A DNA stretch of 64,000 nucleotides from Demequina litoralis (GTDB taxonomy: Bacteria > Actinomycetota > Actinomycetes > Actinomycetales > Demequinaceae): the NCBI RefSeq assembly GCF_030418455.1, contig NZ_JAUHPW010000006.1:169344-233343 (forward strand), written 5' to 3'. Below are positions 1 to 64,000 of the stretch, piece by piece. Position 1 is the stretch's first letter. Every line of letters starts with the position of its first letter. The notes under the pieces are model-generated. The model searched no databases. It was not told the DNA's origin and worked only from the letters and a program-made list of their open reading frames with translations. The position numbers and the translations under genes were made by a program.

Positions 1-4222
<4,222 letters not shown>

Positions 4223-4234
4223 CCCCCGCACACC

Positions 4235-4333
4235 GATTCCCAATGACAAGAGTGACAGGTGTGACGGGGAGGGGCGCGGCGGCCGTCGCCGCCGTCCCAC
4301 CCGTCACGTTCGTCACAAGCGTCATGGGGAGTC
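4235..4333. repeat. 3'-end hairpin repeat, GACTCCCAATGAC family, copy 1 (two arms)
   Basis: Left arm 4235-4268 and right arm 4300-4333 form an inverted repeat between the convergent glgP and phosphatase genes. Each arm reads GAYTCCCMATGAC, 4 variable nt, GTGAC, 4 variable nt, GTGACGGG. The conserved TGAC blocks pair and the 4-nt spacers do not, so the predicted stem has regularly spaced internal loops. No T-run follows. The same element recurs at 4878, 39106 and 54836. Confidence 0.8.
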
Positions 4334-4828
4334 GGAGAGGGCGCGCCTGACCTCCTCGATCACGCCCACCACGCCCGCCTCGACCTGCGCGAGCGTGGCG
4401 CGGAAGTCCTCGAGGCCGCCGTACCAGGGGTCGTCGATGTCGAGGAGGTGCTCGTCGAGCCGGTCGACGGCGGGCGCTTCCGGGTCGAACTCCCGGTACA
4501 TCCGCACCACGGGCCTGTCGGTGAGGTCGCGCAGGCGGCGCGCGTGCCCGGCCGTCATCGCGAGCACGAGGTCGGCGGAGCCGAGGTCCGCGGCGCTCAC
4601 GCGGCGGGCCGAGCGGCGCGGCACGGTGTAGCCGGCGTCGCGCAGCACGGACGCGGCGCGGCGGTCGATGGGGTTGCCGTGCTCCTCGGAGCTCACGCCC
4701 GTCGACCACACCTCGACCGCGTCGCCGAGGCCGGCGTCCGCGAGGCGCGCCTTGAGCACTACCTCCGCCATCGGGGAGCGGCAGATGTTGCCGGTGCAGA
4801 CGGTCATGATGCGGAACGGGGACGCCAT
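4322..4828 (-). CDS. Low-molecular-weight protein-tyrosine phosphatase
   Basis: Cytoplasmic phosphatase acting on phosphotyrosine, in actinobacteria often linked to exopolysaccharide or signalling control. The 168-residue protein begins with the P-loop VCTGNICRSPM (nucleophile Cys11, Arg17) and has the general-acid DPWYGG motif near residue 130. ATG 4828 fits the family start; a GATGAT sequence lies 6 nt upstream, a weak leaderless promoter. Its 3' end lies inside the right arm of the hairpin repeat shared with glgP. The family call is secure; the substrate cannot be read from sequence. Confidence 0.93.
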   Translation of the reverse strand: MASPFRIMTVCTGNICRSPMAEVVLKARLADAGLGDAVEVWSTGVSSEEHGNPIDRRAASVLRDAGYTVPRRSARRVSAADLGSADLVLAMTAGHARRLRDLTDRPVVRMYREFDPEAPAVDRLDEHLLDIDDPWYGGLEDFRATLAQVEAGVVGVIEEVRRALSDSP

Positions 4829-4877
4829 GGCCCCATCATCCCCCGGGCCGGTACCCGTCCGGCCGGGCGCCCGCATC

Positions 4878-4914
4878 CCACCTGTCACTTCCTTCACCCA
4901 TGTCATTGGGAGTC
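4878..4914. repeat. 3'-end hairpin repeat, copy 2 (single arm)
   Basis: Only the right arm of the GACTCCCAATGAC element is present, between the 3' end of the S4 gene and the start of the phosphatase gene. On the minus strand it reads GACTCCCAATGAC, ATGG, GTGAA, GGAA, GTGACAGG. I found no matching left arm nearby, so this is a solo or decayed copy. Confidence 0.65.
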
Positions 4915-4939
4915 GGTGCCGCACCCCTGCCAGGGGGCG

Positions 4940-5314
4940 TCAGCGCGGCGCGCGGCCCCTCAGGCGGTCGATCTCGCGCCGCTCCTTCTTGGTGGGCCGG
5001 CCCGCGCCGCGGTCGCGCTTGCCGAAGGGCGAGGCCAGCTCCTTCGGCGGGGGCGGCGGGCTGTGGTCGAGGTAGGCGGCCTGGGCCACGGGCGCCCCCA
5101 CGCGCTTGGCGAGCAGCTGGCGCACCTCGACGATGCGCACCCGCTCCCCGCCGCGCACCTCGACGGTGCTGCCGAGGCCGACCTTCTGCGCGGGCTTGGC
5201 CCGTTCGCCGTCGATGCGGACGTGGCCCGCGCGGCACGCCGCGGTCGCCTGGGAGCGCGTCTTGTACAGGCGCACCGACCACACCCACGCGTCCACCCGC
5301 ACCGCATCCGCCAT
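4940..5314 (-). CDS. S4-domain RNA-binding protein (Hsp15-like)
   Basis: Small RNA-binding protein of the HslR/Hsp15 type, a family that in E. coli rescues stalled 50S-nascent chain complexes. The 124-residue sequence has an S4 domain in residues 1-60 (VRVDAWVWSVRLYKTRSQA, GHVRIDGER, KVGLGSTVEV) and a basic, proline-rich tail ending GRPTKKERREIDRLRG. ATG 5314 is preceded by TACCCT with a 6-nt gap, so the transcript is probably leaderless. It lies upstream of the phosphatase gene in the same direction, separated by a hairpin repeat. Confidence 0.88.
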   Translation of the reverse strand: MADAVRVDAWVWSVRLYKTRSQATAACRAGHVRIDGERAKPAQKVGLGSTVEVRGGERVRIVEVRQLLAKRVGAPVAQAAYLDHSPPPPPKELASPFGKRDRGAGRPTKKERREIDRLRGRAPR

Positions 5315-5320
5315 CCGTCG

Positions 5321-5326
5321 AGGGTA
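5321..5326 (-). promoter_or_regulatory. -10 box of the S4 gene (leaderless)
   Basis: TACCCT on the minus strand, 6 nt, then the ATG at 5314. No ribosome binding site lies between. Confidence 0.5.
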
Positions 5327-5357
5327 CGCCCGGAGCGCATCGTCCCTGCACCGCGCC

Positions 5358-5363
5358 TACGCT
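5358..5363 (+). promoter_or_regulatory. -10 box of the YgjV-like gene (leaderless)
   Basis: TACGCT, 7 nt, then the ATG at 5371. It lies back to back with the S4 promoter in a short divergent spacer that also holds one CGCATCGTCC copy. Confidence 0.5.
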
Positions 5364-5370
5364 GAGGGGC

Positions 5371-5997
5371 ATGGACACCGTGCTCGAGGTGATCGGCTGG
5401 ATCGGCACCATCCTCGTGGTGCTGTCGCTCACGCAGTCGCGCGTGATGCGCTTCCGCTGGATGAACCTCATCGGCTCGCTGCTCGCGACGCTCTACAACG
5501 GGGTGATCGGGATCTGGCCGTTCTTCGCGATGAACCTCGCGATCAGCGTCATCAACACGTACTGGATCCTCCGGCTCAACCGCGAGCGCCACGACCCCGG
5601 CGTGTACAAGGTGCTCCCCATGGACCCCGAGGACCCGTTCCTCCAGCATGTGCTTGCCGTGCATGCCAAGGACATCGCGGCGCACCAGCCGGACTTCACG
5701 GCGAAGGCGCTCGGCGCCGCGCGGCGCGCCACGTTCCTGGTGACCCGCGGCGACGAGGCGGTCGGCGTGGTCGCCGTGCGCGACGAGGGCGGCGGCACGG
5801 GGCTGGTCGAGCTCGACTGGGTCAAGCCGCGCTTCCGCGACTTCACCCCCGGGGAGTTCGTCTACCGCGACTCGGGCGTGCTCACGGCGGCCGGCTTCCG
5901 GCGCGTCGAGATCGACACGCACGAGGCGCTCGACCGCGAGTACCTCCGCAAGGTGGGGTTCAGCACGCAGGGCACCCGCTGGGTGCGGGACCTGTAG
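5371..5997 (+). CDS. YgjV-like membrane protein with a C-terminal GNAT-like region
   Basis: The 208-residue protein has two parts. Residues 1-70 are hydrophobic with about three short membrane helices (VIGWIGTILVVLSL, MNLIGSLLATLYNGVIGIWPFFAMN, LAISVINTYWIL), resembling the YgjV-type inner-membrane family. Residues 80-208 are soluble and look like a degenerate acetyltransferase fold (ATFLVTRGDEAVGVVAVRD, GFRRVEIDTHEALDREYLRKVGF). Substrate and role are unknown. The start is set by ATG 5371 and its -10 box. It stands alone between the S4 gene and ltaE. The fold reading of the C-terminal half is my inference. Confidence 0.75.
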   Translation: MDTVLEVIGWIGTILVVLSLTQSRVMRFRWMNLIGSLLATLYNGVIGIWPFFAMNLAISVINTYWILRLNRERHDPGVYKVLPMDPEDPFLQHVLAVHAKDIAAHQPDFTAKALGAARRATFLVTRGDEAVGVVAVRDEGGGTGLVELDWVKPRFRDFTPGEFVYRDSGVLTAAGFRRVEIDTHEALDREYLRKVGFSTQGTRWVRDL

Positions 5998-6140
5998 CGC
6001 GCCGCTTCACTGCGCACGGTCTGCCCGGGGACGATGCGGCGTGTCGGCCGATCTGGTCCGCTCGGCCCGGCGCGGCGCGGACGGGACCGTGCTGAGCGAA
6101 TGCGGGACGGCTCCGGGGCCGGCGCGGCCCGAACGCGTGA

Positions 6141-6146
6141 CACACT
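6141..6146 (+). promoter_or_regulatory. Candidate -10 box of ltaE (leaderless)
   Basis: CACACT, 6 nt, then GTG 6153. It is weaker than the TANNNT boxes but at the same distance. Confidence 0.3.
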
Positions 6147-6152
6147 TCTGAG

Positions 6153-7238
6153 GTGAACCGCACCGTCCACTTCGCCTCCGACAACTACGCCGCCGTCCAC
6201 CCCGAGGTCATGGCCGCCATGGCCGCGGCCAACGAGGGTCACGACGTCGCGTACGGCGCCGACGCCGCCACCGCGGCCTTCGACGCGGCCATCGCCTCCA
6301 CGTTCGGCGAGCACGCCCTCGGCTTCCCCGTCTTCAACGGCACCGGCGCGAACATCGTGTCGCTCATGGCGCTCAGCCCCCGCTGGGGCGGCGTCGTCGC
6401 GTCCGAGCACGCGCACATCAACGTCGACGAGAACGGCGCCCCCGAGCGCGTCGGCGGGCTCAAGGTCCTGCCGCTGCCGTCCGTCGACGGCCGCCTGCAC
6501 CCCGAGCAGCTCGCCCGCTACGCCGGCGACCTCGGCGACGAGCACCGGGCACAGCCCGTCGTGCTCTCCGTCACGCAGTCGACCGAGCTGGGCACCGTGT
6601 ACCCGCTCGACCAGATGGCCGACCTCACGTACGCGGCGCACGAGCTCGGCATGCGCGTCCACATGGACGGCGCGCGCATCGCCAACGCCGCCGCGGCCCT
6701 CGGCGTGAGCCTGCGCGAGGCGACCGCCGGCGCGGACATCCTGTCCTTCGGCGGCACGAAGAACGGCGCGATGCTCGGCGAGGCCGTCGTGATCCTCGCC
6801 GAGGACCTGCACACACGCCTCGCGCACGACCTGCCGTACCTGCGCAAGTCCACGATGCAGCTCGGCTCGAAGATGCGCTACGTGTCCGCCCAGCTCACCG
6901 CGCTGCTCACCTCCACGGACGTGGCGGGCGAGCCGCTGTGGCTGCGCAACGCCCGCCACGCGAACGCCATGGCCGCCCGCCTGCGCGGCGCCCTCGCGCC
7001 GCTCGCGCAGTCCGGCGCGCTGCGCTTCACGCAGCCCACCGAGTCCAACGCGGTCTTCGTCGAGCTGCCCCGCGCCGCCGCGGACGCCGTGCGCGCCGCG
7101 TTCCGCTTCTACGACTGGCAGCCGGGCGCCGCGCCCGACAGCGTCGAGGCCCGCTGGATGTGCTCGTGGGACACCACCGTGGAGGACGTCGACGGCTTCG
7201 CCCAGGCGATCGCCGGGGCGCTCGAGGCGGCCCGCTGA
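6153..7238 (+). CDS. ltaE: Low-specificity threonine aldolase
   Basis: PLP enzyme of the beta-eliminating lyase family that cleaves threonine or allo-threonine to glycine and acetaldehyde. The 361-residue protein opens with NRTVHFASDNYAAVHPEVM, has VFNGTGANIVSL for cofactor binding and the Schiff-base motif SFGGTKNGAM (Lys203). The start is GTG 6153; length is normal for the family. The stop TGA overlaps the ATG of the next gene (TGATG), so the two are cotranscribed. Related beta-hydroxy amino acids may also be substrates, as is usual in this family. Confidence 0.93.
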   Translation: MNRTVHFASDNYAAVHPEVMAAMAAANEGHDVAYGADAATAAFDAAIASTFGEHALGFPVFNGTGANIVSLMALSPRWGGVVASEHAHINVDENGAPERVGGLKVLPLPSVDGRLHPEQLARYAGDLGDEHRAQPVVLSVTQSTELGTVYPLDQMADLTYAAHELGMRVHMDGARIANAAAALGVSLREATAGADILSFGGTKNGAMLGEAVVILAEDLHTRLAHDLPYLRKSTMQLGSKMRYVSAQLTALLTSTDVAGEPLWLRNARHANAMAARLRGALAPLAQSGALRFTQPTESNAVFVELPRAAADAVRAAFRFYDWQPGAAPDSVEARWMCSWDTTVEDVDGFAQAIAGALEAAR

Positions 7239-7624
7239 TGGCCGCGGCCTGCCCCTGCGGCTCCGGCGCATCGTTCGCCGACTGCTGCCGCCCGTACCTG
7301 CGTGGGCAGGCCGAGGCGCCCACCGCCGAGGCGCTCATGCGCTGCCGCTACACGGCGTACGTGCGCCGCGACGCCGGCTACCTCGCCCGCACCTGGCACC
7401 CGTCCACGCGCCCGCTCGACCTGGGGGCCGGGCTGGACGAGGTCGAGTGGCGCGGGCTCGAGGTGCTCGCCACCGAGGCCGGTGGCGAGGGGGACGATGC
7501 GGGCACCGTCACCTTCGTCGCGCACCACGCGACGGGCGTGCTCGCGATGGACGCGCTGCGCGAGACCAGCCGGTTCGTGCGCGAGGACGGCCGCTGGCTC
7601 TACGTCGACGGCGACGTCGCGTAG
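7238..7624 (+). CDS. SEC-C motif protein, YchJ/UPF0225 family
   Basis: Conserved 128-residue protein with an N-terminal SEC-C zinc motif (ACPCGSGASFADCCRPYL: CxCx8CC) followed by an NTF2-like region (TAEALMRCRYTAYVRRDAGYLARTWHP). Members of this family have no settled biochemical role; the SEC-C motif binds zinc and occurs at the end of SecA. It starts inside the ltaE stop codon, so translation is coupled. A zero-loop hairpin at 7687-7704 lies 60 nt downstream. Confidence 0.85.
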   Translation: MAAACPCGSGASFADCCRPYLRGQAEAPTAEALMRCRYTAYVRRDAGYLARTWHPSTRPLDLGAGLDEVEWRGLEVLATEAGGEGDDAGTVTFVAHHATGVLAMDALRETSRFVREDGRWLYVDGDVA

Positions 7625-7686
7625 ATCACATCCGACGCATCGTCCCAGGTCAACCCGCCAACCCGTCCGAAATCGGACAAGTCGGA

Positions 7687-7704
7687 GGTGCCCCCGGGGG
7701 CACC
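7687..7704. terminator. Hairpin after the SEC-C gene
   Basis: A perfect 9-bp inverted repeat of GGTGCCCCC with no spacer bases. It is G+C-only without a T-run, and sits between the SEC-C gene and the phosphate transporter. Confidence 0.4.
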
Positions 7705-7743
7705 CTGTGACGATGTGCCCACGCATCACCCCTGAAGTTCCCT

Positions 7744-7749
7744 CACAAT
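7744..7749 (+). promoter_or_regulatory. Candidate -10 box of the phosphate transporter gene
   Basis: CACAAT, 7 nt, then an in-frame GTG at 7757. The box overlaps the alternative ATG at 7748, which argues for the GTG start. Confidence 0.4.
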
Positions 7750-7756
7750 GGAGTCC

Positions 7757-8974
7757 GTGACCGAACCCCTGCTTCTCGCGGTCGTGGTGCTGACCGCGCT
7801 CGCCTTCGACTTCACCAACGGGTTCCACGACACCGGCAACGCCATGGCGACCTCGATCGCCACGCGAGCACTCAAGCCCAAGCAGGCCGTGCTCCTCTCC
7901 GCGTCGCTGAACCTCGTGGGCGCGTTCCTGTCGCTGACCGTCGCCGCGACCATCGCCAAGGGCATCGTCGACGCCGGCATCATCACGCTCGACGTGGTCC
8001 TCGCCGGACTGGTCGGCGGAATCGTGTGGAACCTCGTGACCTGGCTGTTCGGCATACCGTCGAGCTCGTCGCATGCGCTCATCGGAGGTGTGGTCGGCGC
8101 GGCGCTCGCTGCCGCGGGCACCTCCGGCGTGCTGTGGTCCGGGCTCGCCGCCAAGGTCCTCATCCCCGCGCTGGTCGCGCCGCTCGTCGCGATCGCCGTC
8201 GGTTCGGTCGGCACGCGCCTGGTCATGCACTTCACGCGCGACGTGCCGGAGGAGCAGAACGACCGCATGTTCCGCTGGGGCCAGATCGGCTCCGCCTCGC
8301 TCGTCTCGCTCGCGCACGGCACCAACGACGCGCAGAAGTCGATGGGCATCATCCTTCTCGCGCTCATCGCCGCGGACGCGGTCCCCGAGGACTCCGGCGT
8401 CCCGTTCTGGGTGGTGCTCTCGTGCGCCCTCGCCATGGCCTTCGGCACCTACCTGGGCGGCTGGCGCGTCATCCGGACGCTCGGCAAGGGCCTCGTGGAG
8501 CTCGAGTCCCGCCAGGGCATGGCCGCCGAGACGTCGTCCGCCGCCGTCATCCTGCTGTCGAGCCACTTCGGCTACTCGCTGTCGACCACGCACGTGGCGA
8601 CCGGCTCGATCCTGGGGTCCGGCGTGGGCAAGAAGGGCGCCGCGGTCCGCTGGTCGGTCGCCGGGCGCATGTTCATGGCGTGGCTCATCACGGTGCCCGC
8701 GGCCGCCCTGGTGGGCGCCGCCGCGTACGGCCTCGACGTGCTCGTCGGCGGCACCGCCGGCTCGTACGTGGTGTTCGCCGTCCTCGTCGCGGTGTCGTTC
8801 GGCATCTGGCTGTGGTCGCGCCGCGAGCCGGTGGGCCACCACAACGTCAACGACGAGTGGGAGCCCGAGACCGACAACGAGTCGATCGTCGCGGAGTCCG
8901 TGGTCGACCACGACATGGAGCTCCTGACGGTCGCGGCCGACGGTGAGCAGCAGCCGCGGGAGGAGCAGCGATGA
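7757..8974 (+). CDS. pit: PiT-family inorganic phosphate transporter
   Basis: Low-affinity phosphate permease, usually cation-coupled, in the cytoplasmic membrane. The 405-residue protein contains both PiT signature repeats (AFDFTNGFHDTGNAMATSIATRAL and, in the second half, LSLAHGTNDAQKSMGIILLAL) with about ten membrane helices and a central hydrophilic loop; the C-terminal 45 residues are acidic and cytoplasmic. GTG 7757 is preferred over ATG 7748 because a CACAAT box overlaps the ATG, but either is possible. The stop overlaps the following small gene by 4 nt (ATGA). Confidence 0.93.
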   Translation: MTEPLLLAVVVLTALAFDFTNGFHDTGNAMATSIATRALKPKQAVLLSASLNLVGAFLSLTVAATIAKGIVDAGIITLDVVLAGLVGGIVWNLVTWLFGIPSSSSHALIGGVVGAALAAAGTSGVLWSGLAAKVLIPALVAPLVAIAVGSVGTRLVMHFTRDVPEEQNDRMFRWGQIGSASLVSLAHGTNDAQKSMGIILLALIAADAVPEDSGVPFWVVLSCALAMAFGTYLGGWRVIRTLGKGLVELESRQGMAAETSSAAVILLSSHFGYSLSTTHVATGSILGSGVGKKGAAVRWSVAGRMFMAWLITVPAAALVGAAAYGLDVLVGGTAGSYVVFAVLVAVSFGIWLWSRREPVGHHNVNDEWEPETDNESIVAESVVDHDMELLTVAADGEQQPREEQR

Positions 8975-9207
8975 GCGAGTTCGTGGAGTGGGGCGCGCTG
9001 GGCCAGGTGGTCCTCTTCGGCCTCCTCGTGGGCGCGGGACTGCCGGCCCTGTTCGCGCTCGGCGTGCGCACGCTCGCCGGACCGGGCGCGCGCGGCGCGG
9101 ACGGCGAGGTGACCATCGCCCGCAAGGTGGTCGCGTACGCGTGCTTCGGTGCCGTGGTGCTGGCCGTGCTCGGCGCGGTCGCGTACATCGCCGCCGGCGG
9201 CCACTGA
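8971..9207 (+). CDS. Small two-helix membrane protein coupled to the phosphate transporter
   Basis: A 78-residue protein with one hydrophobic helix at residues 8-33 (VVLFGLLVGAGLPALFALGV) and another at 52-75 (VVAYACFGAVVLAVLGAVAYIA). Its ATG overlaps the transporter stop codon (ATGA), so it is translated from the same message and may be an accessory subunit. I do not recognise a named family; a coupled small membrane protein after pit is a recurrent actinobacterial arrangement. Confidence 0.8.
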   Translation: MSEFVEWGALGQVVLFGLLVGAGLPALFALGVRTLAGPGARGADGEVTIARKVVAYACFGAVVLAVLGAVAYIAAGGH

Positions 9208-9214
9208 GCCTTCG

Positions 9215-9769
9215 GTGACCGGCACGTTCGCGGTCCGCGACGCGACCCTCGCGGACGTCCCCGCGCTCGTCGCCGTGGCCGCCGAGACGTTCCCCCTCGC
9301 ATGCCCGCCGGGCACCGACCCGGAGGCGATCCGCGTGCACCTCCGCGACCGGCTGAACGCCGATGCGTTCGCGGCCTGGGTCGCGGACCCGACGGCGTCG
9401 CTCGTGGTCGCGGAGGACGATGCGGCGGTCCAGGGCTACGCGCTCGTCCTGACGGGACGATGCGGGGACGACCTCGCGGCCGAGTCGCTGGCCGGCCTCG
9501 GCGTCGACACCTCGCGGATCCACGAGCTGTCCAAGATCTACCTGCGCGCCGACGCCCAGGGCGGCGGCGCGGCCGGCGCGCTGCTGGAGGCCGCGACGAG
9601 CGCCGCATCGTCCGCCCACGGCGCCCTGCCGATGTGGCTCGGCACGAACGTCGCGAACGAGCGCGCGCAGGCCTTCTACCGCCGCAGCGGCTTCGAGGTC
9701 GTGGGCGGTCGCACGTACCGCGTGGGAGGCCAGGACCACACCGACGTGGTGATGCTGCGCCGGGCCTGA
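9215..9769 (+). CDS. GNAT-family N-acetyltransferase
   Basis: Acetyl-CoA-dependent acetyltransferase of unknown substrate. The 184-residue protein has the GNAT fold elements: N-terminal FAVRDATLADVPALVAVA, the acetyl-CoA pocket IYLRADAQGGGAAGALLEAA (degenerate Q/RxxGxG/A motif) and C-terminal NVANERAQAFYRRSGFEVVGG. GTG 9215 lies 8 nt after the preceding small gene, so it is probably the last gene of the transporter operon. Two in-gene copies of the GGACGATGCG word occur near 9416 and 9457. Confidence 0.88.
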   Translation: MTGTFAVRDATLADVPALVAVAAETFPLACPPGTDPEAIRVHLRDRLNADAFAAWVADPTASLVVAEDDAAVQGYALVLTGRCGDDLAAESLAGLGVDTSRIHELSKIYLRADAQGGGAAGALLEAATSAASSAHGALPMWLGTNVANERAQAFYRRSGFEVVGGRTYRVGGQDHTDVVMLRRA

Positions 9770-9855
9770 CCCTCGCATCGTCCTGCCGCGCTGCGCCCGA
9801 TGTGAGATCGGACACTTCATGCCACAAACGGCGCGGGGGCACCCCCGCGGCCGCC

Positions 9856-9861
9856 TAGCAT
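9856..9861 (+). promoter_or_regulatory. Candidate -10 box of the secreted nuclease gene
   Basis: TAGCAT with a 33-nt leader to the ATG at 9895; the leader contains the ribosome site GAGAGATCCAGGAA. A G+C hairpin around 9832-9850 lies just upstream. Confidence 0.4.
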
Positions 9862-9894
9862 CTCTCGACCCCTTCGAGAGATCCAGGAACACCC

Positions 9895-10761
9895 ATGAGA
9901 CGAGCCCTGTCCGCCCTCACCGTCGCCGTGCTCACGGCGGGCGCGGTGATCGTGCCCGCCTTCGTCGACGCCGGCGCGACCGCGGAGGCCACCACGAAGG
10001 TGGGCGTCCGCACGCTGCTGCGCCAGCTCGACGTCAAGGCCGAGACCAACGCGGGCTACGACCGCGCCAAGTTCCGGCACTGGATCGACACCGCGGACGC
10101 CGACGTCTGCAACGCCCGCTACGAGGTCCTCATCGCCGAGGCGGTGCGCAAGCCGTCGGTGTCGTCGTCCTGCAAGCTGTCGAACGGCAAGTGGCGCTCC
10201 AAGTACGACGGCAAGGTCACCACCAACCCCTCGACCTTCGACGTCGACCACATGGTCCCGCTGGCCGAGGCCTGGGGCTCGGGCGCGAAGCGGTGGACCG
10301 CCGCCACCCGCAGGGCGTACGCGAACGACCTCGGCTACGGCGCGTCGCTCATCGCGGTGAGCGCGTCCTCCAACCGGGCGAAGGGCGCGAGGGAGCCCGG
10401 CCAGTGGATGCCCGCCACGAAGTCGTACCGCTGTGCCTACGTGAAGAACTGGATCGCCGTGAAGTGGCGCTGGAACCTCGCCGTCGACCGCGCCGAGAAG
10501 ACCGCGCTGTCCAACGCCATCACGCGCCACTGCGCGTCCTCGAGCACCACCGTGACCAAGCCCAAGCGGGCGACGGTCAAGCTGGCGTCCAGCTCGGGCT
10601 CGTCGACGTCGTCGAGCCGCCCGCAGGCAGACGCCGCGTGGAACAAGCCGGGCCCCGACCTCGACTGCTCCGACATCCGCAAGAAGGTGCGCGTGTACCC
10701 GCCGGACTACCACCGGCTCGACGCGGACGGCGACGGCTGGGGCTGCGAGTCGTACGGATGA
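9895..10761 (+). CDS. Secreted HNH-type nuclease-like protein with excalibur domain
   Basis: The 288-residue protein has a signal peptide (about residues 1-31, MRRALSALTVAVLTAG...). A GmrSD/DUF1524-type HNH region follows, with the core FDVDHMVPLAEAWGSGAKRW and the later SASSNRAKGAREPGQWMP. A serine-rich linker leads to a C-terminal excalibur calcium-binding domain (DLDCSDI...DGDGWGCESYG). This architecture is known from secreted actinobacterial and firmicute nucleases; DNA or RNA preference cannot be read. It stands alone with its own promoter and is followed by an inverted pair of GGACGATGCG words. Confidence 0.88.
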   Translation: MRRALSALTVAVLTAGAVIVPAFVDAGATAEATTKVGVRTLLRQLDVKAETNAGYDRAKFRHWIDTADADVCNARYEVLIAEAVRKPSVSSSCKLSNGKWRSKYDGKVTTNPSTFDVDHMVPLAEAWGSGAKRWTAATRRAYANDLGYGASLIAVSASSNRAKGAREPGQWMPATKSYRCAYVKNWIAVKWRWNLAVDRAEKTALSNAITRHCASSSTTVTKPKRATVKLASSSGSSTSSSRPQADAAWNKPGPDLDCSDIRKKVRVYPPDYHRLDADGDGWGCESYG

Positions 10762-10767
10762 TCCGGG

Positions 10768-10815
10768 GGACGATGCGCGGGTGACGGTGCGCCGGGCCCG
10801 ATCCGCGCATCGTCC
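10768..10815. terminator. Hairpin built from an inverted pair of GGACGATGCG words
   Basis: GGACGATGCGCGG at 10768-10780 pairs perfectly with its inverse at 10803-10815 (13 bp, 22-nt loop). It lies immediately after the nuclease gene, so it probably acts as a terminator and shows how the repeated word can be used as a stem. Confidence 0.5.
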
Positions 10816-10849
10816 TGCCGCGCCGCGCCCGTCGTGATGGACTGGACGG

Positions 10850-11479
10850 GTGTACGGCGCGAGCCCCGACGGGGCGCCGCCGGAGGACGCCGACGCGCGC
10901 GCCCGGGTCGACGCCGCCTTCGCGGCGCAGCCACGCACCCGCTTCCTGCCGCCGGGCTCCCGCTACGCGGCCGACGTCGACGCGCCGCTGCAGATCGGGT
11001 ACGGGCAGACCAACAGCCAGCCGCGCACCGTGAGGGACATGCTGCTCCTGCTCGACGTGGAGCCGGGCATGCGGGTGCTCGACGTGGGCGCCGGCTCGGG
11101 CTGGACGACCGCCCTGCTGGGCGAGCTGACCGGGCCCTCGGGGTCGGTGCTCGGGACGGAGATCGTGCCGGCGCTCGTCGACTTCGGGGCGGGGAACCTG
11201 GGCGGCGCCGGCGTGCCGTGGGCGCGGCTCGTGGCGGCGCAGCCCGACACGCTCGGCGCGCCCGCCGAGGGCCCGTTCGACCGCATCCTCGTGTCCGCGA
11301 TGGCGCACGGGCTCCCGACGTCGCTGGTGGAGCAGCTGGTGCCCGGCGGGATCATGGTCGTGCCGGTCGACGGCACGATGCTGCGGGTGGCGCGCGGGCG
11401 GGCACCGTTCGACGCGCCGGCCGATGCGGTGGTCACCGGGCACGGCGAGTACCGGTTCGTGCCGCTGCTGGGCGGGTGA
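10850..11479 (+). CDS. pcm: Protein-L-isoaspartate O-methyltransferase
   Basis: SAM-dependent repair methyltransferase for isoaspartyl residues. The 209-residue protein shows the PCMT hallmarks: TRFLPPGSRYAADVDAPLQIGYGQTNSQPRTV (substrate region), the SAM motif VLDVGAGSGWTTALL, and LVPGGIMVVPVDG. It starts at GTG 10850; the sequence before it has no clear ribosome site. Monocistronic, convergent with the sugar transporter. It marks the left border of the accessory sugar island. Confidence 0.92.
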   Translation: MYGASPDGAPPEDADARARVDAAFAAQPRTRFLPPGSRYAADVDAPLQIGYGQTNSQPRTVRDMLLLLDVEPGMRVLDVGAGSGWTTALLGELTGPSGSVLGTEIVPALVDFGAGNLGGAGVPWARLVAAQPDTLGAPAEGPFDRILVSAMAHGLPTSLVEQLVPGGIMVVPVDGTMLRVARGRAPFDAPADAVVTGHGEYRFVPLLGG

Positions 11480-11566
11480 CTGCCCGGCCGCCCGCGCAAC
11501 TCCGAACGCCCCGCACTCCACGCTCGCGAACCCGCGAAGCGGAACGAGGAGGCGGTGCAAGCCGAA

Positions 11567-11602
11567 GGGGTGAGGCCGCGGCATCCGCCGCGACCCCACC
11601 CC
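11567..11602. terminator. Hairpin between pcm and the sugar transporter
   Basis: An imperfect G+C-rich inverted repeat (GGGGTG/CACCCC outer and CCGCGG/CCGCG inner pairs) in the 145-nt spacer between two convergent genes; it may serve both. Confidence 0.45.
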
Positions 11603-11624
11603 GTCAGGCGCCTGGGTACGAGGG

Positions 11625-13034
11625 TCAGTCCTCGCGCCCCGCCGCCGTCTTCGCATCGAGGCGTGCCCGGACCTCCGCATACCGCTTCTCGGTCAGCGGG
11701 TAGAGCGCGAGCGGGATGAACGCGAGCAGGGTGATGATCACCGGGAAGATGTTCGTCACCAGGTTGATGCCGTTGAGCGTCTCGATGGACTGCTCCTGGT
11801 TCGCGATGAAGCCGAAGGCGCCGATCGCCATGACGCCGACCGCACCACCGACCGCGGACGCGGCCTTGGTGGCGAGGCTGACGGTGGCGAACGCGGAGCC
11901 GTCGGTACGCACACCGGTCTTCTCAGCCGCGTAGTCGATGCACTCGGGGATCATGCCGAAGAAGATCGGCGAGCCGAAGTTGGCGACACCGTAGAAGAAC
12001 GAGAGCACCAGCACGAGGGTCGGATTGTCCCAGCCGACGAGGTACAGCGCCACCAGGAAGGCCGACTGACCCACGAGCGAGATGGCAAGGCCCTTCTTCT
12101 TCCCGAGGCGGTTGACCATCGGGGTGAAGGCCGCGATACCGATGATCGCGCCGATGGACGGGAGCGCCATCGCCGGCGCGATCAGGTCGTAGCGGCCCAC
12201 GTTGTAGATGAGGTAGAAGACCGCGACACCGAGGCGCCCGAAGAAGCCGGTCAGCACCAGGAACATCATCGCGAAGACGAGCATCAGCGGCTTGTTCGTC
12301 GCGACGGCGGCGAAGGTCTGCTTGAGCGAGACGCCACGCGTGGGGTTCTTCACGACCTCCTTGCAGCGCCACGCCACGAGCAGGAACAGCGCGAGCGCGA
12401 CCACGGCGAAGATCGCGACGGCGCCGGTGTATCCCTCGATGGTCGGGGTGCCATCCGTGCTCTTCGAGAGCGCGAGGATCAGCGGCATGGTGCCCAGCGA
12501 GAGACCCACGACACCGATGTTCATGCCGACCATGCGGAAGGAGCCGAGCTCCATGCGCTCCTTGGGGTCGGTGGTCATCACGGTCACGAGCGAGCCGTAG
12601 GGCACGTTGACCATCGAGTAGACGATGCCGAGCAGGCCGTAGGTGACGATCGCGTAGATGAACTTGACGGTGGTGCTGCCCGGCACCGTCATGAAGGTGA
12701 GGACCATCAGGATCGAGAGCACGGGCGAGAAACGCAGGATCCACGTGCGGAACCGTCCGAAGCGGCTCTGTGTACGCTCGGCCGCCGCTCCGACGAAGGG
12801 GTCGATGAAGGCATCGACGATGCGGGCGAGGAGGATCAGCAGACCGACCGAAGCCGCGCTCAGGCCGACCATGTCGGTGTAGAAGACCGCGAGGTAGCTG
12901 GACGTCGTGGTCCAGACCAGCTGCGAGGCCAGGTCGCCGGTGCCGAAGGCGACCTTGTCGAGGAGTGAGAGCTTCTTGGGAGCGGACGTAGCCAGCGTCG
13001 CTGCCGCCTTGTCTGAGTTCTCGAGGGTTGTCAT
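11625..13034 (-). CDS. GPH-family (glycoside-pentoside-hexuronide) sugar:cation symporter
   Basis: Twelve-helix membrane transporter of the MFS/GPH family (relatives LacS, XylP, YicJ), importing a glycoside with H+ or Na+. The 469-residue sequence has the family features KVAFGTGDLASQLVWTTTSSYLAVFYTD in helix 1 and the D-R loop ARIVDAFIDPFVGAAAERTQSRFGRFRTWI after helix 2. The ATG at 13034 follows the ribosome site AAGGAAGAG. It is transcribed alone, because a 14-bp terminator lies between it and the upstream oxidoreductase gene. In this context it is the likely importer of the glycoside degraded by the neighbouring enzymes. Confidence 0.92.
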   Translation of the reverse strand: MTTLENSDKAAATLATSAPKKLSLLDKVAFGTGDLASQLVWTTTSSYLAVFYTDMVGLSAASVGLLILLARIVDAFIDPFVGAAAERTQSRFGRFRTWILRFSPVLSILMVLTFMTVPGSTTVKFIYAIVTYGLLGIVYSMVNVPYGSLVTVMTTDPKERMELGSFRMVGMNIGVVGLSLGTMPLILALSKSTDGTPTIEGYTGAVAIFAVVALALFLLVAWRCKEVVKNPTRGVSLKQTFAAVATNKPLMLVFAMMFLVLTGFFGRLGVAVFYLIYNVGRYDLIAPAMALPSIGAIIGIAAFTPMVNRLGKKKGLAISLVGQSAFLVALYLVGWDNPTLVLVLSFFYGVANFGSPIFFGMIPECIDYAAEKTGVRTDGSAFATVSLATKAASAVGGAVGVMAIGAFGFIANQEQSIETLNGINLVTNIFPVIITLLAFIPLALYPLTEKRYAEVRARLDAKTAAGRED

Positions 13035-13049
13035 TGCTCTTCCTTTGTA

Positions 13050-13063
13050 TTGCGTCCTTGCAA
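13050..13063. promoter_or_regulatory. TTGC-GCAA inverted repeat before the transporter gene
   Basis: TTGCGTCCTTGCAA, a short inverted repeat ending 16 nt before the transporter ATG. With the TGCA-based repeat at 13107-13135 it differs from the 23-bp operators of the rest of the island. Confidence 0.35.
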
Positions 13064-13106
13064 CACGAGGCTCCGAGGGTATCCGGGTTCCGGAGTGTCG
13101 TGCGAC

Positions 13107-13135
13107 ATTGCACTGTCGGGATGGGGCACTGCAAT
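13107..13135. promoter_or_regulatory. ATTGCA...TGCAAT inverted repeat in the transporter promoter region
   Basis: Arms ATTGCAcTG and its near-inverse at 13107 and 13135 (9 of 11 outer bases match), spacer about 11 nt. Located 75-100 nt upstream of the transporter start; a candidate operator for an unidentified regulator. Confidence 0.35.
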
Positions 13136-13154
13136 CCGGGCGCGGGGCCCGTGG

Positions 13155-13190
13155 CCTGGGGAGGCCGGTGAGTGCTCCGGCCTCCCCAGG
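13155..13190 (-). terminator. Strong terminator after the Gfo/Idh gene
   Basis: Perfect 14-bp stem (13155-13168 with 13177-13190) and 8-nt loop, starting 4 nt after the oxidoreductase stop codon. It separates that gene from the transporter gene downstream. Confidence 0.85.
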
Positions 13191-13194
13191 ACGT

Positions 13195-14343
13195 CTAGAC
13201 GGTCGCCGGCTCCGTGGAGTCGATGCCCGCGAGCTGGTTGAACACCACCGGCTGGCCGGTGCGCGCCGAGGTGTAGATGGCGTCGAGGATGTCCGTCACC
13301 ACCGCTGCCTGGTCCGCCGTCACGTACGGGTCGGTGTCGTTGATGATGCAGTTCAACCACGCCTCCGCCTCGAGGCCACCCATGTAGGTGAAGCCGTCGG
13401 GCGCGCCACCCGGAGCACCGAAGTAGGCGGCGCCGGGCTCGGGGGACGTCTTGACGAGCTCGCCTCCCTGGACGTTGTTCAGCGTCACCTTGAGGTCGTT
13501 CTTGCCAGGAAGCATGTCCGTGTCGGCTCCACCGTCGGTGCCCATCAGCGTGACGCAGCCCTCGCGGGAGTCCTGGACATTGAGCGCCCAGGCGGCCTCG
13601 ACAAACAGCGAGGCGCCGTTCGTGAACTTCACGAAGCCGAAGGCGGAGTCCTCCACTGTGTAGGTCTCGGGGTCCCAGGGTCCGGCCATGTTGCCCTCGG
13701 GCTTGTCGCCGAGCTTGTAGTTGACGACGCCGGTGACGGACTCGATCTCGTAGTTGTTCATGAACCACAGTGCCTGGTCGATTGCGTGGCCACCGAGGTC
13801 GATCAGCGGGCCGCCGCCCTGCTTGGTCTCGTCCGTGAAGACGCCCCAGATCGGGACGCCGCGGCGACGGACGGCGTGTGCCTTGGCCGCGTAGATCTCG
13901 CCCAGGCGACCCTCGTCGATCGCCTTGCGCAGGAACTGCGCCTCGTTGCGGAAGCGGTACTGGAAGCCCACCGACAGCTTCTTGCCGACGCGCTTCGCGG
14001 TCTCAGCCATCTCGTGCGCGTCCGCGCCGGTCACAGCCATCGGCTTCTCGACGAGGACGTGCTTGCCGGCCTCGAGCGCCGCAATGGTGATCTCCTTGTG
14101 GCTGACATTCCACGTGCACACGTGGACGACGTCGATGCTGGGGTCGGCCAGCAGCTCCTTGTAGTCAGTGGTCGCGTAGGCACCCTCGGCGCCGTGCGCG
14201 GCGAGCGCCTTCTCGGCGCGGTCGATCTCGTAGTCGCAGAAGGCGACGACCTCCGCCTTGTCCTGGTGCTGCGCGAGGCCGACCAGGTGCTTCTGGGTGC
14301 CGATGAATCCGAGGCCGATGATGCCGACCCTGAGCTTGGCCAT
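13195..14343 (-). CDS. Gfo/Idh/MocA-family NAD(P)-dependent oxidoreductase
   Basis: Sugar dehydrogenase-type enzyme of 382 residues. The Rossmann motif GIIGLGFIGTQKH is at the N-terminus, the EKPMA signature (catalytic Lys of Gfo/Idh enzymes) at about residue 102, and a DLGGHAIDQALW segment near 197 supplies the active-site His. Relatives oxidise C3 of sugars or reduce keto-sugars; DgpA of the gut C-glycoside (puerarin) pathway belongs to this superfamily. Here it may act on 3-keto intermediates or on the released anhydro-sugar. The ATG follows AAGGAG. A 23-bp operator lies 58 nt upstream (14402-14424). Confidence 0.92.
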   Translation of the reverse strand: MAKLRVGIIGLGFIGTQKHLVGLAQHQDKAEVVAFCDYEIDRAEKALAAHGAEGAYATTDYKELLADPSIDVVHVCTWNVSHKEITIAALEAGKHVLVEKPMAVTGADAHEMAETAKRVGKKLSVGFQYRFRNEAQFLRKAIDEGRLGEIYAAKAHAVRRRGVPIWGVFTDETKQGGGPLIDLGGHAIDQALWFMNNYEIESVTGVVNYKLGDKPEGNMAGPWDPETYTVEDSAFGFVKFTNGASLFVEAAWALNVQDSREGCVTLMGTDGGADTDMLPGKNDLKVTLNNVQGGELVKTSPEPGAAYFGAPGGAPDGFTYMGGLEAEAWLNCIINDTDPYVTADQAAVVTDILDAIYTSARTGQPVVFNQLAGIDSTEPATV

Positions 14344-14401
14344 GTCGCTTCTCCTTCGAAACGGTGAACTGTCCCGGCCGCTATGCCGGATTGCGACCTA
14401 A

Positions 14402-14424
14402 CTTAAGGCGAGAATCGACATATT
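14402..14424. promoter_or_regulatory. 23-bp ROK-type operator, site A
   Basis: CTTAAGGCGAG, A, ATCGACATATT: both halves resemble CTTATGnCGAT / ATCGnCATAAG. It lies 58 nt upstream of the Gfo/Idh gene in the 438-nt divergent spacer, which holds no other gene. Confidence 0.65.
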
Positions 14425-14569
14425 GCAAGCCGGAATCCGACGACGGGTCGATTTCGGCCGCCAACCTGGGCCCTTGACCGCCTCGATACCGCTCTGCGAC
14501 CCCCGTCCCGGCCCGCTCGTCAGGGCGGCGGCAGCGCACGTTTGAGCGGGAATCCCGGTGCAGGCCCGC

Positions 14570-14592
14570 CTTGCGACTGTTGCCGACGTAAG
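14570..14592. promoter_or_regulatory. 23-bp ROK-type operator, site G
   Basis: On the minus strand CTTACGTCGGC, A, ACAGTCGCAAG. It is a weaker match but has the same length and symmetry, and it covers the -35 box of the rightward promoter. Confidence 0.5.
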
Positions 14593-14607
14593 TCAGTGTG
14601 CTACCGT
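14580..14607 (+). promoter_or_regulatory. Promoter of the TIM-barrel/DUF6379 operon
   Basis: -35 TTGCCG (14580-14585), 16-bp spacer, -10 TACCGT (14602-14607). The leader to ATG 14782 would be about 165 nt. The -35 lies inside operator site G. Confidence 0.45.
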
Positions 14608-14781
14608 CGGAAGTACCGAGGCCGGCACAGGAGCCGGGCTCATCCCGAGTCACCACCAGTGGCGACGAGGCGAAGGTGACGGCCCAGCGCAGCACGACGG
14701 AGCGCGGCGAGCCGGTCGACACCCTGGCCCCGCGCGAACAGCCGCCGCGGTTTCGCTCCTCATTGGGTGAAGGAGGCACAC

Positions 14782-15807
14782 ATGACCACCGCATCGCAGA
14801 GCTCTCGACTTCCCGTGACGCTGTTCACGGGGCAGTGGGCCGACATGCCCTTCGAGGAGGTGGCGCGCCGGGCGGCCGAGTGGGGCTACGACGGTCTCGA
14901 GATCGCCGCGTCGGGCGACCACCTCGACCTCAAGCGCGCCGACGAGGACGACTCCTACGTGAAGTCCCGCCTCGACATCCTCGACCGACACGGCCTGAAG
15001 GTCTTCGCGATCTCGAACCACCTCACCGGTCAGGCCGTGTGCGACGACCCCATCGACTTCCGCCACCAGGCCATCGTGCGGGACTACACGTGGGGCGACG
15101 GCGACCAGGAGGGCGTGCGCCAGCGCGCCGCGGAGGACATGAAGCGCTCCGCACGGGTGGCCCGCAAGCTCGGCGCCGACGTCGTCACAGGCTTCACCGG
15201 CTCCAAGATCTGGAAGTACGTCGCGATGTTCCCGCCCGTGGGCCAGGACGTCATCGACGACGGCTACGAGGACTTCGCCCGCCGCTGGAACCCCATCCTG
15301 GACGTGTTCAACTCCGAGGGCGTGAAGTACGCCCAGGAGATCCACCCCGGCGAGATCACCTACGACTACTGGACCACCGTGCGCGCGCTCGACGCGATCG
15401 GCAACCGTCCCGAGTTCGGAATCAACTGGGACCCCAGCCACATGTTCTGGCAGGGCATCGACACCGTCGCGTTCATCATCGACTTCGCCGAGCGGATCTA
15501 CCACGTCGACTGCAAGGACACCCGCACGCGCCCCGCCACCGGCCGTGCGGGCATCCTCGGCTCCCATCTGCCGTGGGGCGACCCCCGCCGCGGCTGGGAC
15601 TTCGTGTCCACGGGTCACGGCGACGTGCCTTGGGAGGACGCGTTCCGCACCCTGTCCTCCATCGGCTACACCGGCCCCATCTCCATCGAGTGGGAGGACG
15701 CCGGCATGGACCGTCTCCACGGCGCCGCCCAAGCCGTCGACTACATCCGCAGCCTCCTGTGGAAGCTCCCCGACGGCGCCTTCGACGCCGCCTTCTCGAA
15801 CCAGTGA
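14782..15807 (+). CDS. Sugar phosphate isomerase/epimerase-like TIM-barrel protein
   Basis: A 341-residue xylose-isomerase-like barrel. Metal-ligand segments can be seen: [30 protein letters not shown] and ISIEWEDAG, the Glu-Asp-His-Glu set of the AP-endonuclease-2 superfamily. Such proteins isomerise sugars or lyse 3-keto-glycosides. ATG 14782 is chosen because AGGAGG (14771-14776) stands 5 nt before it; an upstream GTG would place that site inside the gene. First gene of an operon with the DUF6379 gene (24 nt downstream). Its role could be a CarE-like step after deglycosylation or a second lyase. Confidence 0.9.
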
Positions 15808-15831
15808 CCCACCCGCCAGCAAGGAGTTGAC

Positions 15832-16233
15832 ATGCCATCCATCACCCAGTTCTGCATGCGCGAGCCCTTCGAGGCGCGCGTCGCGGACGACACCCTCGCG
15901 TTCCAGGTCTTCGAGCCCTGGTACCGCAGCCTCCCGGTGTCGTGCCTCGCAGGTCTCGACGTGACGCTCGACGGCGAGCCCGTCGCCGCGGACGCCGTGA
16001 CGGTCGAGATCGACGGAGTCGAGCGCACCCTCGCGGAGTGCGACGCCGCGGTCGATGACGTGTGGTTCATCCAGGACCCCGCCACGGTGCGCGTCAAGGG
16101 CGCGACGCCGGCGGACCAGGTCCGCATCGGGGTGCACATGAACTCGCGCATCCCCTACATCATGGTGGGCCCGGAGGTGGCCCTCCCCAAGCACACGGTC
16201 CAGGAAGAGCTCTTCACGGTGGTGAACGCATGA
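15832..16233 (+). CDS. DUF6379 protein, C-glycoside deglycosidase beta-subunit-like
   Basis: A 133-residue, all-beta-looking protein (EPFEARVADDTLAFQVFEPWYRSLPVSCLAGLDVTLDGEPV..., ending GVHMNSRIPYIMVGPEVALPKH...). It resembles DUF6379, the beta subunit of C-glycoside deglycosidases such as CarC, DfgB and DgpC. In those enzymes it pairs with a TIM-barrel alpha subunit that holds the metal site. The stop codon overlaps the ATG of the next TIM-barrel gene (ATGA), as expected for two subunits of one complex. The family call rests on the pattern and on gene context, not on a profile search. Confidence 0.78.
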   Translation: MPSITQFCMREPFEARVADDTLAFQVFEPWYRSLPVSCLAGLDVTLDGEPVAADAVTVEIDGVERTLAECDAAVDDVWFIQDPATVRVKGATPADQVRIGVHMNSRIPYIMVGPEVALPKHTVQEELFTVVNA

Positions 16234-17225
16234 TCAAGCAGGGACTGACCCTCTACTCGGCGACGAACGAGTGGGTTACCGGAAAGTACAACCTCGAGTC
16301 GATCGTGGCGAAGGTCGCGGAGGCCGGCATCGGCCCCGGCGTCGAGGTGGTCGGCTACCAGAGCCTCCGTGGCTTCCCCGAGCTCACGCCAGGCTTCGCG
16401 GACTGGTGGCAGAACCTTCTCGCGCGCTACGAGCTGGTGCCCACCTGCCTCGCGTCGAACATCGACGTCGCGCTGCGGTCGGACCGCCTGCTTACCGACG
16501 ACGAGATGACCGAGTCGCTCACCCGCCAGATGAAGGTGGCGAAGGAGCTGGGCTTCGGCATCGTCCGCACTCAGATCGGCGCCTCCCCCGTGGTGCTCGA
16601 GCGGGTCGCCCCGCTCGCCGAGGACTGGGGGCTGAAGCTCGGCATGGAGCTGCACGCTCCGGAGGGTCCGCGCACCGCGGCGATCCTGCCCGTGCGGGAC
16701 CTCTACGAGCGCGTCGACTCCCCCGCGCTCGGGTTCATCCCCGACTTCAGCGCGACGATGCGCGAGATCCCGACCGGCCTGCTCGACACGCTGCGCGCGG
16801 CGGGTCTCGAGGAGCGCTTCATCGTCTCGCTCGACGAGGCGTGGAAGGGGGAGGGCGCCCCGTTCGAGCGGTACGGCCGCTGGGCAGGCGCCACCGAGGC
16901 GGCCGGCGCGCCCAAGAAGGCGATCCAGGCGGCGATGCTCGTCTTCACCATGTTCGGTCGTGAGCCGATCGAGAGCTGGTACGACATCGCGGACCGCATC
17001 GTCCACGTGCACGGCAAGTGCTACGGCTTCGATGAGGCGGGCGACGAGCCCAGCATCGACTATCCCGCGCTCATCGGGATCCTCGAGGACATCGGCTACG
17101 ACGGCTACATCTCCACAGAGTGGGAGGGCCACTCCTATCTCGGGCCGGACGAGGCCGACTCGTTCGCCGAGGTCGCGAAGCAACAGGCCCTCGTGCGCCG
17201 CATCGTCGGAGCGCGGGTCGGCTGA
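16230..17225 (+). CDS. TIM-barrel protein, C-glycoside deglycosidase alpha-subunit-like
   Basis: A 331-residue barrel translationally coupled to the DUF6379 gene. Putative metal ligands lie in GMELHAPEG, GFIPDFSAT, RIVHVHGKCYGF and YISTEWEGH. The segment HVHGKxYGFDEAGDEPSIDYP resembles what I recall of alpha subunits of C-C-bond-cleaving deglycosidases (CarB, DfgA, DgpB type). Predicted role: with the DUF6379 partner, eliminate the aglycone from a 3-keto-glycoside. A plain sugar isomerase is the alternative. It ends at a terminator shared with the convergent ROK gene. Confidence 0.82.
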   Translation: MIKQGLTLYSATNEWVTGKYNLESIVAKVAEAGIGPGVEVVGYQSLRGFPELTPGFADWWQNLLARYELVPTCLASNIDVALRSDRLLTDDEMTESLTRQMKVAKELGFGIVRTQIGASPVVLERVAPLAEDWGLKLGMELHAPEGPRTAAILPVRDLYERVDSPALGFIPDFSATMREIPTGLLDTLRAAGLEERFIVSLDEAWKGEGAPFERYGRWAGATEAAGAPKKAIQAAMLVFTMFGREPIESWYDIADRIVHVHGKCYGFDEAGDEPSIDYPALIGILEDIGYDGYISTEWEGHSYLGPDEADSFAEVAKQQALVRRIVGARVG

Positions 17226-17254
17226 CCCCACCTCGGCACGCCCGCAACGCGACG

Positions 17255-17287
17255 GAGCCCGGCGCCCTCGACCAGGGTACCGGGCTC
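17255..17287. terminator. Bidirectional terminator between TIM-barrel and ROK genes
   Basis: Stem GAGCCCGG (17255-17262) with CCGGGCTC (17280-17287), and an inner stem GCCCT/AGGGT. It lies between two convergent genes. Confidence 0.7.
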
Positions 17288-17306
17288 TGTGGCGTGAGGG
17301 CCGACG

Positions 17307-18440
17307 TCAGGCGAGGATCTCGTCGAGCACGATTCGCGCGGCGCCGACGACTCCGCCCCGGTCCGGGTGCTGCACCGTGCTCACGGCGAGCTGTCGCGTC
17401 GCCAGCGGCTGAGAGCGCTGGTAGATGGCCTCACGGATGCCGGCGAGGAGGGTCTCGCCCGATTCCGCCATCTCGCCGCCGATGACGATCTGGCCGGGGT
17501 TGAGGATCGAGACGCAGGTGGCGAGGACCTCCCCGATCATACGGCCGGCCTCGCGCGAGACGCGTGTCGCGAGCGGGTGCCCCGCGCGGACCAGCCGCAC
17601 CACGTCGTCCGCGGAGGCCGCCTCGACACCCTCGGCCCGCAGGCTCTCGGCGATCCCGCGGCCCGAGGCGTAGGCCTCGAGGCAGCCGGTCTGACCGCAT
17701 CGGCACAGTCGCGGCTGCGCGCCGACCACCTGGATGTGCCCGATGTCGCCCGCCGCGCCCTGCGCACCGCGCGTCAGGCCGCCGCCGCTGATGATGCCCG
17801 CGCCGATGCCGGTCGCGACCTTGACGACCACCAGGTCGGACTCGTCCGGGAAGCGCGTGGTCCACTCGCCGAGGGCGAGCAGGTTGACGTCGTTGTCGAC
17901 CACGACGGGGACGTCGAACACCTTGCGGATCCTCCCGCGCACGTCGACTCCGTCCCAGCCAGGCATGATCGGCGGGCTCACCGGCATGCCGGTCGAGTGC
18001 TCGACCGGACCCGGGAGGCCCACGCCGGCGCCCCACACCGCGGCGGCGACCCCAAGCTCCCGCAACTGGGACTCCCATGCCTCGAGCACCGCCGACAGGA
18101 CGGCGTCGGGACCCGCCGCGATATCGATGTCCTCCCGGCGATGGGCGAGCACCGTGCCCCCGAGGTCGACCACCGCGAGGTACGCGTGGCGAGCTCCGAG
18201 GTCGGCTGCGAGCACCACGCCGCCGGCGGCGTTGAACTCGTAGGTGACGGACGGTCGCCCGCCGGTCGAGACCACCCCGTCGCTCTCGCGCACGAGGCCG
18301 CGACCGGTGAGCGAGTCGAGGCGCATCGCGATCGTGGATCGCGCCTGCCCGGTGAGCTGCGCGAGCTCGCTCTTGGTCCTCGGCTCGCCCTCGCGCAGGA
18401 TCGCGAGCACATCGGACGGTGCGGAAGCGGGTCGGGCCAC
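17307..18440 (-). CDS. ROK-family transcriptional repressor 1
   Basis: A 377-residue regulator: N-terminal winged helix-turn-helix (DVLAILREGEPRTKSELAQLTGQARSTIAMRLDSL, residues 8-45) and a C-terminal ROK sugar-binding domain with DLGARHAYLAVVD, VGLPGPVEHSTG, VVVDNDVNLLALGEW and the zinc motif CRCGQTGCLEAYASG. The kinase-type GGTK phosphate loop is absent (DLGARH), so it should sense rather than phosphorylate sugar. GTG 18440 follows a GAGAGGGGG ribosome site. It is divergent from the second ROK repressor; a half-match to the 23-bp operator lies at 18481. Confidence 0.92.
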   Translation of the reverse strand: MARPASAPSDVLAILREGEPRTKSELAQLTGQARSTIAMRLDSLTGRGLVRESDGVVSTGGRPSVTYEFNAAGGVVLAADLGARHAYLAVVDLGGTVLAHRREDIDIAAGPDAVLSAVLEAWESQLRELGVAAAVWGAGVGLPGPVEHSTGMPVSPPIMPGWDGVDVRGRIRKVFDVPVVVDNDVNLLALGEWTTRFPDESDLVVVKVATGIGAGIISGGGLTRGAQGAAGDIGHIQVVGAQPRLCRCGQTGCLEAYASGRGIAESLRAEGVEAASADDVVRLVRAGHPLATRVSREAGRMIGEVLATCVSILNPGQIVIGGEMAESGETLLAGIREAIYQRSQPLATRQLAVSTVQHPDRGGVVGAARIVLDEILA

Positions 18441-18480
18441 CGTTGGCCCCCTCTCGGTTCGTCGACGTTTGTCAGCCCAT

Positions 18481-18503
18481 CTTAGGGCGATGCGCGCCAC
18501 GGT
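18481..18503. promoter_or_regulatory. Weak half-match to the 23-bp operator before ROK repressor 1
   Basis: The left half CTTAGGGCGAT matches well; the right half CGCGCCACGGT does not. It may be a half-site or chance. Confidence 0.25.
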
Positions 18504-18613
18504 TATGGCGACGCCGGTTCGCAGATAGGCGACGATCTGTCGCGCTCGAGACCAGGTAGGACACGCGGGCTGCCCGCTTCGTCCCCGCGCGCACTCGTGG
18601 AGAGATCACCCTC

Positions 18614-18636
18614 GATATGGTGGTAATCGACATTAG
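18614..18636. promoter_or_regulatory. 23-bp ROK-type operator, site B
   Basis: GATATGGTGGT, A, ATCGACATTAG. It covers the expected -35 region of the ROK repressor 2 promoter, whose -10 is TAGACT at 18643-18648, implying autoregulation. Confidence 0.6.
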
Positions 18637-18688
18637 TGATGCTAGACTCTCGCAAAAGGGCGCAGACCCTGCGGACGAAGGAGCGGCA

Positions 18689-19831
18689 ATGCTGGCGCTA
18701 TCAACGGATGCGAGCACGGTGCTCGCGATTCTCCGCGACGGGATTCCCCGCACCAAGAGCCAGCTCGCGGAGGCGGCCGAGTGCTCCCGGTCGACAGTGT
18801 CGGCGCACCTCGCGCACCTCGTCGAGATCGACCTCGTCTCGCAGCTCGACGAGACCCTCACCACCAAAGGCCGGCCGTCCACGCTGTACGCCCTTCACGC
18901 GACGAGCCGCGTCATCCTGGCCGCCGACATCGGCATGCGGCACGCGACGGTGGCCGTCACGGACCTCGCCGGTCGCGTCATGTCGCACCGCCTCCTCGCG
19001 GTCGAGGTCGAACAGGGCCCTGACATCGTTCTCGAGGCCGTCCTCCGAGAGGGGCACGCGCAGCTCGACGGTCACCACCTCGACGCTTCTCGGATCGCCG
19101 GCGTCGGCGTCGGCCTGCCCGGCGCCGTCGACCATGCCTCGGACCGCCCGATCCTGCCGCTGGCGATTCCGGGCTGGGACGGCTACGACCTCGTCGGGCG
19201 CATCCGGGCGGAGATCGACGCCCCGGTGCTCGTGGAGAACGACGTCAACGTGATGGCCATCGGCGAAGGCATCCTCACCTGGCCGCACGAACGAGAAGTC
19301 CTCATGGTCAAGGTGGCGACGGGCATCGGCGCCGGCGTGATCACGCACCAGCGGGTCGTGCGCGGCTCCGAGGGAGTGGCTGGCGATATCGGCCACATCC
19401 GCGTCGAGGCGGCCGGCGACCGCATGTGCACGTGCGGCCAGACGGGATGCCTCGGCACGGTCGCCAGTGGGCTCGGCATCGCCGAGACGCTGCGTCAGCA
19501 GGGCCTCGACACCGACGACGGTCGTCAGATCGTCGCGCTCGTCCGCTCCGGCTCGACAGCCGCAACCTCGGCGGTGAGACAGGCCGGTCGCGCGATCGGC
19601 GAGGCGCTCGCCGCGTGCATCGCAGTGCTGAATCCTTCGGTGATCGTCATCGGCGGAAGCCTCGCCGCTGTCGGCGAGCCGCTTCTCGCGGGTATCCGCG
19701 AGGTGGTCTACCAGCGCGCCCAGCCGCTCGCATCGCGGCACCTCCGCATCGTCCCCGCCCATGACATCGAGCTGGCCGGCATCGCCGGCCTGTCGCGCCT
19801 GGTCCAAGGCGTCGTCTTCCGGCTCGTCTGA
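18689..19831 (+). CDS. ROK-family transcriptional repressor 2
   Basis: A 380-residue paralogue of the neighbouring repressor: HTH in VLAILRDGIPRTKSQLAEAAECSRSTVSAHLAHL, then a ROK domain with DIGMRHATVAVTD, VGLPGAVDHAS, VLVENDVNVMAIGEG and CTCGQTGCLGTVASG. In the zinc motif the usual Glu after CL is Gly, and the kinase loop is degenerate, so this is a sensor. ATG 18689 follows AAGGAG. It is cotranscribed with the ROK kinase 41 nt downstream. With operator site B at its promoter it is the best candidate for binding the 23-bp sites. Confidence 0.92.
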   Translation: MLALSTDASTVLAILRDGIPRTKSQLAEAAECSRSTVSAHLAHLVEIDLVSQLDETLTTKGRPSTLYALHATSRVILAADIGMRHATVAVTDLAGRVMSHRLLAVEVEQGPDIVLEAVLREGHAQLDGHHLDASRIAGVGVGLPGAVDHASDRPILPLAIPGWDGYDLVGRIRAEIDAPVLVENDVNVMAIGEGILTWPHEREVLMVKVATGIGAGVITHQRVVRGSEGVAGDIGHIRVEAAGDRMCTCGQTGCLGTVASGLGIAETLRQQGLDTDDGRQIVALVRSGSTAATSAVRQAGRAIGEALAACIAVLNPSVIVIGGSLAAVGEPLLAGIREVVYQRAQPLASRHLRIVPAHDIELAGIAGLSRLVQGVVFRLV

Positions 19832-19872
19832 CACCGCGCCGCCACGGCGCATCGCCCTCAAGGAGGAGAACC

Positions 19873-20838
19873 ATGCATTCGCTCGGAGTCGACATCGGCG
19901 GCACCAAGGTCGCGCTCGGCGTCATCGACGCGGACGGCGCGATCATCGAGCGCCGGGAGTACCCCACACCCGGCAGCCCGACCGGCATCGACGAGGTCAT
20001 CGTCGCGGCGTATCGCGAGCTTGCCGAGCGCCACGCCATCGTCTCGATGGGCCTCGCAGTGCCCGGACTGGTCTCCTCGGATCGCGAGACCGTGATGTTC
20101 GCCCCCAACGTCAACTACCGGAACTACCCGATCGCCGCGCGAATCCGCACCCTCATCGACGACGAGGTCCCCGTGCTCGTCGAGAACGACGCGAACGCCG
20201 CAGGCTGGGCCGAGTACGCGCTGGGCGCCGGAGACGGCCGCGACATGCTCATGCTCACCATCGGTACCGGCGTGGGCGGCGCGGTCGTGCTGGGGGGCCA
20301 GGTGCTCCGCGGGGCGCACGGCGCGGGAGCCGAGGTGGGCCACTTGCAGATCGTCGACGGCGGGCTCACCTGCGGATGCGGTCAGCAGGGCTGCTTCGAG
20401 GCCTACGCCTCGGGGACCGCGCTCGAGCGGATGGCACGCGAGGCCGTGGGTCGGGGCTCGGCCGCCTCGGCACGCCTCCAGGCGATCGCCGCAGTGGACG
20501 GCGCGGTGCGCGGCAAGCACGTCGCCCTCGCCGCCGCCGAGGGTGACACGCTGTCGCTCGACCTGCTCGACCGGCTCGGCGAGTGGATCGGCCGGGGCGC
20601 CGCCAGCCTTGCGGCCGTCCTCGACCCGGCCGTCATCGTCATCGGCGGTGGAGTGTCGACGGTCGGCGACCCCCTCTTCACCGGCATCCGCCGCGGCTTC
20701 TCGCGCCACCTCACCGGCGGCGAGAACCGTCCCGTCGCGCCGATCATCCCCGCCGCGTTCGGCAACGAGGCCGGGATCCTCGGTGCCGCGGACCTCGCCC
20801 GCGCGGCCGCGAACGCCGCGCCCGCGCTCGCTCGATAG
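19873..20838 (+). CDS. ROK-family sugar kinase (glucokinase-like)
   Basis: A 321-residue ATP-dependent hexose kinase: phosphate loop VDIGGTKVALGVID, sugar and catalytic segment VLVENDANAAGWAEYALG (Asp as base), TIGTGVGGAVVLGGQ, and the zinc motif CGCGQQGCFEAYASG. It has no HTH. It probably phosphorylates glucose or an isomer released in this pathway. The ATG follows AAGGAGG and the gene is coexpressed with ROK repressor 2. A 20-bp perfect terminator follows. Confidence 0.92.
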   Translation: MHSLGVDIGGTKVALGVIDADGAIIERREYPTPGSPTGIDEVIVAAYRELAERHAIVSMGLAVPGLVSSDRETVMFAPNVNYRNYPIAARIRTLIDDEVPVLVENDANAAGWAEYALGAGDGRDMLMLTIGTGVGGAVVLGGQVLRGAHGAGAEVGHLQIVDGGLTCGCGQQGCFEAYASGTALERMAREAVGRGSAASARLQAIAAVDGAVRGKHVALAAAEGDTLSLDLLDRLGEWIGRGAASLAAVLDPAVIVIGGGVSTVGDPLFTGIRRGFSRHLTGGENRPVAPIIPAAFGNEAGILGAADLARAAANAAPALAR

Positions 20839-20843
20839 GACGT

Positions 20844-20889
20844 CGCCGGGCTTCCCGTCGGCCATGCGCGGCCGACGGGAAGCCCGGCG
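20844..20889 (+). terminator. Strong terminator after the ROK kinase
   Basis: Perfect 20-bp stem (20844-20863 with 20870-20889) and a 6-nt loop, starting 5 nt after the stop codon. This is one of the longest perfect stems in the window. Confidence 0.85.
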
Positions 20890-20917
20890 TCGCGGCGGTC
20901 GGCCACCCACCTCCGCA

Positions 20918-20940
20918 CTTATGACGATGGTTGACATAAG
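20918..20940. promoter_or_regulatory. 23-bp ROK-type operator, site C
   Basis: CTTATGACGAT, G, GTTGACATAAG: a near-perfect palindrome. It contains the TTGACA -35 box of the small-protein promoter, so a bound repressor would block polymerase. Confidence 0.8.
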
Positions 20941-20960
20941 GGCACGGCTCGACATACAAT
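20931..20960 (+). promoter_or_regulatory. Consensus-like sigma-70 promoter of the small-protein gene
   Basis: TTGACA (20931-20936), 18-bp spacer, TACAAT (20955-20960). It is the best -35/-10 pair in the window. Transcription would begin near 20967. Confidence 0.75.
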
Positions 20961-20967
20961 GACTTCA

Positions 20968-21044
20968 GCGTCCCAGCTTGGCAACGAGGCATTCGCCCGC
21001 CAAGACGGGACGCTTTCTGGTCCCAACGTGGGGCAGCCGGGACC
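20968..21044 (+). promoter_or_regulatory. Structured 5' leader with mutually exclusive hairpins
   Basis: Right at the predicted transcript start, GCGTCCC/CTTGGC (20968-20982) pairs with GCCAAG/GGGACGC (20999-21013), and TTTCT follows. GGTCCC (21019-21024) pairs with GGGACC (21039-21044). GGGAC of the first hairpin can instead pair with GTCCC of the second. Such competing stems are typical of attenuators or leader switches; the function is inferred only. Confidence 0.45.
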
Positions 21045-21117
21045 CCCGACTCCACGTCACGGCTCCCGGATTCATCCGGCTCGCGCACCACCGCGCGGCA
21101 CAACATCCAGGAGAGCC

Positions 21118-21270
21118 ATGTTCCTCAAGTTCATGACACCGTTCGCGGGCGCCTCGTTCGGCGCGACCTACCTTCACACCGAGCAGCACGCCGCCGCCGA
21201 TTCCGAGTCCGCCAAGCGGGCTTTCGAGGCGGAGTTCGAGCCCGAGTTCGAGCTCGCCGTCGCGCGCTGA
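21118..21270 (+). CDS. Small protein of unknown function (50 residues)
   Basis: An amphipathic or weakly hydrophobic N-terminus (MFLKFMTPFAGASFGATYLH) is followed by an acidic helix-like part (SAKRAFEAEFEPEFELAVAR). ATG 21118 follows the ribosome site AGGAG (21109). The gene has its own consensus-like promoter, a 23-bp operator and a 150-nt structured leader, so it is probably strongly expressed with the island. No family recognised. It could be a regulator, an assembly factor for the deglycosidase, or a membrane-associated peptide; the sequence does not decide. Confidence 0.7.
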   Translation: MFLKFMTPFAGASFGATYLHTEQHAAADSESAKRAFEAEFEPEFELAVAR

Positions 21271-21417
21271 CCACACGGATCCCGCAGAAGGCCCGCGGCG
21301 CCGCAACCCGCCGGTCTGGTCGTGCACAAAGGCGTGCCGCCCTTCGGCCCCGGCGCGTGAGCCCGCCACCCTCAATTACCACAGCAACCGACGCAACTTA
21401 GTGACACGGGCTTTTGT

Positions 21418-21440
21418 TTTATAGCGATAATCGGCATAAG
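21418..21440. promoter_or_regulatory. 23-bp ROK-type operator, site D
   Basis: TTTATAGCGAT, A, ATCGGCATAAG: the core CGATAATCG is fully palindromic. It overlaps a GATAAT -10-like sequence (21426-21431) with GTGACA upstream (21401-21406), before the fusion gene. Confidence 0.75.
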
Positions 21441-21521
21441 ATGGCACCAACGCCGTCGCGCACCGAGGCGCAAGGCACGACCACCCCGGCACCGAGGCCG
21501 GGGAGAGTAGTGAAGGACACC

Positions 21522-22829
21522 ATGCTCGACCGGAGCATCATCCAGAACCGCGGTTTTGCGAACACCTTCGACGGCGACCGGATCACCGGTTTCCAGGTGG
21601 CTCTGCGCAACCCGAACTACCGCGGGCTCACCTCGAGCCTCGTCGACGGCGTGTCGGTCACCGTCGCGGGCCGCACCTGGACCCACGAGGAGACGTCGAT
21701 CGTGCTCCAGGGCCGCGCGTTCACGCTCGCCGAACTGCGCGCCTCGACCGGCGCGCGCTGGAACGCCGATGAGGTCGCGTGCGTCAAGGTGCCGCTCGAA
21801 GGCGGCCTTCCGCGCGGCGTCCACGACGTCGCGGTCGACATCCGCCTGCGCGCGCCCTACTTCCCCATCGAGTTCCAGCCGAACGTCTTCCATGCAGAGC
21901 GCGCGTGCACGCTCGTGTCCCCCGTGGCGCAGCCCCGCTTCAAGTACGGCGTCTCGACGTACAGCTACACCGGCGACATGCACACCATCATGACGCTCGA
22001 GGACGCGATGGCGGAGATCGCCGACATGGGCGCCACCGGCCTGGAGATCCTCGGCGAGGCGAACGTGCCCGGCTACCCCGAGCCGTCGAAGGCCTGGCTC
22101 GACACGTGGTTCGCCAACCTCGACAAGTACGGCCTCGAGCCCACCAATATGGGCTCGTGGATCGACAGCCGCATGTGGCTCGACCGCGACCTCACGGTCG
22201 AGGAGGGCGCCGCCGCCCTGGAGCGCGACATCCGTCTGGCGTCGCTGCTCGGCTTCAGCTTCGTGCGCCCGAAGATCGGCGTCACGTCGCTCGAGCTGGA
22301 CCCGCACCCCATCTGGGACGAGGCGGTCGAGCGCAACCTTCAGCTCGCGGCCGACAAGGGTGTGGTGATCTGCCCCGAGATCCACAGCCCCACCCCGATC
22401 AAGCACCGTGTGGTGGACGACTACATCGCCTTCATCGAGCGCACCGGCACCAAGAACTTCGGCCTGCTGATCGACACCGGCATCTTCATGACCAAGCATG
22501 CGTTCTTCGGCCTGGACGGCATGGCCGAGCCCACGAGCGTGGAGGAGGTGCCCGTCCCGCTGCGCGCGCTCAACGTGCCCGCGAGCGACCTGCGCGAGGT
22601 CATGCCGTACGTGGTCTTCATCCAGTCGAAGTTCTACAACGTCGACGAGGACCTGGTCGACTCGCACATCCCGTGGGAGCCCGTGCTCGACGTCCTCTCC
22701 GAGACCGGCTACACCGGCTACCTCTCGAGCGAGTACGAGGGCCCGCGCGACCCGGGCCGCGGCACCGAGCAGGTGCGCCGCCAGCACGCGATGTTCCACC
22801 GCCTGGACGCGGAGGCCGGCAGGGCCTGA
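21522..22829 (+). CDS. DUF6379-TIM-barrel fusion: one-chain deglycosidase-like protein
   Basis: A 435-residue protein joining two parts seen as separate subunits elsewhere. Residues 1-135 (SIIQNRGFANTFDGDRITGFQVALRNPNYRGL...) look like DUF6379, the beta subunit of C-glycoside deglycosidases. Residues 145-435 (FKYGVSTYSYTGDMHTIM...) form a xylose-isomerase-like barrel with ligand segments CPEIHSPT, GLLIDTGIF, FIQSKFYN and LSSEYEGP. ATG 21522 is 4 nt after GAAGGA; GTG 21510 is an alternative. An in-frame ATG at 21414 is rejected because operator D lies within it. Predicted role: cleavage of a 3-keto-glycoside. Confidence 0.82.
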   Translation: MLDRSIIQNRGFANTFDGDRITGFQVALRNPNYRGLTSSLVDGVSVTVAGRTWTHEETSIVLQGRAFTLAELRASTGARWNADEVACVKVPLEGGLPRGVHDVAVDIRLRAPYFPIEFQPNVFHAERACTLVSPVAQPRFKYGVSTYSYTGDMHTIMTLEDAMAEIADMGATGLEILGEANVPGYPEPSKAWLDTWFANLDKYGLEPTNMGSWIDSRMWLDRDLTVEEGAAALERDIRLASLLGFSFVRPKIGVTSLELDPHPIWDEAVERNLQLAADKGVVICPEIHSPTPIKHRVVDDYIAFIERTGTKNFGLLIDTGIFMTKHAFFGLDGMAEPTSVEEVPVPLRALNVPASDLREVMPYVVFIQSKFYNVDEDLVDSHIPWEPVLDVLSETGYTGYLSSEYEGPRDPGRGTEQVRRQHAMFHRLDAEAGRA

Positions 22830-22856
22830 CCCGGCTCCGCCCGCATCGTCCCGCCG

Positions 22857-22893
22857 CAAGAGCCGCTCCTCCGTCCCGGGGGAACGGCTCTTG
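22857..22893 (+). terminator. Terminator after the fusion gene
   Basis: CAAGAGCCG (22857-22865) pairs with CGGCTCTTG (22885-22893), 19-nt loop. Confidence 0.65.
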
Positions 22894-23057
22894 CCGTGTG
22901 CGGCGACGGGTGAGCCGCGCGCCGCGCCGGCACTCTCCCGCGCCGCCACCATCCCCGGTGTCGGACTGATCGCCGATCGCACCGTCGTGCGAGCCGCCAG
23001 CAGCCCGCACGTCGGATCGATCCCGGAGGCCTCCGCCAGGCGCGCCGGCCCATGCGA

Positions 23058-23087
23058 AGGCCCCTCGCCCTATGGGGCGAGGGGCCT
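23058..23087 (-). terminator. Terminator after the GMC oxidoreductase gene
   Basis: Perfect 13-bp stem (23058-23070 with 23075-23087) with a 4-nt loop, just downstream of the minus-strand stop at 23110. Confidence 0.8.
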
Positions 23088-23109
23088 CACGGAGCGAGCG
23101 GAGCGGCTC

Positions 23110-24807
23110 TCAGTAGGTGACGTGCTCGGTGGGTCGCGCCAGGCCGCCGCTCGCGTGCTGGTCGGCGATGAACGCCCCGGCCCGCGCGGAGAGCGCCATG
23201 ATCGTCAACGCCGGCCCCACCGTGCTGCTGCTGACGAACGAGGCGCCGTCCGTCACGAACACGTTGGGAGCGTCCCACAACTGGTTGACGCCGTTGACCA
23301 CCGAGGTCGCGGGATCCGCGCCCATGCGCGCGCCGCCGCACTCGTGGATCGCGGCGCCCGGCACCACCGACAGCTTGATCCCCTGCTTGAAGATGAGGCG
23401 ACGCACCGGGTTGAAGCGGGGCCACACCTTCTTGGACTCGAGACCGGCAGCCGAACCGATGAAGTTGGCGCGGTAGCCCGCCTCGTCGCCCATCTCCTTG
23501 AGGACGGTCATCGAGCGCTTGAGGAGCAGTCGGTCGTTGTCCGACATGGTGAGGTCGATGTGCGGCACCCGCATTCCCCAGCGGTCCTTGACGCGGCTAA
23601 GGGTGACCGCGTTCTCGCGGCGCGCGAGCATCTCTCCCGCGCCGCCGAGTCCGAGCACCGCCGGGTCGCCGTCCGGAGTGGGCATGCGCCCGCCTAGTCC
23701 CTGGAAGGAGATGCCCCGGAGGAACGATGCGTCGGCATGGTCGCCGATGTTCTCGTAGCGCGGGATGAGGATGCCACCTGGGACGCCGTAGAACGGGTCC
23801 GCCGGCATGTTCTCCGGCATCGCAGACATGCCCGCGTGACGAGGCGACTCGAAGAAGCCGATGCTGATCGTCTGGTCCATGAAGTAGCGGCCGAGCGTCC
23901 CGGACGAGTTGCCCAGGCCGTACGGGTGACGTGCCGAGCCGGAGTTGAGCAGCAGGCGGATCGACTCGATGGTCGACGCCGCGACCACGACCGTGTCGGC
24001 GCGCACCGAGTAGGCCTGCTTGGTGGTGCGGTCGACGAACTCGACCCCGGTCGCGAGGCCGGTCGCGTCGTCGGTCACGATGCGCGTGACCTCGGCCTCG
24101 GTGCGGATCGTGAGCCGTCCGGTCGCCTTGGCGGCGGCGATGCCGGGCGGTATGCCGTGCTCGAAGTTCGCCTGGCACCGCCACGAGATGACGCGTCGCT
24201 CGGGCCAGCGCGCCTCGACGCGCTCCTTGAAGTCGGTCTCGACGTCGGTGAGGTGGCCGGGCCCGACGTACCTCCCGTCCGGGGGATGGGTGAGCCCGTC
24301 CTTGTCGCCGTAGACGCCGATCGCGTCCTCGACCTTCTCGTACCAGGGGGCCAGGTCCGCGTACGCCAGCGGCCAGTCATCTCCGTACCCGTCCGCGCTC
24401 GCCGCCTTGAAGTCGACGTCCGACATGCGCTGCAGGACTCGTCCATAGCTGTGCATGCGCCCGCCGAGCAGCTTGCCACGCACCCACAGGTAGGGGTGCG
24501 TCGGCGGGTGCGTGTATGGATCCTGGAGGTCGTTGACCAGGAATCGGTTGGTGAGCGGGTTGTAGTACGGCCGCCGTGCCTGCGTGACCTGGCCGCGCGC
24601 CATCGCCCCGGCGCGTGGGAACAGGTCGAGGCCCACGCCGCCCTTCTTGCGACGCTTGGGGAAGGTGAAGTCCTCCTCGCGTAGCTCGCGGCCTGCGTCG
24701 ATGAGCAGCACCTCGAGACCGCGCGCGGTCAGCTCCTGAACCGCCGAGCTCCCGCCCGGACCGGATCCCACGATGATCGCGTCGTACGCCCGTTCGGTGA
24801 TGGACAT
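23110..24807 (-). CDS. GMC-family FAD-dependent oxidoreductase (glycoside 3-oxidase/dehydrogenase-like)
   Basis: A 565-residue flavoprotein: FAD-binding IIVGSGPGGSSAVQEL at residues 10-25, LLIDAGREL, a GMC substrate domain with LLGGRMHSYGRVLQRMS, and the C-terminal HECGGARMGADP carrying the conserved catalytic His488. Where GMC enzymes normally have Asn in the C-terminal NPxLTI motif, this protein has Gly531 (VGPALTI). No signal peptide or Tat motif is seen, so it is cytoplasmic. By context it would oxidise C3 of a glycoside, like CarA or pyranose oxidase. ATG 24807; operator E lies 58 nt upstream. Confidence 0.88.
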   Translation of the reverse strand: MSITERAYDAIIVGSGPGGSSAVQELTARGLEVLLIDAGRELREEDFTFPKRRKKGGVGLDLFPRAGAMARGQVTQARRPYYNPLTNRFLVNDLQDPYTHPPTHPYLWVRGKLLGGRMHSYGRVLQRMSDVDFKAASADGYGDDWPLAYADLAPWYEKVEDAIGVYGDKDGLTHPPDGRYVGPGHLTDVETDFKERVEARWPERRVISWRCQANFEHGIPPGIAAAKATGRLTIRTEAEVTRIVTDDATGLATGVEFVDRTTKQAYSVRADTVVVAASTIESIRLLLNSGSARHPYGLGNSSGTLGRYFMDQTISIGFFESPRHAGMSAMPENMPADPFYGVPGGILIPRYENIGDHADASFLRGISFQGLGGRMPTPDGDPAVLGLGGAGEMLARRENAVTLSRVKDRWGMRVPHIDLTMSDNDRLLLKRSMTVLKEMGDEAGYRANFIGSAAGLESKKVWPRFNPVRRLIFKQGIKLSVVPGAAIHECGGARMGADPATSVVNGVNQLWDAPNVFVTDGASFVSSSTVGPALTIMALSARAGAFIADQHASGGLARPTEHVTY

Positions 24808-24865
24808 GAGCCGCCCTGCCTCTCCCTTGAAACCGGCATCCGCACTTACGAGTGCGCTACTGCTA

Positions 24866-24888
24866 CTTATAGAGGTTATCACCATAAG
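24866..24888. promoter_or_regulatory. 23-bp ROK-type operator, site E
   Basis: CTTATAGAGGT, T, ATCACCATAAG upstream of the GMC gene. A small palindrome (CGCACT/AGTGCG, 24841-24856) lies between it and the start codon. Confidence 0.7.
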
Positions 24889-25360
24889 TGTCGCCCGCGC
24901 GCCTCCGGCCGAGGCGGGGACGATGGTCCTAGGAATCATCGCCGGGCGCCGCGTTCTGTGGTCACGGCCCCGAAGGCCGCACCGAGACGCGGACGCGAGA
25001 CCGCCGGCGCCGTGACCCACATGGCCGTCGGCACTCCGCAGCGTCGCGCGACGATGTCGGCGTACCCGCCAGGCCTTCGCCGGCGCACCGGCCCAGCCTC
25101 GTCCTGCACGAAGACGGAGGCCTCCCCCGCTCCCGACCTCGACACCGCGGCGAGGGACCGGCTCGCGGCGCCCACCCGGCTCGCACGTCGTCCCTCCCCG
25201 CGAGCGACCGCGGGACCACCCGGCGGCCGATGCACGAACGTGGGCTCCGAGAACCGCAGGAGGAGGACGCCACCTTGTCGCCCGGGATCCTCGAGGCTGA
25301 GGCGCTGGCGCCTGTGCCGGCCGACGTGGCGGCACAGCCGACACCGCATCCGGACAAGAA
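24889..25360. other. Gene-poor spacer between the sugar island and tRNA-Leu
   Basis: About 470 nt with no open frame I can support on either strand; the frames present are G+C-driven and lack start signals and family resemblance. It forms the right border of the island next to a tRNA gene. I see no integrase, direct repeat of the tRNA end or insertion sequence here. Confidence 0.5.
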
Positions 25361-25393
25361 GGAAGGCCCCCGGGGGATCCCCGGGGGCCTTCC
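25361..25393 (-). terminator. Terminator of tRNA-Leu
   Basis: Perfect 15-bp stem (25361-25375 with 25379-25393) and 3-nt loop, 3 nt beyond the CCA end of the tRNA gene. Confidence 0.8.
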
Positions 25394-25396
25394 TGA

Positions 25397-25483
25397 TGGT
25401 GCGCGAGGGGGGAGTTGAACCCCCACGCCCTTTCGGGCACACGGACCTGAACCGTGCGCGTCTGCCTATTCCGCCACTCGCGC
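25397..25483 (-). tRNA. tRNA-Leu (anticodon CAG)
   Basis: The minus strand starts GCGCGAGTGGCGGAATAGGC, a class II tRNA with a long variable arm (TGCCCGAAAGGGCG). Acceptor stem GCGCGAG/CTCGCGC; anticodon loop TTCAGGT gives CAG, reading CUG. The CCA end is encoded (25397-25399 on the complement). It stands divergent from fhaA, the usual actinobacterial arrangement. Confidence 0.95.
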
Positions 25484-25522
25484 GCGCCGAGTTACTTTAG
25501 CACGTTTCTGGAGGCCTATACG

Positions 25523-26239
25523 ATGGCCCGCATGGGTGTGCTGGACCGCTTCGAGCGCGGCGTCGAGAACGTGATGCAGAACGCGTTCGCGCGCACCTTC
25601 AAGTCGGGCGTCAAGCCCGTCGAGCTCGCGGCCGCGCTCAAGCGCGAGTGCGACGCCCGCGCCGCCGTCGTTGACCGCGGCCGCACCGTGGTGCCCAACG
25701 AGTACGGCATCGCCCTCTCGCCCGCGGACATGGAGACGGTCGACCAGTGGGGCGCCGATGCGATGGTCCACGAGCTCATCGAGTCCCTGCGTGCGCACGC
25801 CGAGCGCCAGCGCTACTCGTTCGTGGGCGCGGTCGACGTCGCCTTCGACGTCGACGACACGCTCGCGACCGGCCGCTACGCCGTCGTCTCGCGCACGACG
25901 CGCGGCCCCGTCGCCCCGGTGACGGGCACCAACCCCAGCTCGCGCTACCCGCTGCTCGACATCGACGGTACGCGCTACTACCTCACGGGCGACTCGACGA
26001 CCGTCGGGCGCGGCTCTGAGTCGGACATCGTGGTCGACGACACGGGCGTGAGCCGCAAGCACGTCCGCCTCGAGGTCACCGACCACGGCACGATCCTCAC
26101 GGACCTGGGCTCGACCAACGGGACGTTCGTCGAGGACCAGCGCGTCTCCGAGGCCACGCTGCTCGACGGCAACGCCGTCACCATCGGGCGCACCACCATC
26201 ATGTACTGGGACGCAGTCGACGGGGACGAGGACTTCTGA
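25523..26239 (+). CDS. fhaA: FhaA: DUF3662 and FHA-domain protein
   Basis: A 238-residue regulator of cell-wall synthesis that binds phosphothreonine peptides. The N-terminal DUF3662 domain (MGVLDRFERGVENVMQNAFARTFKSGVKPVELAAALKRECD) is followed by an FHA domain (TTVGRGSESDIVVDDTGVSRKHVRLEV...DLGSTNGTFV) at residues 150-235. In mycobacteria FhaA binds phosphorylated MviN and recruits cell-wall proteins. ATG 25523 lies 8 nt after GGAGG; a second in-frame ATG at 25532 is too far from that site. It heads the kinase/cell-wall operon. The linker is short compared with mycobacterial FhaA. Confidence 0.95.
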   Translation: MARMGVLDRFERGVENVMQNAFARTFKSGVKPVELAAALKRECDARAAVVDRGRTVVPNEYGIALSPADMETVDQWGADAMVHELIESLRAHAERQRYSFVGAVDVAFDVDDTLATGRYAVVSRTTRGPVAPVTGTNPSSRYPLLDIDGTRYYLTGDSTTVGRGSESDIVVDDTGVSRKHVRLEVTDHGTILTDLGSTNGTFVEDQRVSEATLLDGNAVTIGRTTIMYWDAVDGDEDF

Positions 26240-26240
26240 C

Positions 26241-26762
26241 GTGAGCCAGCTCTCCATCACCCTGCTCCGCATGGGCTTCCTGGTCCTGCTGTGGACCCTC
26301 GTGCTGTCGGCCATCGCGGTGCTGCGCGCGGACCTCTACGGCACACGCATCACCGCGCGCGGCCGAGGACGCGAGTCGCGCCGGGAGCACGATGCGCGGG
26401 CGGAGAAGACGGCCTCGCCCAGCCGGGCGGCGACGGGCATCCGCACCGGCTCGATCTCGACCAAGGACCCCTCGGCCGGCCACCTCGCGGTGACGGCCGG
26501 CCCGCTCAAGGGCACCACGATCCCGCTCGGCACCGCGCCGGTGCTGGTCGGCCGCGCGAGCACGTGCACCCTCGTCATCGACGACGACTACTGCTCGGCC
26601 CGCCACTGCCGCATCTACCTCGAAGGAGACCGCTGGATGGTCGAGGACCTCGGCTCCACGAACGGCACCTACCTCGGCAACCAGAAGGTCACGGACCCCG
26701 TGCCGTTCCGCGACGGCGACGTCATCCGCATCGGCGCCACCGCCCTGGAGCTGCGCGGCTGA
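26241..26762 (+). CDS. fhaB: FhaB: membrane-anchored FHA-domain protein
   Basis: A 173-residue protein with an N-terminal membrane helix (LLRMGFLVLLWTLVLSAIAVLRADLYG, residues 7-33) and a C-terminal FHA domain (VLVGRASTCTLVIDDDYCSARHCRIYLEG...DLGSTNGTYLGN, residues 95-170). It matches FhaB/FipA, which links septum and elongation machinery to PknA/PknB signalling. Starts at GTG 26241, 1 nt after the fhaA stop; its stop overlaps the pstP ATG. Confidence 0.95.
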   Translation: MSQLSITLLRMGFLVLLWTLVLSAIAVLRADLYGTRITARGRGRESRREHDARAEKTASPSRAATGIRTGSISTKDPSAGHLAVTAGPLKGTTIPLGTAPVLVGRASTCTLVIDDDYCSARHCRIYLEGDRWMVEDLGSTNGTYLGNQKVTDPVPFRDGDVIRIGATALELRG

Positions 26763-27961
26763 TGTATCTGGGCATCCACTTCGCCGCGCGCTCCGACGTG
26801 GGCCTCGTGCGCGCGAACAACCAGGACTCCGGCTTCGCCGGCCCGCACCTGCTCGCCGTCGCGGACGGCATGGGCGGCGCCGCGGGCGGCGACATCGCCT
26901 CCTCCATCGCGATCGCGCGCCTCGCGGCCCTCGAGGGCGAAGCCCACGGCCCCGACGACGCCCTCGACGAGCTCAAGGAGGCGATCTCCGACGCGCACGC
27001 GCAGATCGTCGAGCGGGCGCGCAACGACCCGGAGCTCTCGGGCCTCGGCACCACGGTGACGGCGCTGCTGCGCTCGGGCTCCACGCTGTCGATGGCGCAC
27101 ATCGGCGACTCGCGCGCCTACCTGCTGCGCGACGGCGACCTCGAGCAGATCACCACCGACCACAGCTTCGTCCAGCACCTCGTCGACACCGGCCGCCTCT
27201 CGGTCGCGGACGCGGAGCACCACCCCAAGCGCTCGATGCTGCTGCGTGTCCTCGGCGACATCGACGCGGACGTGCCCGTCGACATCTCCGTGCGCGAGAC
27301 GCGCGACGGCGACCGTTGGCTGCTGTGCTCCGACGGCCTGTCGGGCGTGGTGAGCAAGGACACCCTCCGCAAGACGATGCTCGAGGTCGAGGACCCGGGC
27401 GACTGCGCCGACGCCCTCGTGGGCCTCGCGCTCGCCGCCGGCGCCCCCGACAACGTCACGTGCGTCATCGGCGACATCGTCGACATCGACGCGTCGCCCG
27501 ACGGCATCGGACCCGCCACCACCTCGCAGATCGTCGGCTCCGCGGCCCGCGACCGTCGCAAGCCCTCCGCGGGCGGCGACTCCCCGGCGGGCAAGGCCGC
27601 CCGCCTCGCGACGCGCGACGAGCCCGACGACGACGAGGAGCCTTCCCGAGACCGCTGGCAGCGCATCCGGCCCTGGCTCCTGCCCCTCATCACGCTGCTC
27701 GTCCTCGTCTGCGCGGCGTGGGGCGGCTACTGGTGGTCGCAGCAGCAGTACTACGTGGGCGAGGACGCGGGCTTCGTCGCGGTGTACCGCGGCATCCCGG
27801 AGTCCCTCGGATCCGTGAGCCTGTCGCACGTCGTCGAGAAGACGGAGATCCTGGTCGACGAGCTCGCCCCCTACCAGCGCGAGCGCATCACGGACGCGAT
27901 CCGTGTGCGCGACCTCGAGCAGGCGGCCGGGGTCGTGGCCTCGCTGGAGGCGGGCGACTAG
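26762..27961 (+). CDS. pstP: PstP: membrane PP2C-family Ser/Thr phosphatase
   Basis: Reverses PknA/PknB phosphorylation. The 399-residue protein has the PP2C motifs RSDVGLVRANNQDSGF, VADGMGGAAGGD, HIGDSRAYLLRDG, LLCSDGLSG and APDNVTCVIGD in residues 1-240. A charged linker, one membrane helix (PWLLPLITLLVLVCAAWGGYWW, near residue 305) and an extracytoplasmic C-terminal domain follow. ATG 26762 overlaps the fhaB stop, and its TAG stop shares a G with the rodA GTG. All metal-binding Asp motifs are intact. Confidence 0.96.
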   Translation: MYLGIHFAARSDVGLVRANNQDSGFAGPHLLAVADGMGGAAGGDIASSIAIARLAALEGEAHGPDDALDELKEAISDAHAQIVERARNDPELSGLGTTVTALLRSGSTLSMAHIGDSRAYLLRDGDLEQITTDHSFVQHLVDTGRLSVADAEHHPKRSMLLRVLGDIDADVPVDISVRETRDGDRWLLCSDGLSGVVSKDTLRKTMLEVEDPGDCADALVGLALAAGAPDNVTCVIGDIVDIDASPDGIGPATTSQIVGSAARDRRKPSAGGDSPAGKAARLATRDEPDDDEEPSRDRWQRIRPWLLPLITLLVLVCAAWGGYWWSQQQYYVGEDAGFVAVYRGIPESLGSVSLSHVVEKTEILVDELAPYQRERITDAIRVRDLEQAAGVVASLEAGD

Positions 27962-29304
27962 TGGCCACCGTCTCCGACGTCATGGTGCGCACGGGTCGCC
28001 GCGGGGAGCTGGGCCTGCTCGGGCTCGCGGTCGCCGTCGCGGTGCTCGCGCGCGGCCTCGTCGACTACCACGCGGACTTCCTCGAGCTCGACGAGCTCGC
28101 GATCTACGCGGCCGGCTGGGCGGCGGTCGCCGGCGTCATCCATCTCGCGATCCGCCGGTGGGCGTCCTACGCCGACCCGGTCCTCGTGCCGGCGGTGCTG
28201 GCGCTCAACGGCATCGGCCTCGCGATGATCCGCCGCATCGACTTCGCGTACGCGTCGCGCGGGCGCGAGACGGACTTCGGCCAGGTGCAGGTGGTGTGGA
28301 CCCTCCTCGGGATCGCCCTCGCGCTCGGCGTCATCCTGCTCATCCGCGACTACCGTCTGCTGCGCCGCTTCACCTACACCGCGGGCCTCGTCGGCCTCAT
28401 CGGCCTGCTGCTGCCGCTCATGCCCGTCATCGGCACGCAGATCAACGGCGCCCGCATCTGGATCAATGTCTTCGGCAAGTCCCTCCAGCCGGGCGAGTTC
28501 GCGAAGATCGCCTTCGTCGTCTTCTTCGCCGGCTACCTCGTGTCCAACCGCGACACGCTCGCCCTCGCCGGGCCCAAGATCCTCGGGATGCGCTTCCCGC
28601 GCCCGCGCGACATGGGGCCCCTCGCGCTCGTGTGGGTCGCCGCGATGCTCGTGCAGATCTACGAGCGCGACCTCGGCACCTCGCTGCTGCTGTTCGGCAT
28701 CTTCGTCGCGATGCTCTACGTCGCCACCGAGCGTCTCAGCTGGGTGGTGGTGGGCCTCGGCATGTTCGGCGTGGGCGCGGTGCTCGCCGGCACGCTGTTC
28801 AGCCACGTCGGCTCCCGGTACACCGCGTGGCTCCACGCGCTCGACTCGGACGTCTACAGCTCCGGCGCGAGCGAGCAGCTGGTGCGCGGCCTGTTCGGGA
28901 TGGCCTCGGGCGGGCTCTTCGGGACCGGGCTGGGCGAGGGCCGCCCCGACCTCGTGCCCTACGCCGAGTCCGACTTCATCGTCGCCTCGCTCGGCGAGGA
29001 GCTGGGCCTCACCGGCCTCATGGCGATCCTCACGCTGTACGTCATCATCGTCCAGCGCGCGATGCGCACCGCGATCGGCGTGCGCCACGGCTTCGGCAAG
29101 CTGCTCGCGGCGGGACTCGGCTTCGCGATCGCGCTCCAGGTCTTCATCGTGGTCGGCGGCGTCACCCGGGTCATCCCGCTCACGGGCCTCACCACCCCGT
29201 TCCTCGCGTACGGCGGATCGTCGATGCTCGCCAACTGGATCATCGTGGGCCTGCTCCTGCGCATCTCCGACCAGGCCCGCCGCCCCGAGGCGGTGACGCC
29301 GTGA
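27961..29304 (+). CDS. rodA: RodA/FtsW-family peptidoglycan glycosyltransferase
   Basis: SEDS-family lipid II polymerase that works with the downstream class B PBP. The 447-residue protein has about twelve membrane helices and SEDS signatures: GARIWINVFGKSLQPGEFAKI, YERDLGTSLLLFG, ESDFIVASLGEELGLTG and the C-terminal GGVTRVIPLTGLTTPFLAYGGSSMLANWI. It starts at GTG 27961 in the pstP stop and overlaps pbpA by 4 nt (GTGA). The partner order rodA-pbpA is the conserved actinobacterial one. Confidence 0.96.
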   Translation: MATVSDVMVRTGRRGELGLLGLAVAVAVLARGLVDYHADFLELDELAIYAAGWAAVAGVIHLAIRRWASYADPVLVPAVLALNGIGLAMIRRIDFAYASRGRETDFGQVQVVWTLLGIALALGVILLIRDYRLLRRFTYTAGLVGLIGLLLPLMPVIGTQINGARIWINVFGKSLQPGEFAKIAFVVFFAGYLVSNRDTLALAGPKILGMRFPRPRDMGPLALVWVAAMLVQIYERDLGTSLLLFGIFVAMLYVATERLSWVVVGLGMFGVGAVLAGTLFSHVGSRYTAWLHALDSDVYSSGASEQLVRGLFGMASGGLFGTGLGEGRPDLVPYAESDFIVASLGEELGLTGLMAILTLYVIIVQRAMRTAIGVRHGFGKLLAAGLGFAIALQVFIVVGGVTRVIPLTGLTTPFLAYGGSSMLANWIIVGLLLRISDQARRPEAVTP

Positions 29305-30764
29305 ACGAGCCCATCCGCCGGCTGTCCATCGTGGTCCTCGCGATGATCCTCACCCTCATGGTGGCGGCGTCGTACATCCAGGTGATCGCCGCGGGCGACC
29401 TCAACGCCGATGCCCGCAACGTCCGCACCCTGTACCGCGAGTACGGCACGTTCCGCGGCCCGATCGTCGTCGACGGCGAGTCCGTGGTGTGGTCCGAGCC
29501 CGTCGACGATCCGTTCAACTACCAGCGCACCTACGCCGACGGCCCGCTGTACGCGGCCGCGACCGGCTACTACAGCATCGTCTTCGGGCGCACCGCGATC
29601 GAGCAGACGGAGAACGACCTGCTCTCCGGCACCGCCGACTCCCTTTTCTGGACCCGGCTGAGCAACCTCGTGTCCGGCGAGACGCAGCGGGGCGCCAGCG
29701 TCGAGCTGACGCTCGACGCGGCGGTCCAGGAGGCCGCTGCCGCCGCGCTCGGCGACAGCAGCGGCGCGGTCGTCGCGCTCGACCCGGCCACGGGCGAGGT
29801 GCTCGCGATGGTGACGAGCCCGACGTACGACCCGGCGACCCTGGCGGGCCACAGCTCAGCCGAGGTCAACGAGAGCTACCAGGCGCTGCTCGCGCAGGAG
29901 GACGGCCCGCTCGTCAACCGCGCGATCGCCGGCGACACGTACCCGCCGGGCTCGACCTTCAAGCTCGTCGTCGCGGCCGCGGCGCTCGAGGCGGGCTACG
30001 ACGCGGACTCCGAGCTGTACGCGCCCGACCAGCTCGAGCTGCCGGACACGTCCCGCACGCTCGGCAACTACGGCGGCGAGTCGTGCTCCGCCAACGAGCG
30101 CCAGACGCTCGCGGAGTCGCTCGAGATGAGCTGCAACACGTCCTTCGCCAACCTCGGCATGCAGCTCGGCTGGGGCGTGGTCGAGCGCAAGGCCGAGGAG
30201 TTCGGCTGGGGCGAGCAGCTGTCGATCCCGCTCGCGGTGACGCCGTCGCGCCTGCCGGTCAACCCGGACGAGGCGCAGACCGCGATGGCGTCGATCGGCC
30301 AGTACGACGACCGCGCCACCCCGCTGCAGATGGCCATGGTGGCCGCGGGCATCGCGAACGACGGCGTGCTCATGCGGCCCTACCTCGTCGACAACGTGCG
30401 CGACGCGGACCTGCGGGTGGTCGAGGAGACCGAGCCCGCGGAGATGTCCCAGCCGATGACGCGGGCCGATGCGAACGAGCTCACCGACATGATGGTCGGC
30501 GTGGTCGAGTCGGGCACGGGCACGGCGGCGCAGATCTCCGGCGTCGAGGTCGCGGGCAAGACCGGCACCGCCGAGACCGGCACCGACGAGCGCCCCCACA
30601 CGTGGTTCGTGGGCTTCGCGCCCGCCGACAACCCCGTCGTCGCGGTCGCCGTGCTCGTCGAGAACGGCGGCTCGACCGAGGGCGAGGTCACCGGCGGCCG
30701 CGTGGCCGCCCCCATCGCGCGCTCCGTCATGGAGGCCGCGCTGGCATCCCGGGGAGGGAGCTGA
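29301..30764 (+). CDS. pbpA: Class B penicillin-binding protein (PbpA)
   Basis: Peptidoglycan transpeptidase of 487 residues. One N-terminal membrane helix (SIVVLAMILTLMVAASYIQVIA, residues 8-30), a pedestal region and the transpeptidase domain with active-site STFK (Ser218, context YPPGSTFKLV), SCN (MSCNTSF) and KTGT (VAGKTGTAE) motifs. Forms a SEDS-bPBP pair with RodA. GTG start coupled to rodA; stop overlaps pknA. Confidence 0.96.
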   Translation: MNEPIRRLSIVVLAMILTLMVAASYIQVIAAGDLNADARNVRTLYREYGTFRGPIVVDGESVVWSEPVDDPFNYQRTYADGPLYAAATGYYSIVFGRTAIEQTENDLLSGTADSLFWTRLSNLVSGETQRGASVELTLDAAVQEAAAAALGDSSGAVVALDPATGEVLAMVTSPTYDPATLAGHSSAEVNESYQALLAQEDGPLVNRAIAGDTYPPGSTFKLVVAAAALEAGYDADSELYAPDQLELPDTSRTLGNYGGESCSANERQTLAESLEMSCNTSFANLGMQLGWGVVERKAEEFGWGEQLSIPLAVTPSRLPVNPDEAQTAMASIGQYDDRATPLQMAMVAAGIANDGVLMRPYLVDNVRDADLRVVEETEPAEMSQPMTRADANELTDMMVGVVESGTGTAAQISGVEVAGKTGTAETGTDERPHTWFVGFAPADNPVVAVAVLVENGGSTEGEVTGGRVAAPIARSVMEAALASRGGS

Positions 30765-31720
30765 TGTCGATCCACGCAGGCACCACGCTCGGCGGGCGCT
30801 ACGTGCTGCGCTCGCTGCTCGCGGTCGGCGGCATGGGAGAGGTGTGGCGCGGCACCGACACCGACCTCGACCGCGAGGTCGCGATCAAGGTGCTCAAGGA
30901 GGGCGCCGCGGAGAACGAGACGTTCCTGCGCCGCTTCCGCAACGAGGCCAAGAACGCGGCGGGCCTGCTCCACGGCAACATCGCGCAGGTCTACGACTAC
31001 GGCGACCACGACGGCACGCCCTACATCGTGATGGAGCTCGTCGAGGGCGAGCCGCTGTCCACCATCCTCGAGCGTGAGCGCACGCTCGACGAGGCGCGGC
31101 TCGTCACGATCATGCGCCACACGTGCCGCGGGCTCGAGGCGGCCCACGCGGCCGGCATCATGCATCGCGACATCAAGCCCGGCAACCTCCTCGTGCAGGA
31201 GGCGGACCACGTCAAGATCACCGACTTCGGCGTGAGCCGCGGCACCGACCAGACCACCCTCACCGCGACCGGCATGGTGATGGGCACGGCGCAGTACCTC
31301 GCGCCCGAGCTCGCGCTCGGCAAGCCCGCGACGCCCGCCTCCGACCTCTACGCGCTGGGGATCATCGCGTTCGAGGCGATGGCCGGCAAGCGCCCCTTCA
31401 CCGCGGCGAGCGCGGTCGACATCGCGATCGCGCAGGTCAACGACCCCGTCCCGCCGCTCCCGAAGGGCGTCTCGCCGGAGCTCGCGGACCTCGTCATGCG
31501 GCTGCTCGAGAAGAACCCGCGCCGCCGCCCGGCCGCCGCGCTCGACCTCGACCGCGAGCTCGCGGGCCTCACGCTCCTCGAGCCCGGCACGGGCCAGCGC
31601 GTGCCCGTCGAGGCCTCGGCGCCGTCGTCGCCACCGCGTCGCGCCATGCCCCCGAGCATCGCCCCGCGCGAGTACCGACCACGCCCGGACGTCGAGCGCC
31701 GCAGGCCCGGACCGCGCTAG
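30764..31720 (+). CDS. pknA: PknA-like Ser/Thr protein kinase, apparently without membrane anchor
   Basis: A 318-residue Hanks-type kinase: glycine loop LAVGGMGEVW, ATP lysine in VAIKVLKEG, catalytic MHRDIKPGNLL (Asp136), DFGVSR, and the APE-equivalent APEL segment. After the kinase domain only about 50 Pro/Arg-rich residues follow (SAPSSPPRRAMPPS...), with no hydrophobic stretch long enough for a membrane helix; mycobacterial PknA is membrane-anchored. By operon position it should control cell-shape and division proteins, including FhaA/FhaB partners. The orthology call rests mainly on position. Confidence 0.93.
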   Translation: MSIHAGTTLGGRYVLRSLLAVGGMGEVWRGTDTDLDREVAIKVLKEGAAENETFLRRFRNEAKNAAGLLHGNIAQVYDYGDHDGTPYIVMELVEGEPLSTILERERTLDEARLVTIMRHTCRGLEAAHAAGIMHRDIKPGNLLVQEADHVKITDFGVSRGTDQTTLTATGMVMGTAQYLAPELALGKPATPASDLYALGIIAFEAMAGKRPFTAASAVDIAIAQVNDPVPPLPKGVSPELADLVMRLLEKNPRRRPAAALDLDRELAGLTLLEPGTGQRVPVEASAPSSPPRRAMPPSIAPREYRPRPDVERRRPGPR

Positions 31721-31764
31721 ATGCGACAATGGCCCCCGAACACGGACCACGAAGGACACACTGA

Positions 31765-33897
31765 ATGAACGACGAACCGAAGATCCTCGCCGGACGGTAT
31801 GAGGTCGGCGACCTCATCGGCCGGGGCGGGATGGCCGAGGTGCATGTCGGCTACGACACGCGGCTCGGGCGCACGGTCGCCATCAAGATCCTCCGTGCGG
31901 ATCTCGCGCGGGACCCGTCCTTCCAGACCCGCTTCCGCCGCGAGGCCCAGGCCGCGGCCGGCCTCAACCACCCCAGCATCGTCGCCGTGTACGACACGGG
32001 CGAGGACACCATCGTCAACCCGGACGGCAACCCGCAGGCGGTGCCGTTCATCGTGATGGAGTACGTCGAGGGCCACACGGTCCGCGAGATCCTCAAGGGC
32101 GACGTCGCCGCGCCCATCGACGAGGCCGTCGAGATCACCGCCGGCGTGCTCGCCGCGCTCGACTACTCCCACCACGCGGGCCTGGTCCACCGCGACATCA
32201 AGCCCGCCAACATCATGCTGACGCCCACGGGCGCCGTGAAGGTCATGGACTTCGGCATCGCCCGCGCCCTCGCGGACGCCGGCCAGACCATGACGCAGAC
32301 GCAGGCCGTCGTCGGCACCGCGCAGTACCTGTCGCCCGAGCAGGCGCGAGGCGAGAACGTCGACGCGCGCTCCGACCTCTACTCCACCGGCTGCGTGCTC
32401 TTCGAGCTGCTCACCGGGCGCCCGCCGTTCGTGGGCGACTCGCCCGTGTCCGTGGCCTACCAGCACGTGCGCGAGCCCGCGCCGCGCCCGTCGCAGTTCG
32501 CGTCGGACGTGCCGCCGGAGCTCGACCAGGTGGTGATGCGCGCGCTGTCGAAGAACCGCGACGAGCGGTACGCGAGCGCGCAGGAGTTCCTCGCGGACCT
32601 CCGCAGCGTGATGGCGGGCGGCGGGGTCTCGCCGTCCACCGGCGCGGTCGCGCTCGGCTCCGCGGCGCTCGGCGCGGGGGCCGCGGGCGTGGCCGCCGCC
32701 GCCATGGCCGGCGACGAGGCCGCACCGGAGTCCGGCGCGACCGAGATCATGCCCGAGCCGATGACGTCCGGCCAGACCGCGGTCATGCCGGGCGGCGCGT
32801 GGGCGGCCGACGGCCAGCCGACCTCCGTCACCCCCGGCGGCGCCCCCGCGACCGCCGCGGTCGACACGATCGAGGAGGACGAGGACCCGGCCGCCATCCG
32901 ACGGCGCCGGATCATCCAGTGGTCGATCCTCGGCGCCGCGCTCGTCGCGGCCGCGCTGCTCATCGCGGCGCTCATGATGATGACCCGCGACTCGCCGGCG
33001 GTCGAGCCGAGCCCCTCCGTGGCAAGCATCGACATCCCCGACCTCGAGGGCTTCACCAAGGCCGACGCGAGAACCGAGCTCGAGTCCCGCGGGCTCGAGG
33101 TCGAGTTCAAGAACGAGGCGTCCGACGAGATCGAGCAGGACCTGGTCACGCGCACCAACCCCAAGGCGGGGCGCAACGTCGACGAGGGCAGCACCGTCAC
33201 GGTGTTCGTCTCGAGCGGTCCGGACGTGGTCACGGTGCCCGACGTCAAGGGCTACACCGAGGAGGACGCGATCCAGCGCCTCGAGGACGCCGGGCTGCGC
33301 GTGGTCGCCAAGGACACGGTCGACGACCCGTCCCTCGACGAGGGCCGCGCGTCCAAGACCGACCCGAAGGCGGGCTCCGAGGTCGCCAACGGCGAGGCGG
33401 TGACGCTGTACCTCGCCACCGGCCTGGTCGAGCTGCCGGACCTCACGGACCTCACGATCGACAAGGCGCGCCAGCGCCTGGGCAAGCTCAACCTGGTGCC
33501 GTCGGAGACGTACCAGGAGACCTCCGACGTGGAGGCCGGCACCGTCATGTCGCAGGACCCCGGCGCGGGCCGCGTCGAGCGCGGCTCGACCGTCTCGCTC
33601 GTGGTCGCCGAGGCGCCGTCGACGGTCGCCGTGCCCGACGTCACGGGCAAGTCCGAGAACGCCGCGAGGAACGACCTCGAGGGCGACGGTCTCGCCGTGG
33701 GCAACGTCACGGTCGACACGAGCGCGGCGGACCCCAACCTCGCGGGCACCGTGAAGTCGACCAACCCGAACTCGGGCACCCAGGTGGCGCCCGGCACGGC
33801 GGTCGACCTCGTGCTGTGGTGCGACGTGCGCGCGGTGCTCGTGACGCCCGACCCGGGTCAGCCCGACGTGACCGAGCAGCAGTACGAGTGCCGCTGA
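31765..33897 (+). CDS. pknB: PknB-like Ser/Thr kinase with four PASTA repeats
   Basis: A 710-residue membrane receptor kinase. The kinase domain (residues 9-275) has IGRGGMAEVH, VAIKIL, VHRDIKPANI (Asp144) and DFGIAR. A Pro/Ala-rich juxtamembrane linker leads to one membrane helix (about 384-407). Four PASTA repeats begin near residues 421, 488, 555 and 621 (IPDLEGF, VPDVKGY, LPDLTDL, VPDVTGK). PASTA domains bind muropeptides or lipid II, linking growth to wall state. ATG 31765 follows GAAGGA. It ends at a 15-bp terminator that separates the block from the carotenoid genes. Confidence 0.96.
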   Translation: MNDEPKILAGRYEVGDLIGRGGMAEVHVGYDTRLGRTVAIKILRADLARDPSFQTRFRREAQAAAGLNHPSIVAVYDTGEDTIVNPDGNPQAVPFIVMEYVEGHTVREILKGDVAAPIDEAVEITAGVLAALDYSHHAGLVHRDIKPANIMLTPTGAVKVMDFGIARALADAGQTMTQTQAVVGTAQYLSPEQARGENVDARSDLYSTGCVLFELLTGRPPFVGDSPVSVAYQHVREPAPRPSQFASDVPPELDQVVMRALSKNRDERYASAQEFLADLRSVMAGGGVSPSTGAVALGSAALGAGAAGVAAAAMAGDEAAPESGATEIMPEPMTSGQTAVMPGGAWAADGQPTSVTPGGAPATAAVDTIEEDEDPAAIRRRRIIQWSILGAALVAAALLIAALMMMTRDSPAVEPSPSVASIDIPDLEGFTKADARTELESRGLEVEFKNEASDEIEQDLVTRTNPKAGRNVDEGSTVTVFVSSGPDVVTVPDVKGYTEEDAIQRLEDAGLRVVAKDTVDDPSLDEGRASKTDPKAGSEVANGEAVTLYLATGLVELPDLTDLTIDKARQRLGKLNLVPSETYQETSDVEAGTVMSQDPGAGRVERGSTVSLVVAEAPSTVAVPDVTGKSENAARNDLEGDGLAVGNVTVDTSAADPNLAGTVKSTNPNSGTQVAPGTAVDLVLWCDVRAVLVTPDPGQPDVTEQQYECR

Positions 33898-33914
33898 CAT
33901 CGCTTCGATCACGA

Positions 33915-33948
33915 CGGCGCCCCCGGGGGAATACCCCCGGGGGCGCCG
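33915..33948 (+). terminator. Terminator after pknB
   Basis: Perfect 15-bp G+C stem (33915-33929 with 33934-33948) and AATA loop, six bases before the carotenoid promoter. Confidence 0.8.
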
Positions 33949-33953
33949 CTGTC

Positions 33954-33959
33954 TATGCT
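33954..33959 (+). promoter_or_regulatory. -10 box of the carotenoid operon (leaderless)
   Basis: TATGCT, 6 nt, then the ATG at 33966 (a second ATG at 33963 lies within the 6 nt). The spacing favours 33966 as transcript and protein start. Confidence 0.5.
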
Positions 33960-33965
33960 GACATG

Positions 33966-35048
33966 ATGACGCCGCTGGGGACCGTCGACGGGGTGCGCGC
34001 CTTCGTCGACTCCGCCCTCGACGCCGTGCGCGCGACCCTCGACGACCACGTGACCCAGGCCATGGCGGAGCTGCCGGCCGCGGGCACCGACTACCGCAAC
34101 CTCTGGGGCTCGCTGGGCGACCAGTACCTCGGGGGCAAGAACCTGCGCCCGTCGCTCACGCTCGCGGCGTACGCGGGCCTGGGCGGAGAGGACCCCGAGG
34201 CCGTGGTGCCGGTCGCCGCCGCGATGGAGATGCTCCACACGGCGATGCTCGTCCACGACGACATCCTCGACGGCGACGAGGTGCGCCGCGGCCGGCCCAA
34301 CGTCGCGGGCACCCGCCGCCGCGCCCTCGCCGGCAGCCGCCTCAGCCCCGAGCAGGTCGAGTCCCACGTGCTGTCCGCGGCGCTGCTGGGCGGCGACCTC
34401 GCCCTCGCATCGTCCTACGACCTCATCTCGCGCGCGAAGCTGCCCGCGCACCACCGCATCGCCTGCCTCGACCTCGTCACGCGGGCCATCCGCACCACGA
34501 TCGCGGGCGAGCTGCTCGACATGTACGGCGACATGGTCGCGCCCGAGGAGGCCAACTCCCTCCTCGTCGCGGAGCTCAAGACCGCGACCTACTCGTGCAT
34601 CGTGCCGCTGCTCGCGGGCGCCCAGCTCGCGGGCGCCGACCCGACCATGGTCGGCCACCTCGAGAAGCTCGGCGCCTCGCTCGGGCTGAGCTTCCAGCTG
34701 GTCGACGACGACCTCGGCGTCTTCGGCGACCCGGCCGTCACCGGCAAGTCCGTGCTGTCGGACCTGCGCTCCGGCAAGCGCACCGAGCTGCTGCGCCTCG
34801 GCTTCCAGCAGGCGGACGATGCGGGCCAGGCCCTGCTCGCGGCCGCGGTCGGCAACCCCGACCTCGACGAGACGTGGGCGGAGCGGGTGCGCGAGGTGCT
34901 CGTCGAGTCGGGTGCGCGGGACCGCGCGCTTCGGGTCGCGCGCCAGCACGCACGGATCGCGCGGCGCGTCGCCTCCGAGCGGATCCCGGCGCCGCTGTCG
35001 GGCTACCTCGTGGACCTCATCGACAGCCTCGAGGACCGGCCGTCGTGA
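33966..35048 (+). CDS. idsA: Geranylgeranyl diphosphate synthase
   Basis: Trans-prenyltransferase supplying C20 diphosphate to the carotenoid pathway. The 360-residue protein has the first Asp-rich motif VHDDILDGD, a second motif QLVDDDLGVFGD (the DDxLGVFGD form usual for actinobacterial IdsA/CrtE) and LGGKNLRPSLTLAAY. ATG 33966 is selected from the -10 spacing. The stop overlaps the crtB GTG (GTGA). First gene of a six-gene operon. Confidence 0.94.
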   Translation: MTPLGTVDGVRAFVDSALDAVRATLDDHVTQAMAELPAAGTDYRNLWGSLGDQYLGGKNLRPSLTLAAYAGLGGEDPEAVVPVAAAMEMLHTAMLVHDDILDGDEVRRGRPNVAGTRRRALAGSRLSPEQVESHVLSAALLGGDLALASSYDLISRAKLPAHHRIACLDLVTRAIRTTIAGELLDMYGDMVAPEEANSLLVAELKTATYSCIVPLLAGAQLAGADPTMVGHLEKLGASLGLSFQLVDDDLGVFGDPAVTGKSVLSDLRSGKRTELLRLGFQQADDAGQALLAAAVGNPDLDETWAERVREVLVESGARDRALRVARQHARIARRVASERIPAPLSGYLVDLIDSLEDRPS

Positions 35049-35935
35049 GCCGACGCTCCCGGCGCCGCCACCACGACGACGAGGCGGCCGCGCTGGCCCT
35101 CTACGACGCGACCGCGCGCGACGCCGCCGCGCGGGTCATCGCCCGCTACTCGACGTCCTTCGGGCTCGGCACGCGCATCCTGCCGCGCGCCGAGCGCGCG
35201 CACATCCGGGCCGTCTACGCGATGGTGCGCGTCGCCGACGAGATCGTCGACACGTACCGCGGGGACGATGCGGGGGAGCAGCTCGCGCGCTTCGAGGACG
35301 AGGTGCACCGCGCCATGGACGCGGGCTTCAGCTCCGACCTCGTGGCGCATGCCTTCGCGCTCACCGCACGCGAGGTGGGCATCACCCGCGAGCAGACCGA
35401 GCCGTTCTTCGCGTCGATGAGGATGGACCTCACGCGCACCGCCCACGACGAGGACTCCCTCGCGCGCTACATCTTCGGCTCCGCCGAGGTGGTGGGGGAG
35501 ATGTGCCTCGCGGTGTTCGTCAACACGGGCCTCGGCCCGCGCCCGCTCGCGCCGGACGTGCGCGCGGGCGCCCGCAGGCTCGGCGCGGCGTACCAGAAGG
35601 TCAACTTCCTGCGGGACCTCGCGACCGACGACGGCGACCTCGGACGCTCGTACTTCCCCGGCGTGACCGCCGCGACGCTGGACGATGCGCGGCTCGCCGG
35701 GCTCGTCGCCGGGTGCCGCGCGGACATCGCGGCGGCCGAGGAGACGCTCGACGCCCTGCCGCCGCGCGCCCGTGCCGCCGTCGGCACGACGATCGACATC
35801 TACGGCCGGCTGCTCGACCAGATCGCCGCGACCCCGGCACGTCGGCTCGTGACCCGGCGCGTGCGGGTCCCCAACCCGGTCAAGGCGACCCTCGCGGCGC
35901 GCAACCTCGCCACGTCCCGAAGGAGGACCGCATGA
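35045..35935 (+). CDS. crtB: Phytoene synthase
   Basis: Condenses two geranylgeranyl diphosphates to phytoene. The 296-residue squalene/phytoene-synthase protein has VRVADEIVDTYRGDD (first Asp motif), AYQKVNFLRDLATDDGDLGRSYFP (signature 2) and an intact C-terminus. GTG start inside the idsA stop; ATGA overlap with crtI. The tight coupling fits a dedicated operon. Confidence 0.94.
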   Translation: MSRRSRRRHHDDEAAALALYDATARDAAARVIARYSTSFGLGTRILPRAERAHIRAVYAMVRVADEIVDTYRGDDAGEQLARFEDEVHRAMDAGFSSDLVAHAFALTAREVGITREQTEPFFASMRMDLTRTAHDEDSLARYIFGSAEVVGEMCLAVFVNTGLGPRPLAPDVRAGARRLGAAYQKVNFLRDLATDDGDLGRSYFPGVTAATLDDARLAGLVAGCRADIAAAEETLDALPPRARAAVGTTIDIYGRLLDQIAATPARRLVTRRVRVPNPVKATLAARNLATSRRRTA

Positions 35936-37548
35936 CCGGACCGCGGATCGCGGTGATCGGGGGAGGCGTCGCGGGGCTCGCGACCGCGGGCCTGCTCGCC
36001 CGCGGCGGCGCCGACGTGGTCCTGCTCGAGAGGCACGCGTCGCTCGGCGGACGCATGGGCCGGGTCGAGGTCGCCGGCCACACGTTCGACTCCGGACCCT
36101 CCTGGTACCTCATGCCCGAGGCCTTCGCGCAGTGGTTCGCGCTCATGGGGCGCGACGTCGGGACCGAGCTCGACCTCGTCGACCTCGACCCGCGCTACCG
36201 GGTCTTCTTCGAGGGCGACGATGCGTGGGGCGCCGCGGAGACGCTCGACGTGTCCGCGGACCCCGAGGAGAACTGGCGCCGCTTCGACGCGCTCAGCCCC
36301 GGCGAGGGCGACGCGATGCGCGCCTACGCCGAGGAGGCGGGCGTGCTCTACCGCTTCGCGCTCGAGCGGTTCCTCTACACGACCTTCGCGCGCCCCCGGA
36401 AGGCGGTCAACGGGGACGTGGTCCGCCGCCTGCCGCTGCTCGCGAGCCTGCTGAGCCGCTCGCTCGGGGCGCGCATCGGCGCCCGGGTGAAGGACCCGCG
36501 CCTCCGCCAGGTGCTCGGCTTCCACGCGGTGTTCCTCGGCTCCTCGCCCGCGCGCACGCCCGGCCTGTTCTCGCTCATGAGCCACCTCGATCTCACCGAC
36601 GGCGTGCGCTACCCGCGCGGCGGCATGTACGCGCTCACCGAGGCGATCGCGCGGGTCGCGCGCGAGGAGGGCGCCGAGCTGCGCACCTCCGCCCCTGCCT
36701 CCAGGATCCTCGTCGACGACCGCGGCTTCGCCACCGGCGTCGAGCTCGAGTCCGGCGAGGTGGTGCGGGCCGATGCGGTGGTCGGGGCCGCCGACCTCCA
36801 CCACGTCGAGACGGTGCTCGTGCCCGAGGACCGGCGCACCCACCCCGAGCGGTCGTGGCGGCGCCGCAAGCCCGGCGTGAGCGCCCTGCTCGTCATGGCG
36901 GAGGTCGACGGCGACGTCCCCGAGCTGGCCCACCACAACCTCTTCTTCACGCGTGACTGGGACGAGAACTTCGACGCGATCCTCGCGCGCGAGCTGCCCC
37001 CGGTGCCGGCCTCCGTCTACGTGTCCCGCGTGGGGGCGACGGACCCGGCGGTGTCGCCGGCCGGCAAGGACTCGCTGTTCATGCTCGTGCCGTTCCCCGC
37101 GGATCCCGACCTCGGGTCGACGCCGGAGTCCCGGGCCGACCTCATGGCGCTCGGCCGCCGCTACCTGGCGCAGGTGGGGGCGTGGGCGGGCGTGCCCGAC
37201 CTGCCCGAGCGGTCCACCGTCCTGCGCGTCACCACGCCGGCCGACTTCGCCGACGGGCTCGGCGCCTGGCAGGGCGGCGCGCTCGGCCTCGAGCACACGC
37301 TCACCCAGTCGGCGGTGTTCCGGCCCGCGAACGTGTCCGCGAAGATCCCCAACCTGCTCTACGCGGGCGCCTCCACCGTGCCGGGCATCGGCGTGCCGCT
37401 GTGCCTCATCTCCGCGGAGCTCGTGGCCAAGCGGCTGCTCGGCGCCGTCGACGCGGGCCCCCTGCCCACCCCGGCGCCCCGCGGCTTCCTCGGGCGCTCG
37501 CGCGCCGGCGGCGTGCTCGGCAACCTCGCGCGCAGGGCCGGCGCGTGA
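35932..37548 (+). CDS. crtI: Phytoene desaturase
   Basis: FAD-dependent desaturase forming lycopene from phytoene. The 538-residue protein shows the N-terminal dinucleotide motif IAVIGGGVAGLATAGLLARGG, FDSGPSWYLMPEAF, and the C-terminal carotenoid-desaturase signature NLLYAGASTVPGIGVPLCLISAELVAKRLL. AGGAGG lies 5 nt before ATG 35932. Overlaps both neighbours by 4 nt. Confidence 0.94.
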   Translation: MTGPRIAVIGGGVAGLATAGLLARGGADVVLLERHASLGGRMGRVEVAGHTFDSGPSWYLMPEAFAQWFALMGRDVGTELDLVDLDPRYRVFFEGDDAWGAAETLDVSADPEENWRRFDALSPGEGDAMRAYAEEAGVLYRFALERFLYTTFARPRKAVNGDVVRRLPLLASLLSRSLGARIGARVKDPRLRQVLGFHAVFLGSSPARTPGLFSLMSHLDLTDGVRYPRGGMYALTEAIARVAREEGAELRTSAPASRILVDDRGFATGVELESGEVVRADAVVGAADLHHVETVLVPEDRRTHPERSWRRRKPGVSALLVMAEVDGDVPELAHHNLFFTRDWDENFDAILARELPPVPASVYVSRVGATDPAVSPAGKDSLFMLVPFPADPDLGSTPESRADLMALGRRYLAQVGAWAGVPDLPERSTVLRVTTPADFADGLGAWQGGALGLEHTLTQSAVFRPANVSAKIPNLLYAGASTVPGIGVPLCLISAELVAKRLLGAVDAGPLPTPAPRGFLGRSRAGGVLGNLARRAGA

Positions 37549-37877
37549 CGGGCTTCGCGTACCTCGCGGCGCTGCTCGTGTCGATCACGGGTCTCGCCGT
37601 GATCGATGCGCGCTACCGGATCGCGGTGTTCGACCGCCCCCGCCCGGCGCTGCTGACGATCGCGATCGCGGTCGCGGCCTTCCTCGCGTGGGATGCCGCC
37701 GGGGTGGGGCTCGGGATCTTCTTCATCGGGGACGCGCCGTACCTCACCGGTGTCCTGCTCGCCCCCGACGTGCCGCTCGAGGAGCTCTTCTTCCTCGTCC
37801 TGCTCACGTATCAGACGCTGCTGCTGTGGCGCTGGCTCGACCGCCGCCACCGCGCCCGGCGGGAGGCGGCCGCGTGA
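37545..37877 (+). CDS. crtYe: Lycopene cyclase subunit (CrtYc/CrtYe type)
   Basis: A 110-residue membrane subunit of the heterodimeric lycopene cyclase, with three helices and the motif DVPLEELFFLVLLTYQT (the PxEE element of the family). With CrtEb downstream the cyclase probably closes rings on a C50 chain (epsilon type in decaprenoxanthin, gamma or beta in relatives); sequence alone does not fix ring type. GTG 37545, coupled to both neighbours. Confidence 0.88.
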   Translation: MTGFAYLAALLVSITGLAVIDARYRIAVFDRPRPALLTIAIAVAAFLAWDAAGVGLGIFFIGDAPYLTGVLLAPDVPLEELFFLVLLTYQTLLLWRWLDRRHRARREAAA

Positions 37878-38191
37878 CGTACGTGCTCCTCTCGGTCGCG
37901 GTCCTCGCGCTGATCGCCGCGGTGACGGTCCCCACCCTCCGGCGGCTCCCGCATCGTCCCCTGCTGCTCACCGGGCTCGCCCTGGTCGTGCTCACCGCGG
38001 TCTTCGACAACCTCATCGTGGGGTCCGGCATCGTCGCCTACGACGAGGAGCTCATCTCCGGCATCCGCGTGGGCTCCGCGCCGATCGAGGACTTCTCGTA
38101 CACGCTGGGAGCCGTGATGCTCGTGCCGGCGCTGTGGACGTGGCTCGCCGGTCCGTCGACCCCCACCGGGCGGGGCTCCCGCCATGCTTGA
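37874..38191 (+). CDS. crtYf: Lycopene cyclase second subunit (CrtYd/CrtYf type)
   Basis: A 105-residue partner of the preceding subunit: helices LLSVAVLALIAAVTV and LLLTGLALVVLTAVFDNLIVG, then the conserved SAPIEDFSYTLGAVMLVPALW (the PxED element). GTG start in the upstream stop; its 3' end overlaps crtEb by 8 nt. Both subunits are needed for activity in characterised systems. Confidence 0.88.
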   Translation: MTYVLLSVAVLALIAAVTVPTLRRLPHRPLLLTGLALVVLTAVFDNLIVGSGIVAYDEELISGIRVGSAPIEDFSYTLGAVMLVPALWTWLAGPSTPTGRGSRHA

Positions 38192-39107
38192 GTCGCACGA
38201 TCCGGCCCCGACGGGACGGCCGCCGGCGCCCGGGCTGCTCGTCTCGCTGGTCCGCGCCTCGCGGCCCGTGTCCTGGATCAACACCGCGTTCCCGTTCGCG
38301 GCGGCGTACCTGCTGGTCACCCGCGAGGTCGACGCGGTGCTCGTCGTGGGCACGCTGTTCTTCCTCGTCCCGTACAACCTGCTGATGTACGGCATCAACG
38401 ACGTCTTCGACTACGAGTCCGACCTCGCGAACCCGCGCAAGGGCGGCATCGAGGGCGACGTGGTGCGCGACCGCGCGCACGCGCGACGGGTGCACCGGGC
38501 GATCCTGTGGGCGTGCGCGATCACGGTGCTGCCCCCGTTCGCATGGCTGCTCGCGCAGGGCTCGCTCGCGGCGGGGATCACCCTGGTGCTCGTGCTGTTC
38601 GGGGTGGTGGCGTACTCGGCGCCGGGGCTGCGCTTCAAGGAGCGGCCCTTCCTCGACTCGCTCACGTCGGCGCTGCACTTCTGCGGCCCGCTGCTCTACG
38701 CGCTCGTGGTCGCGGACGTGCCGCTGCTCGACGACGGCGCCTGGCCCGTGTGGGTCGCGTTCATCCTGTGGGGGATGGCCAGCCACGCCTTCGGCGCGGT
38801 CCAGGACGTGCGCGCGGACCGCGAGGGCGGGATCGCATCGGTCGCCACCGTGATCGGCGCGCGTGCGACCGTGTGGTGCGCGATCGCGCTGTACGCCGCA
38901 TCGTCCCTGGTGCTGCTCGCGTTGCCATGGCCGGCGACGCTCTCGGCCGTGCTGCCGCTCGCCTACGTCGCCTCCGTGGCGCGCTTCACGCGCGTCACGG
39001 ACGAGACGTGCGAGGACGCCAACCGCGGCTGGCGCACGTTCCTGTGGCTCAACCAGCCGGTGGGCTTCGCGGTGACGATGCTCGTCATAGCCACCTGGAA
39101 GGGCTGA
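38184..39107 (+). CDS. crtEb: Lycopene elongase/hydratase (UbiA prenyltransferase)
   Basis: A 307-residue UbiA-family membrane enzyme that adds C5 units to lycopene, giving C45/C50 precursors. Asp motif NDVFDYESDLANPRKGG and a second motif AVQDVRADREGGIAS; about eight helices. As last gene of the carotenoid operon it predicts a C50 pigment (decaprenoxanthin, sarcinaxanthin or C.p.450-like). A hairpin repeat follows directly. Confidence 0.92.
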   Translation: MLESHDPAPTGRPPAPGLLVSLVRASRPVSWINTAFPFAAAYLLVTREVDAVLVVGTLFFLVPYNLLMYGINDVFDYESDLANPRKGGIEGDVVRDRAHARRVHRAILWACAITVLPPFAWLLAQGSLAAGITLVLVLFGVVAYSAPGLRFKERPFLDSLTSALHFCGPLLYALVVADVPLLDDGAWPVWVAFILWGMASHAFGAVQDVRADREGGIASVATVIGARATVWCAIALYAASSLVLLALPWPATLSAVLPLAYVASVARFTRVTDETCEDANRGWRTFLWLNQPVGFAVTMLVIATWKG

Positions 39108-39219
39108 TTCCCAATGACAAGAGTGACGGGTGTGAATGCGTGGCACCGGTCGCGGGCGCCCCGTCCCCCGCGGCGCCATCGCCCGTGAGTCCCAACTGTC
39201 ACCTTTGTCATTGGGAGTC
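39106..39219. repeat. 3'-end hairpin repeat, GACTCCCAATGAC family, copy 3 (two arms)
   Basis: Left arm 39106-39137 starts at the crtEb stop codon; right arm 39192-39219 overlaps the 3' end of the convergent marR gene. The right arm read in reverse is GACTCCCAATGAC, AAAG, GTGAC, AGTT. About 55 nt of unrelated G+C-rich loop separates the arms. Confidence 0.78.
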
Positions 39220-39658
39220 AGTGGGCGCGGAGGCCCGACTCGAGGCGGTCCAGGAGGTCGACGACCGCCCCCGCCTCGGCGAGGTCGTCCCCCAGCGCGG
39301 CCCGCACGCGACCCGACCAGTAGGCGTGCAGGCGTCCCACGCCCTCGTCCGCGAGCGAGGTCGCCTCGAGCCGCTGCTGGCGCTGGTCCGCCGGATCCGG
39401 CGAGCGTCGCACCAGGCCCTTCTCCTCGAGGCTGCGCACCGCGGCCGACAGGTTGGGACGGCGCAGACCGGTCGCATCGGCGGCCGCGCTGGGCGACGTG
39501 CCGGGGTTCCTGTGCACCCAGCGGAGGACGGCGGTCTCGGTGCCGGTGAGCGGGACCACGTCGAGACCGGCCGCATGCGGGTCGAGATCGCGGGCGATGC
39601 GCAGGATCGTCTCGGCGAGCTCGGCGAGCAGCCGGTCGGTGGGGTCGTCCTCAACCAT
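39218..39658 (-). CDS. MarR-family transcriptional regulator
   Basis: A 146-residue winged-helix repressor: VPLTGTETAVLRWVHRNPGTSPSAAADATGLRRPNLSAAVRSLEEKGLVRRSPDPADQRQQRLEAT covers the recognition helix and wing (residues 35-105). It is divergent from the exporter gene with a palindrome between, and so probably represses that gene. In corynebacteria a MarR protein (CrtR) senses geranylgeranyl diphosphate and controls carotenoid genes, so a role for the cluster next door is possible. Leaderless by its TAGCCT box. Confidence 0.9.
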   Translation of the reverse strand: MVEDDPTDRLLAELAETILRIARDLDPHAAGLDVVPLTGTETAVLRWVHRNPGTSPSAAADATGLRRPNLSAAVRSLEEKGLVRRSPDPADQRQQRLEATSLADEGVGRLHAYWSGRVRAALGDDLAEAGAVVDLLDRLESGLRAH

Positions 39659-39665
39659 GACCGAG

Positions 39666-39671
39666 AGGCTA
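39666..39671 (-). promoter_or_regulatory. -10 box of the marR gene (leaderless)
   Basis: TAGCCT on the minus strand, 7 nt before the ATG at 39658. Confidence 0.45.
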
Positions 39672-39689
39672 CCGCTCCGCCCGGATTTT

Positions 39690-39707
39690 AGTTATACTTT
39701 CATAACT
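39690..39707. promoter_or_regulatory. Palindromic MarR-type operator
   Basis: AGTTATACTTTCATAACT: perfect 6-bp arms with a 6-nt spacer, A+T-rich in G+C-rich surroundings, between the divergent marR and exporter genes. It probably overlaps the exporter promoter and the upstream part of the marR promoter. Confidence 0.7.
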
Positions 39708-39728
39708 CAACCCTGGGAGGACCCTTCG

Positions 39729-40991
39729 ATGACCGCTGCCCCGAGCACGCCCCGCACCGCCGCCACCCCGACCCAGGCGACCGCGGGAGCCGCCATCACG
39801 GCCGCCCTGCTCGCCGTGCTGGGCCTCCTCTCGGCGATCGCGCCGTTCGCGACCGACCTCTACCTCCCCGCGTTCCCCCAGATGGCGGCGGACCTCGGCA
39901 CCGGCGCCACGACCATCCAGCTCACCCTCACCGCGTTCCTGCTCGGCGTCACCGCGGGCCAGCTCGTGTTCGGCCCGCTGTCGGACCGCTTCGGGCGGGT
40001 GCCGCCGCTCATCGCCGGCGCCGTGCTCATGGTGGTCGCCGGCGTCGCGACGGTGCTCGCACCCTCGGTGGGCGTGCTCGTCGCCGCGCGGCTCCTCCAG
40101 GGCCTCGGCGGCGCCGCGGGCATGGTGATCGGCCGCGCGATCATCTCCGACCTCGCGACCGGGAAGGCCGCCGCGCGCGCCTTCAGCTTCATGATGATCG
40201 TCGGCGGCGTCGCGCCCGTGGTCGCCCCCGTCGTGGGCGGCGTCCTCGTCGAGCCGATCGGCTGGCGCGGCATCCTCGGCGTGGTCCTCGGGCTGTCGGT
40301 CCTCATGCTCGTTGCGGTCCTCGCCGTGGTGCGCGAGTCCTACCCGGCCGAGCGCCGCCTCGCCGACCGCGCCGAGCGCATCGCGACCGGCTCGCCGCTG
40401 CGCGCGCTGCGATCGCGCGCCTTCCTCGGCTACGCCGCGACCTTCTCGTTCGCGTTCGCCGTGATGATGGCCTACATCTCCGCGTCGCCGTTCCTCTACC
40501 AGGACATGATGGGGCTCGACGCGACCGGCTACGGCATCGCCTTCGGCGTGAACGCCCTCGGGCTCATGGTCGTGAGCGCGGTCTCGGCGAAGGCCGCGCA
40601 GTCGCGCGACGTGCGCCTGCTGCTGAGCCTCGGCATCCTGCTCGTGCTCGCCTCGACGCTGGCCCTCGGGCTCATGGTGGCGCTGGGGCTTCCCGTCGGC
40701 TGGCTGGCGCTCCCGCTGTTCACCGGGGTCGCGAGCCTGGGTCTTGTGCTCGGCAACGCGACCGCGCTGGCGCTGGACGCGGTTCCCGCGGCGGCCGGGG
40801 CCGCCTCGGCCGTGCTGGGCGCCCTCCAGTTCGGGCTCGCGGCGCTCGTGGCACCGCTGGTCAGCCTCGGCGGCGCGACCGTCGTCCCGCTCGCCGCGGT
40901 GATGATGACGTGCGCCGTGATCGCGACGCTCGCCCTCATCTGGGCCCTCGGGTGGCGCACGGTGGGCGCGCGCATCCGGCAGACGGTATAG
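39729..40991 (+). CDS. Bcr/CflA-type MFS multidrug exporter
   Basis: A 420-residue, twelve-helix H+ antiporter. The 12-TMS DHA1 signatures are present: SAIAPFATDLYLPAFPQMAADLGTG in helix 1, GQLVFGPLSDRFGRVPPLIAG (motif A) after helix 2, and ARLLQGLGGAAGMVIGRAIISDL (motif B/C region). ATG 39729 follows GGGAGGACCC. Likely induced when its substrate releases the MarR repressor; the drug cannot be named from sequence. Confidence 0.9.
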   Translation: MTAAPSTPRTAATPTQATAGAAITAALLAVLGLLSAIAPFATDLYLPAFPQMAADLGTGATTIQLTLTAFLLGVTAGQLVFGPLSDRFGRVPPLIAGAVLMVVAGVATVLAPSVGVLVAARLLQGLGGAAGMVIGRAIISDLATGKAAARAFSFMMIVGGVAPVVAPVVGGVLVEPIGWRGILGVVLGLSVLMLVAVLAVVRESYPAERRLADRAERIATGSPLRALRSRAFLGYAATFSFAFAVMMAYISASPFLYQDMMGLDATGYGIAFGVNALGLMVVSAVSAKAAQSRDVRLLLSLGILLVLASTLALGLMVALGLPVGWLALPLFTGVASLGLVLGNATALALDAVPAAAGAASAVLGALQFGLAALVAPLVSLGGATVVPLAAVMMTCAVIATLALIWALGWRTVGARIRQTV

Positions 40992-41000
40992 GTGCTCGAT

Positions 41001-41059
41001 GCTCCCGCTATCTATGCACGAACGAGCGCCCCGCCCCCTCGTGCATATATAGCGGGAGC
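41001..41059. terminator. Long A+T-containing palindrome between convergent genes
   Basis: Arms 41001-41021 and 41039-41059 match in 20 of 21 positions, with a 17-nt G+C-rich loop. The outer parts are GCTCCCGCTAT and the inner part TATGCACGA. Bidirectional terminator between the exporter and trpG is the simplest reading; a decayed mobile-element end or protein-binding palindrome is possible. Confidence 0.6.
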
Positions 41060-41125
41060 GTCGCGACACGAACCCTCCGCCCCTCCGCGCGTGGATCCCG
41101 CGGATGACGGCGCCGCCGTACCCGG

Positions 41126-41752
41126 CTACCTCCGCACGAGCGGGCTGAGCCCCTCCGCGCGCGCCTCAGGGTCGGGCATCCCGCAGACCTCGAGCCAGTT
41201 GGCGAGCAGCCGGTGGCCGCCCTCCGTGAGCACCGACTCGGGGTGGAACTGCACGCCGTGCAGCGGCAGCTCGCGGTGGCGCAGACCCATGATGATGCCG
41301 TTGGCGGTCGAGGCGGTGACCTCGAGCTCGTCGGGCACGGTCGGGTTCTCGACCGCGAGCGAGTGGTAGCGCGTCGCGGTGAAGGGCGACGGCAGCCCGC
41401 CCAGCACCGAGTCGCCGGTGTGGGTGACATCCGAGGTCTTGCCGTGCATGAGCTCGGGCGCGTGCGAGACGACGCCGCCGTAGACCTCGGCGAGCGCCTG
41501 GTGGCCGAGGCAGATGCCGAGCATGGGGATGCCGGTCTCGGCGCAGCGGCGGATGACGTCCATCGACGAGCCGGCCTCCGCGGGCGTGCCGGGCCCGGGC
41601 GAGATCAGCACGCCGTCGTACTCGGTGACGTCGCCCGCCTGCGCCACCGCATCGTTCCTCACGACGACGGTCTCGGCACCCATCTGCCGCAGGTAGCCGA
41701 CGATCGTGTAGACGAAGGAGTCGTAGTTGTCGACGACGAGGATGCGGGTCAT
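41126..41752 (-). CDS. trpG: Glutamine amidotransferase (TrpG/PabA type)
   Basis: A 208-residue class I amidotransferase providing ammonia for anthranilate or p-aminobenzoate synthesis: ILVVDNYDSFVYTI at the N-terminus, nucleophile Cys in LGICLGHQ, and the His-Glu pair in GVQFHPESVLT. The catalytic triad is intact. It sits between pknB and crgA as in many actinobacteria, away from trp genes, which is why a PabA role is often suggested. ATGA overlap with the upstream small gene. Confidence 0.93.
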   Translation of the reverse strand: MTRILVVDNYDSFVYTIVGYLRQMGAETVVVRNDAVAQAGDVTEYDGVLISPGPGTPAEAGSSMDVIRRCAETGIPMLGICLGHQALAEVYGGVVSHAPELMHGKTSDVTHTGDSVLGGLPSPFTATRYHSLAVENPTVPDELEVTASTANGIIMGLRHRELPLHGVQFHPESVLTEGGHRLLANWLEVCGMPDPEARAEGLSPLVRR

Positions 41753-41916
41753 GGCACGGCCTCCACGTTCTGGTCCTGGATGTCGAAGGTGACGGAGAAC
41801 CACGGGTACACCCATTGGAAGAGCACCGCGACGATCGCGGCGACGAGGACGAGGAGCAGCACCACCCTGAGCCAGGCGGGGCCGGGCAGCAGGCGCCACA
41901 CGAACGGGAAGATCAT
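41749..41916 (-). CDS. Small single-helix membrane protein between srtE and trpG
   Basis: 55 residues: MIFPFVWRLLPGP, a membrane helix (AWLRVVLLLVLVAAIVAVLFQWVYPW) and a short acidic tail (DIQDQNVEAVP). Start and stop overlap both neighbours by 4 nt, so it is a real coupled gene. A protein of this size and shape is regularly found here in actinobacteria; function unknown. Confidence 0.85.
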   Translation of the reverse strand: MIFPFVWRLLPGPAWLRVVLLLVLVAAIVAVLFQWVYPWFSVTFDIQDQNVEAVP

Positions 41917-42716
41917 GGCTGAGGGATCTCCTCGAGGATCTCGGGGGGCACGCCGATGCCGGTCGGGGCCCAGTACTCGAGCTCGCCGTGCACGATGTAG
42001 CGCTCGGCCGCCGAGTACATCGGGTGGCAGGTCGTCAGGGTGATGTAGTAGCCGTCCGGCGCCGCGTCGAGCTCGCCCGGCTTGGGCGCGATGACCTCGA
42101 CCTGGTTCGGGTAGACGATGAGGTCGTCGGTGACCCGGTACACGTACCAGGCCTCCTCCGTCTGCACCACGAGCGCGTCGCCCCGCTGGAGCTCGGCGAT
42201 GCGGTTGAACGGCTTCGCGTACGTGGTGCGGTGCGCCGAGATCGCGAAGTTGCCGTACGCACCCGGCATGCCCGTCCCCGGGTAGTGGCCGATGCCGAGC
42301 ACGTCGAGCACCTCCGCGCGCGTCACGCCCTCGGAGACCGGCTTGACGTAGTCGGTGCCCCACCGGGGGACGTAGAACGTGGCGAACGTGCTCGCGAAGG
42401 CCGGCTCCTCCATCACGGGTGCCGTCTCGGGAGGCATGCGGGCGCCGGCAGGGATGACCTCCGGGCCGTCGTCCTCCTCCTGGTCCGCGGCGACGATGGG
42501 CTCGGTGTACGCCCAGTCGAGCGTCTCGAGCACGTGGTCCTGCTCCTTGCCGGCGATCACGTCGGTGTAGAAGAGCTGCCACACCACGTAGAGGCCGATG
42601 ACGGCGCCCGCGATGATGAGGAGCTCGCCGACGAGCGCGACGAGGCGCGTGCCGATGCCCGCGCGGCCGGGCCTCGGCGCATCGGGCTCGGTGGGGACCT
42701 GGACGGATGCCGTCAT
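41913..42716 (-). CDS. srtE: Class E sortase
   Basis: Membrane cysteine transpeptidase of 267 residues that attaches LAXTG-type proteins to the cell wall. Cytoplasmic N-terminus, membrane helix LLIIAGAVIGLYVVWQLFYTD (residues 33-53), then the sortase domain with His in FAISAHRTTYAKPF, catalytic Cys230 in TLTTCHPMYS, and Arg in SAAERYIVHGEL. First gene of the srtE-small membrane protein-trpG operon. A TAGGCT box lies 9 nt before the ATG. Confidence 0.94.
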   Translation of the reverse strand: MTASVQVPTEPDAPRPGRAGIGTRLVALVGELLIIAGAVIGLYVVWQLFYTDVIAGKEQDHVLETLDWAYTEPIVAADQEEDDGPEVIPAGARMPPETAPVMEEPAFASTFATFYVPRWGTDYVKPVSEGVTRAEVLDVLGIGHYPGTGMPGAYGNFAISAHRTTYAKPFNRIAELQRGDALVVQTEEAWYVYRVTDDLIVYPNQVEVIAPKPGELDAAPDGYYITLTTCHPMYSAAERYIVHGELEYWAPTGIGVPPEILEEIPQP

Positions 42717-42834
42717 GATGCGCCCAGCCTACGGGAGCCCCGCACCAGCGGGAATCCCGCTCCGGGACCCTCTCTCGGTACCCTTGGACCCATCCCCGCG
42801 CGCGTATGCGCGCGCAGAACCCACGGAGTTGACA

Positions 42835-43083
42835 GTGGCAGTCTCGAAGAAGCGCGACCAGAACGTCTACAAGGCCCCCCGCAACCTGGGCAAGCCCCAG
42901 AGCGACAACCCCAAGTGGCTCCTGCCCACGGCTCTCACGCTGCTGGTGCTCGGCCCGGCGTGGATCGTCGTCTACTACGTGTCGAAGGCGCAGTACCCGA
43001 TCCCCGGCATCTACGACTGGAACCTCGGATTCGGGTTCGTGTTCATGGCCGCGGGCATGGTGCTGCTCACACGCTGGAAGTGA
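42835..43083 (+). CDS. crgA: Cell division protein CrgA
   Basis: An 82-residue septum-associated membrane protein, in mycobacteria a partner of FtsZ, FtsI and FtsQ. Basic N-terminus (AVSKKRDQNVYKAPRNLGKPQSDNPKW) and two helices (LLPTALTLLVLGPAWIVVYYV, FGFVFMAAGMVLLTRWK). GTG 42835 follows GGAG with 6-nt spacing. Divergent from srtE. Confidence 0.93.
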   Translation: MAVSKKRDQNVYKAPRNLGKPQSDNPKWLLPTALTLLVLGPAWIVVYYVSKAQYPIPGIYDWNLGFGFVFMAAGMVLLTRWK

Positions 43084-43093
43084 ATCACACCCT

Positions 43094-43262
43094 TGTAGTT
43101 ATCCCCATGCCCGTCCACAACGGTGGAGAAACCACACGGGTGTAGTTATCCCCGGCTGTGCACAACGGTGGGGATAACTACACGGATGTCATTCACATCT
43201 GTGGATGACTGTGGGGAAACCGGGGGATGAGCCCGTTCTTGTCCACAGGCCCCGCCTGTGGA
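43094..43262. repeat. Cluster of DnaA-box-like motifs and 13-bp repeats
   Basis: TGTAGTTATCCCC occurs at 43094-43106 and 43141-43153, and inverted at 43170-43182, the last two forming a 42-bp palindrome. TTGTCCACA, the high-G+C actinobacterial DnaA box, is exact at 43239-43247; TCCACAGGC (43242) pairs with GCCTGTGGA (43254-43262). CCACAACGGTGG- and TGTGGATGA-like words lie between. The 347-nt spacer contains no gene. Confidence 0.65.
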
Positions 43263-43384
43263 GAGGATTCGGGCCCGCCTTGGGAGGCGCCGCCAGCGCG
43301 GCGAGTTCGGGCGGGCGGTCGTCGCCGGCCGGCGGCCCGCGCCGGCGGCACCGCGGCGCGAGGGACGATGCGCGGGAGACGCGA

Positions 43385-43413
43385 ACGGCCCCGCCGCGAC
43401 GCGACGGGGCCGT
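43385..43413 (-). terminator. Terminator after the rhomboid gene
   Basis: ACGGCCCCG (43385-43393) pairs with CGGGGCCGT (43405-43413), about 18 nt after the minus-strand stop. Confidence 0.6.
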
Positions 43414-43430
43414 GACGGCGTAAGCCGCGG

Positions 43431-44198
43431 CTACGGGGTCCTGCGGTCCACCCAGCGCAGCATCGCGAGCATGGTGAGGGCGCCCACGACCGCGCCTCCG
43501 AGGTGTCCCTGCCAGGAGATCCCCGGGATCACGAAGCCGAGCACGAGCCACAGCCCCGCGGTGGTGACCAGCGCGCGGTAGTCGAGCCTCAGCTTGAGCA
43601 GCACGACGGCGTACGCGGCGATGATGCCGAAGATGGCTCCCGACGCGCCGCCGTGCGCGCCGCCATCCGCGAGGAGCTCGACCGCGGCCGAGCTTCCCAC
43701 CAGCGACGCGCCGTAGAGCAGGCCGAAGCGGAGCCTTCCGAGGATGGGTTCGAGCTGCGACCCGAACTGCCACAGGACCAGCATGTTCATCGCGATGTGC
43801 CAGATGGAGAAGTGGACGAAGCCGGAGCTGATCCAGCGGTACCACTCGTCGCCGATGCCGCCGGTCGCCTCGCCAGCCGCGGGCAGCAGCGCCCAGCGCG
43901 CCCACCACAGCTGCTTGCCGAGCACCATGTACCCGTACACGAAGGCCGCGACGTTGGCGATGACGAGGCTCACCGTCACGTAGGGCGTGCCGTGGGCGGA
44001 GGTGAAGCCGAGCCGGTTGACGGTCGGCCGTACGTTCGCGCGCGCCTCGCGCACGCAGTCGACGCACTGGATCCCCACCGCGGCCGGGCGCTGGCACTCG
44101 GGGCAGGCGGGGCGTCCGCAGCGCTGGCAGCGGACGTAGGACACCCGGTCCGGGTGCCGCGGGCACGTGGGCGCAGCGGCACCCGGATCCTGGGTCAT
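43431..44198 (-). CDS. Rhomboid intramembrane serine protease with zinc-ribbon
   Basis: A 255-residue protease: an N-terminal Cys/His cluster (TCPRHPDRVSYVRCQRCGRPACPECQRPAAVGIQCVDC, residues 11-48) of B-box type, then six to seven helices. The catalytic Ser186 is in HGGASGAIFG and His232 in SWQGHLGG, with the HxxxN-type element WHIAMNMLVLWQFG. Cotranscribed with ppiA (7-nt gap), the standard arrangement near crgA. Substrates unknown. Confidence 0.94.
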   Translation of the reverse strand: MTQDPGAAAPTCPRHPDRVSYVRCQRCGRPACPECQRPAAVGIQCVDCVREARANVRPTVNRLGFTSAHGTPYVTVSLVIANVAAFVYGYMVLGKQLWWARWALLPAAGEATGGIGDEWYRWISSGFVHFSIWHIAMNMLVLWQFGSQLEPILGRLRFGLLYGASLVGSSAAVELLADGGAHGGASGAIFGIIAAYAVVLLKLRLDYRALVTTAGLWLVLGFVIPGISWQGHLGGAVVGALTMLAMLRWVDRRTP

Positions 44199-44205
44199 CC
44201 GCGTC

Positions 44206-44745
44206 TTACTCGGAGATCGTGACGCCGGTGATCATGACGTCCTCGAGGGGACGGTCACGACCATCGGTGGGCGTGCTCGCGATCGCGTCGACGATGGCCT
44301 TGGACTCGTCGTCCGCGACCTTGCCGAAGATGGTGTGCTTGCCGTTGAGCCAGCTCGGCTTGTCCACGGTGATGAAGAACTGCGAGCCGTTGGTGCCGCC
44401 GGGGCGCCCGGTGATGGGGTTGAGGCGCTGGCCCGCGTTCGCCATGGCGAGCAGGTAGGGCTCGTCGAAGCGGAGCTCGGGGTGGATCTCGTCGTCGAAG
44501 TTGTAGCCCGGGCCGCCGGTGCCGGTACCGAGCGGGCAGCCGCCCTGGATCATGAAGCCCGAGATGACGCGGTGGAAGACGAGGCCGTCGTAGAACGGGT
44601 CGGTCGACTTCTCCCCGGTCGTCGGGTTCTTCCACTCCTTCTCGCCGGTGGCGAGGCCCACGAAGTTCTTGACGGTCACGGGCGCGTGGTCGGGGTACAG
44701 CTCGATGCGGATGTCCCCTGCGGTGGTCTGAAGCGTTGCGATCAT
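44206..44745 (-). CDS. ppiA: Cyclophilin-type peptidyl-prolyl cis-trans isomerase
   Basis: A 179-residue cytoplasmic foldase with the cyclophilin core: [53 protein letters not shown] and [11 protein letters not shown]. Active-site residues of the FHRV and SQFFI strands are kept. ATG 44745 has AACAAT 7 nt upstream (leaderless); ATG 44754 would add three residues. Upstream of rhomboid in a two-gene unit. Confidence 0.93.
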
Positions 44746-44872
44746 GCCCGCCATTGTTCCATGGCCCTCGCCACCACGCGCCTCAAGTGGCACGATGGAC
44801 GGAAGGGTTGAGGACGAGTGCGAGTTGTCCGATGAGAAGGGACAACAAGGCACGGACCAGGAGGAGCGCAAC

Positions 44873-45766
44873 ATGGGCAAGGTTTCTTTCCAGAGCTTCG
44901 ACGCCGACAAGGCGCGCGACCAGGCGGCCGATGCGGCGAAGCAGGCGCGCGTGGCGGCACGCGAGGCTTCCGATGCCGCACGCAAGGCCGCGAAGCGCGC
45001 CAAGGAGTGGGCCGAGCCGCAGTACGAGAGCGCCAAGGAGTGGGCCACGCCCCGCGCCAAGGAGGCGTATCACAAGGGCGCGAAGAAGGCCTCGCCCTAC
45101 GTCCACAAGGCCGGCGACACCACCGAGCACTGGGTCGACGTCGCGCACGCCGCGATCGTGGGCGCCGCCATCCCGGCGGTCCTGGCGGCGGTGGACGATG
45201 CGGCGGGAGCCGACGAGGAGAAGGGCGGCCGCGGCTGGGGTCGCGTCCTCGTGCCGATCGCGCTCGCCGCGGCGGCCGGTGCCGCCGTCGTCGTGTGGGC
45301 CCGCCGCGACAAGGGTCGCGACGAGTGGGCCGGCGAGGACGAGGAGTGGGAGTTCGCCGCCGAGGGCGACTTCAAGGACAACCTGCGCCGCAACGTCAAC
45401 AAGGCCGTCGACGCCGCCGCGGACGCCGCCAAGAAGGCCGCGGACGCCGCGACCGCGGCCGCCAACGCCGCAGCCGAGGTCATCAACGACAAGGCCGGTC
45501 CCACGTACGAGAAGGTGCGCGAGGCCGCCGGCCCCGCCGCCGAGCATGTCCGCGACACGGCCGTCACCGAGGCCAAGAAGGTCGCCGACGTCGCCGGTCC
45601 GGCCTTCACCAAGGTCAAGGACACCGCGATCACCGAGGCGAAGAAGGTCAAGGAGGCCGCGGACGAGGCCCGCGCCCGGGCGGCCGAGGAGGTCGTCTCG
45701 ACGATCGACGACGCCGAGGACGTGTGGGAGGACGTGGTCGAGGAGGCCAAGCCCGACGAGAAGTAG
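44873..45766 (+). CDS. Alanine-rich helical membrane protein of unknown function
   Basis: A 297-residue protein. The N-terminal 90 residues are an A/K-rich helix ([35 protein letters not shown]). One membrane helix follows ([21 protein letters not shown], near residue 130), then an acidic patch. The C-terminal 150 residues carry degenerate 11- to 13-residue repeats ([35 protein letters not shown]) resembling apolipoprotein/LEA-type amphipathic helices. ATG 44873 follows GGAGGAG. Possibly a membrane-surface or stress protein; no named family recognised. Divergent from ppiA, followed by a strong terminator. Confidence 0.82.
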
Positions 45767-45780
45767 CCGCAGACGCGACG

Positions 45781-45812
45781 CGAGGGGCCCGGCCGCATGG
45801 CCGGGCCCCTCG
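45781..45812 (+). terminator. Terminator after the alanine-rich protein gene
   Basis: Perfect 14-bp stem (45781-45794 with 45799-45812), 4-nt loop. Confidence 0.8.
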
Positions 45813-45857
45813 TCGTTCCCGGGACCAAGGGTTGACCTTGCCCCGGGCTGGAAGGAT

Positions 45858-45863
45858 TACCGT
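45858..45863 (+). promoter_or_regulatory. -10 box of the HMA gene (leaderless)
   Basis: TACCGT, 6 nt, then the ATG at 45870. Confidence 0.5.
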
Positions 45864-45869
45864 CGGGGC

Positions 45870-46271
45870 ATGGAGATCATGACCCACGTGCCCGGGACCG
45901 TCGTCGAGCTCGCCGTCTCCGGCATGACGTGCGACGGCTGCTCGTCCTCCGTCGAGAAGGCCCTCACGGGCCTGACCGGCGTCCGCTCGGCGTCGGTGGA
46001 CCACGCCAGCGGCCGCGCCGTCGTGCTGCTCGACGCCGGCACCGCCGCCGAGGACTTCGCCTTCGACGCCGACGCGGCGATCCACGACGCGGGCTACACG
46101 CTCGAGGGCGCCCAGGCCCGGCCCGAGCGCGCGCCCCGCGCGGGCGGCGGCTGCGGCGGAGGCGGCGCCTGCGGCTGCGGAGGCGGCGAGGCGAAGGCCC
46201 CCGAGCCCGTTGCCGCCACCGTCACCGACGAGGCCGGGTGCTGCGGCGGCGGTTCCGACGGCTGCTGCTGA
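45870..46271 (+). CDS. HMA-domain protein with a cysteine/glycine-rich tail
   Basis: 133 residues. An HMA metal-binding domain (VVELAVSGMTCDGCSSSVEKALTGLTGVRSASVDHASG, CxxC at Cys21/Cys24) binds Cu(I) or a similar metal. Residues 90-133 form a Cys/Gly-rich tail with CGGGGACGCGG and CCGGGSDGCC. Copper chaperones such as CopZ are about 70 residues and lack such a tail, which could hold extra metal like a metallothionein. No P-type ATPase or CsoR gene lies nearby. Convergent with the GH127 gene. Confidence 0.88.
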   Translation: MEIMTHVPGTVVELAVSGMTCDGCSSSVEKALTGLTGVRSASVDHASGRAVVLLDAGTAAEDFAFDADAAIHDAGYTLEGAQARPERAPRAGGGCGGGGACGCGGGEAKAPEPVAATVTDEAGCCGGGSDGCC

Positions 46272-46310
46272 GCCCCATACGCCGCCCGCGACCGCCCCGC
46301 CGGGCCCCCG

Positions 46311-48617
46311 CTAGGCGGCCGACGGCGTCATGAGCGCCACGCCGGCGATCCCGGCGGTCGCGCCACCCGGGCCGGCCTCGAAGCGCACCTCGATCCCCTC
46401 CGACGCCACCGAGACCTCGTAGACCGCCTCGACCACGTCGCCGTACAGCGGCACGTTGCGCACGACGCTCGACACGGGCTCGACGACGGCGCCGCCCAGC
46501 CGCACCACCGCATCGTCCCCGCCCGCGGGCAGGCCCACGAGCGAGCGGATCCGCACCAGGTGCGGCCCGGCCGCCTTGGGCTTGAGCGTGTAGGCGAACC
46601 AGTCCTCGGCCATGCGCCAGCTGCGCGCGTTGATCCACTCGATGCGCGAGAGGTGGGACACGTAGCCGTGGTCCATCTCGGACTGCTGCTCGCCGGGCGC
46701 GACGACGTCGACCACGTCGGCGTCCTCCTGCTCGTCGCGGTCGAGCTCCGCAAGCATCTCCCGCACCTCGTCCGCGCTCTCGCCGAGGGGCAGGTAGACG
46801 GTGCAGCGCTCGTCGTGGATGCCGTTGTAGGGCTCGAGGTAGAGCTCGACCTGCGCGGGCGCGTCGCCGTCGAGGCGCCACGCCGTCACGGTGGCGGTCG
46901 CGCCCCACGCGGCGACGTCGATCTCGTCGCCGATCAGCGCCGGCGTCCCGATCATGCGGTGCCGGGGACCGATCGCCACGTGCGGCGCGTCCTTGCCGGT
47001 CGCGATCATGCCCTCGAGCGCATCGTCCCCGTCGCGGTGCGCGAGCACGTACGGGCCGTACCGGAAGGACGCCCACGGCGAGCCGTCGGGCAGGCCCTCG
47101 AGCGCGAGGCTCGGGCGCAGGTCGAGGACGATGCGCGTGGTCCCCTCCCAGCGCCGCTCGAGCGCGACCTCGCCGACGCCGGCGGCCGCCTCGATGGCCT
47201 CGCCGTCCACGCTGAGGTCCGCGCCCTCCGACCAGTCCGGGATGCGCAGGCGGACGATGCGGTCGTGCGGGGCCTCCGCGGTCACGTCGATCTCGACGCG
47301 CCAGGACGCCTTGAGGTCCGCGCGGACCTCGATCCGGATGCCGTCCCAGTCGAGGACGGCGGGCTCGTAGATCTCGACGCGGGGGCTGTCGCCGTCGCGC
47401 GAGAACAGGAAGCGGTCGTAGCGGCAGTGGCTCTCGAGGCCCGAGCCGACGCAGCACCACATCGACTCGCCGTGGCTCGAGTAGACGCGGTAGTGCGCGG
47501 GCCGCAGCGGGGAGAAGTAGACGAAGCCGCCGTGTCCCGGGTGCTGGGCCGTGAGCGCGTGGTTGAGGATCGCGCGCTCGGCGAAGTCGACGAGCTCGAG
47601 GTCGTCGGACTCCTGCCGGAAGAGGTCGGTGAGCTGGAGCATGCCGAAGGTGTTGCAGGACTCGGGGCCGAGGGCCTCGAGGACCATCGCGCGGAAGTCG
47701 TCCGCCGGGTGGAAGTGCTCGCGCACGCCGTGGCCGCCGATCGACACGGTGCGGTCGTGGACCACCTCGTCCCAGAACTGGTGGGCGGCGCGCGTGAGGT
47801 CGTCCGCACCCGAGCGGGCGTACCCGACGGCCTTGGGGACCTGGGTGTTGGCGTGGAGGCCCGTGAGGCGGTCCTCGCCCGCGAGGAGGGGGTCGAGCAG
47901 CAGGTGGTGGGACCAGCGGCGGCCCTCGGCGACGAGGTCCTCGCGGCCGGTGAGCGCGGCGAGGCGGAAGAACGCGTCGTTCATGCCGCCGAACTCGGCG
48001 GTGAGGATCGTCTCGATCTGCGCATCGTCCAGGCCCGCGCTGATGGCCATCCACCAGTCCGCCCACGCGACGGCCATGCCGAGCGCGTCGTCCTGGCCGG
48101 CGACCTCGTACGCGTCGACGAGGCCGTTGAGCACCTTGTGGAGGTTGTACATGGGCACCCAGCGGCCGTTGAGGGCGAAGGGCTCGGCCTCGATGCGGCC
48201 GGCGCGCAGCTCCTCGCCGAGCTCGACGCCGCGCGGGGTGCCGCCGAGGTAGCCGGTGCCCACGGCGTCCTGGCACTCCCGGAGGCCGTCGAGCATCGCG
48301 CGCAGGCGGGCGTGGATGTCCTCGCGGCGGGTCGCGGCATAGAGGTGGGACAGGGCGGAGAGGTAGTGGCCGCCGATGTGGCCGTCGAGGCCGCGGGACT
48401 CCCAGTCGCCGTACGGCTCGGCGGTCGCAGGGAGGCCGGCCTCGCGCCGGTACGGGGCGAGCAGGCGGTCGGCATCGTGGGCGAGCACCGTCTCGACCGA
48501 GCGCTCGAGCGCGGCGAGCAGCGGCCCGCCGGTGAGCGTGATGGCGCCCTGGGGGAACGCCCGGGCGCCGTGCATCGGCACCGTCGCGGGGTCATTACAA
48601 CGTTGGAGATCGCCCAT
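46311..48617 (-). CDS. GH127 (DUF1680) beta-L-arabinofuranosidase-like glycoside hydrolase
   Basis: A 768-residue enzyme for arabinofuranoside cleavage. N-terminal (alpha/alpha)6 barrel with HIGGHYLSALSHLYAA, WVPMYNLHKVLNGLVDAY and LTGLHANTQVPKAVGY. The zinc/catalytic set of GH127 is present: Glu319 and Cys321 in PESCNTFGM, and Cys388-Cys389 in MWCCVGSGLESH, the nucleophile being one of the pair. No signal peptide, so it acts on imported oligosaccharides. ATG 48617 is preferred from the TACCAT box; ATG 48575 is an alternative. It stands alone without transporter or regulator. Confidence 0.92.
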   Translation of the reverse strand: MGDLQRCNDPATVPMHGARAFPQGAITLTGGPLLAALERSVETVLAHDADRLLAPYRREAGLPATAEPYGDWESRGLDGHIGGHYLSALSHLYAATRREDIHARLRAMLDGLRECQDAVGTGYLGGTPRGVELGEELRAGRIEAEPFALNGRWVPMYNLHKVLNGLVDAYEVAGQDDALGMAVAWADWWMAISAGLDDAQIETILTAEFGGMNDAFFRLAALTGREDLVAEGRRWSHHLLLDPLLAGEDRLTGLHANTQVPKAVGYARSGADDLTRAAHQFWDEVVHDRTVSIGGHGVREHFHPADDFRAMVLEALGPESCNTFGMLQLTDLFRQESDDLELVDFAERAILNHALTAQHPGHGGFVYFSPLRPAHYRVYSSHGESMWCCVGSGLESHCRYDRFLFSRDGDSPRVEIYEPAVLDWDGIRIEVRADLKASWRVEIDVTAEAPHDRIVRLRIPDWSEGADLSVDGEAIEAAAGVGEVALERRWEGTTRIVLDLRPSLALEGLPDGSPWASFRYGPYVLAHRDGDDALEGMIATGKDAPHVAIGPRHRMIGTPALIGDEIDVAAWGATATVTAWRLDGDAPAQVELYLEPYNGIHDERCTVYLPLGESADEVREMLAELDRDEQEDADVVDVVAPGEQQSEMDHGYVSHLSRIEWINARSWRMAEDWFAYTLKPKAAGPHLVRIRSLVGLPAGGDDAVVRLGGAVVEPVSSVVRNVPLYGDVVEAVYEVSVASEGIEVRFEAGPGGATAGIAGVALMTPSAA

Positions 48618-48623
48618 CCCACG

Positions 48624-48629
48624 ATGGTA
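48624..48629 (-). promoter_or_regulatory. -10 box of the GH127 gene (leaderless)
   Basis: TACCAT on the minus strand, 6 nt, then the ATG at 48617. A CAACGTTG palindrome at 48599-48606, just inside the gene, could be a LacI-type site. Confidence 0.45.
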
Positions 48630-48833
48630 AGCCCGCAGGGGCGGGACCCGCGCCGCGGGTGCGCCGCTGCCGCGCGCCGGCCGCCGCCCGCCCACCCTGT
48701 CCACCCCCGACCGGAACGTGCGTTCCGTGGGATTCGTGGGATCTGTGGTGAATTGCACACGACGACGCGCGCCGCGCACCTTCCGGGGGACGAACCCCGT
48801 CGATAGGGTCCATACCAGGACAGGGAGGTGCGC

Positions 48834-48896
48834 ATGCCGGAGCCGAAGCGACCCGCACGGACGCCCCTCCCGCGCGCCCACGAGGCGGTGCGATGA
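48834..48896 (+). CDS. Candidate 20-codon leader ORF coupled to the next gene
   Basis: ATG 48834 has a good ribosome site (GGGAGG, 5 nt before) and a 20-codon Arg/Pro-rich frame whose TGA overlaps the ATG of the downstream gene (ATGA). A TAGGGT -10-like box stands at about 48813. It may be a leader peptide or simply the translation entry point for the downstream gene, which lacks its own ribosome site. Confidence 0.45.
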   Translation: MPEPKRPARTPLPRAHEAVR

Positions 48897-49411
48897 CGGT
48901 CTGGCCCGAGGCGTACCGGGGCCAGGTGTCCGGCGGGACCGGCGTGCTCGAGAGGTCGAGCGCCCGGCGCGCGCGGCACTCCCGACCGGACGCGGCGGAC
49001 GACCTCACCCCCACCGACCGGCCGGCGCTGCTCGACCGGCTGTTCGGCACGGCGCCCCACGACCTCACGCCCGCCGCGCGGCGGGTCCTCTGCGGCGCGG
49101 TGGTGCACGTCGACGAGCTCAGCGGGCGGGTGCTGCGCTGCACGCGCGACGACGGTCACGCGGGCCTCGAGCACGACAACCTCGGCGCGCAGGTGCTCAC
49201 CGACTGGGCCGAGAGCGGCGGCGCGGCGCTGCTGACCTCGCCGATCCCGGTGACCCCGCTCGGGCAGACCATCCAGACGATCATGTCCCACATCCGCTCG
49301 TACGAGGGCGTGCGTCAGTGGCGCCTCGAGCGGGGCATGACCGCCGACGCCGCGGCCGCCTTCGAGCGCGCGGAGGCGTTGCGGCTGCTCGTGAGGACGC
49401 TCGGACGGTAG
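48893..49411 (+). CDS. Hypothetical protein
   Basis: A 172-residue protein with no family recognised. It has no membrane helix. Segments are PTDRPALLDRLFGTAPHDLTPAARRVLCGAVVHVDELSGRVLRCTRDDGHAGLEHDN, with two cysteines and two histidines that could bind metal (VLCGAVVHV, RCTRDDGH). A helical C-terminus follows (SHIRSYEGVRQWRLERGMTADAAAAFERAEALRLLVRTLG). Codon use and third-position G+C are typical of neighbours, so it is a real gene. Translated after the small leader frame by overlap. Precedes the tRNA pair on the opposite strand. Confidence 0.7.
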   Translation: MTVWPEAYRGQVSGGTGVLERSSARRARHSRPDAADDLTPTDRPALLDRLFGTAPHDLTPAARRVLCGAVVHVDELSGRVLRCTRDDGHAGLEHDNLGAQVLTDWAESGGAALLTSPIPVTPLGQTIQTIMSHIRSYEGVRQWRLERGMTADAAAAFERAEALRLLVRTLGR

Positions 49412-49495
49412 GTCCCGGCGCGGGCGCATCGTCCCGCCGCAGGCGCGCGGGCCCGGATGCACGAGGACCCCCGCCGGAGCGGGGTCGTCATGAAG

Positions 49496-49571
49496 TGGTG
49501 GAGCCTAGGGGACTCGAACCCCTAACCCCCTGCTTGCAAAGCAGGTGCGCTACCAATTGCGCCAAGGCCCC
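49496..49571 (-). tRNA. tRNA-Ala (anticodon TGC)
   Basis: Minus strand begins GGGGCCTTGGCGCAATTGG; anticodon arm CCTGC-TTTGCAA-GCAGG gives TGC; T-arm GGTTCGAGTCC; encoded CCA. It follows tRNA-Ile as in the gyrA-linked tRNA pair of actinobacteria. Confidence 0.96.
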
Positions 49572-49653
49572 GTGGTGGGATGAAGGACATCGTCCCACAA
49601 TCCGGGAGTGGATCTGAAGGTGATGAGCGCGATGTGCGGCCATCGAATCACCA

Positions 49654-49730
49654 TGGTGGGCCCAGGAGGACTTGAACCTCCGACCTCTTCGTTATCAGCG
49701 AAGCGCTCTAACCGCCTGAGCTATGGGCCC
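49654..49730 (-). tRNA. tRNA-Ile (anticodon GAT)
   Basis: Minus strand begins GGGCCCATAGCTCAGGCGG; anticodon loop CTGATAA gives GAT; T-arm GGTTCAAGTCC; encoded CCA. It lies 73 nt downstream of the DUF3566 gene, the conserved order. Confidence 0.96.
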
Positions 49731-49806
49731 CTCGCGGCTTCAGCGCCGCGGCGTTAAACGATACCGCACCGTCGCCGCGAGACAAAATCGCGGCGACGGG
49801 GGCCGT

Positions 49807-50664
49807 TCAGTCGTCCGTGAGGGTCACGTAGACGCCGCCGACGACCGACGACACGACGTTGTAGAGGAACGCGCCGATGGTCGCGAGGGCCGTCAGCAGG
49901 ACCACGTTGACGACCGACACGAGGATCGTCGCGCTCATGACCTTGTTGCGGTCGAAGAACTGCATGATGTCGATCTCGGAGTCCTGCGCGAACAGCTTGA
50001 CGACCCACTCGTTGACGAGCGCGAAGATGCCCATCCCGTTGAGCACGTTCCACAGCACGAACACGCCGACGACGAGCATGATGCCGGCCGCGATGGACAG
50101 CAGGAAGCCGAGCTTGAGGACCGACCACGGGTCGATGCGCGACATCAGCACGCGGGCCTTGCGGGGTCCGCCCTTGCTCGTCGGGACCGCGAGGTCGTCG
50201 CCCGCCTTGAAGCTCTCGGCAGCCCGGCCCGCGAGGCCCTTGACCTTCGCGGCGCCCGCGCCGATCGCGGCGGTTCCGGCGCCCACGGCGCCGTCGAGCC
50301 GCGAGGGCTCGGTGGTCGGGGCCGCGGCGGGCGCTCCCGTGGGGGAGAAGGCCTGCGGCTGCGCGGCCTCACGTGCGGGGGCCGGCTGCGCGGTCGTGGG
50401 GATGCCGCCCGGCGTGGACTGCGGGCGCAGCGCCGTGCGCTGCGGGATCGAACCCGTCGACGGCGCGGCGGACGATGCGGTGGGCGTCTGGCCCGTCACG
50501 GGCGTCCGGGTGGGCGTCTGGCCGCTGACGGGCGCCGCCTCGGCGGTCGGGTCGCCAACCGGCATGAAGGCTCGACGCGACGGCACCTGGCCGGTGGTCG
50601 GCTCGGTCGGTCGCGGCGTGTACAGGCCGCGGGTCGACGTGGTGGTGCGGTCGTCCGCGTTCAT
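49807..50664 (-). CDS. DUF3566 transmembrane protein (gyrA-associated family)
   Basis: A 285-residue protein: long Thr/Pro/Ala-rich disordered N-terminus (residues 1-165, with repeats of the type PVTGQTPT) and a C-terminal DUF3566 domain with two helices (LGFLLSIAAGIMLVVGVFVLWNVL and ATILVSVVNVVLLTALATIGAFLYNVVS). ATG 50664 is 5 nt after GGGAG; upstream in-frame ATGs lack a site. In most actinobacteria gyrA lies immediately upstream; here a divergent mprF-like gene does. Function unknown. Confidence 0.92.
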   Translation of the reverse strand: MNADDRTTTSTRGLYTPRPTEPTTGQVPSRRAFMPVGDPTAEAAPVSGQTPTRTPVTGQTPTASSAAPSTGSIPQRTALRPQSTPGGIPTTAQPAPAREAAQPQAFSPTGAPAAAPTTEPSRLDGAVGAGTAAIGAGAAKVKGLAGRAAESFKAGDDLAVPTSKGGPRKARVLMSRIDPWSVLKLGFLLSIAAGIMLVVGVFVLWNVLNGMGIFALVNEWVVKLFAQDSEIDIMQFFDRNKVMSATILVSVVNVVLLTALATIGAFLYNVVSSVVGGVYVTLTDD

Positions 50665-50816
50665 CTTGCTCCCTGTCATCTGACGCGCGAATGGCGTTCG
50701 AGTCATCCACGCGTGGGTGCGCGGGCATCTACCCAAGGGTAACCGAGGCACGTCCGCTGGTCATTCCCCCTGGCAGCGCGGCGCGATTCGCCCTCGCCGC
50801 GGCCCGCCCGCGCCGC

Positions 50817-50822
50817 TAGCGT
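50817..50822 (+). promoter_or_regulatory. -10 box of the mprF-like gene (leaderless)
   Basis: TAGCGT, 6 nt, then the ATG at 50829. Confidence 0.5.
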
Positions 50823-50828
50823 GAACGC

Positions 50829-53183
50829 ATGACCACGGATGCGACCGTCACCGCGGAGCCGTCGGCGCTGTCCCGCGCCACGGATCTCGCCCGCCGCCTG
50901 CCCGGCACCATCGCCGTCACGCTCGTCGTGCTCGCGGTGGGCGCGCTCACCGGGGCGCTCTGGACACCCGCCGAGGAGTCCGGCCTCGTGGACCGCTGGG
51001 GCTGGGGCGTCGACGCCTTCGCCGACGGCCACTGGATCAACCTTCTCGCCGGCGCCGCGATCGCCCCCGAGCCATGGATGTACGCGCTCATCCTCGGCAC
51101 GTTCTGCATCGGCGGTGGCTTCCTCGAGCTGCGCTACGGCACGCTGCGGATGCTCATCGCCGTGGTCGGCACGCACATCGCCGCGGTGCTCGGCACGGCG
51201 CTGCTGCTGCTGGGCCTGGGCGCGGCGGGGGTGGGCTGGGCCGAGACGCTCGCGCACGTCCCCGACGTCGGGCTCAGCAACGGCGGCTTCGGCGCCCTGG
51301 GCGCGGCCACCGCGGGCATGCCGCTGCTGTGGCGCCGGCGGGTGCGCCTCGTCGGCTCGCTGTACTGCATCGCGATGATCCTCTACGCGGCGGAGATCTG
51401 GGACTTCAGCCACGCCATCGCGTTCTGGGTGGGCATCCTCATCGGCCCGTGGATCGTCGGCCGCGCGCGGGAGCCGTTCGACTGGCGCTTCGGCCCGCAG
51501 GAGGTCCGCGACACGGCCGCCGTGATCCTCGCCTTCGGCGGCCTCCACCAGCTGGTCACCCGCATCTGGCCGGGCGAGGGCGGCATCCTCGAGTTCGGCG
51601 GCGCGGCGGACGATGCGGGCCTCACCACGCTCGGCCTCGTCGGCACCGCGGTGATCTCGCTGGCGTTCGCCTACGCGCTGCACCGCGGGCGCCGAGGCGC
51701 CTGGTGGTTCGTGGTCGTGCTCACCGTGCTGGCGCTGCTCGCGAGCCTCCTCGTCGTCGCCGTCGGCGAGGGCACCCCGTCGGTGCTGCTCGACCTCGCG
51801 CTCGACGCGGTGCTCCTCGTGCTGCTGATCGGCTGGCGCCGGCACTTCGCGGTCAAGGCCGACCGCGCCACCCGCCGCACCGTCTGGCGCCGCGGGCTCC
51901 TCACCGTGGCGGGGCTCATGACGTTCACGGTGGTCGCCATCATGGCCCTCGGCTCCCAGCTGTCGCCCGAGCCCACCCTCGGCACCGCCATCGGCGAGGC
52001 CGCCGTCCGCGTCTTCGGCGGCACCACCGGGCTCGAGGGCACCACCGCGCTGTCGCGCGGGCTGCTGAGCGCGATCGGCGTGGTGTGGTTCCTCGCCTTC
52101 GTGATCTTCCTGCTCGCGCTGCTGCTGGGAGCGCGTCGCCACACCACCGAGGAGGCCGTGCGCGACCGCTTCATCGCGATCCAGCGCGACACCGAGGCGA
52201 TGACGAGCATCGGGTACATGAACCGCTGGGACGGCATCGACCACTGGGTGTCGGAGGAGGGCACCGTCGGGCTGGGCTTCAAGCAGGTGGGCAGCACCGC
52301 GATCGTGCTGTCCGACCCCGTGGGGCGGACCGCGGACCTCGCGGCCGCGCACGCCGAGTTCGCGGACTTCTGCCGTTCGCGCGGCTGGCGCCTCGCGTAC
52401 TTCGCAGTGAGCAACGAGGCCCGTGCCCGGTTCGAGGACGCGGGCTGGAAGGCGATCCAGGTCGCCGAGGACACGGTGGTCCGCCTGCCCGAGCTCGAGT
52501 TCAAGGGCAAGGCGTGGCAGGACGTGCGCTCGGCGATCAACCGCGCCAAGCGCGAGGGCGTGACGATGCGCACCTTCCGCTTCGCGGACGCGCCGCGCGG
52601 CGTCAAGGACCAGCTCGAGGCGATCTCCGCGCAGTGGGCGGGGGACAAGTCGCTGCCGGAGATGGGCTTCACGCTCGGGGACCTGCCGGAGGCCGCGGAT
52701 CCGAACGTCGAGATGCACGTCGCGGTCGACGAGGACGGCACCGTCCACGGCATGACGAGCTGGCTACCGGTCTACCGCGGGGGCGACGTGGTCGGGTGGA
52801 CCATCGACATCATGAAGCGCCGCCTCGACGACGGCGTCATGAGCGGCGTGATGGAGTTCCTCATCGCGGAGTCCGCGGTGGCCTTCAAGGAGGCCGGCTA
52901 CGAGTTCATCTCGCTCTCGGCCGCGCCGCTCAGCTACTCGGGCGAGGTCGAGGGCACCGTCGAGCGGCTGCTCGACATCCTCGCCGACAAGATGGAGCCG
53001 TACTACGGCTTCACGAGCCTCGAGCGGTTCAAGGCGAAGTTCAAGCCCGAGCACCGCCCGCTGTACCTCATGTACCCGGACGAGGCGCAGCTGCCCGCCC
53101 TCACGCTCGCGATCCTGCGCGCCTACCTGCCGGACGCGACCGCCGCGGACCTCGTCAAGGCCGCGGTGACCCGTCCCGACTAG
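50829..53183 (+). CDS. MprF-like membrane protein with DUF2156 (aminoacyl-phospholipid synthase-type) domain
   Basis: A 784-residue protein. Residues 1-440 contain about twelve helices; the first part (GTFCIGGGFLELRYGTLRMLIAVVGTHIAAVLGT) looks rhomboid-like rather than a classical flippase. Residues 450-784 form the DUF2156/LPG-synthase C-terminal domain with tandem GNAT folds (SIGYMNRWDGIDHWVSEEGTVGLGFKQVG, AYFAVSNEARARFEDAGWKAI, RSAINRAKREGVTM, YEFISLSAAPLSYSGE, KFKPEHRPLYLMYP). Such proteins transfer an amino acid from tRNA to phosphatidylglycerol, lowering surface charge. The donor amino acid is not evident. Stands alone. Confidence 0.88.
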   Translation: MTTDATVTAEPSALSRATDLARRLPGTIAVTLVVLAVGALTGALWTPAEESGLVDRWGWGVDAFADGHWINLLAGAAIAPEPWMYALILGTFCIGGGFLELRYGTLRMLIAVVGTHIAAVLGTALLLLGLGAAGVGWAETLAHVPDVGLSNGGFGALGAATAGMPLLWRRRVRLVGSLYCIAMILYAAEIWDFSHAIAFWVGILIGPWIVGRAREPFDWRFGPQEVRDTAAVILAFGGLHQLVTRIWPGEGGILEFGGAADDAGLTTLGLVGTAVISLAFAYALHRGRRGAWWFVVVLTVLALLASLLVVAVGEGTPSVLLDLALDAVLLVLLIGWRRHFAVKADRATRRTVWRRGLLTVAGLMTFTVVAIMALGSQLSPEPTLGTAIGEAAVRVFGGTTGLEGTTALSRGLLSAIGVVWFLAFVIFLLALLLGARRHTTEEAVRDRFIAIQRDTEAMTSIGYMNRWDGIDHWVSEEGTVGLGFKQVGSTAIVLSDPVGRTADLAAAHAEFADFCRSRGWRLAYFAVSNEARARFEDAGWKAIQVAEDTVVRLPELEFKGKAWQDVRSAINRAKREGVTMRTFRFADAPRGVKDQLEAISAQWAGDKSLPEMGFTLGDLPEAADPNVEMHVAVDEDGTVHGMTSWLPVYRGGDVVGWTIDIMKRRLDDGVMSGVMEFLIAESAVAFKEAGYEFISLSAAPLSYSGEVEGTVERLLDILADKMEPYYGFTSLERFKAKFKPEHRPLYLMYPDEAQLPALTLAILRAYLPDATAADLVKAAVTRPD

Positions 53184-53223
53184 GCCCCTCGCGCATCTTC
53201 CCTCCCGCCGGAGGCGTGCCGGG

Positions 53224-54735
53224 TCAGTGCCCGGCGCCCAGGTGCCCGGTGATGCGGCCGTGGAAGTCGCGCGAGGCCTCGTTGAGGCCCACGATCTCGA
53301 CCTCGATGCCGTGGAGGGCGTACTTGTGCTCGACGGCGTCGAGCGCCGCGACGGTCGACGCGTCCCACACGTGCGAGTGCGTCATGTCGATGACCACCTT
53401 GTCGGGGTCGCCCGCGTAGTCGAACTGGCTGTAGAGGTCGTTGGAGCTCGCGAAGAAGAGCTCGCCCGACACCGTGTAGCGGCGCACGCCGTCCTCGATC
53501 TCGCCGCCGACCACCTCGGCGAGGTGCGCCACGCGGCGCGCGAAGAGGACCGAGGCGAGCACCACGCCTGCGACGACGCCGTACGCGAGGTTGTGCGTGG
53601 CGACGACGACCGCGACGGTGACGAGCATGACCGAGGTCTCCGAGCGAGGCATGCGGCGCAGCGTCGACAGGCGGATCGAGTGCCAGTCGAACGTCGCCCA
53701 CGACACGTAGATCATCACCGCGACGAGGGCCGCCATGGGGATCATCGCGACCACGTCGCCGAGCGCGAGCACGAGGATGAGGAGGAAGATGCCGGCCGAG
53801 AGGGTCGACAGGCGCGTGCGCGCACCGCCGGCCTTCACGTTGATCATCGTCTGGCCGATCATCGCGCAGCCGCCCATGCCGCCGAAGAGGCCCGTGATGA
53901 CGTTCGCGGCGCCCTGGCCCCAGGCCTCGCGGGTCTTGTCCGAGTGGGTGTCGGTGATGTCGTCGACGAGCTTCGCGGTCATGAGCGACTCGAGCAGGCC
54001 CACGAGCGCGAGGCCGAGCGCGTACGGGAAGACGATGCGCAGCGTCTCGAGGCTCACCGGGACGTCCGGGATGAAGAGGCCGGGCAGGCCCTCGGGGAGC
54101 GCGCCCTCGTCGCCCACCGTCGGGACGGCGATCGCGGCGGACACGGTGACGATGGTGAGCAGCACGATCGCGACCAGCGGCGCCGGCACCACCTTGGTGA
54201 GGCGCGGGAAGAGGGCGATGATCGCGAGGCCGGCCGCCACGAGGACGTAGACCACCCACGGCACGTCGGTGAGGTGCGGCAGCTGCGCGAGGAAGATGAG
54301 GATCGCGAGCGAGTTGACGAAGCCGACCATGACCGAGCGCGGGATGAAGCGCATGAGCTTCGCGATGCCCAGCAGGCCCAGCACCACCTGGAGGATGCCG
54401 CCGAGGACCACGGCGACGATGAGGTAGTCGAGCCCGTGGTCGCGCGCCAGCGGCGCCACCACGAGCGCGACGGCGGCGGTGGCCGCGGAGATCATCGCGG
54501 GGCGGCCGCCCAGGAACGCGATCGACACCGCCATGGTGAAGGAGGCGAAGAGCCCGACGCGGGGGTCGACGCCGGCGATGATCGAGAACGAGATCGCCTC
54601 GGGGATGAGGGCGAGCGCGACCATGAGGCCGGAGACCAGCTCGGTGCGCAGCACGCGGGGCTTGAGGGCGGCGCGCCAGGACGATGCGGCGGTGGCCTCG
54701 GGCACGCCGGTGGCGGTGCGGGCGGCGGTGGGCAT
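53224..54735 (-). CDS. SulP/SLC26-family anion transporter with STAS domain
   Basis: A 503-residue transporter: the SulP core (ELVSGLMVALALIPEAISFSIIAGVDPRVGLFASF, PEGLPGLFIPDVPVSLETLRIVFPYALGLALVGLLESL, FGGMGGCAMIGQTMINVKAGGARTRLS) and a C-terminal STAS domain (VDMTHSHVWDASTVAALDAVEHKY region, residues 405-503). Substrate may be sulfate, bicarbonate or another anion; no carbonic anhydrase is fused. ATG 54735 is chosen because upstream sequence lacks family similarity. It follows catalase in the same direction but is separated by a terminator and a hairpin repeat. Confidence 0.92.
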   Translation of the reverse strand: MPTAARTATGVPEATAASSWRAALKPRVLRTELVSGLMVALALIPEAISFSIIAGVDPRVGLFASFTMAVSIAFLGGRPAMISAATAAVALVVAPLARDHGLDYLIVAVVLGGILQVVLGLLGIAKLMRFIPRSVMVGFVNSLAILIFLAQLPHLTDVPWVVYVLVAAGLAIIALFPRLTKVVPAPLVAIVLLTIVTVSAAIAVPTVGDEGALPEGLPGLFIPDVPVSLETLRIVFPYALGLALVGLLESLMTAKLVDDITDTHSDKTREAWGQGAANVITGLFGGMGGCAMIGQTMINVKAGGARTRLSTLSAGIFLLILVLALGDVVAMIPMAALVAVMIYVSWATFDWHSIRLSTLRRMPRSETSVMLVTVAVVVATHNLAYGVVAGVVLASVLFARRVAHLAEVVGGEIEDGVRRYTVSGELFFASSNDLYSQFDYAGDPDKVVIDMTHSHVWDASTVAALDAVEHKYALHGIEVEIVGLNEASRDFHGRITGHLGAGH

Positions 54736-54835
54736 GGGGGACTCCGTCCAAGACAGGCGTGAGCGCGCGCGGACGCGCACGTCGGATGGGGGGAGGCCGG
54801 CATCGGCCGCAGTCATGGTAACCGGCCGCCCGTTC

Positions 54836-54921
54836 GACTCCCAATGACAAGGGTGACAGGTGTGACAAGCGCATCGTCGGAGGCGACGGTCACATGCGTC
54901 ACCTTTGTCATTGGGAGTCGA
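54836..54921. repeat. 3'-end hairpin repeat, GACTCCCAATGAC family, copy 4 (two arms)
   Basis: Left arm 54836-54867 and right arm 54888-54921, both reading outward-in GACTCCCAATGAC, AARG, GTGAC, 4 nt, GTGAC. Only about 20 nt lie between the arms, including a CGCATCGTC word. It lies between the catalase 3' end and sulP. Confidence 0.8.
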
Positions 54922-54922
54922 C

Positions 54923-54956
54923 GAAGGCCCGACCCCCTTGCGGGGATCGGGCCTTC
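54923..54956 (-). terminator. Terminator after catalase
   Basis: GAAGGCCCGA (54923-54932) pairs with TCGGGCCTTC (54947-54956), extended inside by CCCC/GGGG past one mismatch. Confidence 0.75.
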
Positions 54957-54967
54957 GGGAACCGGGA

Positions 54968-56482
54968 TCAGACGGAGACGGGCTCCACGCCGGTGCCGGG
55001 CTCGCCGGCCTCGACCGGCGCCTCGCCGGAGAGGTTCGCGCGGAGCTTCGCACCGAGATCGGCGTCGACGTTGGTCCAGTACTGGATCGCACGCTCGCGG
55101 ATGTCGTCCGACTTCACCGCGCCGACGTGGCCGGTGATCTGCTCGAGGATGTGCGCCTTGCCCGCGTCGTCGAAGACCTCGCGGTACATCGTGCCGGCCT
55201 GACCGAAGTCGTCGTCCTCGGCGTGCAGGGTCGCGGCGGCGCGGACCATCTCGCCGTCCGACTCCCAGTTGCCCGCGTCACCGGCACGGGCGGCGTCGGC
55301 GTGGGCGCCACCGTGCGAGTTGGGCGCGTACACCGGGGTGTCGGGCGACGCGAAGGAGTAGCGCATCGCGCCGTCCTTGGCGTACGAGTGGCCGTTCGCG
55401 TCCGCGGCGTGCGGGGAGTTGACCGGCAGGTCGGCGTGGTTGGTGCCGACGCGGTAGCGGTGCGCGTCCGCGTAGGAGAAGATGCGCGCCATCAGCATCT
55501 TGTCCGGCGAGGCGCCGATGCCGGGCACGAAGTTCGAGGGGGCGAAGGTCGCCTGCTCGATCTGCGCGAAGTAGTTCTCGGGGTTCTTGTTGAGCTCCAT
55601 GACGCCCACCGGGATGAGCGGGTAGTCGCCGTGCGGCCACACCTTGGTGAGGTCGAACGGGTTGAAGCGGTAGGTCTTCGCGTCCTCGTAGGGCATGACC
55701 TGCACGTAGAGGTCCCAGCGCGGGAAGTCGCCGGCCTCGATGTGCTCGTAGAGGTCGCGGATGTGGTGGTCGCCGTCCGAGCCCGCGAGCTGGCCCGCCT
55801 CCTCGATGGTGAGGCCGTGCACGCCCTGCTGGCTCTTGAAGTGGTACTTCACCCAGAAGCGCTCGCCCTCGGCGTTGATCCACTGGTAGGTGTGCGAGCC
55901 GTAGCCCTGCATCTCTCGCCACGAGCGGGGGAGGCCGCGCTCACCCATGAGCCACGTGACCTGGTGCGCCGACTCGGGCTGGAGGGTCCAGAAGTCCCAC
56001 TGCATGTCGTTGTCGCGCATGTGCGAGCCGGGGAGGCGCTTCTGCGAGCGGATGAAGTCGGGGAACTTGATGCCGTCGCGGATGAAGAACACCGGGGTGT
56101 TGTTGCCGACGAGGTCGTAGTTGCCCTCGGTCGTGTAGAACTTCAGCGCGAAGCCGCGGGGGTCGCGCCACGTGTCGGGGGAGCCGTGCTCGCCGGCGAC
56201 CGAGGAGAAGCGCGCGAGCATCTCGGTCTGGACGCCGTCCTGGAACAGCGCGGCACGCGTGTACTTCGCGATCTCCGGGTTCGTGGTGGTGAACGTGCCG
56301 AACGCGCCACCGCCCTTCGCGTGGACCACGCGCTCCGGCACGCGCTCACGGTTGAACTGCGCGAGCTTCTCGACCAGGTAGTGGTCGGTGAGCGAGGTGA
56401 CGCCGTTGTTGCCGACGGTCAGCGAGTGCTGGTCCGAGGCGACCGGTGCCCCGGAGTTTGTGGTAGTGAACTTCTCCGACAT
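54968..56482 (-). CDS. katA: Monofunctional heme catalase
   Basis: Dismutates hydrogen peroxide. The 504-residue clade-3-sized protein has the catalytic His in [19 protein letters not shown], Asn in [13 protein letters not shown], and the proximal heme Tyr motif [20 protein letters not shown] 56482 follows AGGAGCGCTCCC. The fur-type gene lies 27 nt upstream in the same direction, so the two are probably cotranscribed and peroxide-responsive. Confidence 0.96.
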
Positions 56483-56509
56483 GGGAGCGCTCCTTCGTGG
56501 TTGCGACGT

Positions 56510-56962
56510 TCAGAGGTGGACAGAGGCCGGGGACGGCACGGCGACCGCATGCTTGCAGTCCCCGCAGAGACCCCAGAACATGACCTCCGCCTCGGCGACC
56601 GCGAAGCCGTGGTCGTCGTCGGGGGTCAGGCATGGGGCGTGTCCCACCACGCAGTCGACGTCCGCGATCGCACCGCAGTGCGTGCAGACGAGGTGGTGGT
56701 GGTTGTCGCCCACCCGCAGCTCGTAGCGGGCGGGGTGGTCGCCGGGCTCGATCGAACGAGCGAGCCCGCGACCGGTGAGGTCGTGGAGGACGTTGTAGAC
56801 CGTCTGGAGCGACACGTCCGGGAGGGTCTGGGACACCCGCGCATGGACCGCGTCGGCTGAGGCGTGCGGCAGGCCCGCGAGGGCCTCGAGCACCGCACGC
56901 CGGGGCTCGGTGACGCGCAGGCCGGCTCCGCGGAGCATCCCGTGCGTGTCGAGCTGTGTCAT
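56510..56962 (-). CDS. fur: Fur-family regulator (FurA/PerR-like)
   Basis: A 150-residue metalloregulator: winged helix LRVTEPRRAVLEALAGLPHASADAVHARVSQTLPDVSLQTVYNVLHDLTGRGL, metal and dimer region NHHHLVCTHCGAIADVDC (CxxC) and a second CxxC near the end (LCGDCKH). The order fur-katA is typical of peroxide-sensing FurA/PerR proteins. ATG 56962 has TACGCT 7 nt upstream, and a TTTGAATTCTTCAAA palindrome sits at the -35 position, so it probably represses itself and katA. Confidence 0.93.
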   Translation of the reverse strand: MTQLDTHGMLRGAGLRVTEPRRAVLEALAGLPHASADAVHARVSQTLPDVSLQTVYNVLHDLTGRGLARSIEPGDHPARYELRVGDNHHHLVCTHCGAIADVDCVVGHAPCLTPDDDHGFAVAEAEVMFWGLCGDCKHAVAVPSPASVHL

Positions 56963-56969
56963 GACGGTC

Positions 56970-56975
56970 AGCGTA
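56970..56975 (-). promoter_or_regulatory. -10 box of fur-katA (leaderless)
   Basis: TACGCT on the minus strand, 7 nt before the fur ATG. Confidence 0.5.
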
Positions 56976-56984
56976 CGTCCTTCT

Positions 56985-56999
56985 TTTGAATTCTTCAAA
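56985..56999. promoter_or_regulatory. Fur/PerR-type operator
   Basis: TTTGAATTCTTCAAA: perfect 6-3-6 palindrome, strongly A+T-rich against its surroundings, 10 nt upstream of the fur -10 box. Confidence 0.7.
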
Positions 57000-57189
57000 T
57001 CACGACTCGCCGACGGCCGCCCGCCAGCACGCCCTGCGCGCGGAGGGCCCGCGTGCCAGGGTGGTGTGCATGGACGATGCGCATCCGCGTCGGGCGGCGA
57101 TGTCGCCACCCGTACCAACGCGCGTCGCGCCGCGCGCGCTCCCCTCTCCCGCGCATCGTCCAACCGGGACCAGATACCCCCTGGTGCGC

Positions 57190-57205
57190 ATACCCCGGGG
57201 GATAT
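57190..57205. promoter_or_regulatory. CsoR/CstR-type operator (two sites)
   Basis: ATACCCCGGGGGATAT, preceded by a partial copy ATACCCCCTGG at 57174-57184. This matches the ATACCCC...GGGGTAT operator of copper-sensing CsoR or persulfide-sensing CstR. It lies 35 nt before the sulfur-handling gene; no csoR/cstR gene is in the window. Confidence 0.65.
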
Positions 57206-57240
57206 CTTCGTAATCAGGTTCGAGACCCCCAGGAGGGAAC

Positions 57241-59742
57241 ATGAAGCTGATCGTCGTCGGCGGTGTCGCCGCCGGAGCATCCACTGCCGCGAGGGCGCGG
57301 CGCCTCGACGAGTCGGCGGAGATCGTCGTCTTCGAGCGCGGCCACCACGTGTCGTTCGCCAACTGCGGCCTCCCCTACCACGTGGGCGAGGTGATCTCCG
57401 ATCGCTCGCGCCTGCTGCTGCAGACGCCCGAGAGCCTGCGCGAGTCCCTCAACATCGACGTCCGCATCGCGACCGAGATCGTCGCGATCGACCGGAAGAA
57501 GAAGACCGTCACCGCGCGCGAGGTCGACACCGGCAAGGAGTACACCGAGTCGTACGACAAGCTCGCGCTGTGCATGGGTGCCGAGGCCGTGCGCCCGCCG
57601 CTGCCCGGCATCGACCACCCCGCCGTCGAGGTGCTGCGCCGCATCGGCGACATGGACCGCATCAAGGCCCGCCTCGACGCCGCCCTCGCCGCCCAGAAGG
57701 CCGGCAAGCGCGGCACCGTCACCGCGGTCGTCGTCGGCGCCGGCTACATCGGCCTCGAGATGGCCGAGAACCTCCACCACCGCGGCGTGCGCGTCGACGT
57801 GGTCGAGCTCTCCGACCAGATCCTCCCGCCCGTCGACCACGAGATCGCGATCCCGGTCGAGCAGCACCTGCGCATGCGCGGCATCGGGCTCCACCTGTCG
57901 ACCGGGGCCGCCGCCTTCCAGGCGCTGGCGGACAGCGACGGCGACGACCGCGTGAGCGTCGAGCTCAACTCGGGCACCGTCCTCAAGGCCGACCTCGTCA
58001 TCCTCGCCGCGGGCGTGAAGCCCGCCGTCCAGCTGGTCAAGGACGCCGGCATCGAGCTGGGCGAGCGCGGCGGCATCAAGGTCGACACCCACATGCAGAC
58101 GTCCGACCCCGACGTCTACGCCGCGGGCGACGCCGTCGAGACGCCCCACCCCGTGCTGCCGGGCCAGTACCTCGCCCCGCTCGCGGGGCCGGCGAACCGT
58201 CAGGCCCGCGTGGCCGCGGAGAACATCTGCGGACGCGACACCGAGTATCGGAGCACCCAGGGCACGTCGATCGTCAAGGTCTTCGACATGGTCGCGGGCG
58301 GCACCGGCGCGACCAAGCGTCAGCTCGACGCCGCGGGCGTCGACTACCGCGTGGTGCACGTGCACCCGTCGGGCCACGCCGGTTACTACCCCGGCACCGC
58401 GATGATGCACATCAAGCTGCTGTTCTCGCCCACGGACGGCAAGGTCCTCGGCGCGCAGGCGTGCGGCTTCGACGGCGTCGACAAGCGCCTCGACGTGTTC
58501 GCGATGGCGATCCGCGCGGGCCTCACCGTCTTCGACCTCGAGGAGCAGGAGCTCGCGTACGCGCCGCCGTTCGGCTCCGCGAAGGACCCGGTCAACATGG
58601 CCGGCTTCGTCGCCGCCAACACCATCCGTGGCGACTTCACCCTCTGGTACGCGGAGGAGTGGCCGGTGCCCGACGGTGCGCGCCTCGTCGACGTGCGCAC
58701 CCCCGAGGAGTACGGCATCCACCACCTGCCGGGTGCCGAGTCCGTGCCGCTGGCGACGTTCCGCGAGGCCATCAGGTCATGGGAGGACAAGGACCAGCCG
58801 ATCCGCCTCTACTGCGCCGTGGGCTTCCGCTCGTACCTCGCGCACCGCATCCTCGTGCAGAACGGCTTCACGGACGTCGCGACCCTGTCGGGCGGCTCGA
58901 CCACGTACGGTCACGTGCACGACAACCCGGCCGACCAGTACTCCGCGCAGCCTCCGATGGAGAACTACGCGGAGAAGGTCTCCGTCGCGTCGGCCGTCGC
59001 CGCCGCGACCGGCCAGATCACCGAGCTCGACTGCACCGGGCTCGCGTGCCCCGGCCCGATCATGCGCCTGGCGGACGCCATGAAGAAGGCCGATGCGGGC
59101 GACGAGGTCCGCGTCACCGTGTCCGACCCGGGCTTCGCCCTCGACGGCCCCGCGTGGGCGTCGAAGAACGGCCACACGCTCGTGTCGCTCGACCCCAAGG
59201 GCCCCGGCTTCGTGGGCACGTTCCGCAAGGGCGGCGTCGAGCCGGTCCAGACCGGCAAGGCCGCCGGGGGCCGCAACAAGACCTCGATGGTGGTCTTCAG
59301 CGGCGACCTCGACAAGGTCCTCGCGGCCTTCATCATCGCCAACGGCGCCGTGGCCATGGGCGACGAGGTGTCGATGTTCTTCACCTTCTGGGGCCTCAAC
59401 GCCCTGCGCCGCACGGACCCGCCCAAGCGCGACAAGTCGATGATGGACACGATGTTCGGCGCGATGATGCCGCGCGGCGCCGAGAAGCTGACCCTGTCGC
59501 AGATGCACATGGCCGGCGCGGGCACCGCGATGATCAAGAACGTCATGAAGCAGAACGACGTCCCGTCGCTGCCCGAGCTCATCAAGTCGGCGCAGGACGG
59601 CGGCGCCCGCCTGCTGGGCTGCACGATGACGATGGACCTGCTGGGCATGTCGCAGTCCGACCTGCTCGACGGCGTCGAGCTCGCCGGCGTCGCGACCTTC
59701 CTGGGCGAGGCGAACGAGAGCGGCACCACGCTGTTCATCTGA
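57241..59742 (+). CDS. CoA-disulfide reductase / rhodanese / TusA / DsrE-like four-domain protein
   Basis: An 833-residue soluble enzyme. Residues 1-450: FAD/NAD(P)H disulfide oxidoreductase of the CoADR type (VVGGVAAGASTAARARR; active Cys42 in SFANCGLPYH; VVGAGYIGLEMAENL; VYAAGDAVE). Residues 465-555: rhodanese with Cys525 in LYCAVGFRSY. Residues 585-660: TusA-like with Cys603 in ACPGPIM. Residues 675-833: DsrE/DsrE2-like with Cys794 in GCTMTMDLLG. All four cysteines are present, suggesting persulfide relay from CoA or glutathione persulfide down the chain. ATG follows AGGAGGG; CsoR/CstR-like operator upstream. Confidence 0.93.
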   Translation: MKLIVVGGVAAGASTAARARRLDESAEIVVFERGHHVSFANCGLPYHVGEVISDRSRLLLQTPESLRESLNIDVRIATEIVAIDRKKKTVTAREVDTGKEYTESYDKLALCMGAEAVRPPLPGIDHPAVEVLRRIGDMDRIKARLDAALAAQKAGKRGTVTAVVVGAGYIGLEMAENLHHRGVRVDVVELSDQILPPVDHEIAIPVEQHLRMRGIGLHLSTGAAAFQALADSDGDDRVSVELNSGTVLKADLVILAAGVKPAVQLVKDAGIELGERGGIKVDTHMQTSDPDVYAAGDAVETPHPVLPGQYLAPLAGPANRQARVAAENICGRDTEYRSTQGTSIVKVFDMVAGGTGATKRQLDAAGVDYRVVHVHPSGHAGYYPGTAMMHIKLLFSPTDGKVLGAQACGFDGVDKRLDVFAMAIRAGLTVFDLEEQELAYAPPFGSAKDPVNMAGFVAANTIRGDFTLWYAEEWPVPDGARLVDVRTPEEYGIHHLPGAESVPLATFREAIRSWEDKDQPIRLYCAVGFRSYLAHRILVQNGFTDVATLSGGSTTYGHVHDNPADQYSAQPPMENYAEKVSVASAVAAATGQITELDCTGLACPGPIMRLADAMKKADAGDEVRVTVSDPGFALDGPAWASKNGHTLVSLDPKGPGFVGTFRKGGVEPVQTGKAAGGRNKTSMVVFSGDLDKVLAAFIIANGAVAMGDEVSMFFTFWGLNALRRTDPPKRDKSMMDTMFGAMMPRGAEKLTLSQMHMAGAGTAMIKNVMKQNDVPSLPELIKSAQDGGARLLGCTMTMDLLGMSQSDLLDGVELAGVATFLGEANESGTTLFI

Positions 59743-59758
59743 GCCCGCGCTGACGGCA

Positions 59759-59790
59759 CGAGGGCCCCGGGGTGATCCCCGGGGCCCTCG
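59759..59790. terminator. Bidirectional terminator between convergent genes
   Basis: Perfect 14-bp stem (59759-59772 with 59777-59790) and TGAT loop between the sulfur-relay gene and the GH3 gene. Confidence 0.8.
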
Positions 59791-59808
59791 TCTATGCCGG
59801 CGGCGCGA

Positions 59809-62046
59809 TCAGGCGCGCACGCGCTCGAGCGCGTCGAGCATGCCCCGCACGGTCTCCGCGCCACGGCCCGGCGCGACGAAGTCGGCGATCTTGACCATCG
59901 GCATCTGGAGCATCATCTCGGCCATGTCGTTGTCCTCGAAGAGGTCGGCACCCTGGCCCGAGGCGCCGGCGGCGACCACCTCGGCCAGCACGGCCGCACC
60001 CGCGGGGTGCGCGAGCCAGTCGCGGTACAGCGACTCCATGTCGAGCGAGGGGACGGCGGCGGGCATGTCGAGCGTGAGGGTGCGCGCGGCGACGATGTCG
60101 CGCGACGAGCGGCCCACCTCGACGACGTACTCGCCGGACTCGACGGTCCAGCCGCCGTCGCCCCAGTAGGCGAAGGCGCGGTCGTCGAGCTCGAGCGTCA
60201 CCACGGTGGACTCGCCCGGCTCGAGGGCGACCTTGTCGAAGGCGCGCAGCTCGCGCACCGGCCGGTCGACGGCCGCGACCGGGTCGCCGACGTACACCTG
60301 GACCACGTCGGTGCCGCGGCGCGCGCCCGTGTTGGTGACGAGGACTCGCACCGTCGCGGCGGCGACCGCGGGGTCGGGCACGTCGACCGCGAGGACCTCG
60401 TGCTCGAAGGTCGTGTACGAGAGGCCGTGGCCGAACGGGAACGCGACGTCGCGGTCGGTGGCGTCGTACCAGCGGTAGCCGATGTAGATGCGCTCGCCGT
60501 GGCGGACGACCTTGTCGCCGCCGGGCCAGTTCACGTGGGCGGGGGTGTGGGCGAGGCGCCACGGCACGGTCTCCGCGAGGCGGCCGCCGGGCTCCGCGGC
60601 GCCGAAGAGGATCTGTGCGAGGGCTGAGCCGCCGGCCTGGCCGGCGAGCCACATGTCGAGGATGGCCGGGGCCTTGCCGACCACGTGCTCAAGCGAGACC
60701 ACGGAGCCGTGCGACAGCACCACGACGACGCGCGGGTTGGCGGCGGCGACGGCGGCGAGAACGTCGAGCTGCACCTGCGGCAGGTCCATGTGCTCGCGGT
60801 CCCAGCCCTCGGACTCGACGGCGTCGGGCAGGCCGAGCATCAGGACCACGTCCTCCGCGCGGGCGGCCGCGGCGACCGCGGCCTGCAGCATCGCCTCGTC
60901 GGTCTCGCCGTCCAGGCGGAAGGCGGGCGCGAAGACGACGTCGCGGTGCGAGCCCGCGGCGATCTCCGCGAGCGGCTCGTCGAGGCGCGTGGGGTTCACG
61001 TGCGACGAGCCGGCGCCCTGGTAGCGAGGCGCGGTGGCGAACGGGCCGAGCACGGCGACCTCGCCACCCTCGGAACGGAGCGGGAGCAGGTCGCCGTCGT
61101 TGGCGAGGAGCACGGCCGAGTCGGCGGCGACCTCACGGGCGAGCGCGTGGTGGGCGTCGGCGTCGAAGGTCGCCTCGGTGGTGCGGGCGTCCCGCAGGCG
61201 CGCGTGCACGCCGACGATGCGCTGCACGGCCCGGTCGAGCACCGCCTCGTCGAGGCGGCCGTCGCGGACGGCGGCGACCACCGCCGCGGGACCGGCCTCG
61301 CCGGTGCTCGGCATCGTGAGGTCGAGGCCCGCCTCGAGCGCCACGGCCGGGTCCCAGGTGGCACCCCAGTCGGAGACGACGTAGCCCTCGTAGCCCCACT
61401 CGTCGCGCAGCACCTCGGTGAGCAGCCAGTGGTTCTCCGAGGCGCGGACGCCGTTGATCTTGTTGTAGGAGCACATCACCGTCGCGGGCTGCGACTGCTT
61501 CACGACGCGCTCGAAGGCGGGCAGGTAGATCTCGCGCAGCGTGCGCTCGTCCACCTCCGCGCTCACGCGCATGCGGTCCGTCTCCTGGCTGTTCGCGGCG
61601 TAGTGCTTGACCGACGCCCCCACGCCCATGGCCTGCAGGCCGGAGATCCAGGCGGAGCCGAGCTCGCCCGCGACCAGCGGGTCCTCGGAGAAGTACTCGA
61701 AGTTGCGGCCGCCGAGGGGGGAGCGCTTCATGTTGACGCCGGGGCCGAGGAGCACGTCCACCTCCTCGACGCGGCACTCGGCGGCGAGAGCGGCGCCCAT
61801 GCGCGTCAGCAGCTCGCGGTTCCACGACGAACCGGTCGCGGCGGCCGTGGGGAAGGCGGTGGCGGGCACCGAGCCGTTGATGCCCAGGTGGTCCGAGCCG
61901 CCGGTCTGCTTGCGCAGGCCGTGGGGACCGTCCGTAAGCATCGCGGACGGGATGCCCTTCTCCGGGATCCCGACGGTGGTCCAGAAGTCGGCGCCGAACA
62001 CGAGGCGCGCCTTCTCCTCGAGCGTGAGGGTGCTGATGTCGGGCAT
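59809..62046 (-). CDS. GH3 beta-glucosidase-like glycoside hydrolase
   Basis: A 745-residue retaining glycosidase: GH3 N-domain with MLTDGPHGLRKQ, LLGPGVNMKRSPLGGRNFEYFSEDP, KHYAANSQETDRM and nucleophile Asp226 in VVSDWGATWD. The C-domain has YQGAGSSHVNP and GLPDAVESEGWDREHMDLP, followed by a fibronectin III-like domain (PVRELRAFDKVALEPGES). No signal peptide, so it works on imported glycosides. ATG follows AAGGAGAG. A LacI-type operator and a copy of the 23-bp ROK site lie upstream, linking it to the sugar island. Alpha/beta preference is inferred. Confidence 0.93.
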   Translation of the reverse strand: MPDISTLTLEEKARLVFGADFWTTVGIPEKGIPSAMLTDGPHGLRKQTGGSDHLGINGSVPATAFPTAAATGSSWNRELLTRMGAALAAECRVEEVDVLLGPGVNMKRSPLGGRNFEYFSEDPLVAGELGSAWISGLQAMGVGASVKHYAANSQETDRMRVSAEVDERTLREIYLPAFERVVKQSQPATVMCSYNKINGVRASENHWLLTEVLRDEWGYEGYVVSDWGATWDPAVALEAGLDLTMPSTGEAGPAAVVAAVRDGRLDEAVLDRAVQRIVGVHARLRDARTTEATFDADAHHALAREVAADSAVLLANDGDLLPLRSEGGEVAVLGPFATAPRYQGAGSSHVNPTRLDEPLAEIAAGSHRDVVFAPAFRLDGETDEAMLQAAVAAAARAEDVVLMLGLPDAVESEGWDREHMDLPQVQLDVLAAVAAANPRVVVVLSHGSVVSLEHVVGKAPAILDMWLAGQAGGSALAQILFGAAEPGGRLAETVPWRLAHTPAHVNWPGGDKVVRHGERIYIGYRWYDATDRDVAFPFGHGLSYTTFEHEVLAVDVPDPAVAAATVRVLVTNTGARRGTDVVQVYVGDPVAAVDRPVRELRAFDKVALEPGESTVVTLELDDRAFAYWGDGGWTVESGEYVVEVGRSSRDIVAARTLTLDMPAAVPSLDMESLYRDWLAHPAGAAVLAEVVAAGASGQGADLFEDNDMAEMMLQMPMVKIADFVAPGRGAETVRGMLDALERVRA

Positions 62047-62120
62047 CGTTCTCTCCTTCTGCGGTGCCCCGGCCCGGGCCCACCGCTGCGCCTGGTCCGC
62101 GGCGACGTCGCCGCGTGGTT

Positions 62121-62138
62121 AACTTAAGCGCATAAGTT
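62121..62138. promoter_or_regulatory. LacI-type operator between GH3 and lacI genes
   Basis: AACTTAAGCGCATAAGTT: near-perfect palindrome with central CG, as LacI-family repressors prefer. It lies between the divergent GH3 and LacI genes. Confidence 0.65.
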
Positions 62139-62155
62139 AGGTCCTCCACCATAAG
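62133..62155. promoter_or_regulatory. 23-bp ROK-type operator, site F (degenerate)
   Basis: On the minus strand CTTATGGTGGA, G, GACCTAACTTA. The left half is close to the consensus and the right half is poor. It overlaps the LacI-type site by 6 nt. Confidence 0.4.
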
Positions 62156-62178
62156 CGTTCCTCTCCCGGATCGCAAGA

Positions 62179-62184
62179 TAGGGT
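62179..62184 (+). promoter_or_regulatory. -10 box of the lacI-type gene (leaderless)
   Basis: TAGGGT, 6 nt, then the ATG at 62191. Confidence 0.5.
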
Positions 62185-62190
62185 TCCCGT

Positions 62191-63195
62191 ATGCCCGCTT
62201 CCGCGCGCGTCAAGGCGACCGACGTCGCCGCAGCCGCCGGCGTCTCCGCCGCGACCGTGAGCTACGTGCTCAACAGCACCCCGGGTCAGACCATCCCCGA
62301 GGCCACGCGTGCCCGGGTCCTCGCGGCAGCGGAGTCGCTCGGCTACGTGCCGAACGCGACCGCGACCGCCCTGGCCCGCGGCTCCTCCGACGTCGTCATC
62401 ATCGACTTCACCGAGGTGCCGTTCGGCTCGCTCGTCGGCGCCATGGTGGCGACGCTGTCCGATGCGGTGCAGGACGCCGGCCTCGTGCCGATCGTCGAGC
62501 TCGGCGGCCGGTCGCTCGGCGACCACGCGAACGTCATCACCCTCGCGCGCGCCACCCGCCCCAGGGCCGTCGTCACCATGGCGATGCTCGATGCCGCCAC
62601 GGCCGAGGAGCTCACCTCATCCGGCGTGCCCCTGCTCGTGAGCGTGATGCCCGCGTCCTACGACGCGGAGCGGGTCATCCACGATGCGGCGGTCACGCAG
62701 GTCGGTCATCTGGCCGGCCTCGGCCACACCCGCCTCGCCTACGCGCCGGCGGGCACCCCGGGCCTCGAGGAGGTCGATGCGCAGCGCTGGCGCGGGATCG
62801 AGGACGCGGTGCGCGCGCGCGGGCTCCGCGTGACGCGGCTCGCGCCGGCCACCGACGTGGCCTCCGCGGTCGAGGCGGTCGAGGCCGCGCGCCGGTCTGG
62901 CGCCACGGCCATCGCCGCCTACAACGACGAGGTGGCCCTCGCGATGCTCGCCGGCGCCCACGCGGCGCGTGTCGCCGTGCCCCGGGACCTGTCGATCATG
63001 GGCATCGACGACATCCCGCAGGCACAGTTCGCGGTCCCGGCCCTCACCTCGGTCCGGTACAGCACCACCGGGCTCGAGCAGGCGGTCGATCTCGCTGCGG
63101 TCCTGGCCGCGACGGGCGTGCGGCACCTCGCCTCGGACGCGCCGACCCAGCGGGTGATCGTGCGCGACACCACTGCCGCGCCCCCCACCGCCTGA
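62191..63195 (+). CDS. LacI-family transcriptional repressor
   Basis: A 334-residue regulator: LacI HTH with hinge (VKATDVAAAAGVSAATVSYVLNSTPGQTIPEATRARVLAAAESLGYVPNATATALARG) and a periplasmic-binding-like sugar domain ending SIMGIDDIPQAQFAVPALTSVRYSTTGLEQA. Divergent from the GH3 gene with a LacI-type palindrome in between, so it most likely controls that gene and itself. The inducer should be a glucoside or its breakdown product. Confidence 0.94.
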   Translation: MPASARVKATDVAAAAGVSAATVSYVLNSTPGQTIPEATRARVLAAAESLGYVPNATATALARGSSDVVIIDFTEVPFGSLVGAMVATLSDAVQDAGLVPIVELGGRSLGDHANVITLARATRPRAVVTMAMLDAATAEELTSSGVPLLVSVMPASYDAERVIHDAAVTQVGHLAGLGHTRLAYAPAGTPGLEEVDAQRWRGIEDAVRARGLRVTRLAPATDVASAVEAVEAARRSGATAIAAYNDEVALAMLAGAHAARVAVPRDLSIMGIDDIPQAQFAVPALTSVRYSTTGLEQAVDLAAVLAATGVRHLASDAPTQRVIVRDTTAAPPTA

Positions 63196-63226
63196 CGAGC
63201 CTCGCAGGGACGATGCGTGGGGGCGG

Positions 63227-63751
63227 TCAGCCGAAGGTGACCGTGAGCATCCCGTCGAGGAGCGAGACCCGCGCCGGCCAGCCGGCACGGGTCTGCACCA
63301 GGAAGTCGGCGCCGTCGCGCGCGAGGATGCCGTGGTCGAGGTAGTAGTCCGCGAGCTCCCCCTCCGTGACGGACACCGGCGTCGCCGCCCCCTCGCGCAC
63401 CGCCTCGGCCTGCTCGGGGACCGGCCACGGGATCGCGGCGACGGTCTCCGCGCCCTGGACCAGCAGCCAGTCGAGCGGGAGCGCCGCGGTGTCGACCGTC
63501 GCGCCGATCTCGGCATCCGGGTCGTCGGCGACCAGCACCAGGGCGGCCGTCGGCATCGCCTCGGGCTCGGCGGCCGCGATGTCGCGCACGTCCACGACGC
63601 CGCCGACCGCGACGAGCGCGGTCATCGCGACCGCCGCCGAGGCGAGCACGATGGCGTGGCCGGGGCGCGCCTGCCAGCGCAGCAGCGCCGCCGCCCCCAG
63701 GGTGAGCACCAGCAGCAGGCCTGTCAGCACGAACCCTGCGCCCATGAGCAC
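63227..63751 (-). CDS. Hypothetical membrane protein
   Basis: A 174-residue protein. Two N-terminal membrane helices (FVLTGLLLVLTLGAAALL and AIVLASAAVAMTALVAVGGVVDV) are followed by an extracytoplasmic or soluble domain of about 120 residues (AALVLVADDPDAEIGATVDTAALPLDWLLVQGAE...LLDGMLTVTFG). No family recognised. ATG 63751 or ATG 63745 could be the start. Convergent with the LacI gene. Codon use is normal. Confidence 0.7.
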   Translation of the reverse strand: MLMGAGFVLTGLLLVLTLGAAALLRWQARPGHAIVLASAAVAMTALVAVGGVVDVRDIAAAEPEAMPTAALVLVADDPDAEIGATVDTAALPLDWLLVQGAETVAAIPWPVPEQAEAVREGAATPVSVTEGELADYYLDHGILARDGADFLVQTRAGWPARVSLLDGMLTVTFG

Positions 63752-63823
63752 CCCCGATTCGCACGTTACCAGCGGCTTCGGCGACGCGCGCGGGCGCCGT
63801 CCGACGAGCGTGGAGACGCAGGA

Positions 63824-63930
63824 GGGGGGGGGGGGCCCCCCCCCCCCCCCCCCCCCCCCACCCAGGCCAAAACCCCCCCCGGGGGGCCCCGCCCCCCCCC
63901 CGGGGGGCCGGGCCCCCCCGCGCGCACCGT
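63824..63930. other. Poly-G/poly-C low-complexity tract, probably a sequencing or assembly artefact
   Basis: Twelve G in a row, then about 24 C, then alternating C and G runs almost without other bases for some 100 nt. Nothing like it occurs elsewhere in the window. It separates normal sequence on both sides. Confidence 0.7.
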
Positions 63931-64000
63931 GCCGGGCGGGACCGTGAACGCGATCTCCGAGCCGTCACCGGACACCGTCGCGGTGACGTCGGCGGGGTCC
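63931..64000 (-). CDS. Fragment of an unidentified minus-strand gene at the window edge
   Basis: The last 70 nt read on the minus strand as DPADVTATVSGDGSEIAFTVPPGT, with normal codon composition and a beta-strand pattern as in secreted adhesion-type repeats. It runs off the window at its 5' side and is interrupted by the poly-C tract at its 3' side. Too short to name. Confidence 0.35.

What the first reader, a model, noticed from the sequence alone, without database searches (positions are those of the whole stretch)
11625..24888. Probable C-glycoside (3-keto-glycoside) catabolic island
Seen: in 13 kb, a GPH glycoside symporter, a Gfo/Idh/MocA oxidoreductase, a GMC flavoprotein, a coupled DUF6379 + TIM-barrel gene pair, a DUF6379-TIM fusion, a further TIM-barrel protein, a ROK kinase and two ROK repressors. 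Known: C-glycoside deglycosidases (CarB/CarC, DfgA/B, DgpB/C) are TIM-barrel + DUF6379 complexes acting after C3 oxidation by a GMC-type (CarA) or Gfo/Idh-type (DgpA) enzyme. Inferred: this locus imports a plant C-glycoside (or O-glycoside), oxidises C3, cleaves the aglycone and recycles the sugar. Two parallel deglycosidase forms and two candidate oxidoreductases make it more complex than a single-substrate route.
Basis: partly seen in the sequence, partly recalled or inferred. Interest (0 to 1): 0.85.

Follow-up and report, generated by a model that had tools for sequence, protein, structure and literature searches.

The report
Plant C-glycoside dismantling gene island
An actinobacterium, very probably a Demequina, carries a 13.9-kb block of genes, missing from most of its close relatives, that is predicted to import plant compounds whose sugar is held by a hard-to-break carbon bond, cut that bond without hydrolysis and feed the freed glucose into metabolism; the parts are known kinds, but their combination and the DNA control site likely shared with distant relatives appear new.

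Summary
Window 11625 to ~24.8 kb encodes a GPH symporter, a DgpA-clade Gfo/Idh enzyme, two C-glycoside deglycosidases (a CGDbeta/CGDalpha gene pair and a one-chain fusion), a ROK glucokinase, two ROK regulators and a GMC flavoprotein. The "further TIM barrel" is a relative of 2-hydroxy-3-keto-glucal hydratase, so each step of the published oxidation, beta-elimination, hydration, reduction route has a candidate gene, plus glucokinase. The pair keeps all AgCGD2 active-site residues checked; the fusion keeps all but one (metal ligand His269 is Gln, as in its solved Microbacterium testaceum relative). DgpA, GMC and CGD genes occur in the same 3 of 44 genus genomes. The island sits between a methyltransferase gene and tRNA-Leu/fhaA; a relative has the empty site. 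New here: DgpA plus a non-CarA GMC clade stands where CarA usually does, and a palindrome (YTTAT-N13-ATAAR) occurs three times in the 3.02-Mb genome, all in this island; close variants lie just upstream of the fused gene in 40 of 80 loci from many genera. No activity was measured; substrate, GMC role and the palindrome's binding protein are inferred. New variant of a known kind.

The parts
11625..13034 (-). GPH-type glycoside:cation symporter, predicted importer of the glycoside
   Evidence: TIGR00792 352 bits over cut-off 231; MelB structures 116 bits; a 52% homologue next to DgpA in L048
13195..14343 (-). DgpA-clade Gfo/Idh/MocA oxidoreductase, predicted C3 dehydrogenase of the glycoside that gives its hydride to 3-keto-glucose
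   Evidence: PDB 7xr9 DgpA 409 bits, 9m3d DgpA1 380, next 97; the entry named DgpA2 of P581a only 76; same 3 of 44 genus genomes as CGD
14767..15807 (+). TIM-barrel relative of 2-hydroxy-3-keto-glucal hydratase
   Evidence: PDB 2zds 487 bits; 8ro4 '2-hydroxy-3-keto-glucal hydratase' 130 bits; present in 22 of 44 genus genomes
15832..16233 (+). C-glycoside deglycosidase beta subunit (CGDB, formerly DUF6379)
   Evidence: PF19906 50.4 bits, cut-off 27.6; its Tyr31 aligns with Tyr39 of 9m3a_B in the alignment
16230..17225 (+). C-glycoside deglycosidase alpha subunit (TIM barrel)
   Evidence: AgCarB2 7dnm_A 231 bits; keeps E147 H149 D179 H269 K271 E305 E307 of AgCGD2
17307..18500 (-). ROK-family transcription regulator (HTH + ROK)
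   Evidence: PF00480 188 bits with N-terminal HTH; 72% homologue directly upstream of the fused gene in D. lignilytica
18617..19831 (+). second ROK-family transcription regulator, divergent from the first
   Evidence: PF00480 179 bits with N-terminal HTH
19873..20838 (+). ROK glucokinase
   Evidence: TIGR00744 275 bits over cut-off 260; glucokinase 3vgk 269 bits
20918..20940 (.). candidate operator 1, CTTAT-N13-ATAAG, overlapping the -35 of the only promoter-like hit (20931-20960)
21418..21440 (.). candidate operator 2, just upstream of the fused gene
21522..22829 (+). one-chain C-glycoside deglycosidase (CGDB domain fused to the TIM barrel); metal-ligand His replaced by Gln
23110..24807 (-). 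GMC-family flavoprotein of a non-CarA clade, predicted sugar dehydrogenase
   Evidence: GMC_oxred_C/N; fructose dehydrogenase 81 bits, PsG3Ox 49, CarA 43; Foldseek best fructose and glucose dehydrogenases; same 3 of 44 genomes
24866..24888 (.). candidate operator 3, upstream of the GMC gene
25397..25483 (-). tRNA-Leu(cag) bordering the island
   Evidence: empty-site comparison

Best explanation
A 13.9-kb island, absent from the same site in a relative, encodes a predicted complete route that likely strips the sugar off aryl C-glucosides (and probably O-glucosides) by oxidation, beta-elimination, hydration and reduction rather than hydrolysis. Predicted steps: the GPH symporter brings the glycoside in; the DgpA-type enzyme oxidises the sugar's C3; the CGD pair or the one-chain CGD, each with a metal-binding TIM barrel and a beta domain that holds the aglycone, eliminates the aglycone and leaves 2-hydroxy-3-keto-glucal; the hydratase-like TIM barrel adds water to give 3-keto-glucose; DgpA reduces that to glucose while oxidising the next glycoside, so the cycle is redox-neutral; the ROK glucokinase phosphorylates the glucose. 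Since such a cycle needs some 3-keto sugar to start and to make up losses, the GMC flavoprotein would be its primer, making 3-keto-glucoside with an outside electron acceptor. A palindromic operator in front of the fused CGD and the GMC gene would couple them, perhaps through a ROK repressor. Shown by calls: families, active-site residues, linkage, empty site, operator distribution. Inferred: substrates, reaction directions, the primer role, the regulator.
For: Fusion = solved M. testaceum C-glucosyl deglycosidase kind; pair = AgCarB2-C2 kind with 7 of 7 checked metal/catalytic residues kept (residues from PMC8563793). DgpA-clade membership. Hydratase relative. Glucokinase. [quoted passage not shown] DgpA, GMC, CGDalpha and CGDB fall in the same 3 of 44 genus genomes, within 15 kb of each other in each. 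In 80 fused-CGD loci CarA/G3Ox-type GMC occurs in 56, DgpA with window-type GMC in 2, never both (label checked). DgpA and GMC hits share 12 contig lengths of 5 kb or more (own and D. lignilytica among them), against 0.17 for shifted lengths. Palindrome: 3 in 3.02 Mb, all here; within 200 bp upstream of the fused gene in 40 of 80 loci at 2 mismatches or fewer, 41 of 101 sites in 16 of 1,613 kb. Empty site in G024.
Against: No activity, transcript or growth datum exists. CGD enzymes also take O-glucosides (PMC10628242), so C-glycosides need not be the natural substrate. The hydratase relative is only 130 bits from 8ro4, its closest match 2zds bears no function, and it occurs in 19 genus genomes without CGD, next to other Gfo/Idh genes and sugar ABC transporters in the 3 looked at, so it may serve other routes. 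The GMC clade lacks the Asn of the CarA-type motif (Gly in 15 of 15), so its chemistry may differ. The operator's protein is unsettled: 36 of 40 site-bearing loci hold a LysR-type gene and only 1 a ROK regulator, while 20 of the 40 site-less loci hold a ROK regulator; in L050 no site stands before the GMC gene, and L048 has none within 200 bp of its fused gene. In the window the DgpA and hydratase genes have only weak sites (3 mismatches). The fused CGD has Gln for a metal ligand whose Ala mutants were dramatically less active in two other CGDs.
Confidence: 0.75

Rival explanations
1. The island serves O-glucosides or other 3-keto-glycosides (arbutin-, phlorizin- or disaccharide-like), and C-glycosides are at most a side substrate; the two CGDs act as general 3-keto-glycoside beta-eliminases.
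For: PuCGE cleaves both 3-keto O- and C-glucosides (PMC10628242 passages); the DgpA homologue D3dgpA oxidises C- and O-glycosides (PMC11239390); that GPH symporters usually carry ordinary glycosides is recalled.
Against: The alpha subunit of PuCGE alone has no activity on the 3-keto C-glucoside but keeps a little on the O-glucoside (PMC13273386), so a kept beta domain points to C-glycosides, and both forms here keep it with the corresponding tyrosine. The fusion is the kind titled C-glucosyl deglycosidase in the PDB; in Arthrobacter globiformis its relative lies beside other CGD genes and a CarA/G3Ox-type oxidase (L063).
Confidence: 0.25
2. Two separate pathways lie side by side: DgpA + CGD pair + hydratase for one class of glycosides (for example C8), and GMC + fused CGD under the palindrome for another (C6), each with its own ROK regulator.
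For: In the window the palindrome with no more than 2 mismatches stands only before the fused CGD and the GMC gene; the fusion is nearer DfgA (42%) than the other CGDs compared, the pair nearest AgCGD2-like proteins (38-39%), published as acting on C6- and C8-glycosides (PMC8563793); there are two ROK regulators.
Against: In D. lignilytica the palindrome stands before a ROK gene, DgpA and the fused CGD, joining both halves; G001 holds GMC next to DgpA without the fusion.
Confidence: 0.3
3. The GMC flavoprotein is not a sugar oxidase of this route but acts on the released aglycone or is a bystander.
For: Gly instead of Asn at the second catalytic position in 15 of 15 relatives; the His is kept.
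Against: Same 3 of 44 genomes as DgpA and CGD, 12 shared contig lengths with DgpA; nearest solved relatives are fructose, glucose and glycoside oxidoreductases.
Confidence: 0.2

Closest known systems
Microbacterium testaceum C-glucosyl deglycosidase (PDB 8qrz, 8un2)
   Different: Most fused-CGD loci fetched (56 of 80, many of them Microbacterium) have a CarA/G3Ox-type GMC instead of DgpA; no paper on 8qrz found
DgpA / DgpB-DgpC puerarin system of gut bacterium PUE
   Same: DgpA-type Gfo/Idh C3 oxidation plus CGD complex
   Different: Reported almost only from Bacillota (PMC12724307); here Actinomycetota, with hydratase, glucokinase, fused CGD and GMC genes added; alpha subunit nearer AgCGD2 than PuCGD
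CarA / CarB-CarC (Microbacterium sp. 5-2b) and PurABC (Paenarthrobacter)
   Same: Actinobacterial CGD heterodimer, GMC flavoprotein in the locus
   Different: GMC here is 28% identical to the CarA/G3Ox-type of L063 and lacks its Asn; a DgpA-type enzyme is present
Agrobacterium tumefaciens OGE/HYD operon
   Same: Four-step non-hydrolytic logic (PMC10628242); a hydratase relative (8ro4; that 8ro4 is the Agrobacterium enzyme is recalled)
   Different: AtOGE is unrelated in sequence to CGDs and specific for the O-glycoside; the oxidase there is GlycDH

Membership tests
C-glycoside deglycosidase (CGD), heterodimeric | CGDB beta subunit gene coupled to a TIM-barrel alpha gene | tested here: met
   PF19906 50.4 bits and AP_endonuc_2 51 bits, 4-nt overlap
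C-glycoside deglycosidase (CGD), heterodimeric | Metal ligands E147 D179 H269 K271 E305 and base H149 (AgCGD2 numbering) | tested here: met
   all kept (residues from PMC8563793)
C-glycoside deglycosidase (CGD), heterodimeric | Cleavage of 3-oxo-C-glycosides | not testable with these tools
   needs enzyme assay
One-chain CGD (8qrz kind) | CGDB and TIM barrel in one chain, fold of 8qrz | tested here: met
One-chain CGD (8qrz kind) | All five AgCGD2 metal ligands | tested here: not met
   H269 is Gln in the window protein, in 8qrz and in 20 of 20 aligned fusions; so it does not define this clade
DgpA | Sequence in the clade of PUE DgpA within Gfo/Idh/MocA | tested here: met
   409 bits to DgpA (7xr9) and 380 to DgpA1 of W974-1, 97 to the next; an enzyme named DgpA2 of P581a scores only 76. 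Judged by scores, no tree built
DgpA | Bound NAD(H), 3-oxo-glucose as acceptor | not testable with these tools
   needs assay
CarA / G3Ox C-glycoside oxidase | CarA-clade sequence with the Asn of its NPTLT motif | tested here: not met
   28% identity to the L063 enzyme, which matches PsG3Ox at 1050 and CarA at 771 bits, while the window's GMC scores 49 and 43; Gly in place of Asn in 15 of 15 clade members
2-hydroxy-3-keto-glucal hydratase | Homology to the characterised enzyme (8ro4) | tested here: met
   130 bits, residues 29-341
2-hydroxy-3-keto-glucal hydratase | Hydratase activity | not testable with these tools
   needs assay
Genomic island | Absent at the same site in a relative, beside a tRNA | tested here: met
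   PCMT and fhaA 120 bp apart in G024; tRNA-Leu
Genomic island | Integrase gene and att repeat of the tRNA end | tested here: not met
   no second copy of a 23-nt stretch at the tRNA end in the window at 3 mismatches or fewer; no integrase among the ten island genes

The most novel reading that the evidence does not exclude
A self-priming, redox-neutral glycoside-stripping cycle in an actinobacterium: a new clade of GMC flavoprotein without the usual second catalytic residue makes the first 3-keto sugar, after which DgpA, two CGDs and the hydratase run catalytically on that primer, all held under one palindromic operator that recurs upstream of fused CGD genes in many actinobacterial genera and so marks a phylum-wide, undescribed regulon for C-glycoside breakdown.
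Probability: 0.25. Interest if true: 0.7.

Novelty: new variant of a known kind. Interest (0 to 1): 0.47.

Why it matters
C-glycosides such as orientin, mangiferin or carminic acid resist glycosidases, and how environmental bacteria open them is still being worked out. Print tends to divide C3 oxidation by lineage: NAD-type DgpA in gut Bacillota, FAD-type CarA/PurA mainly in Actinomycetota (PMC12724307). This locus crosses that divide and shows in one place candidates for a full route to glucose 6-phosphate, with a testable answer to how the 3-keto-glucose-dependent DgpA cycle could start. The palindrome gives a handle to find the regulator and other C-glycoside loci. The His-to-Gln metal site and the Asn-less GMC clade are concrete enzymology questions.

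Tried and rejected
Third deglycosidase for 14767-15807: rejected, it matches 2zds and 8ro4, and no CGD at E up to 0.001. CarA membership for the GMC: rejected. ORF 22498-23697(+) as a gene: rejected, no family hit, and it overlaps both the fused gene and the GMC gene. Integrase-type island: no att repeat. RNA element in the island: no Rfam hit at gathering score. First genome-contig scan with the single fused protein found nothing; repeated with alignment A1. A phylum sample of 396 genomes was too poor in CGD to test linkage. LysR as the palindrome's binder: left open; 36 of 40 site-bearing loci hold one and G000 has a 44% homologue elsewhere, but so does CGD-less G030 (45%). Literature: no paper for 8QRZ (one search was badly phrased and listed polymer papers), none with 2-hydroxy-3-keto-glucal + hydratase + elimination, none with Demequina + C-glycoside, one unrelated paper on an operator search; only open-licence PMC text was searched, so this is no proof of novelty. 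The GMC model is only pLDDT 69, so its fold ranking is soft. No tree was built for any family.
Full report
WHAT IS THERE. The window is part of contig 19 of a 3.02-Mb, 22-contig genome, 71.6% GC. Its genus is very probably Demequina: G040 of the same genus has a contig of 402,109 bases, the length of the Demequina lignilytica SYSU T00039 contig NZ_JAUHPX010000003.1 that holds the orthologous locus, and the nearest named fused protein is from D. lignilytica. Between a PCMT methyltransferase gene (10850-11479) and tRNA-Leu(cag) (25397-25483) lie ten genes with family hits.

ACTIVE SITES. Using the AgCGD2 residues in Mori et al. (PMC8563793; passages and sections 11 and 13 read), the pair's alpha subunit keeps E147, H149, D179, H269, K271, E305 and E307; the fusion keeps all except H269, which is Gln there, in 8qrz and in the 8qrz-like protein of A. 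globiformis, and in 20 of 20 aligned fusions. In print Ala mutants of these ligands in PuCGD and MiCGD were dramatically less active, so the Gln is a real clade difference. The Tyr that corresponds to Tyr39 of the beta subunit (aglycone tyrosine of PuCGE; PMC13273386, part 1 of 3 read) is found in the pair's beta subunit by its alignment to 9m3a_B, and a Tyr is invariant in the YRG stretch of the fusions. In the GMC clade the Asn of the CarA-type NPTLT motif is Gly in 15 of 15, while the His is kept.

PATHWAY LOGIC. Bitter et al. (PMC10628242; passages and section 7) describe oxidation, elimination, hydration and reduction for three operons. DgpA regenerates NAD+ with 3-oxo-glucose (PMC11239390, passages). 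Each step has a candidate gene here. That the GMC enzyme primes the cycle is my inference.

LINKAGE. In the genus, CGDB, DgpA-type at E up to 1e-60, this GMC at 1e-30 and CGD alpha at 1e-8 each occur in the same 3 of 44 genomes (G000, G001, G040), within 15 kb of each other in each. The hydratase relative occurs in 22 of 44, elsewhere beside other Gfo/Idh genes, sugar ABC transporters and ROK regulators (3 loci examined of 6 fetched), so it has a wider role. Among the 80 best of 310 fused-CGD loci in named genomes, a separate CGD alpha of the pair's type occurs in 59, a CarA/G3Ox-type GMC in 56, DgpA with the window's GMC type in 2 (L048, Propionibacteriaceae UBA7704; L050, D. lignilytica), CarA-type and DgpA together in 0; hydratase in 8 and this ROK kinase in 2. 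Some loci are cut by contig ends, and each was seen only to 10 kb on either side. The query used for 'CarA/G3Ox-type', from A. globiformis, matches PsG3Ox at 1050 bits and CarA at 771. So the window belongs to a rare sub-type in which DgpA plus another GMC stands where CarA usually does. The PurABC paper (abstract and Discussion read) found DgpABC homologues almost only in Bacillota at E up to 1e-50; the DgpA homologue here would meet that value, the CGD subunits would not (132 bits alpha to PuCGD), so its count is not contradicted, but DgpA-clade genes joined to CGD genes do exist in Actinomycetota. DgpA and GMC hits of the protein searches share 12 contig lengths of 5 kb or more, own and D. 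lignilytica among them (mean 0.17 for shifted lengths).

ISLAND. In G024 the PCMT and fhaA matches lie 120 bp apart, and the stretch between holds a terminator-like palindrome and a tRNA-Leu sequence like those that in the window lie at the far end of the island: an empty site. In G030 7 kb, and in G018, G021 and G040 1.5-1.7 kb, separate the two genes (in G018 the gap holds the PHO4 gene), and G040's CGD locus lies about 175 kb away: a variable spot. GC is 0.65-0.70 in 10 of the 13 one-kb steps from 12000 to 24999, and 0.71-0.75 in every step shown outside. No integrase or att repeat was found.

OPERATOR. Palindromes noticed in the intergenic sequence led to YTTAT-N13-ATAAR: three matches in the window and three in the whole genome, none for the backward control; two stand before the fused CGD and one before the GMC gene. 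Extended to CTTATG-N11-CATAAG with up to 2 mismatches, it lies within 200 bp upstream of the fused gene in 40 of 80 loci (exact: 12), 41 of 101 sites falling in 16 of 1,613 kb. Of spacers 8 to 19 only 13 gives upstream matches, and the 19 other permuted arms give none upstream. Many of these loci are Microbacterium, so they are not independent events, though Demequina, Actinotalea, Salinibacterium, Arthrobacter, Pseudarthrobacter, Pseudoclavibacter, Subtercola and Leifsonia are among them. In the 21.3 kb of D. lignilytica the only three sites at up to 3 mismatches (1 mismatch each) stand before a ROK gene, DgpA and the fused CGD; none stands before its GMC gene. In L048 sites stand before the hydratase and DgpA genes but not the fused gene; in G001 one (2 mismatches) lies between a sugar-binding-protein gene and a ROK gene. 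Against a ROK binder: 36 of the 40 site-bearing loci hold a LysR-type gene and 1 a ROK regulator, and 20 of the 40 site-less loci hold a ROK regulator, 17 a LysR-type gene. The binder is therefore unsettled.

VERDICT. A well-founded C-glycoside (3-keto-glycoside) breakdown island of a known chemistry, in an unusual gene combination, with a conserved candidate operator that the literature searched did not show. Biochemistry is untested.

Noticed in passing
window 21118-21270 (+): A 50-aa open frame (MFLKFMTPFAG...), the end of the 103-aa ORF listed, follows the promoter-like site and first palindrome and precedes the fused CGD; possible small protein or leader peptide.
   Followed up: no
L063 3648-5129: Arthrobacter globiformis holds a second, different one-chain CGD (beta-alpha fusion, alpha part 39% identical to the window's pair, His at the metal site), so fusion may have arisen more than once.
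   Followed up: partly
L128, L129, L131 (other genus members): The hydratase relative lies beside a Gfo/Idh enzyme, a sugar ABC transporter and a ROK regulator in genomes without CGD: perhaps another 3-keto-sugar route.
   Followed up: partly
L090, L098: Fused CGD in contigs titled Aestuariibacter and Gammaproteobacteria, with a 34% relative of the window's GMC nearby.
   Followed up: no
window 9895-10761: Small protein with only the C-terminal GmrSD restriction domain (PF07510), upstream of the island.
   Followed up: no
window 25397-25483 and 25454-26239: The mechanical fhaA ORF overlaps tRNA-Leu; its true start is probably further in.
   Followed up: no
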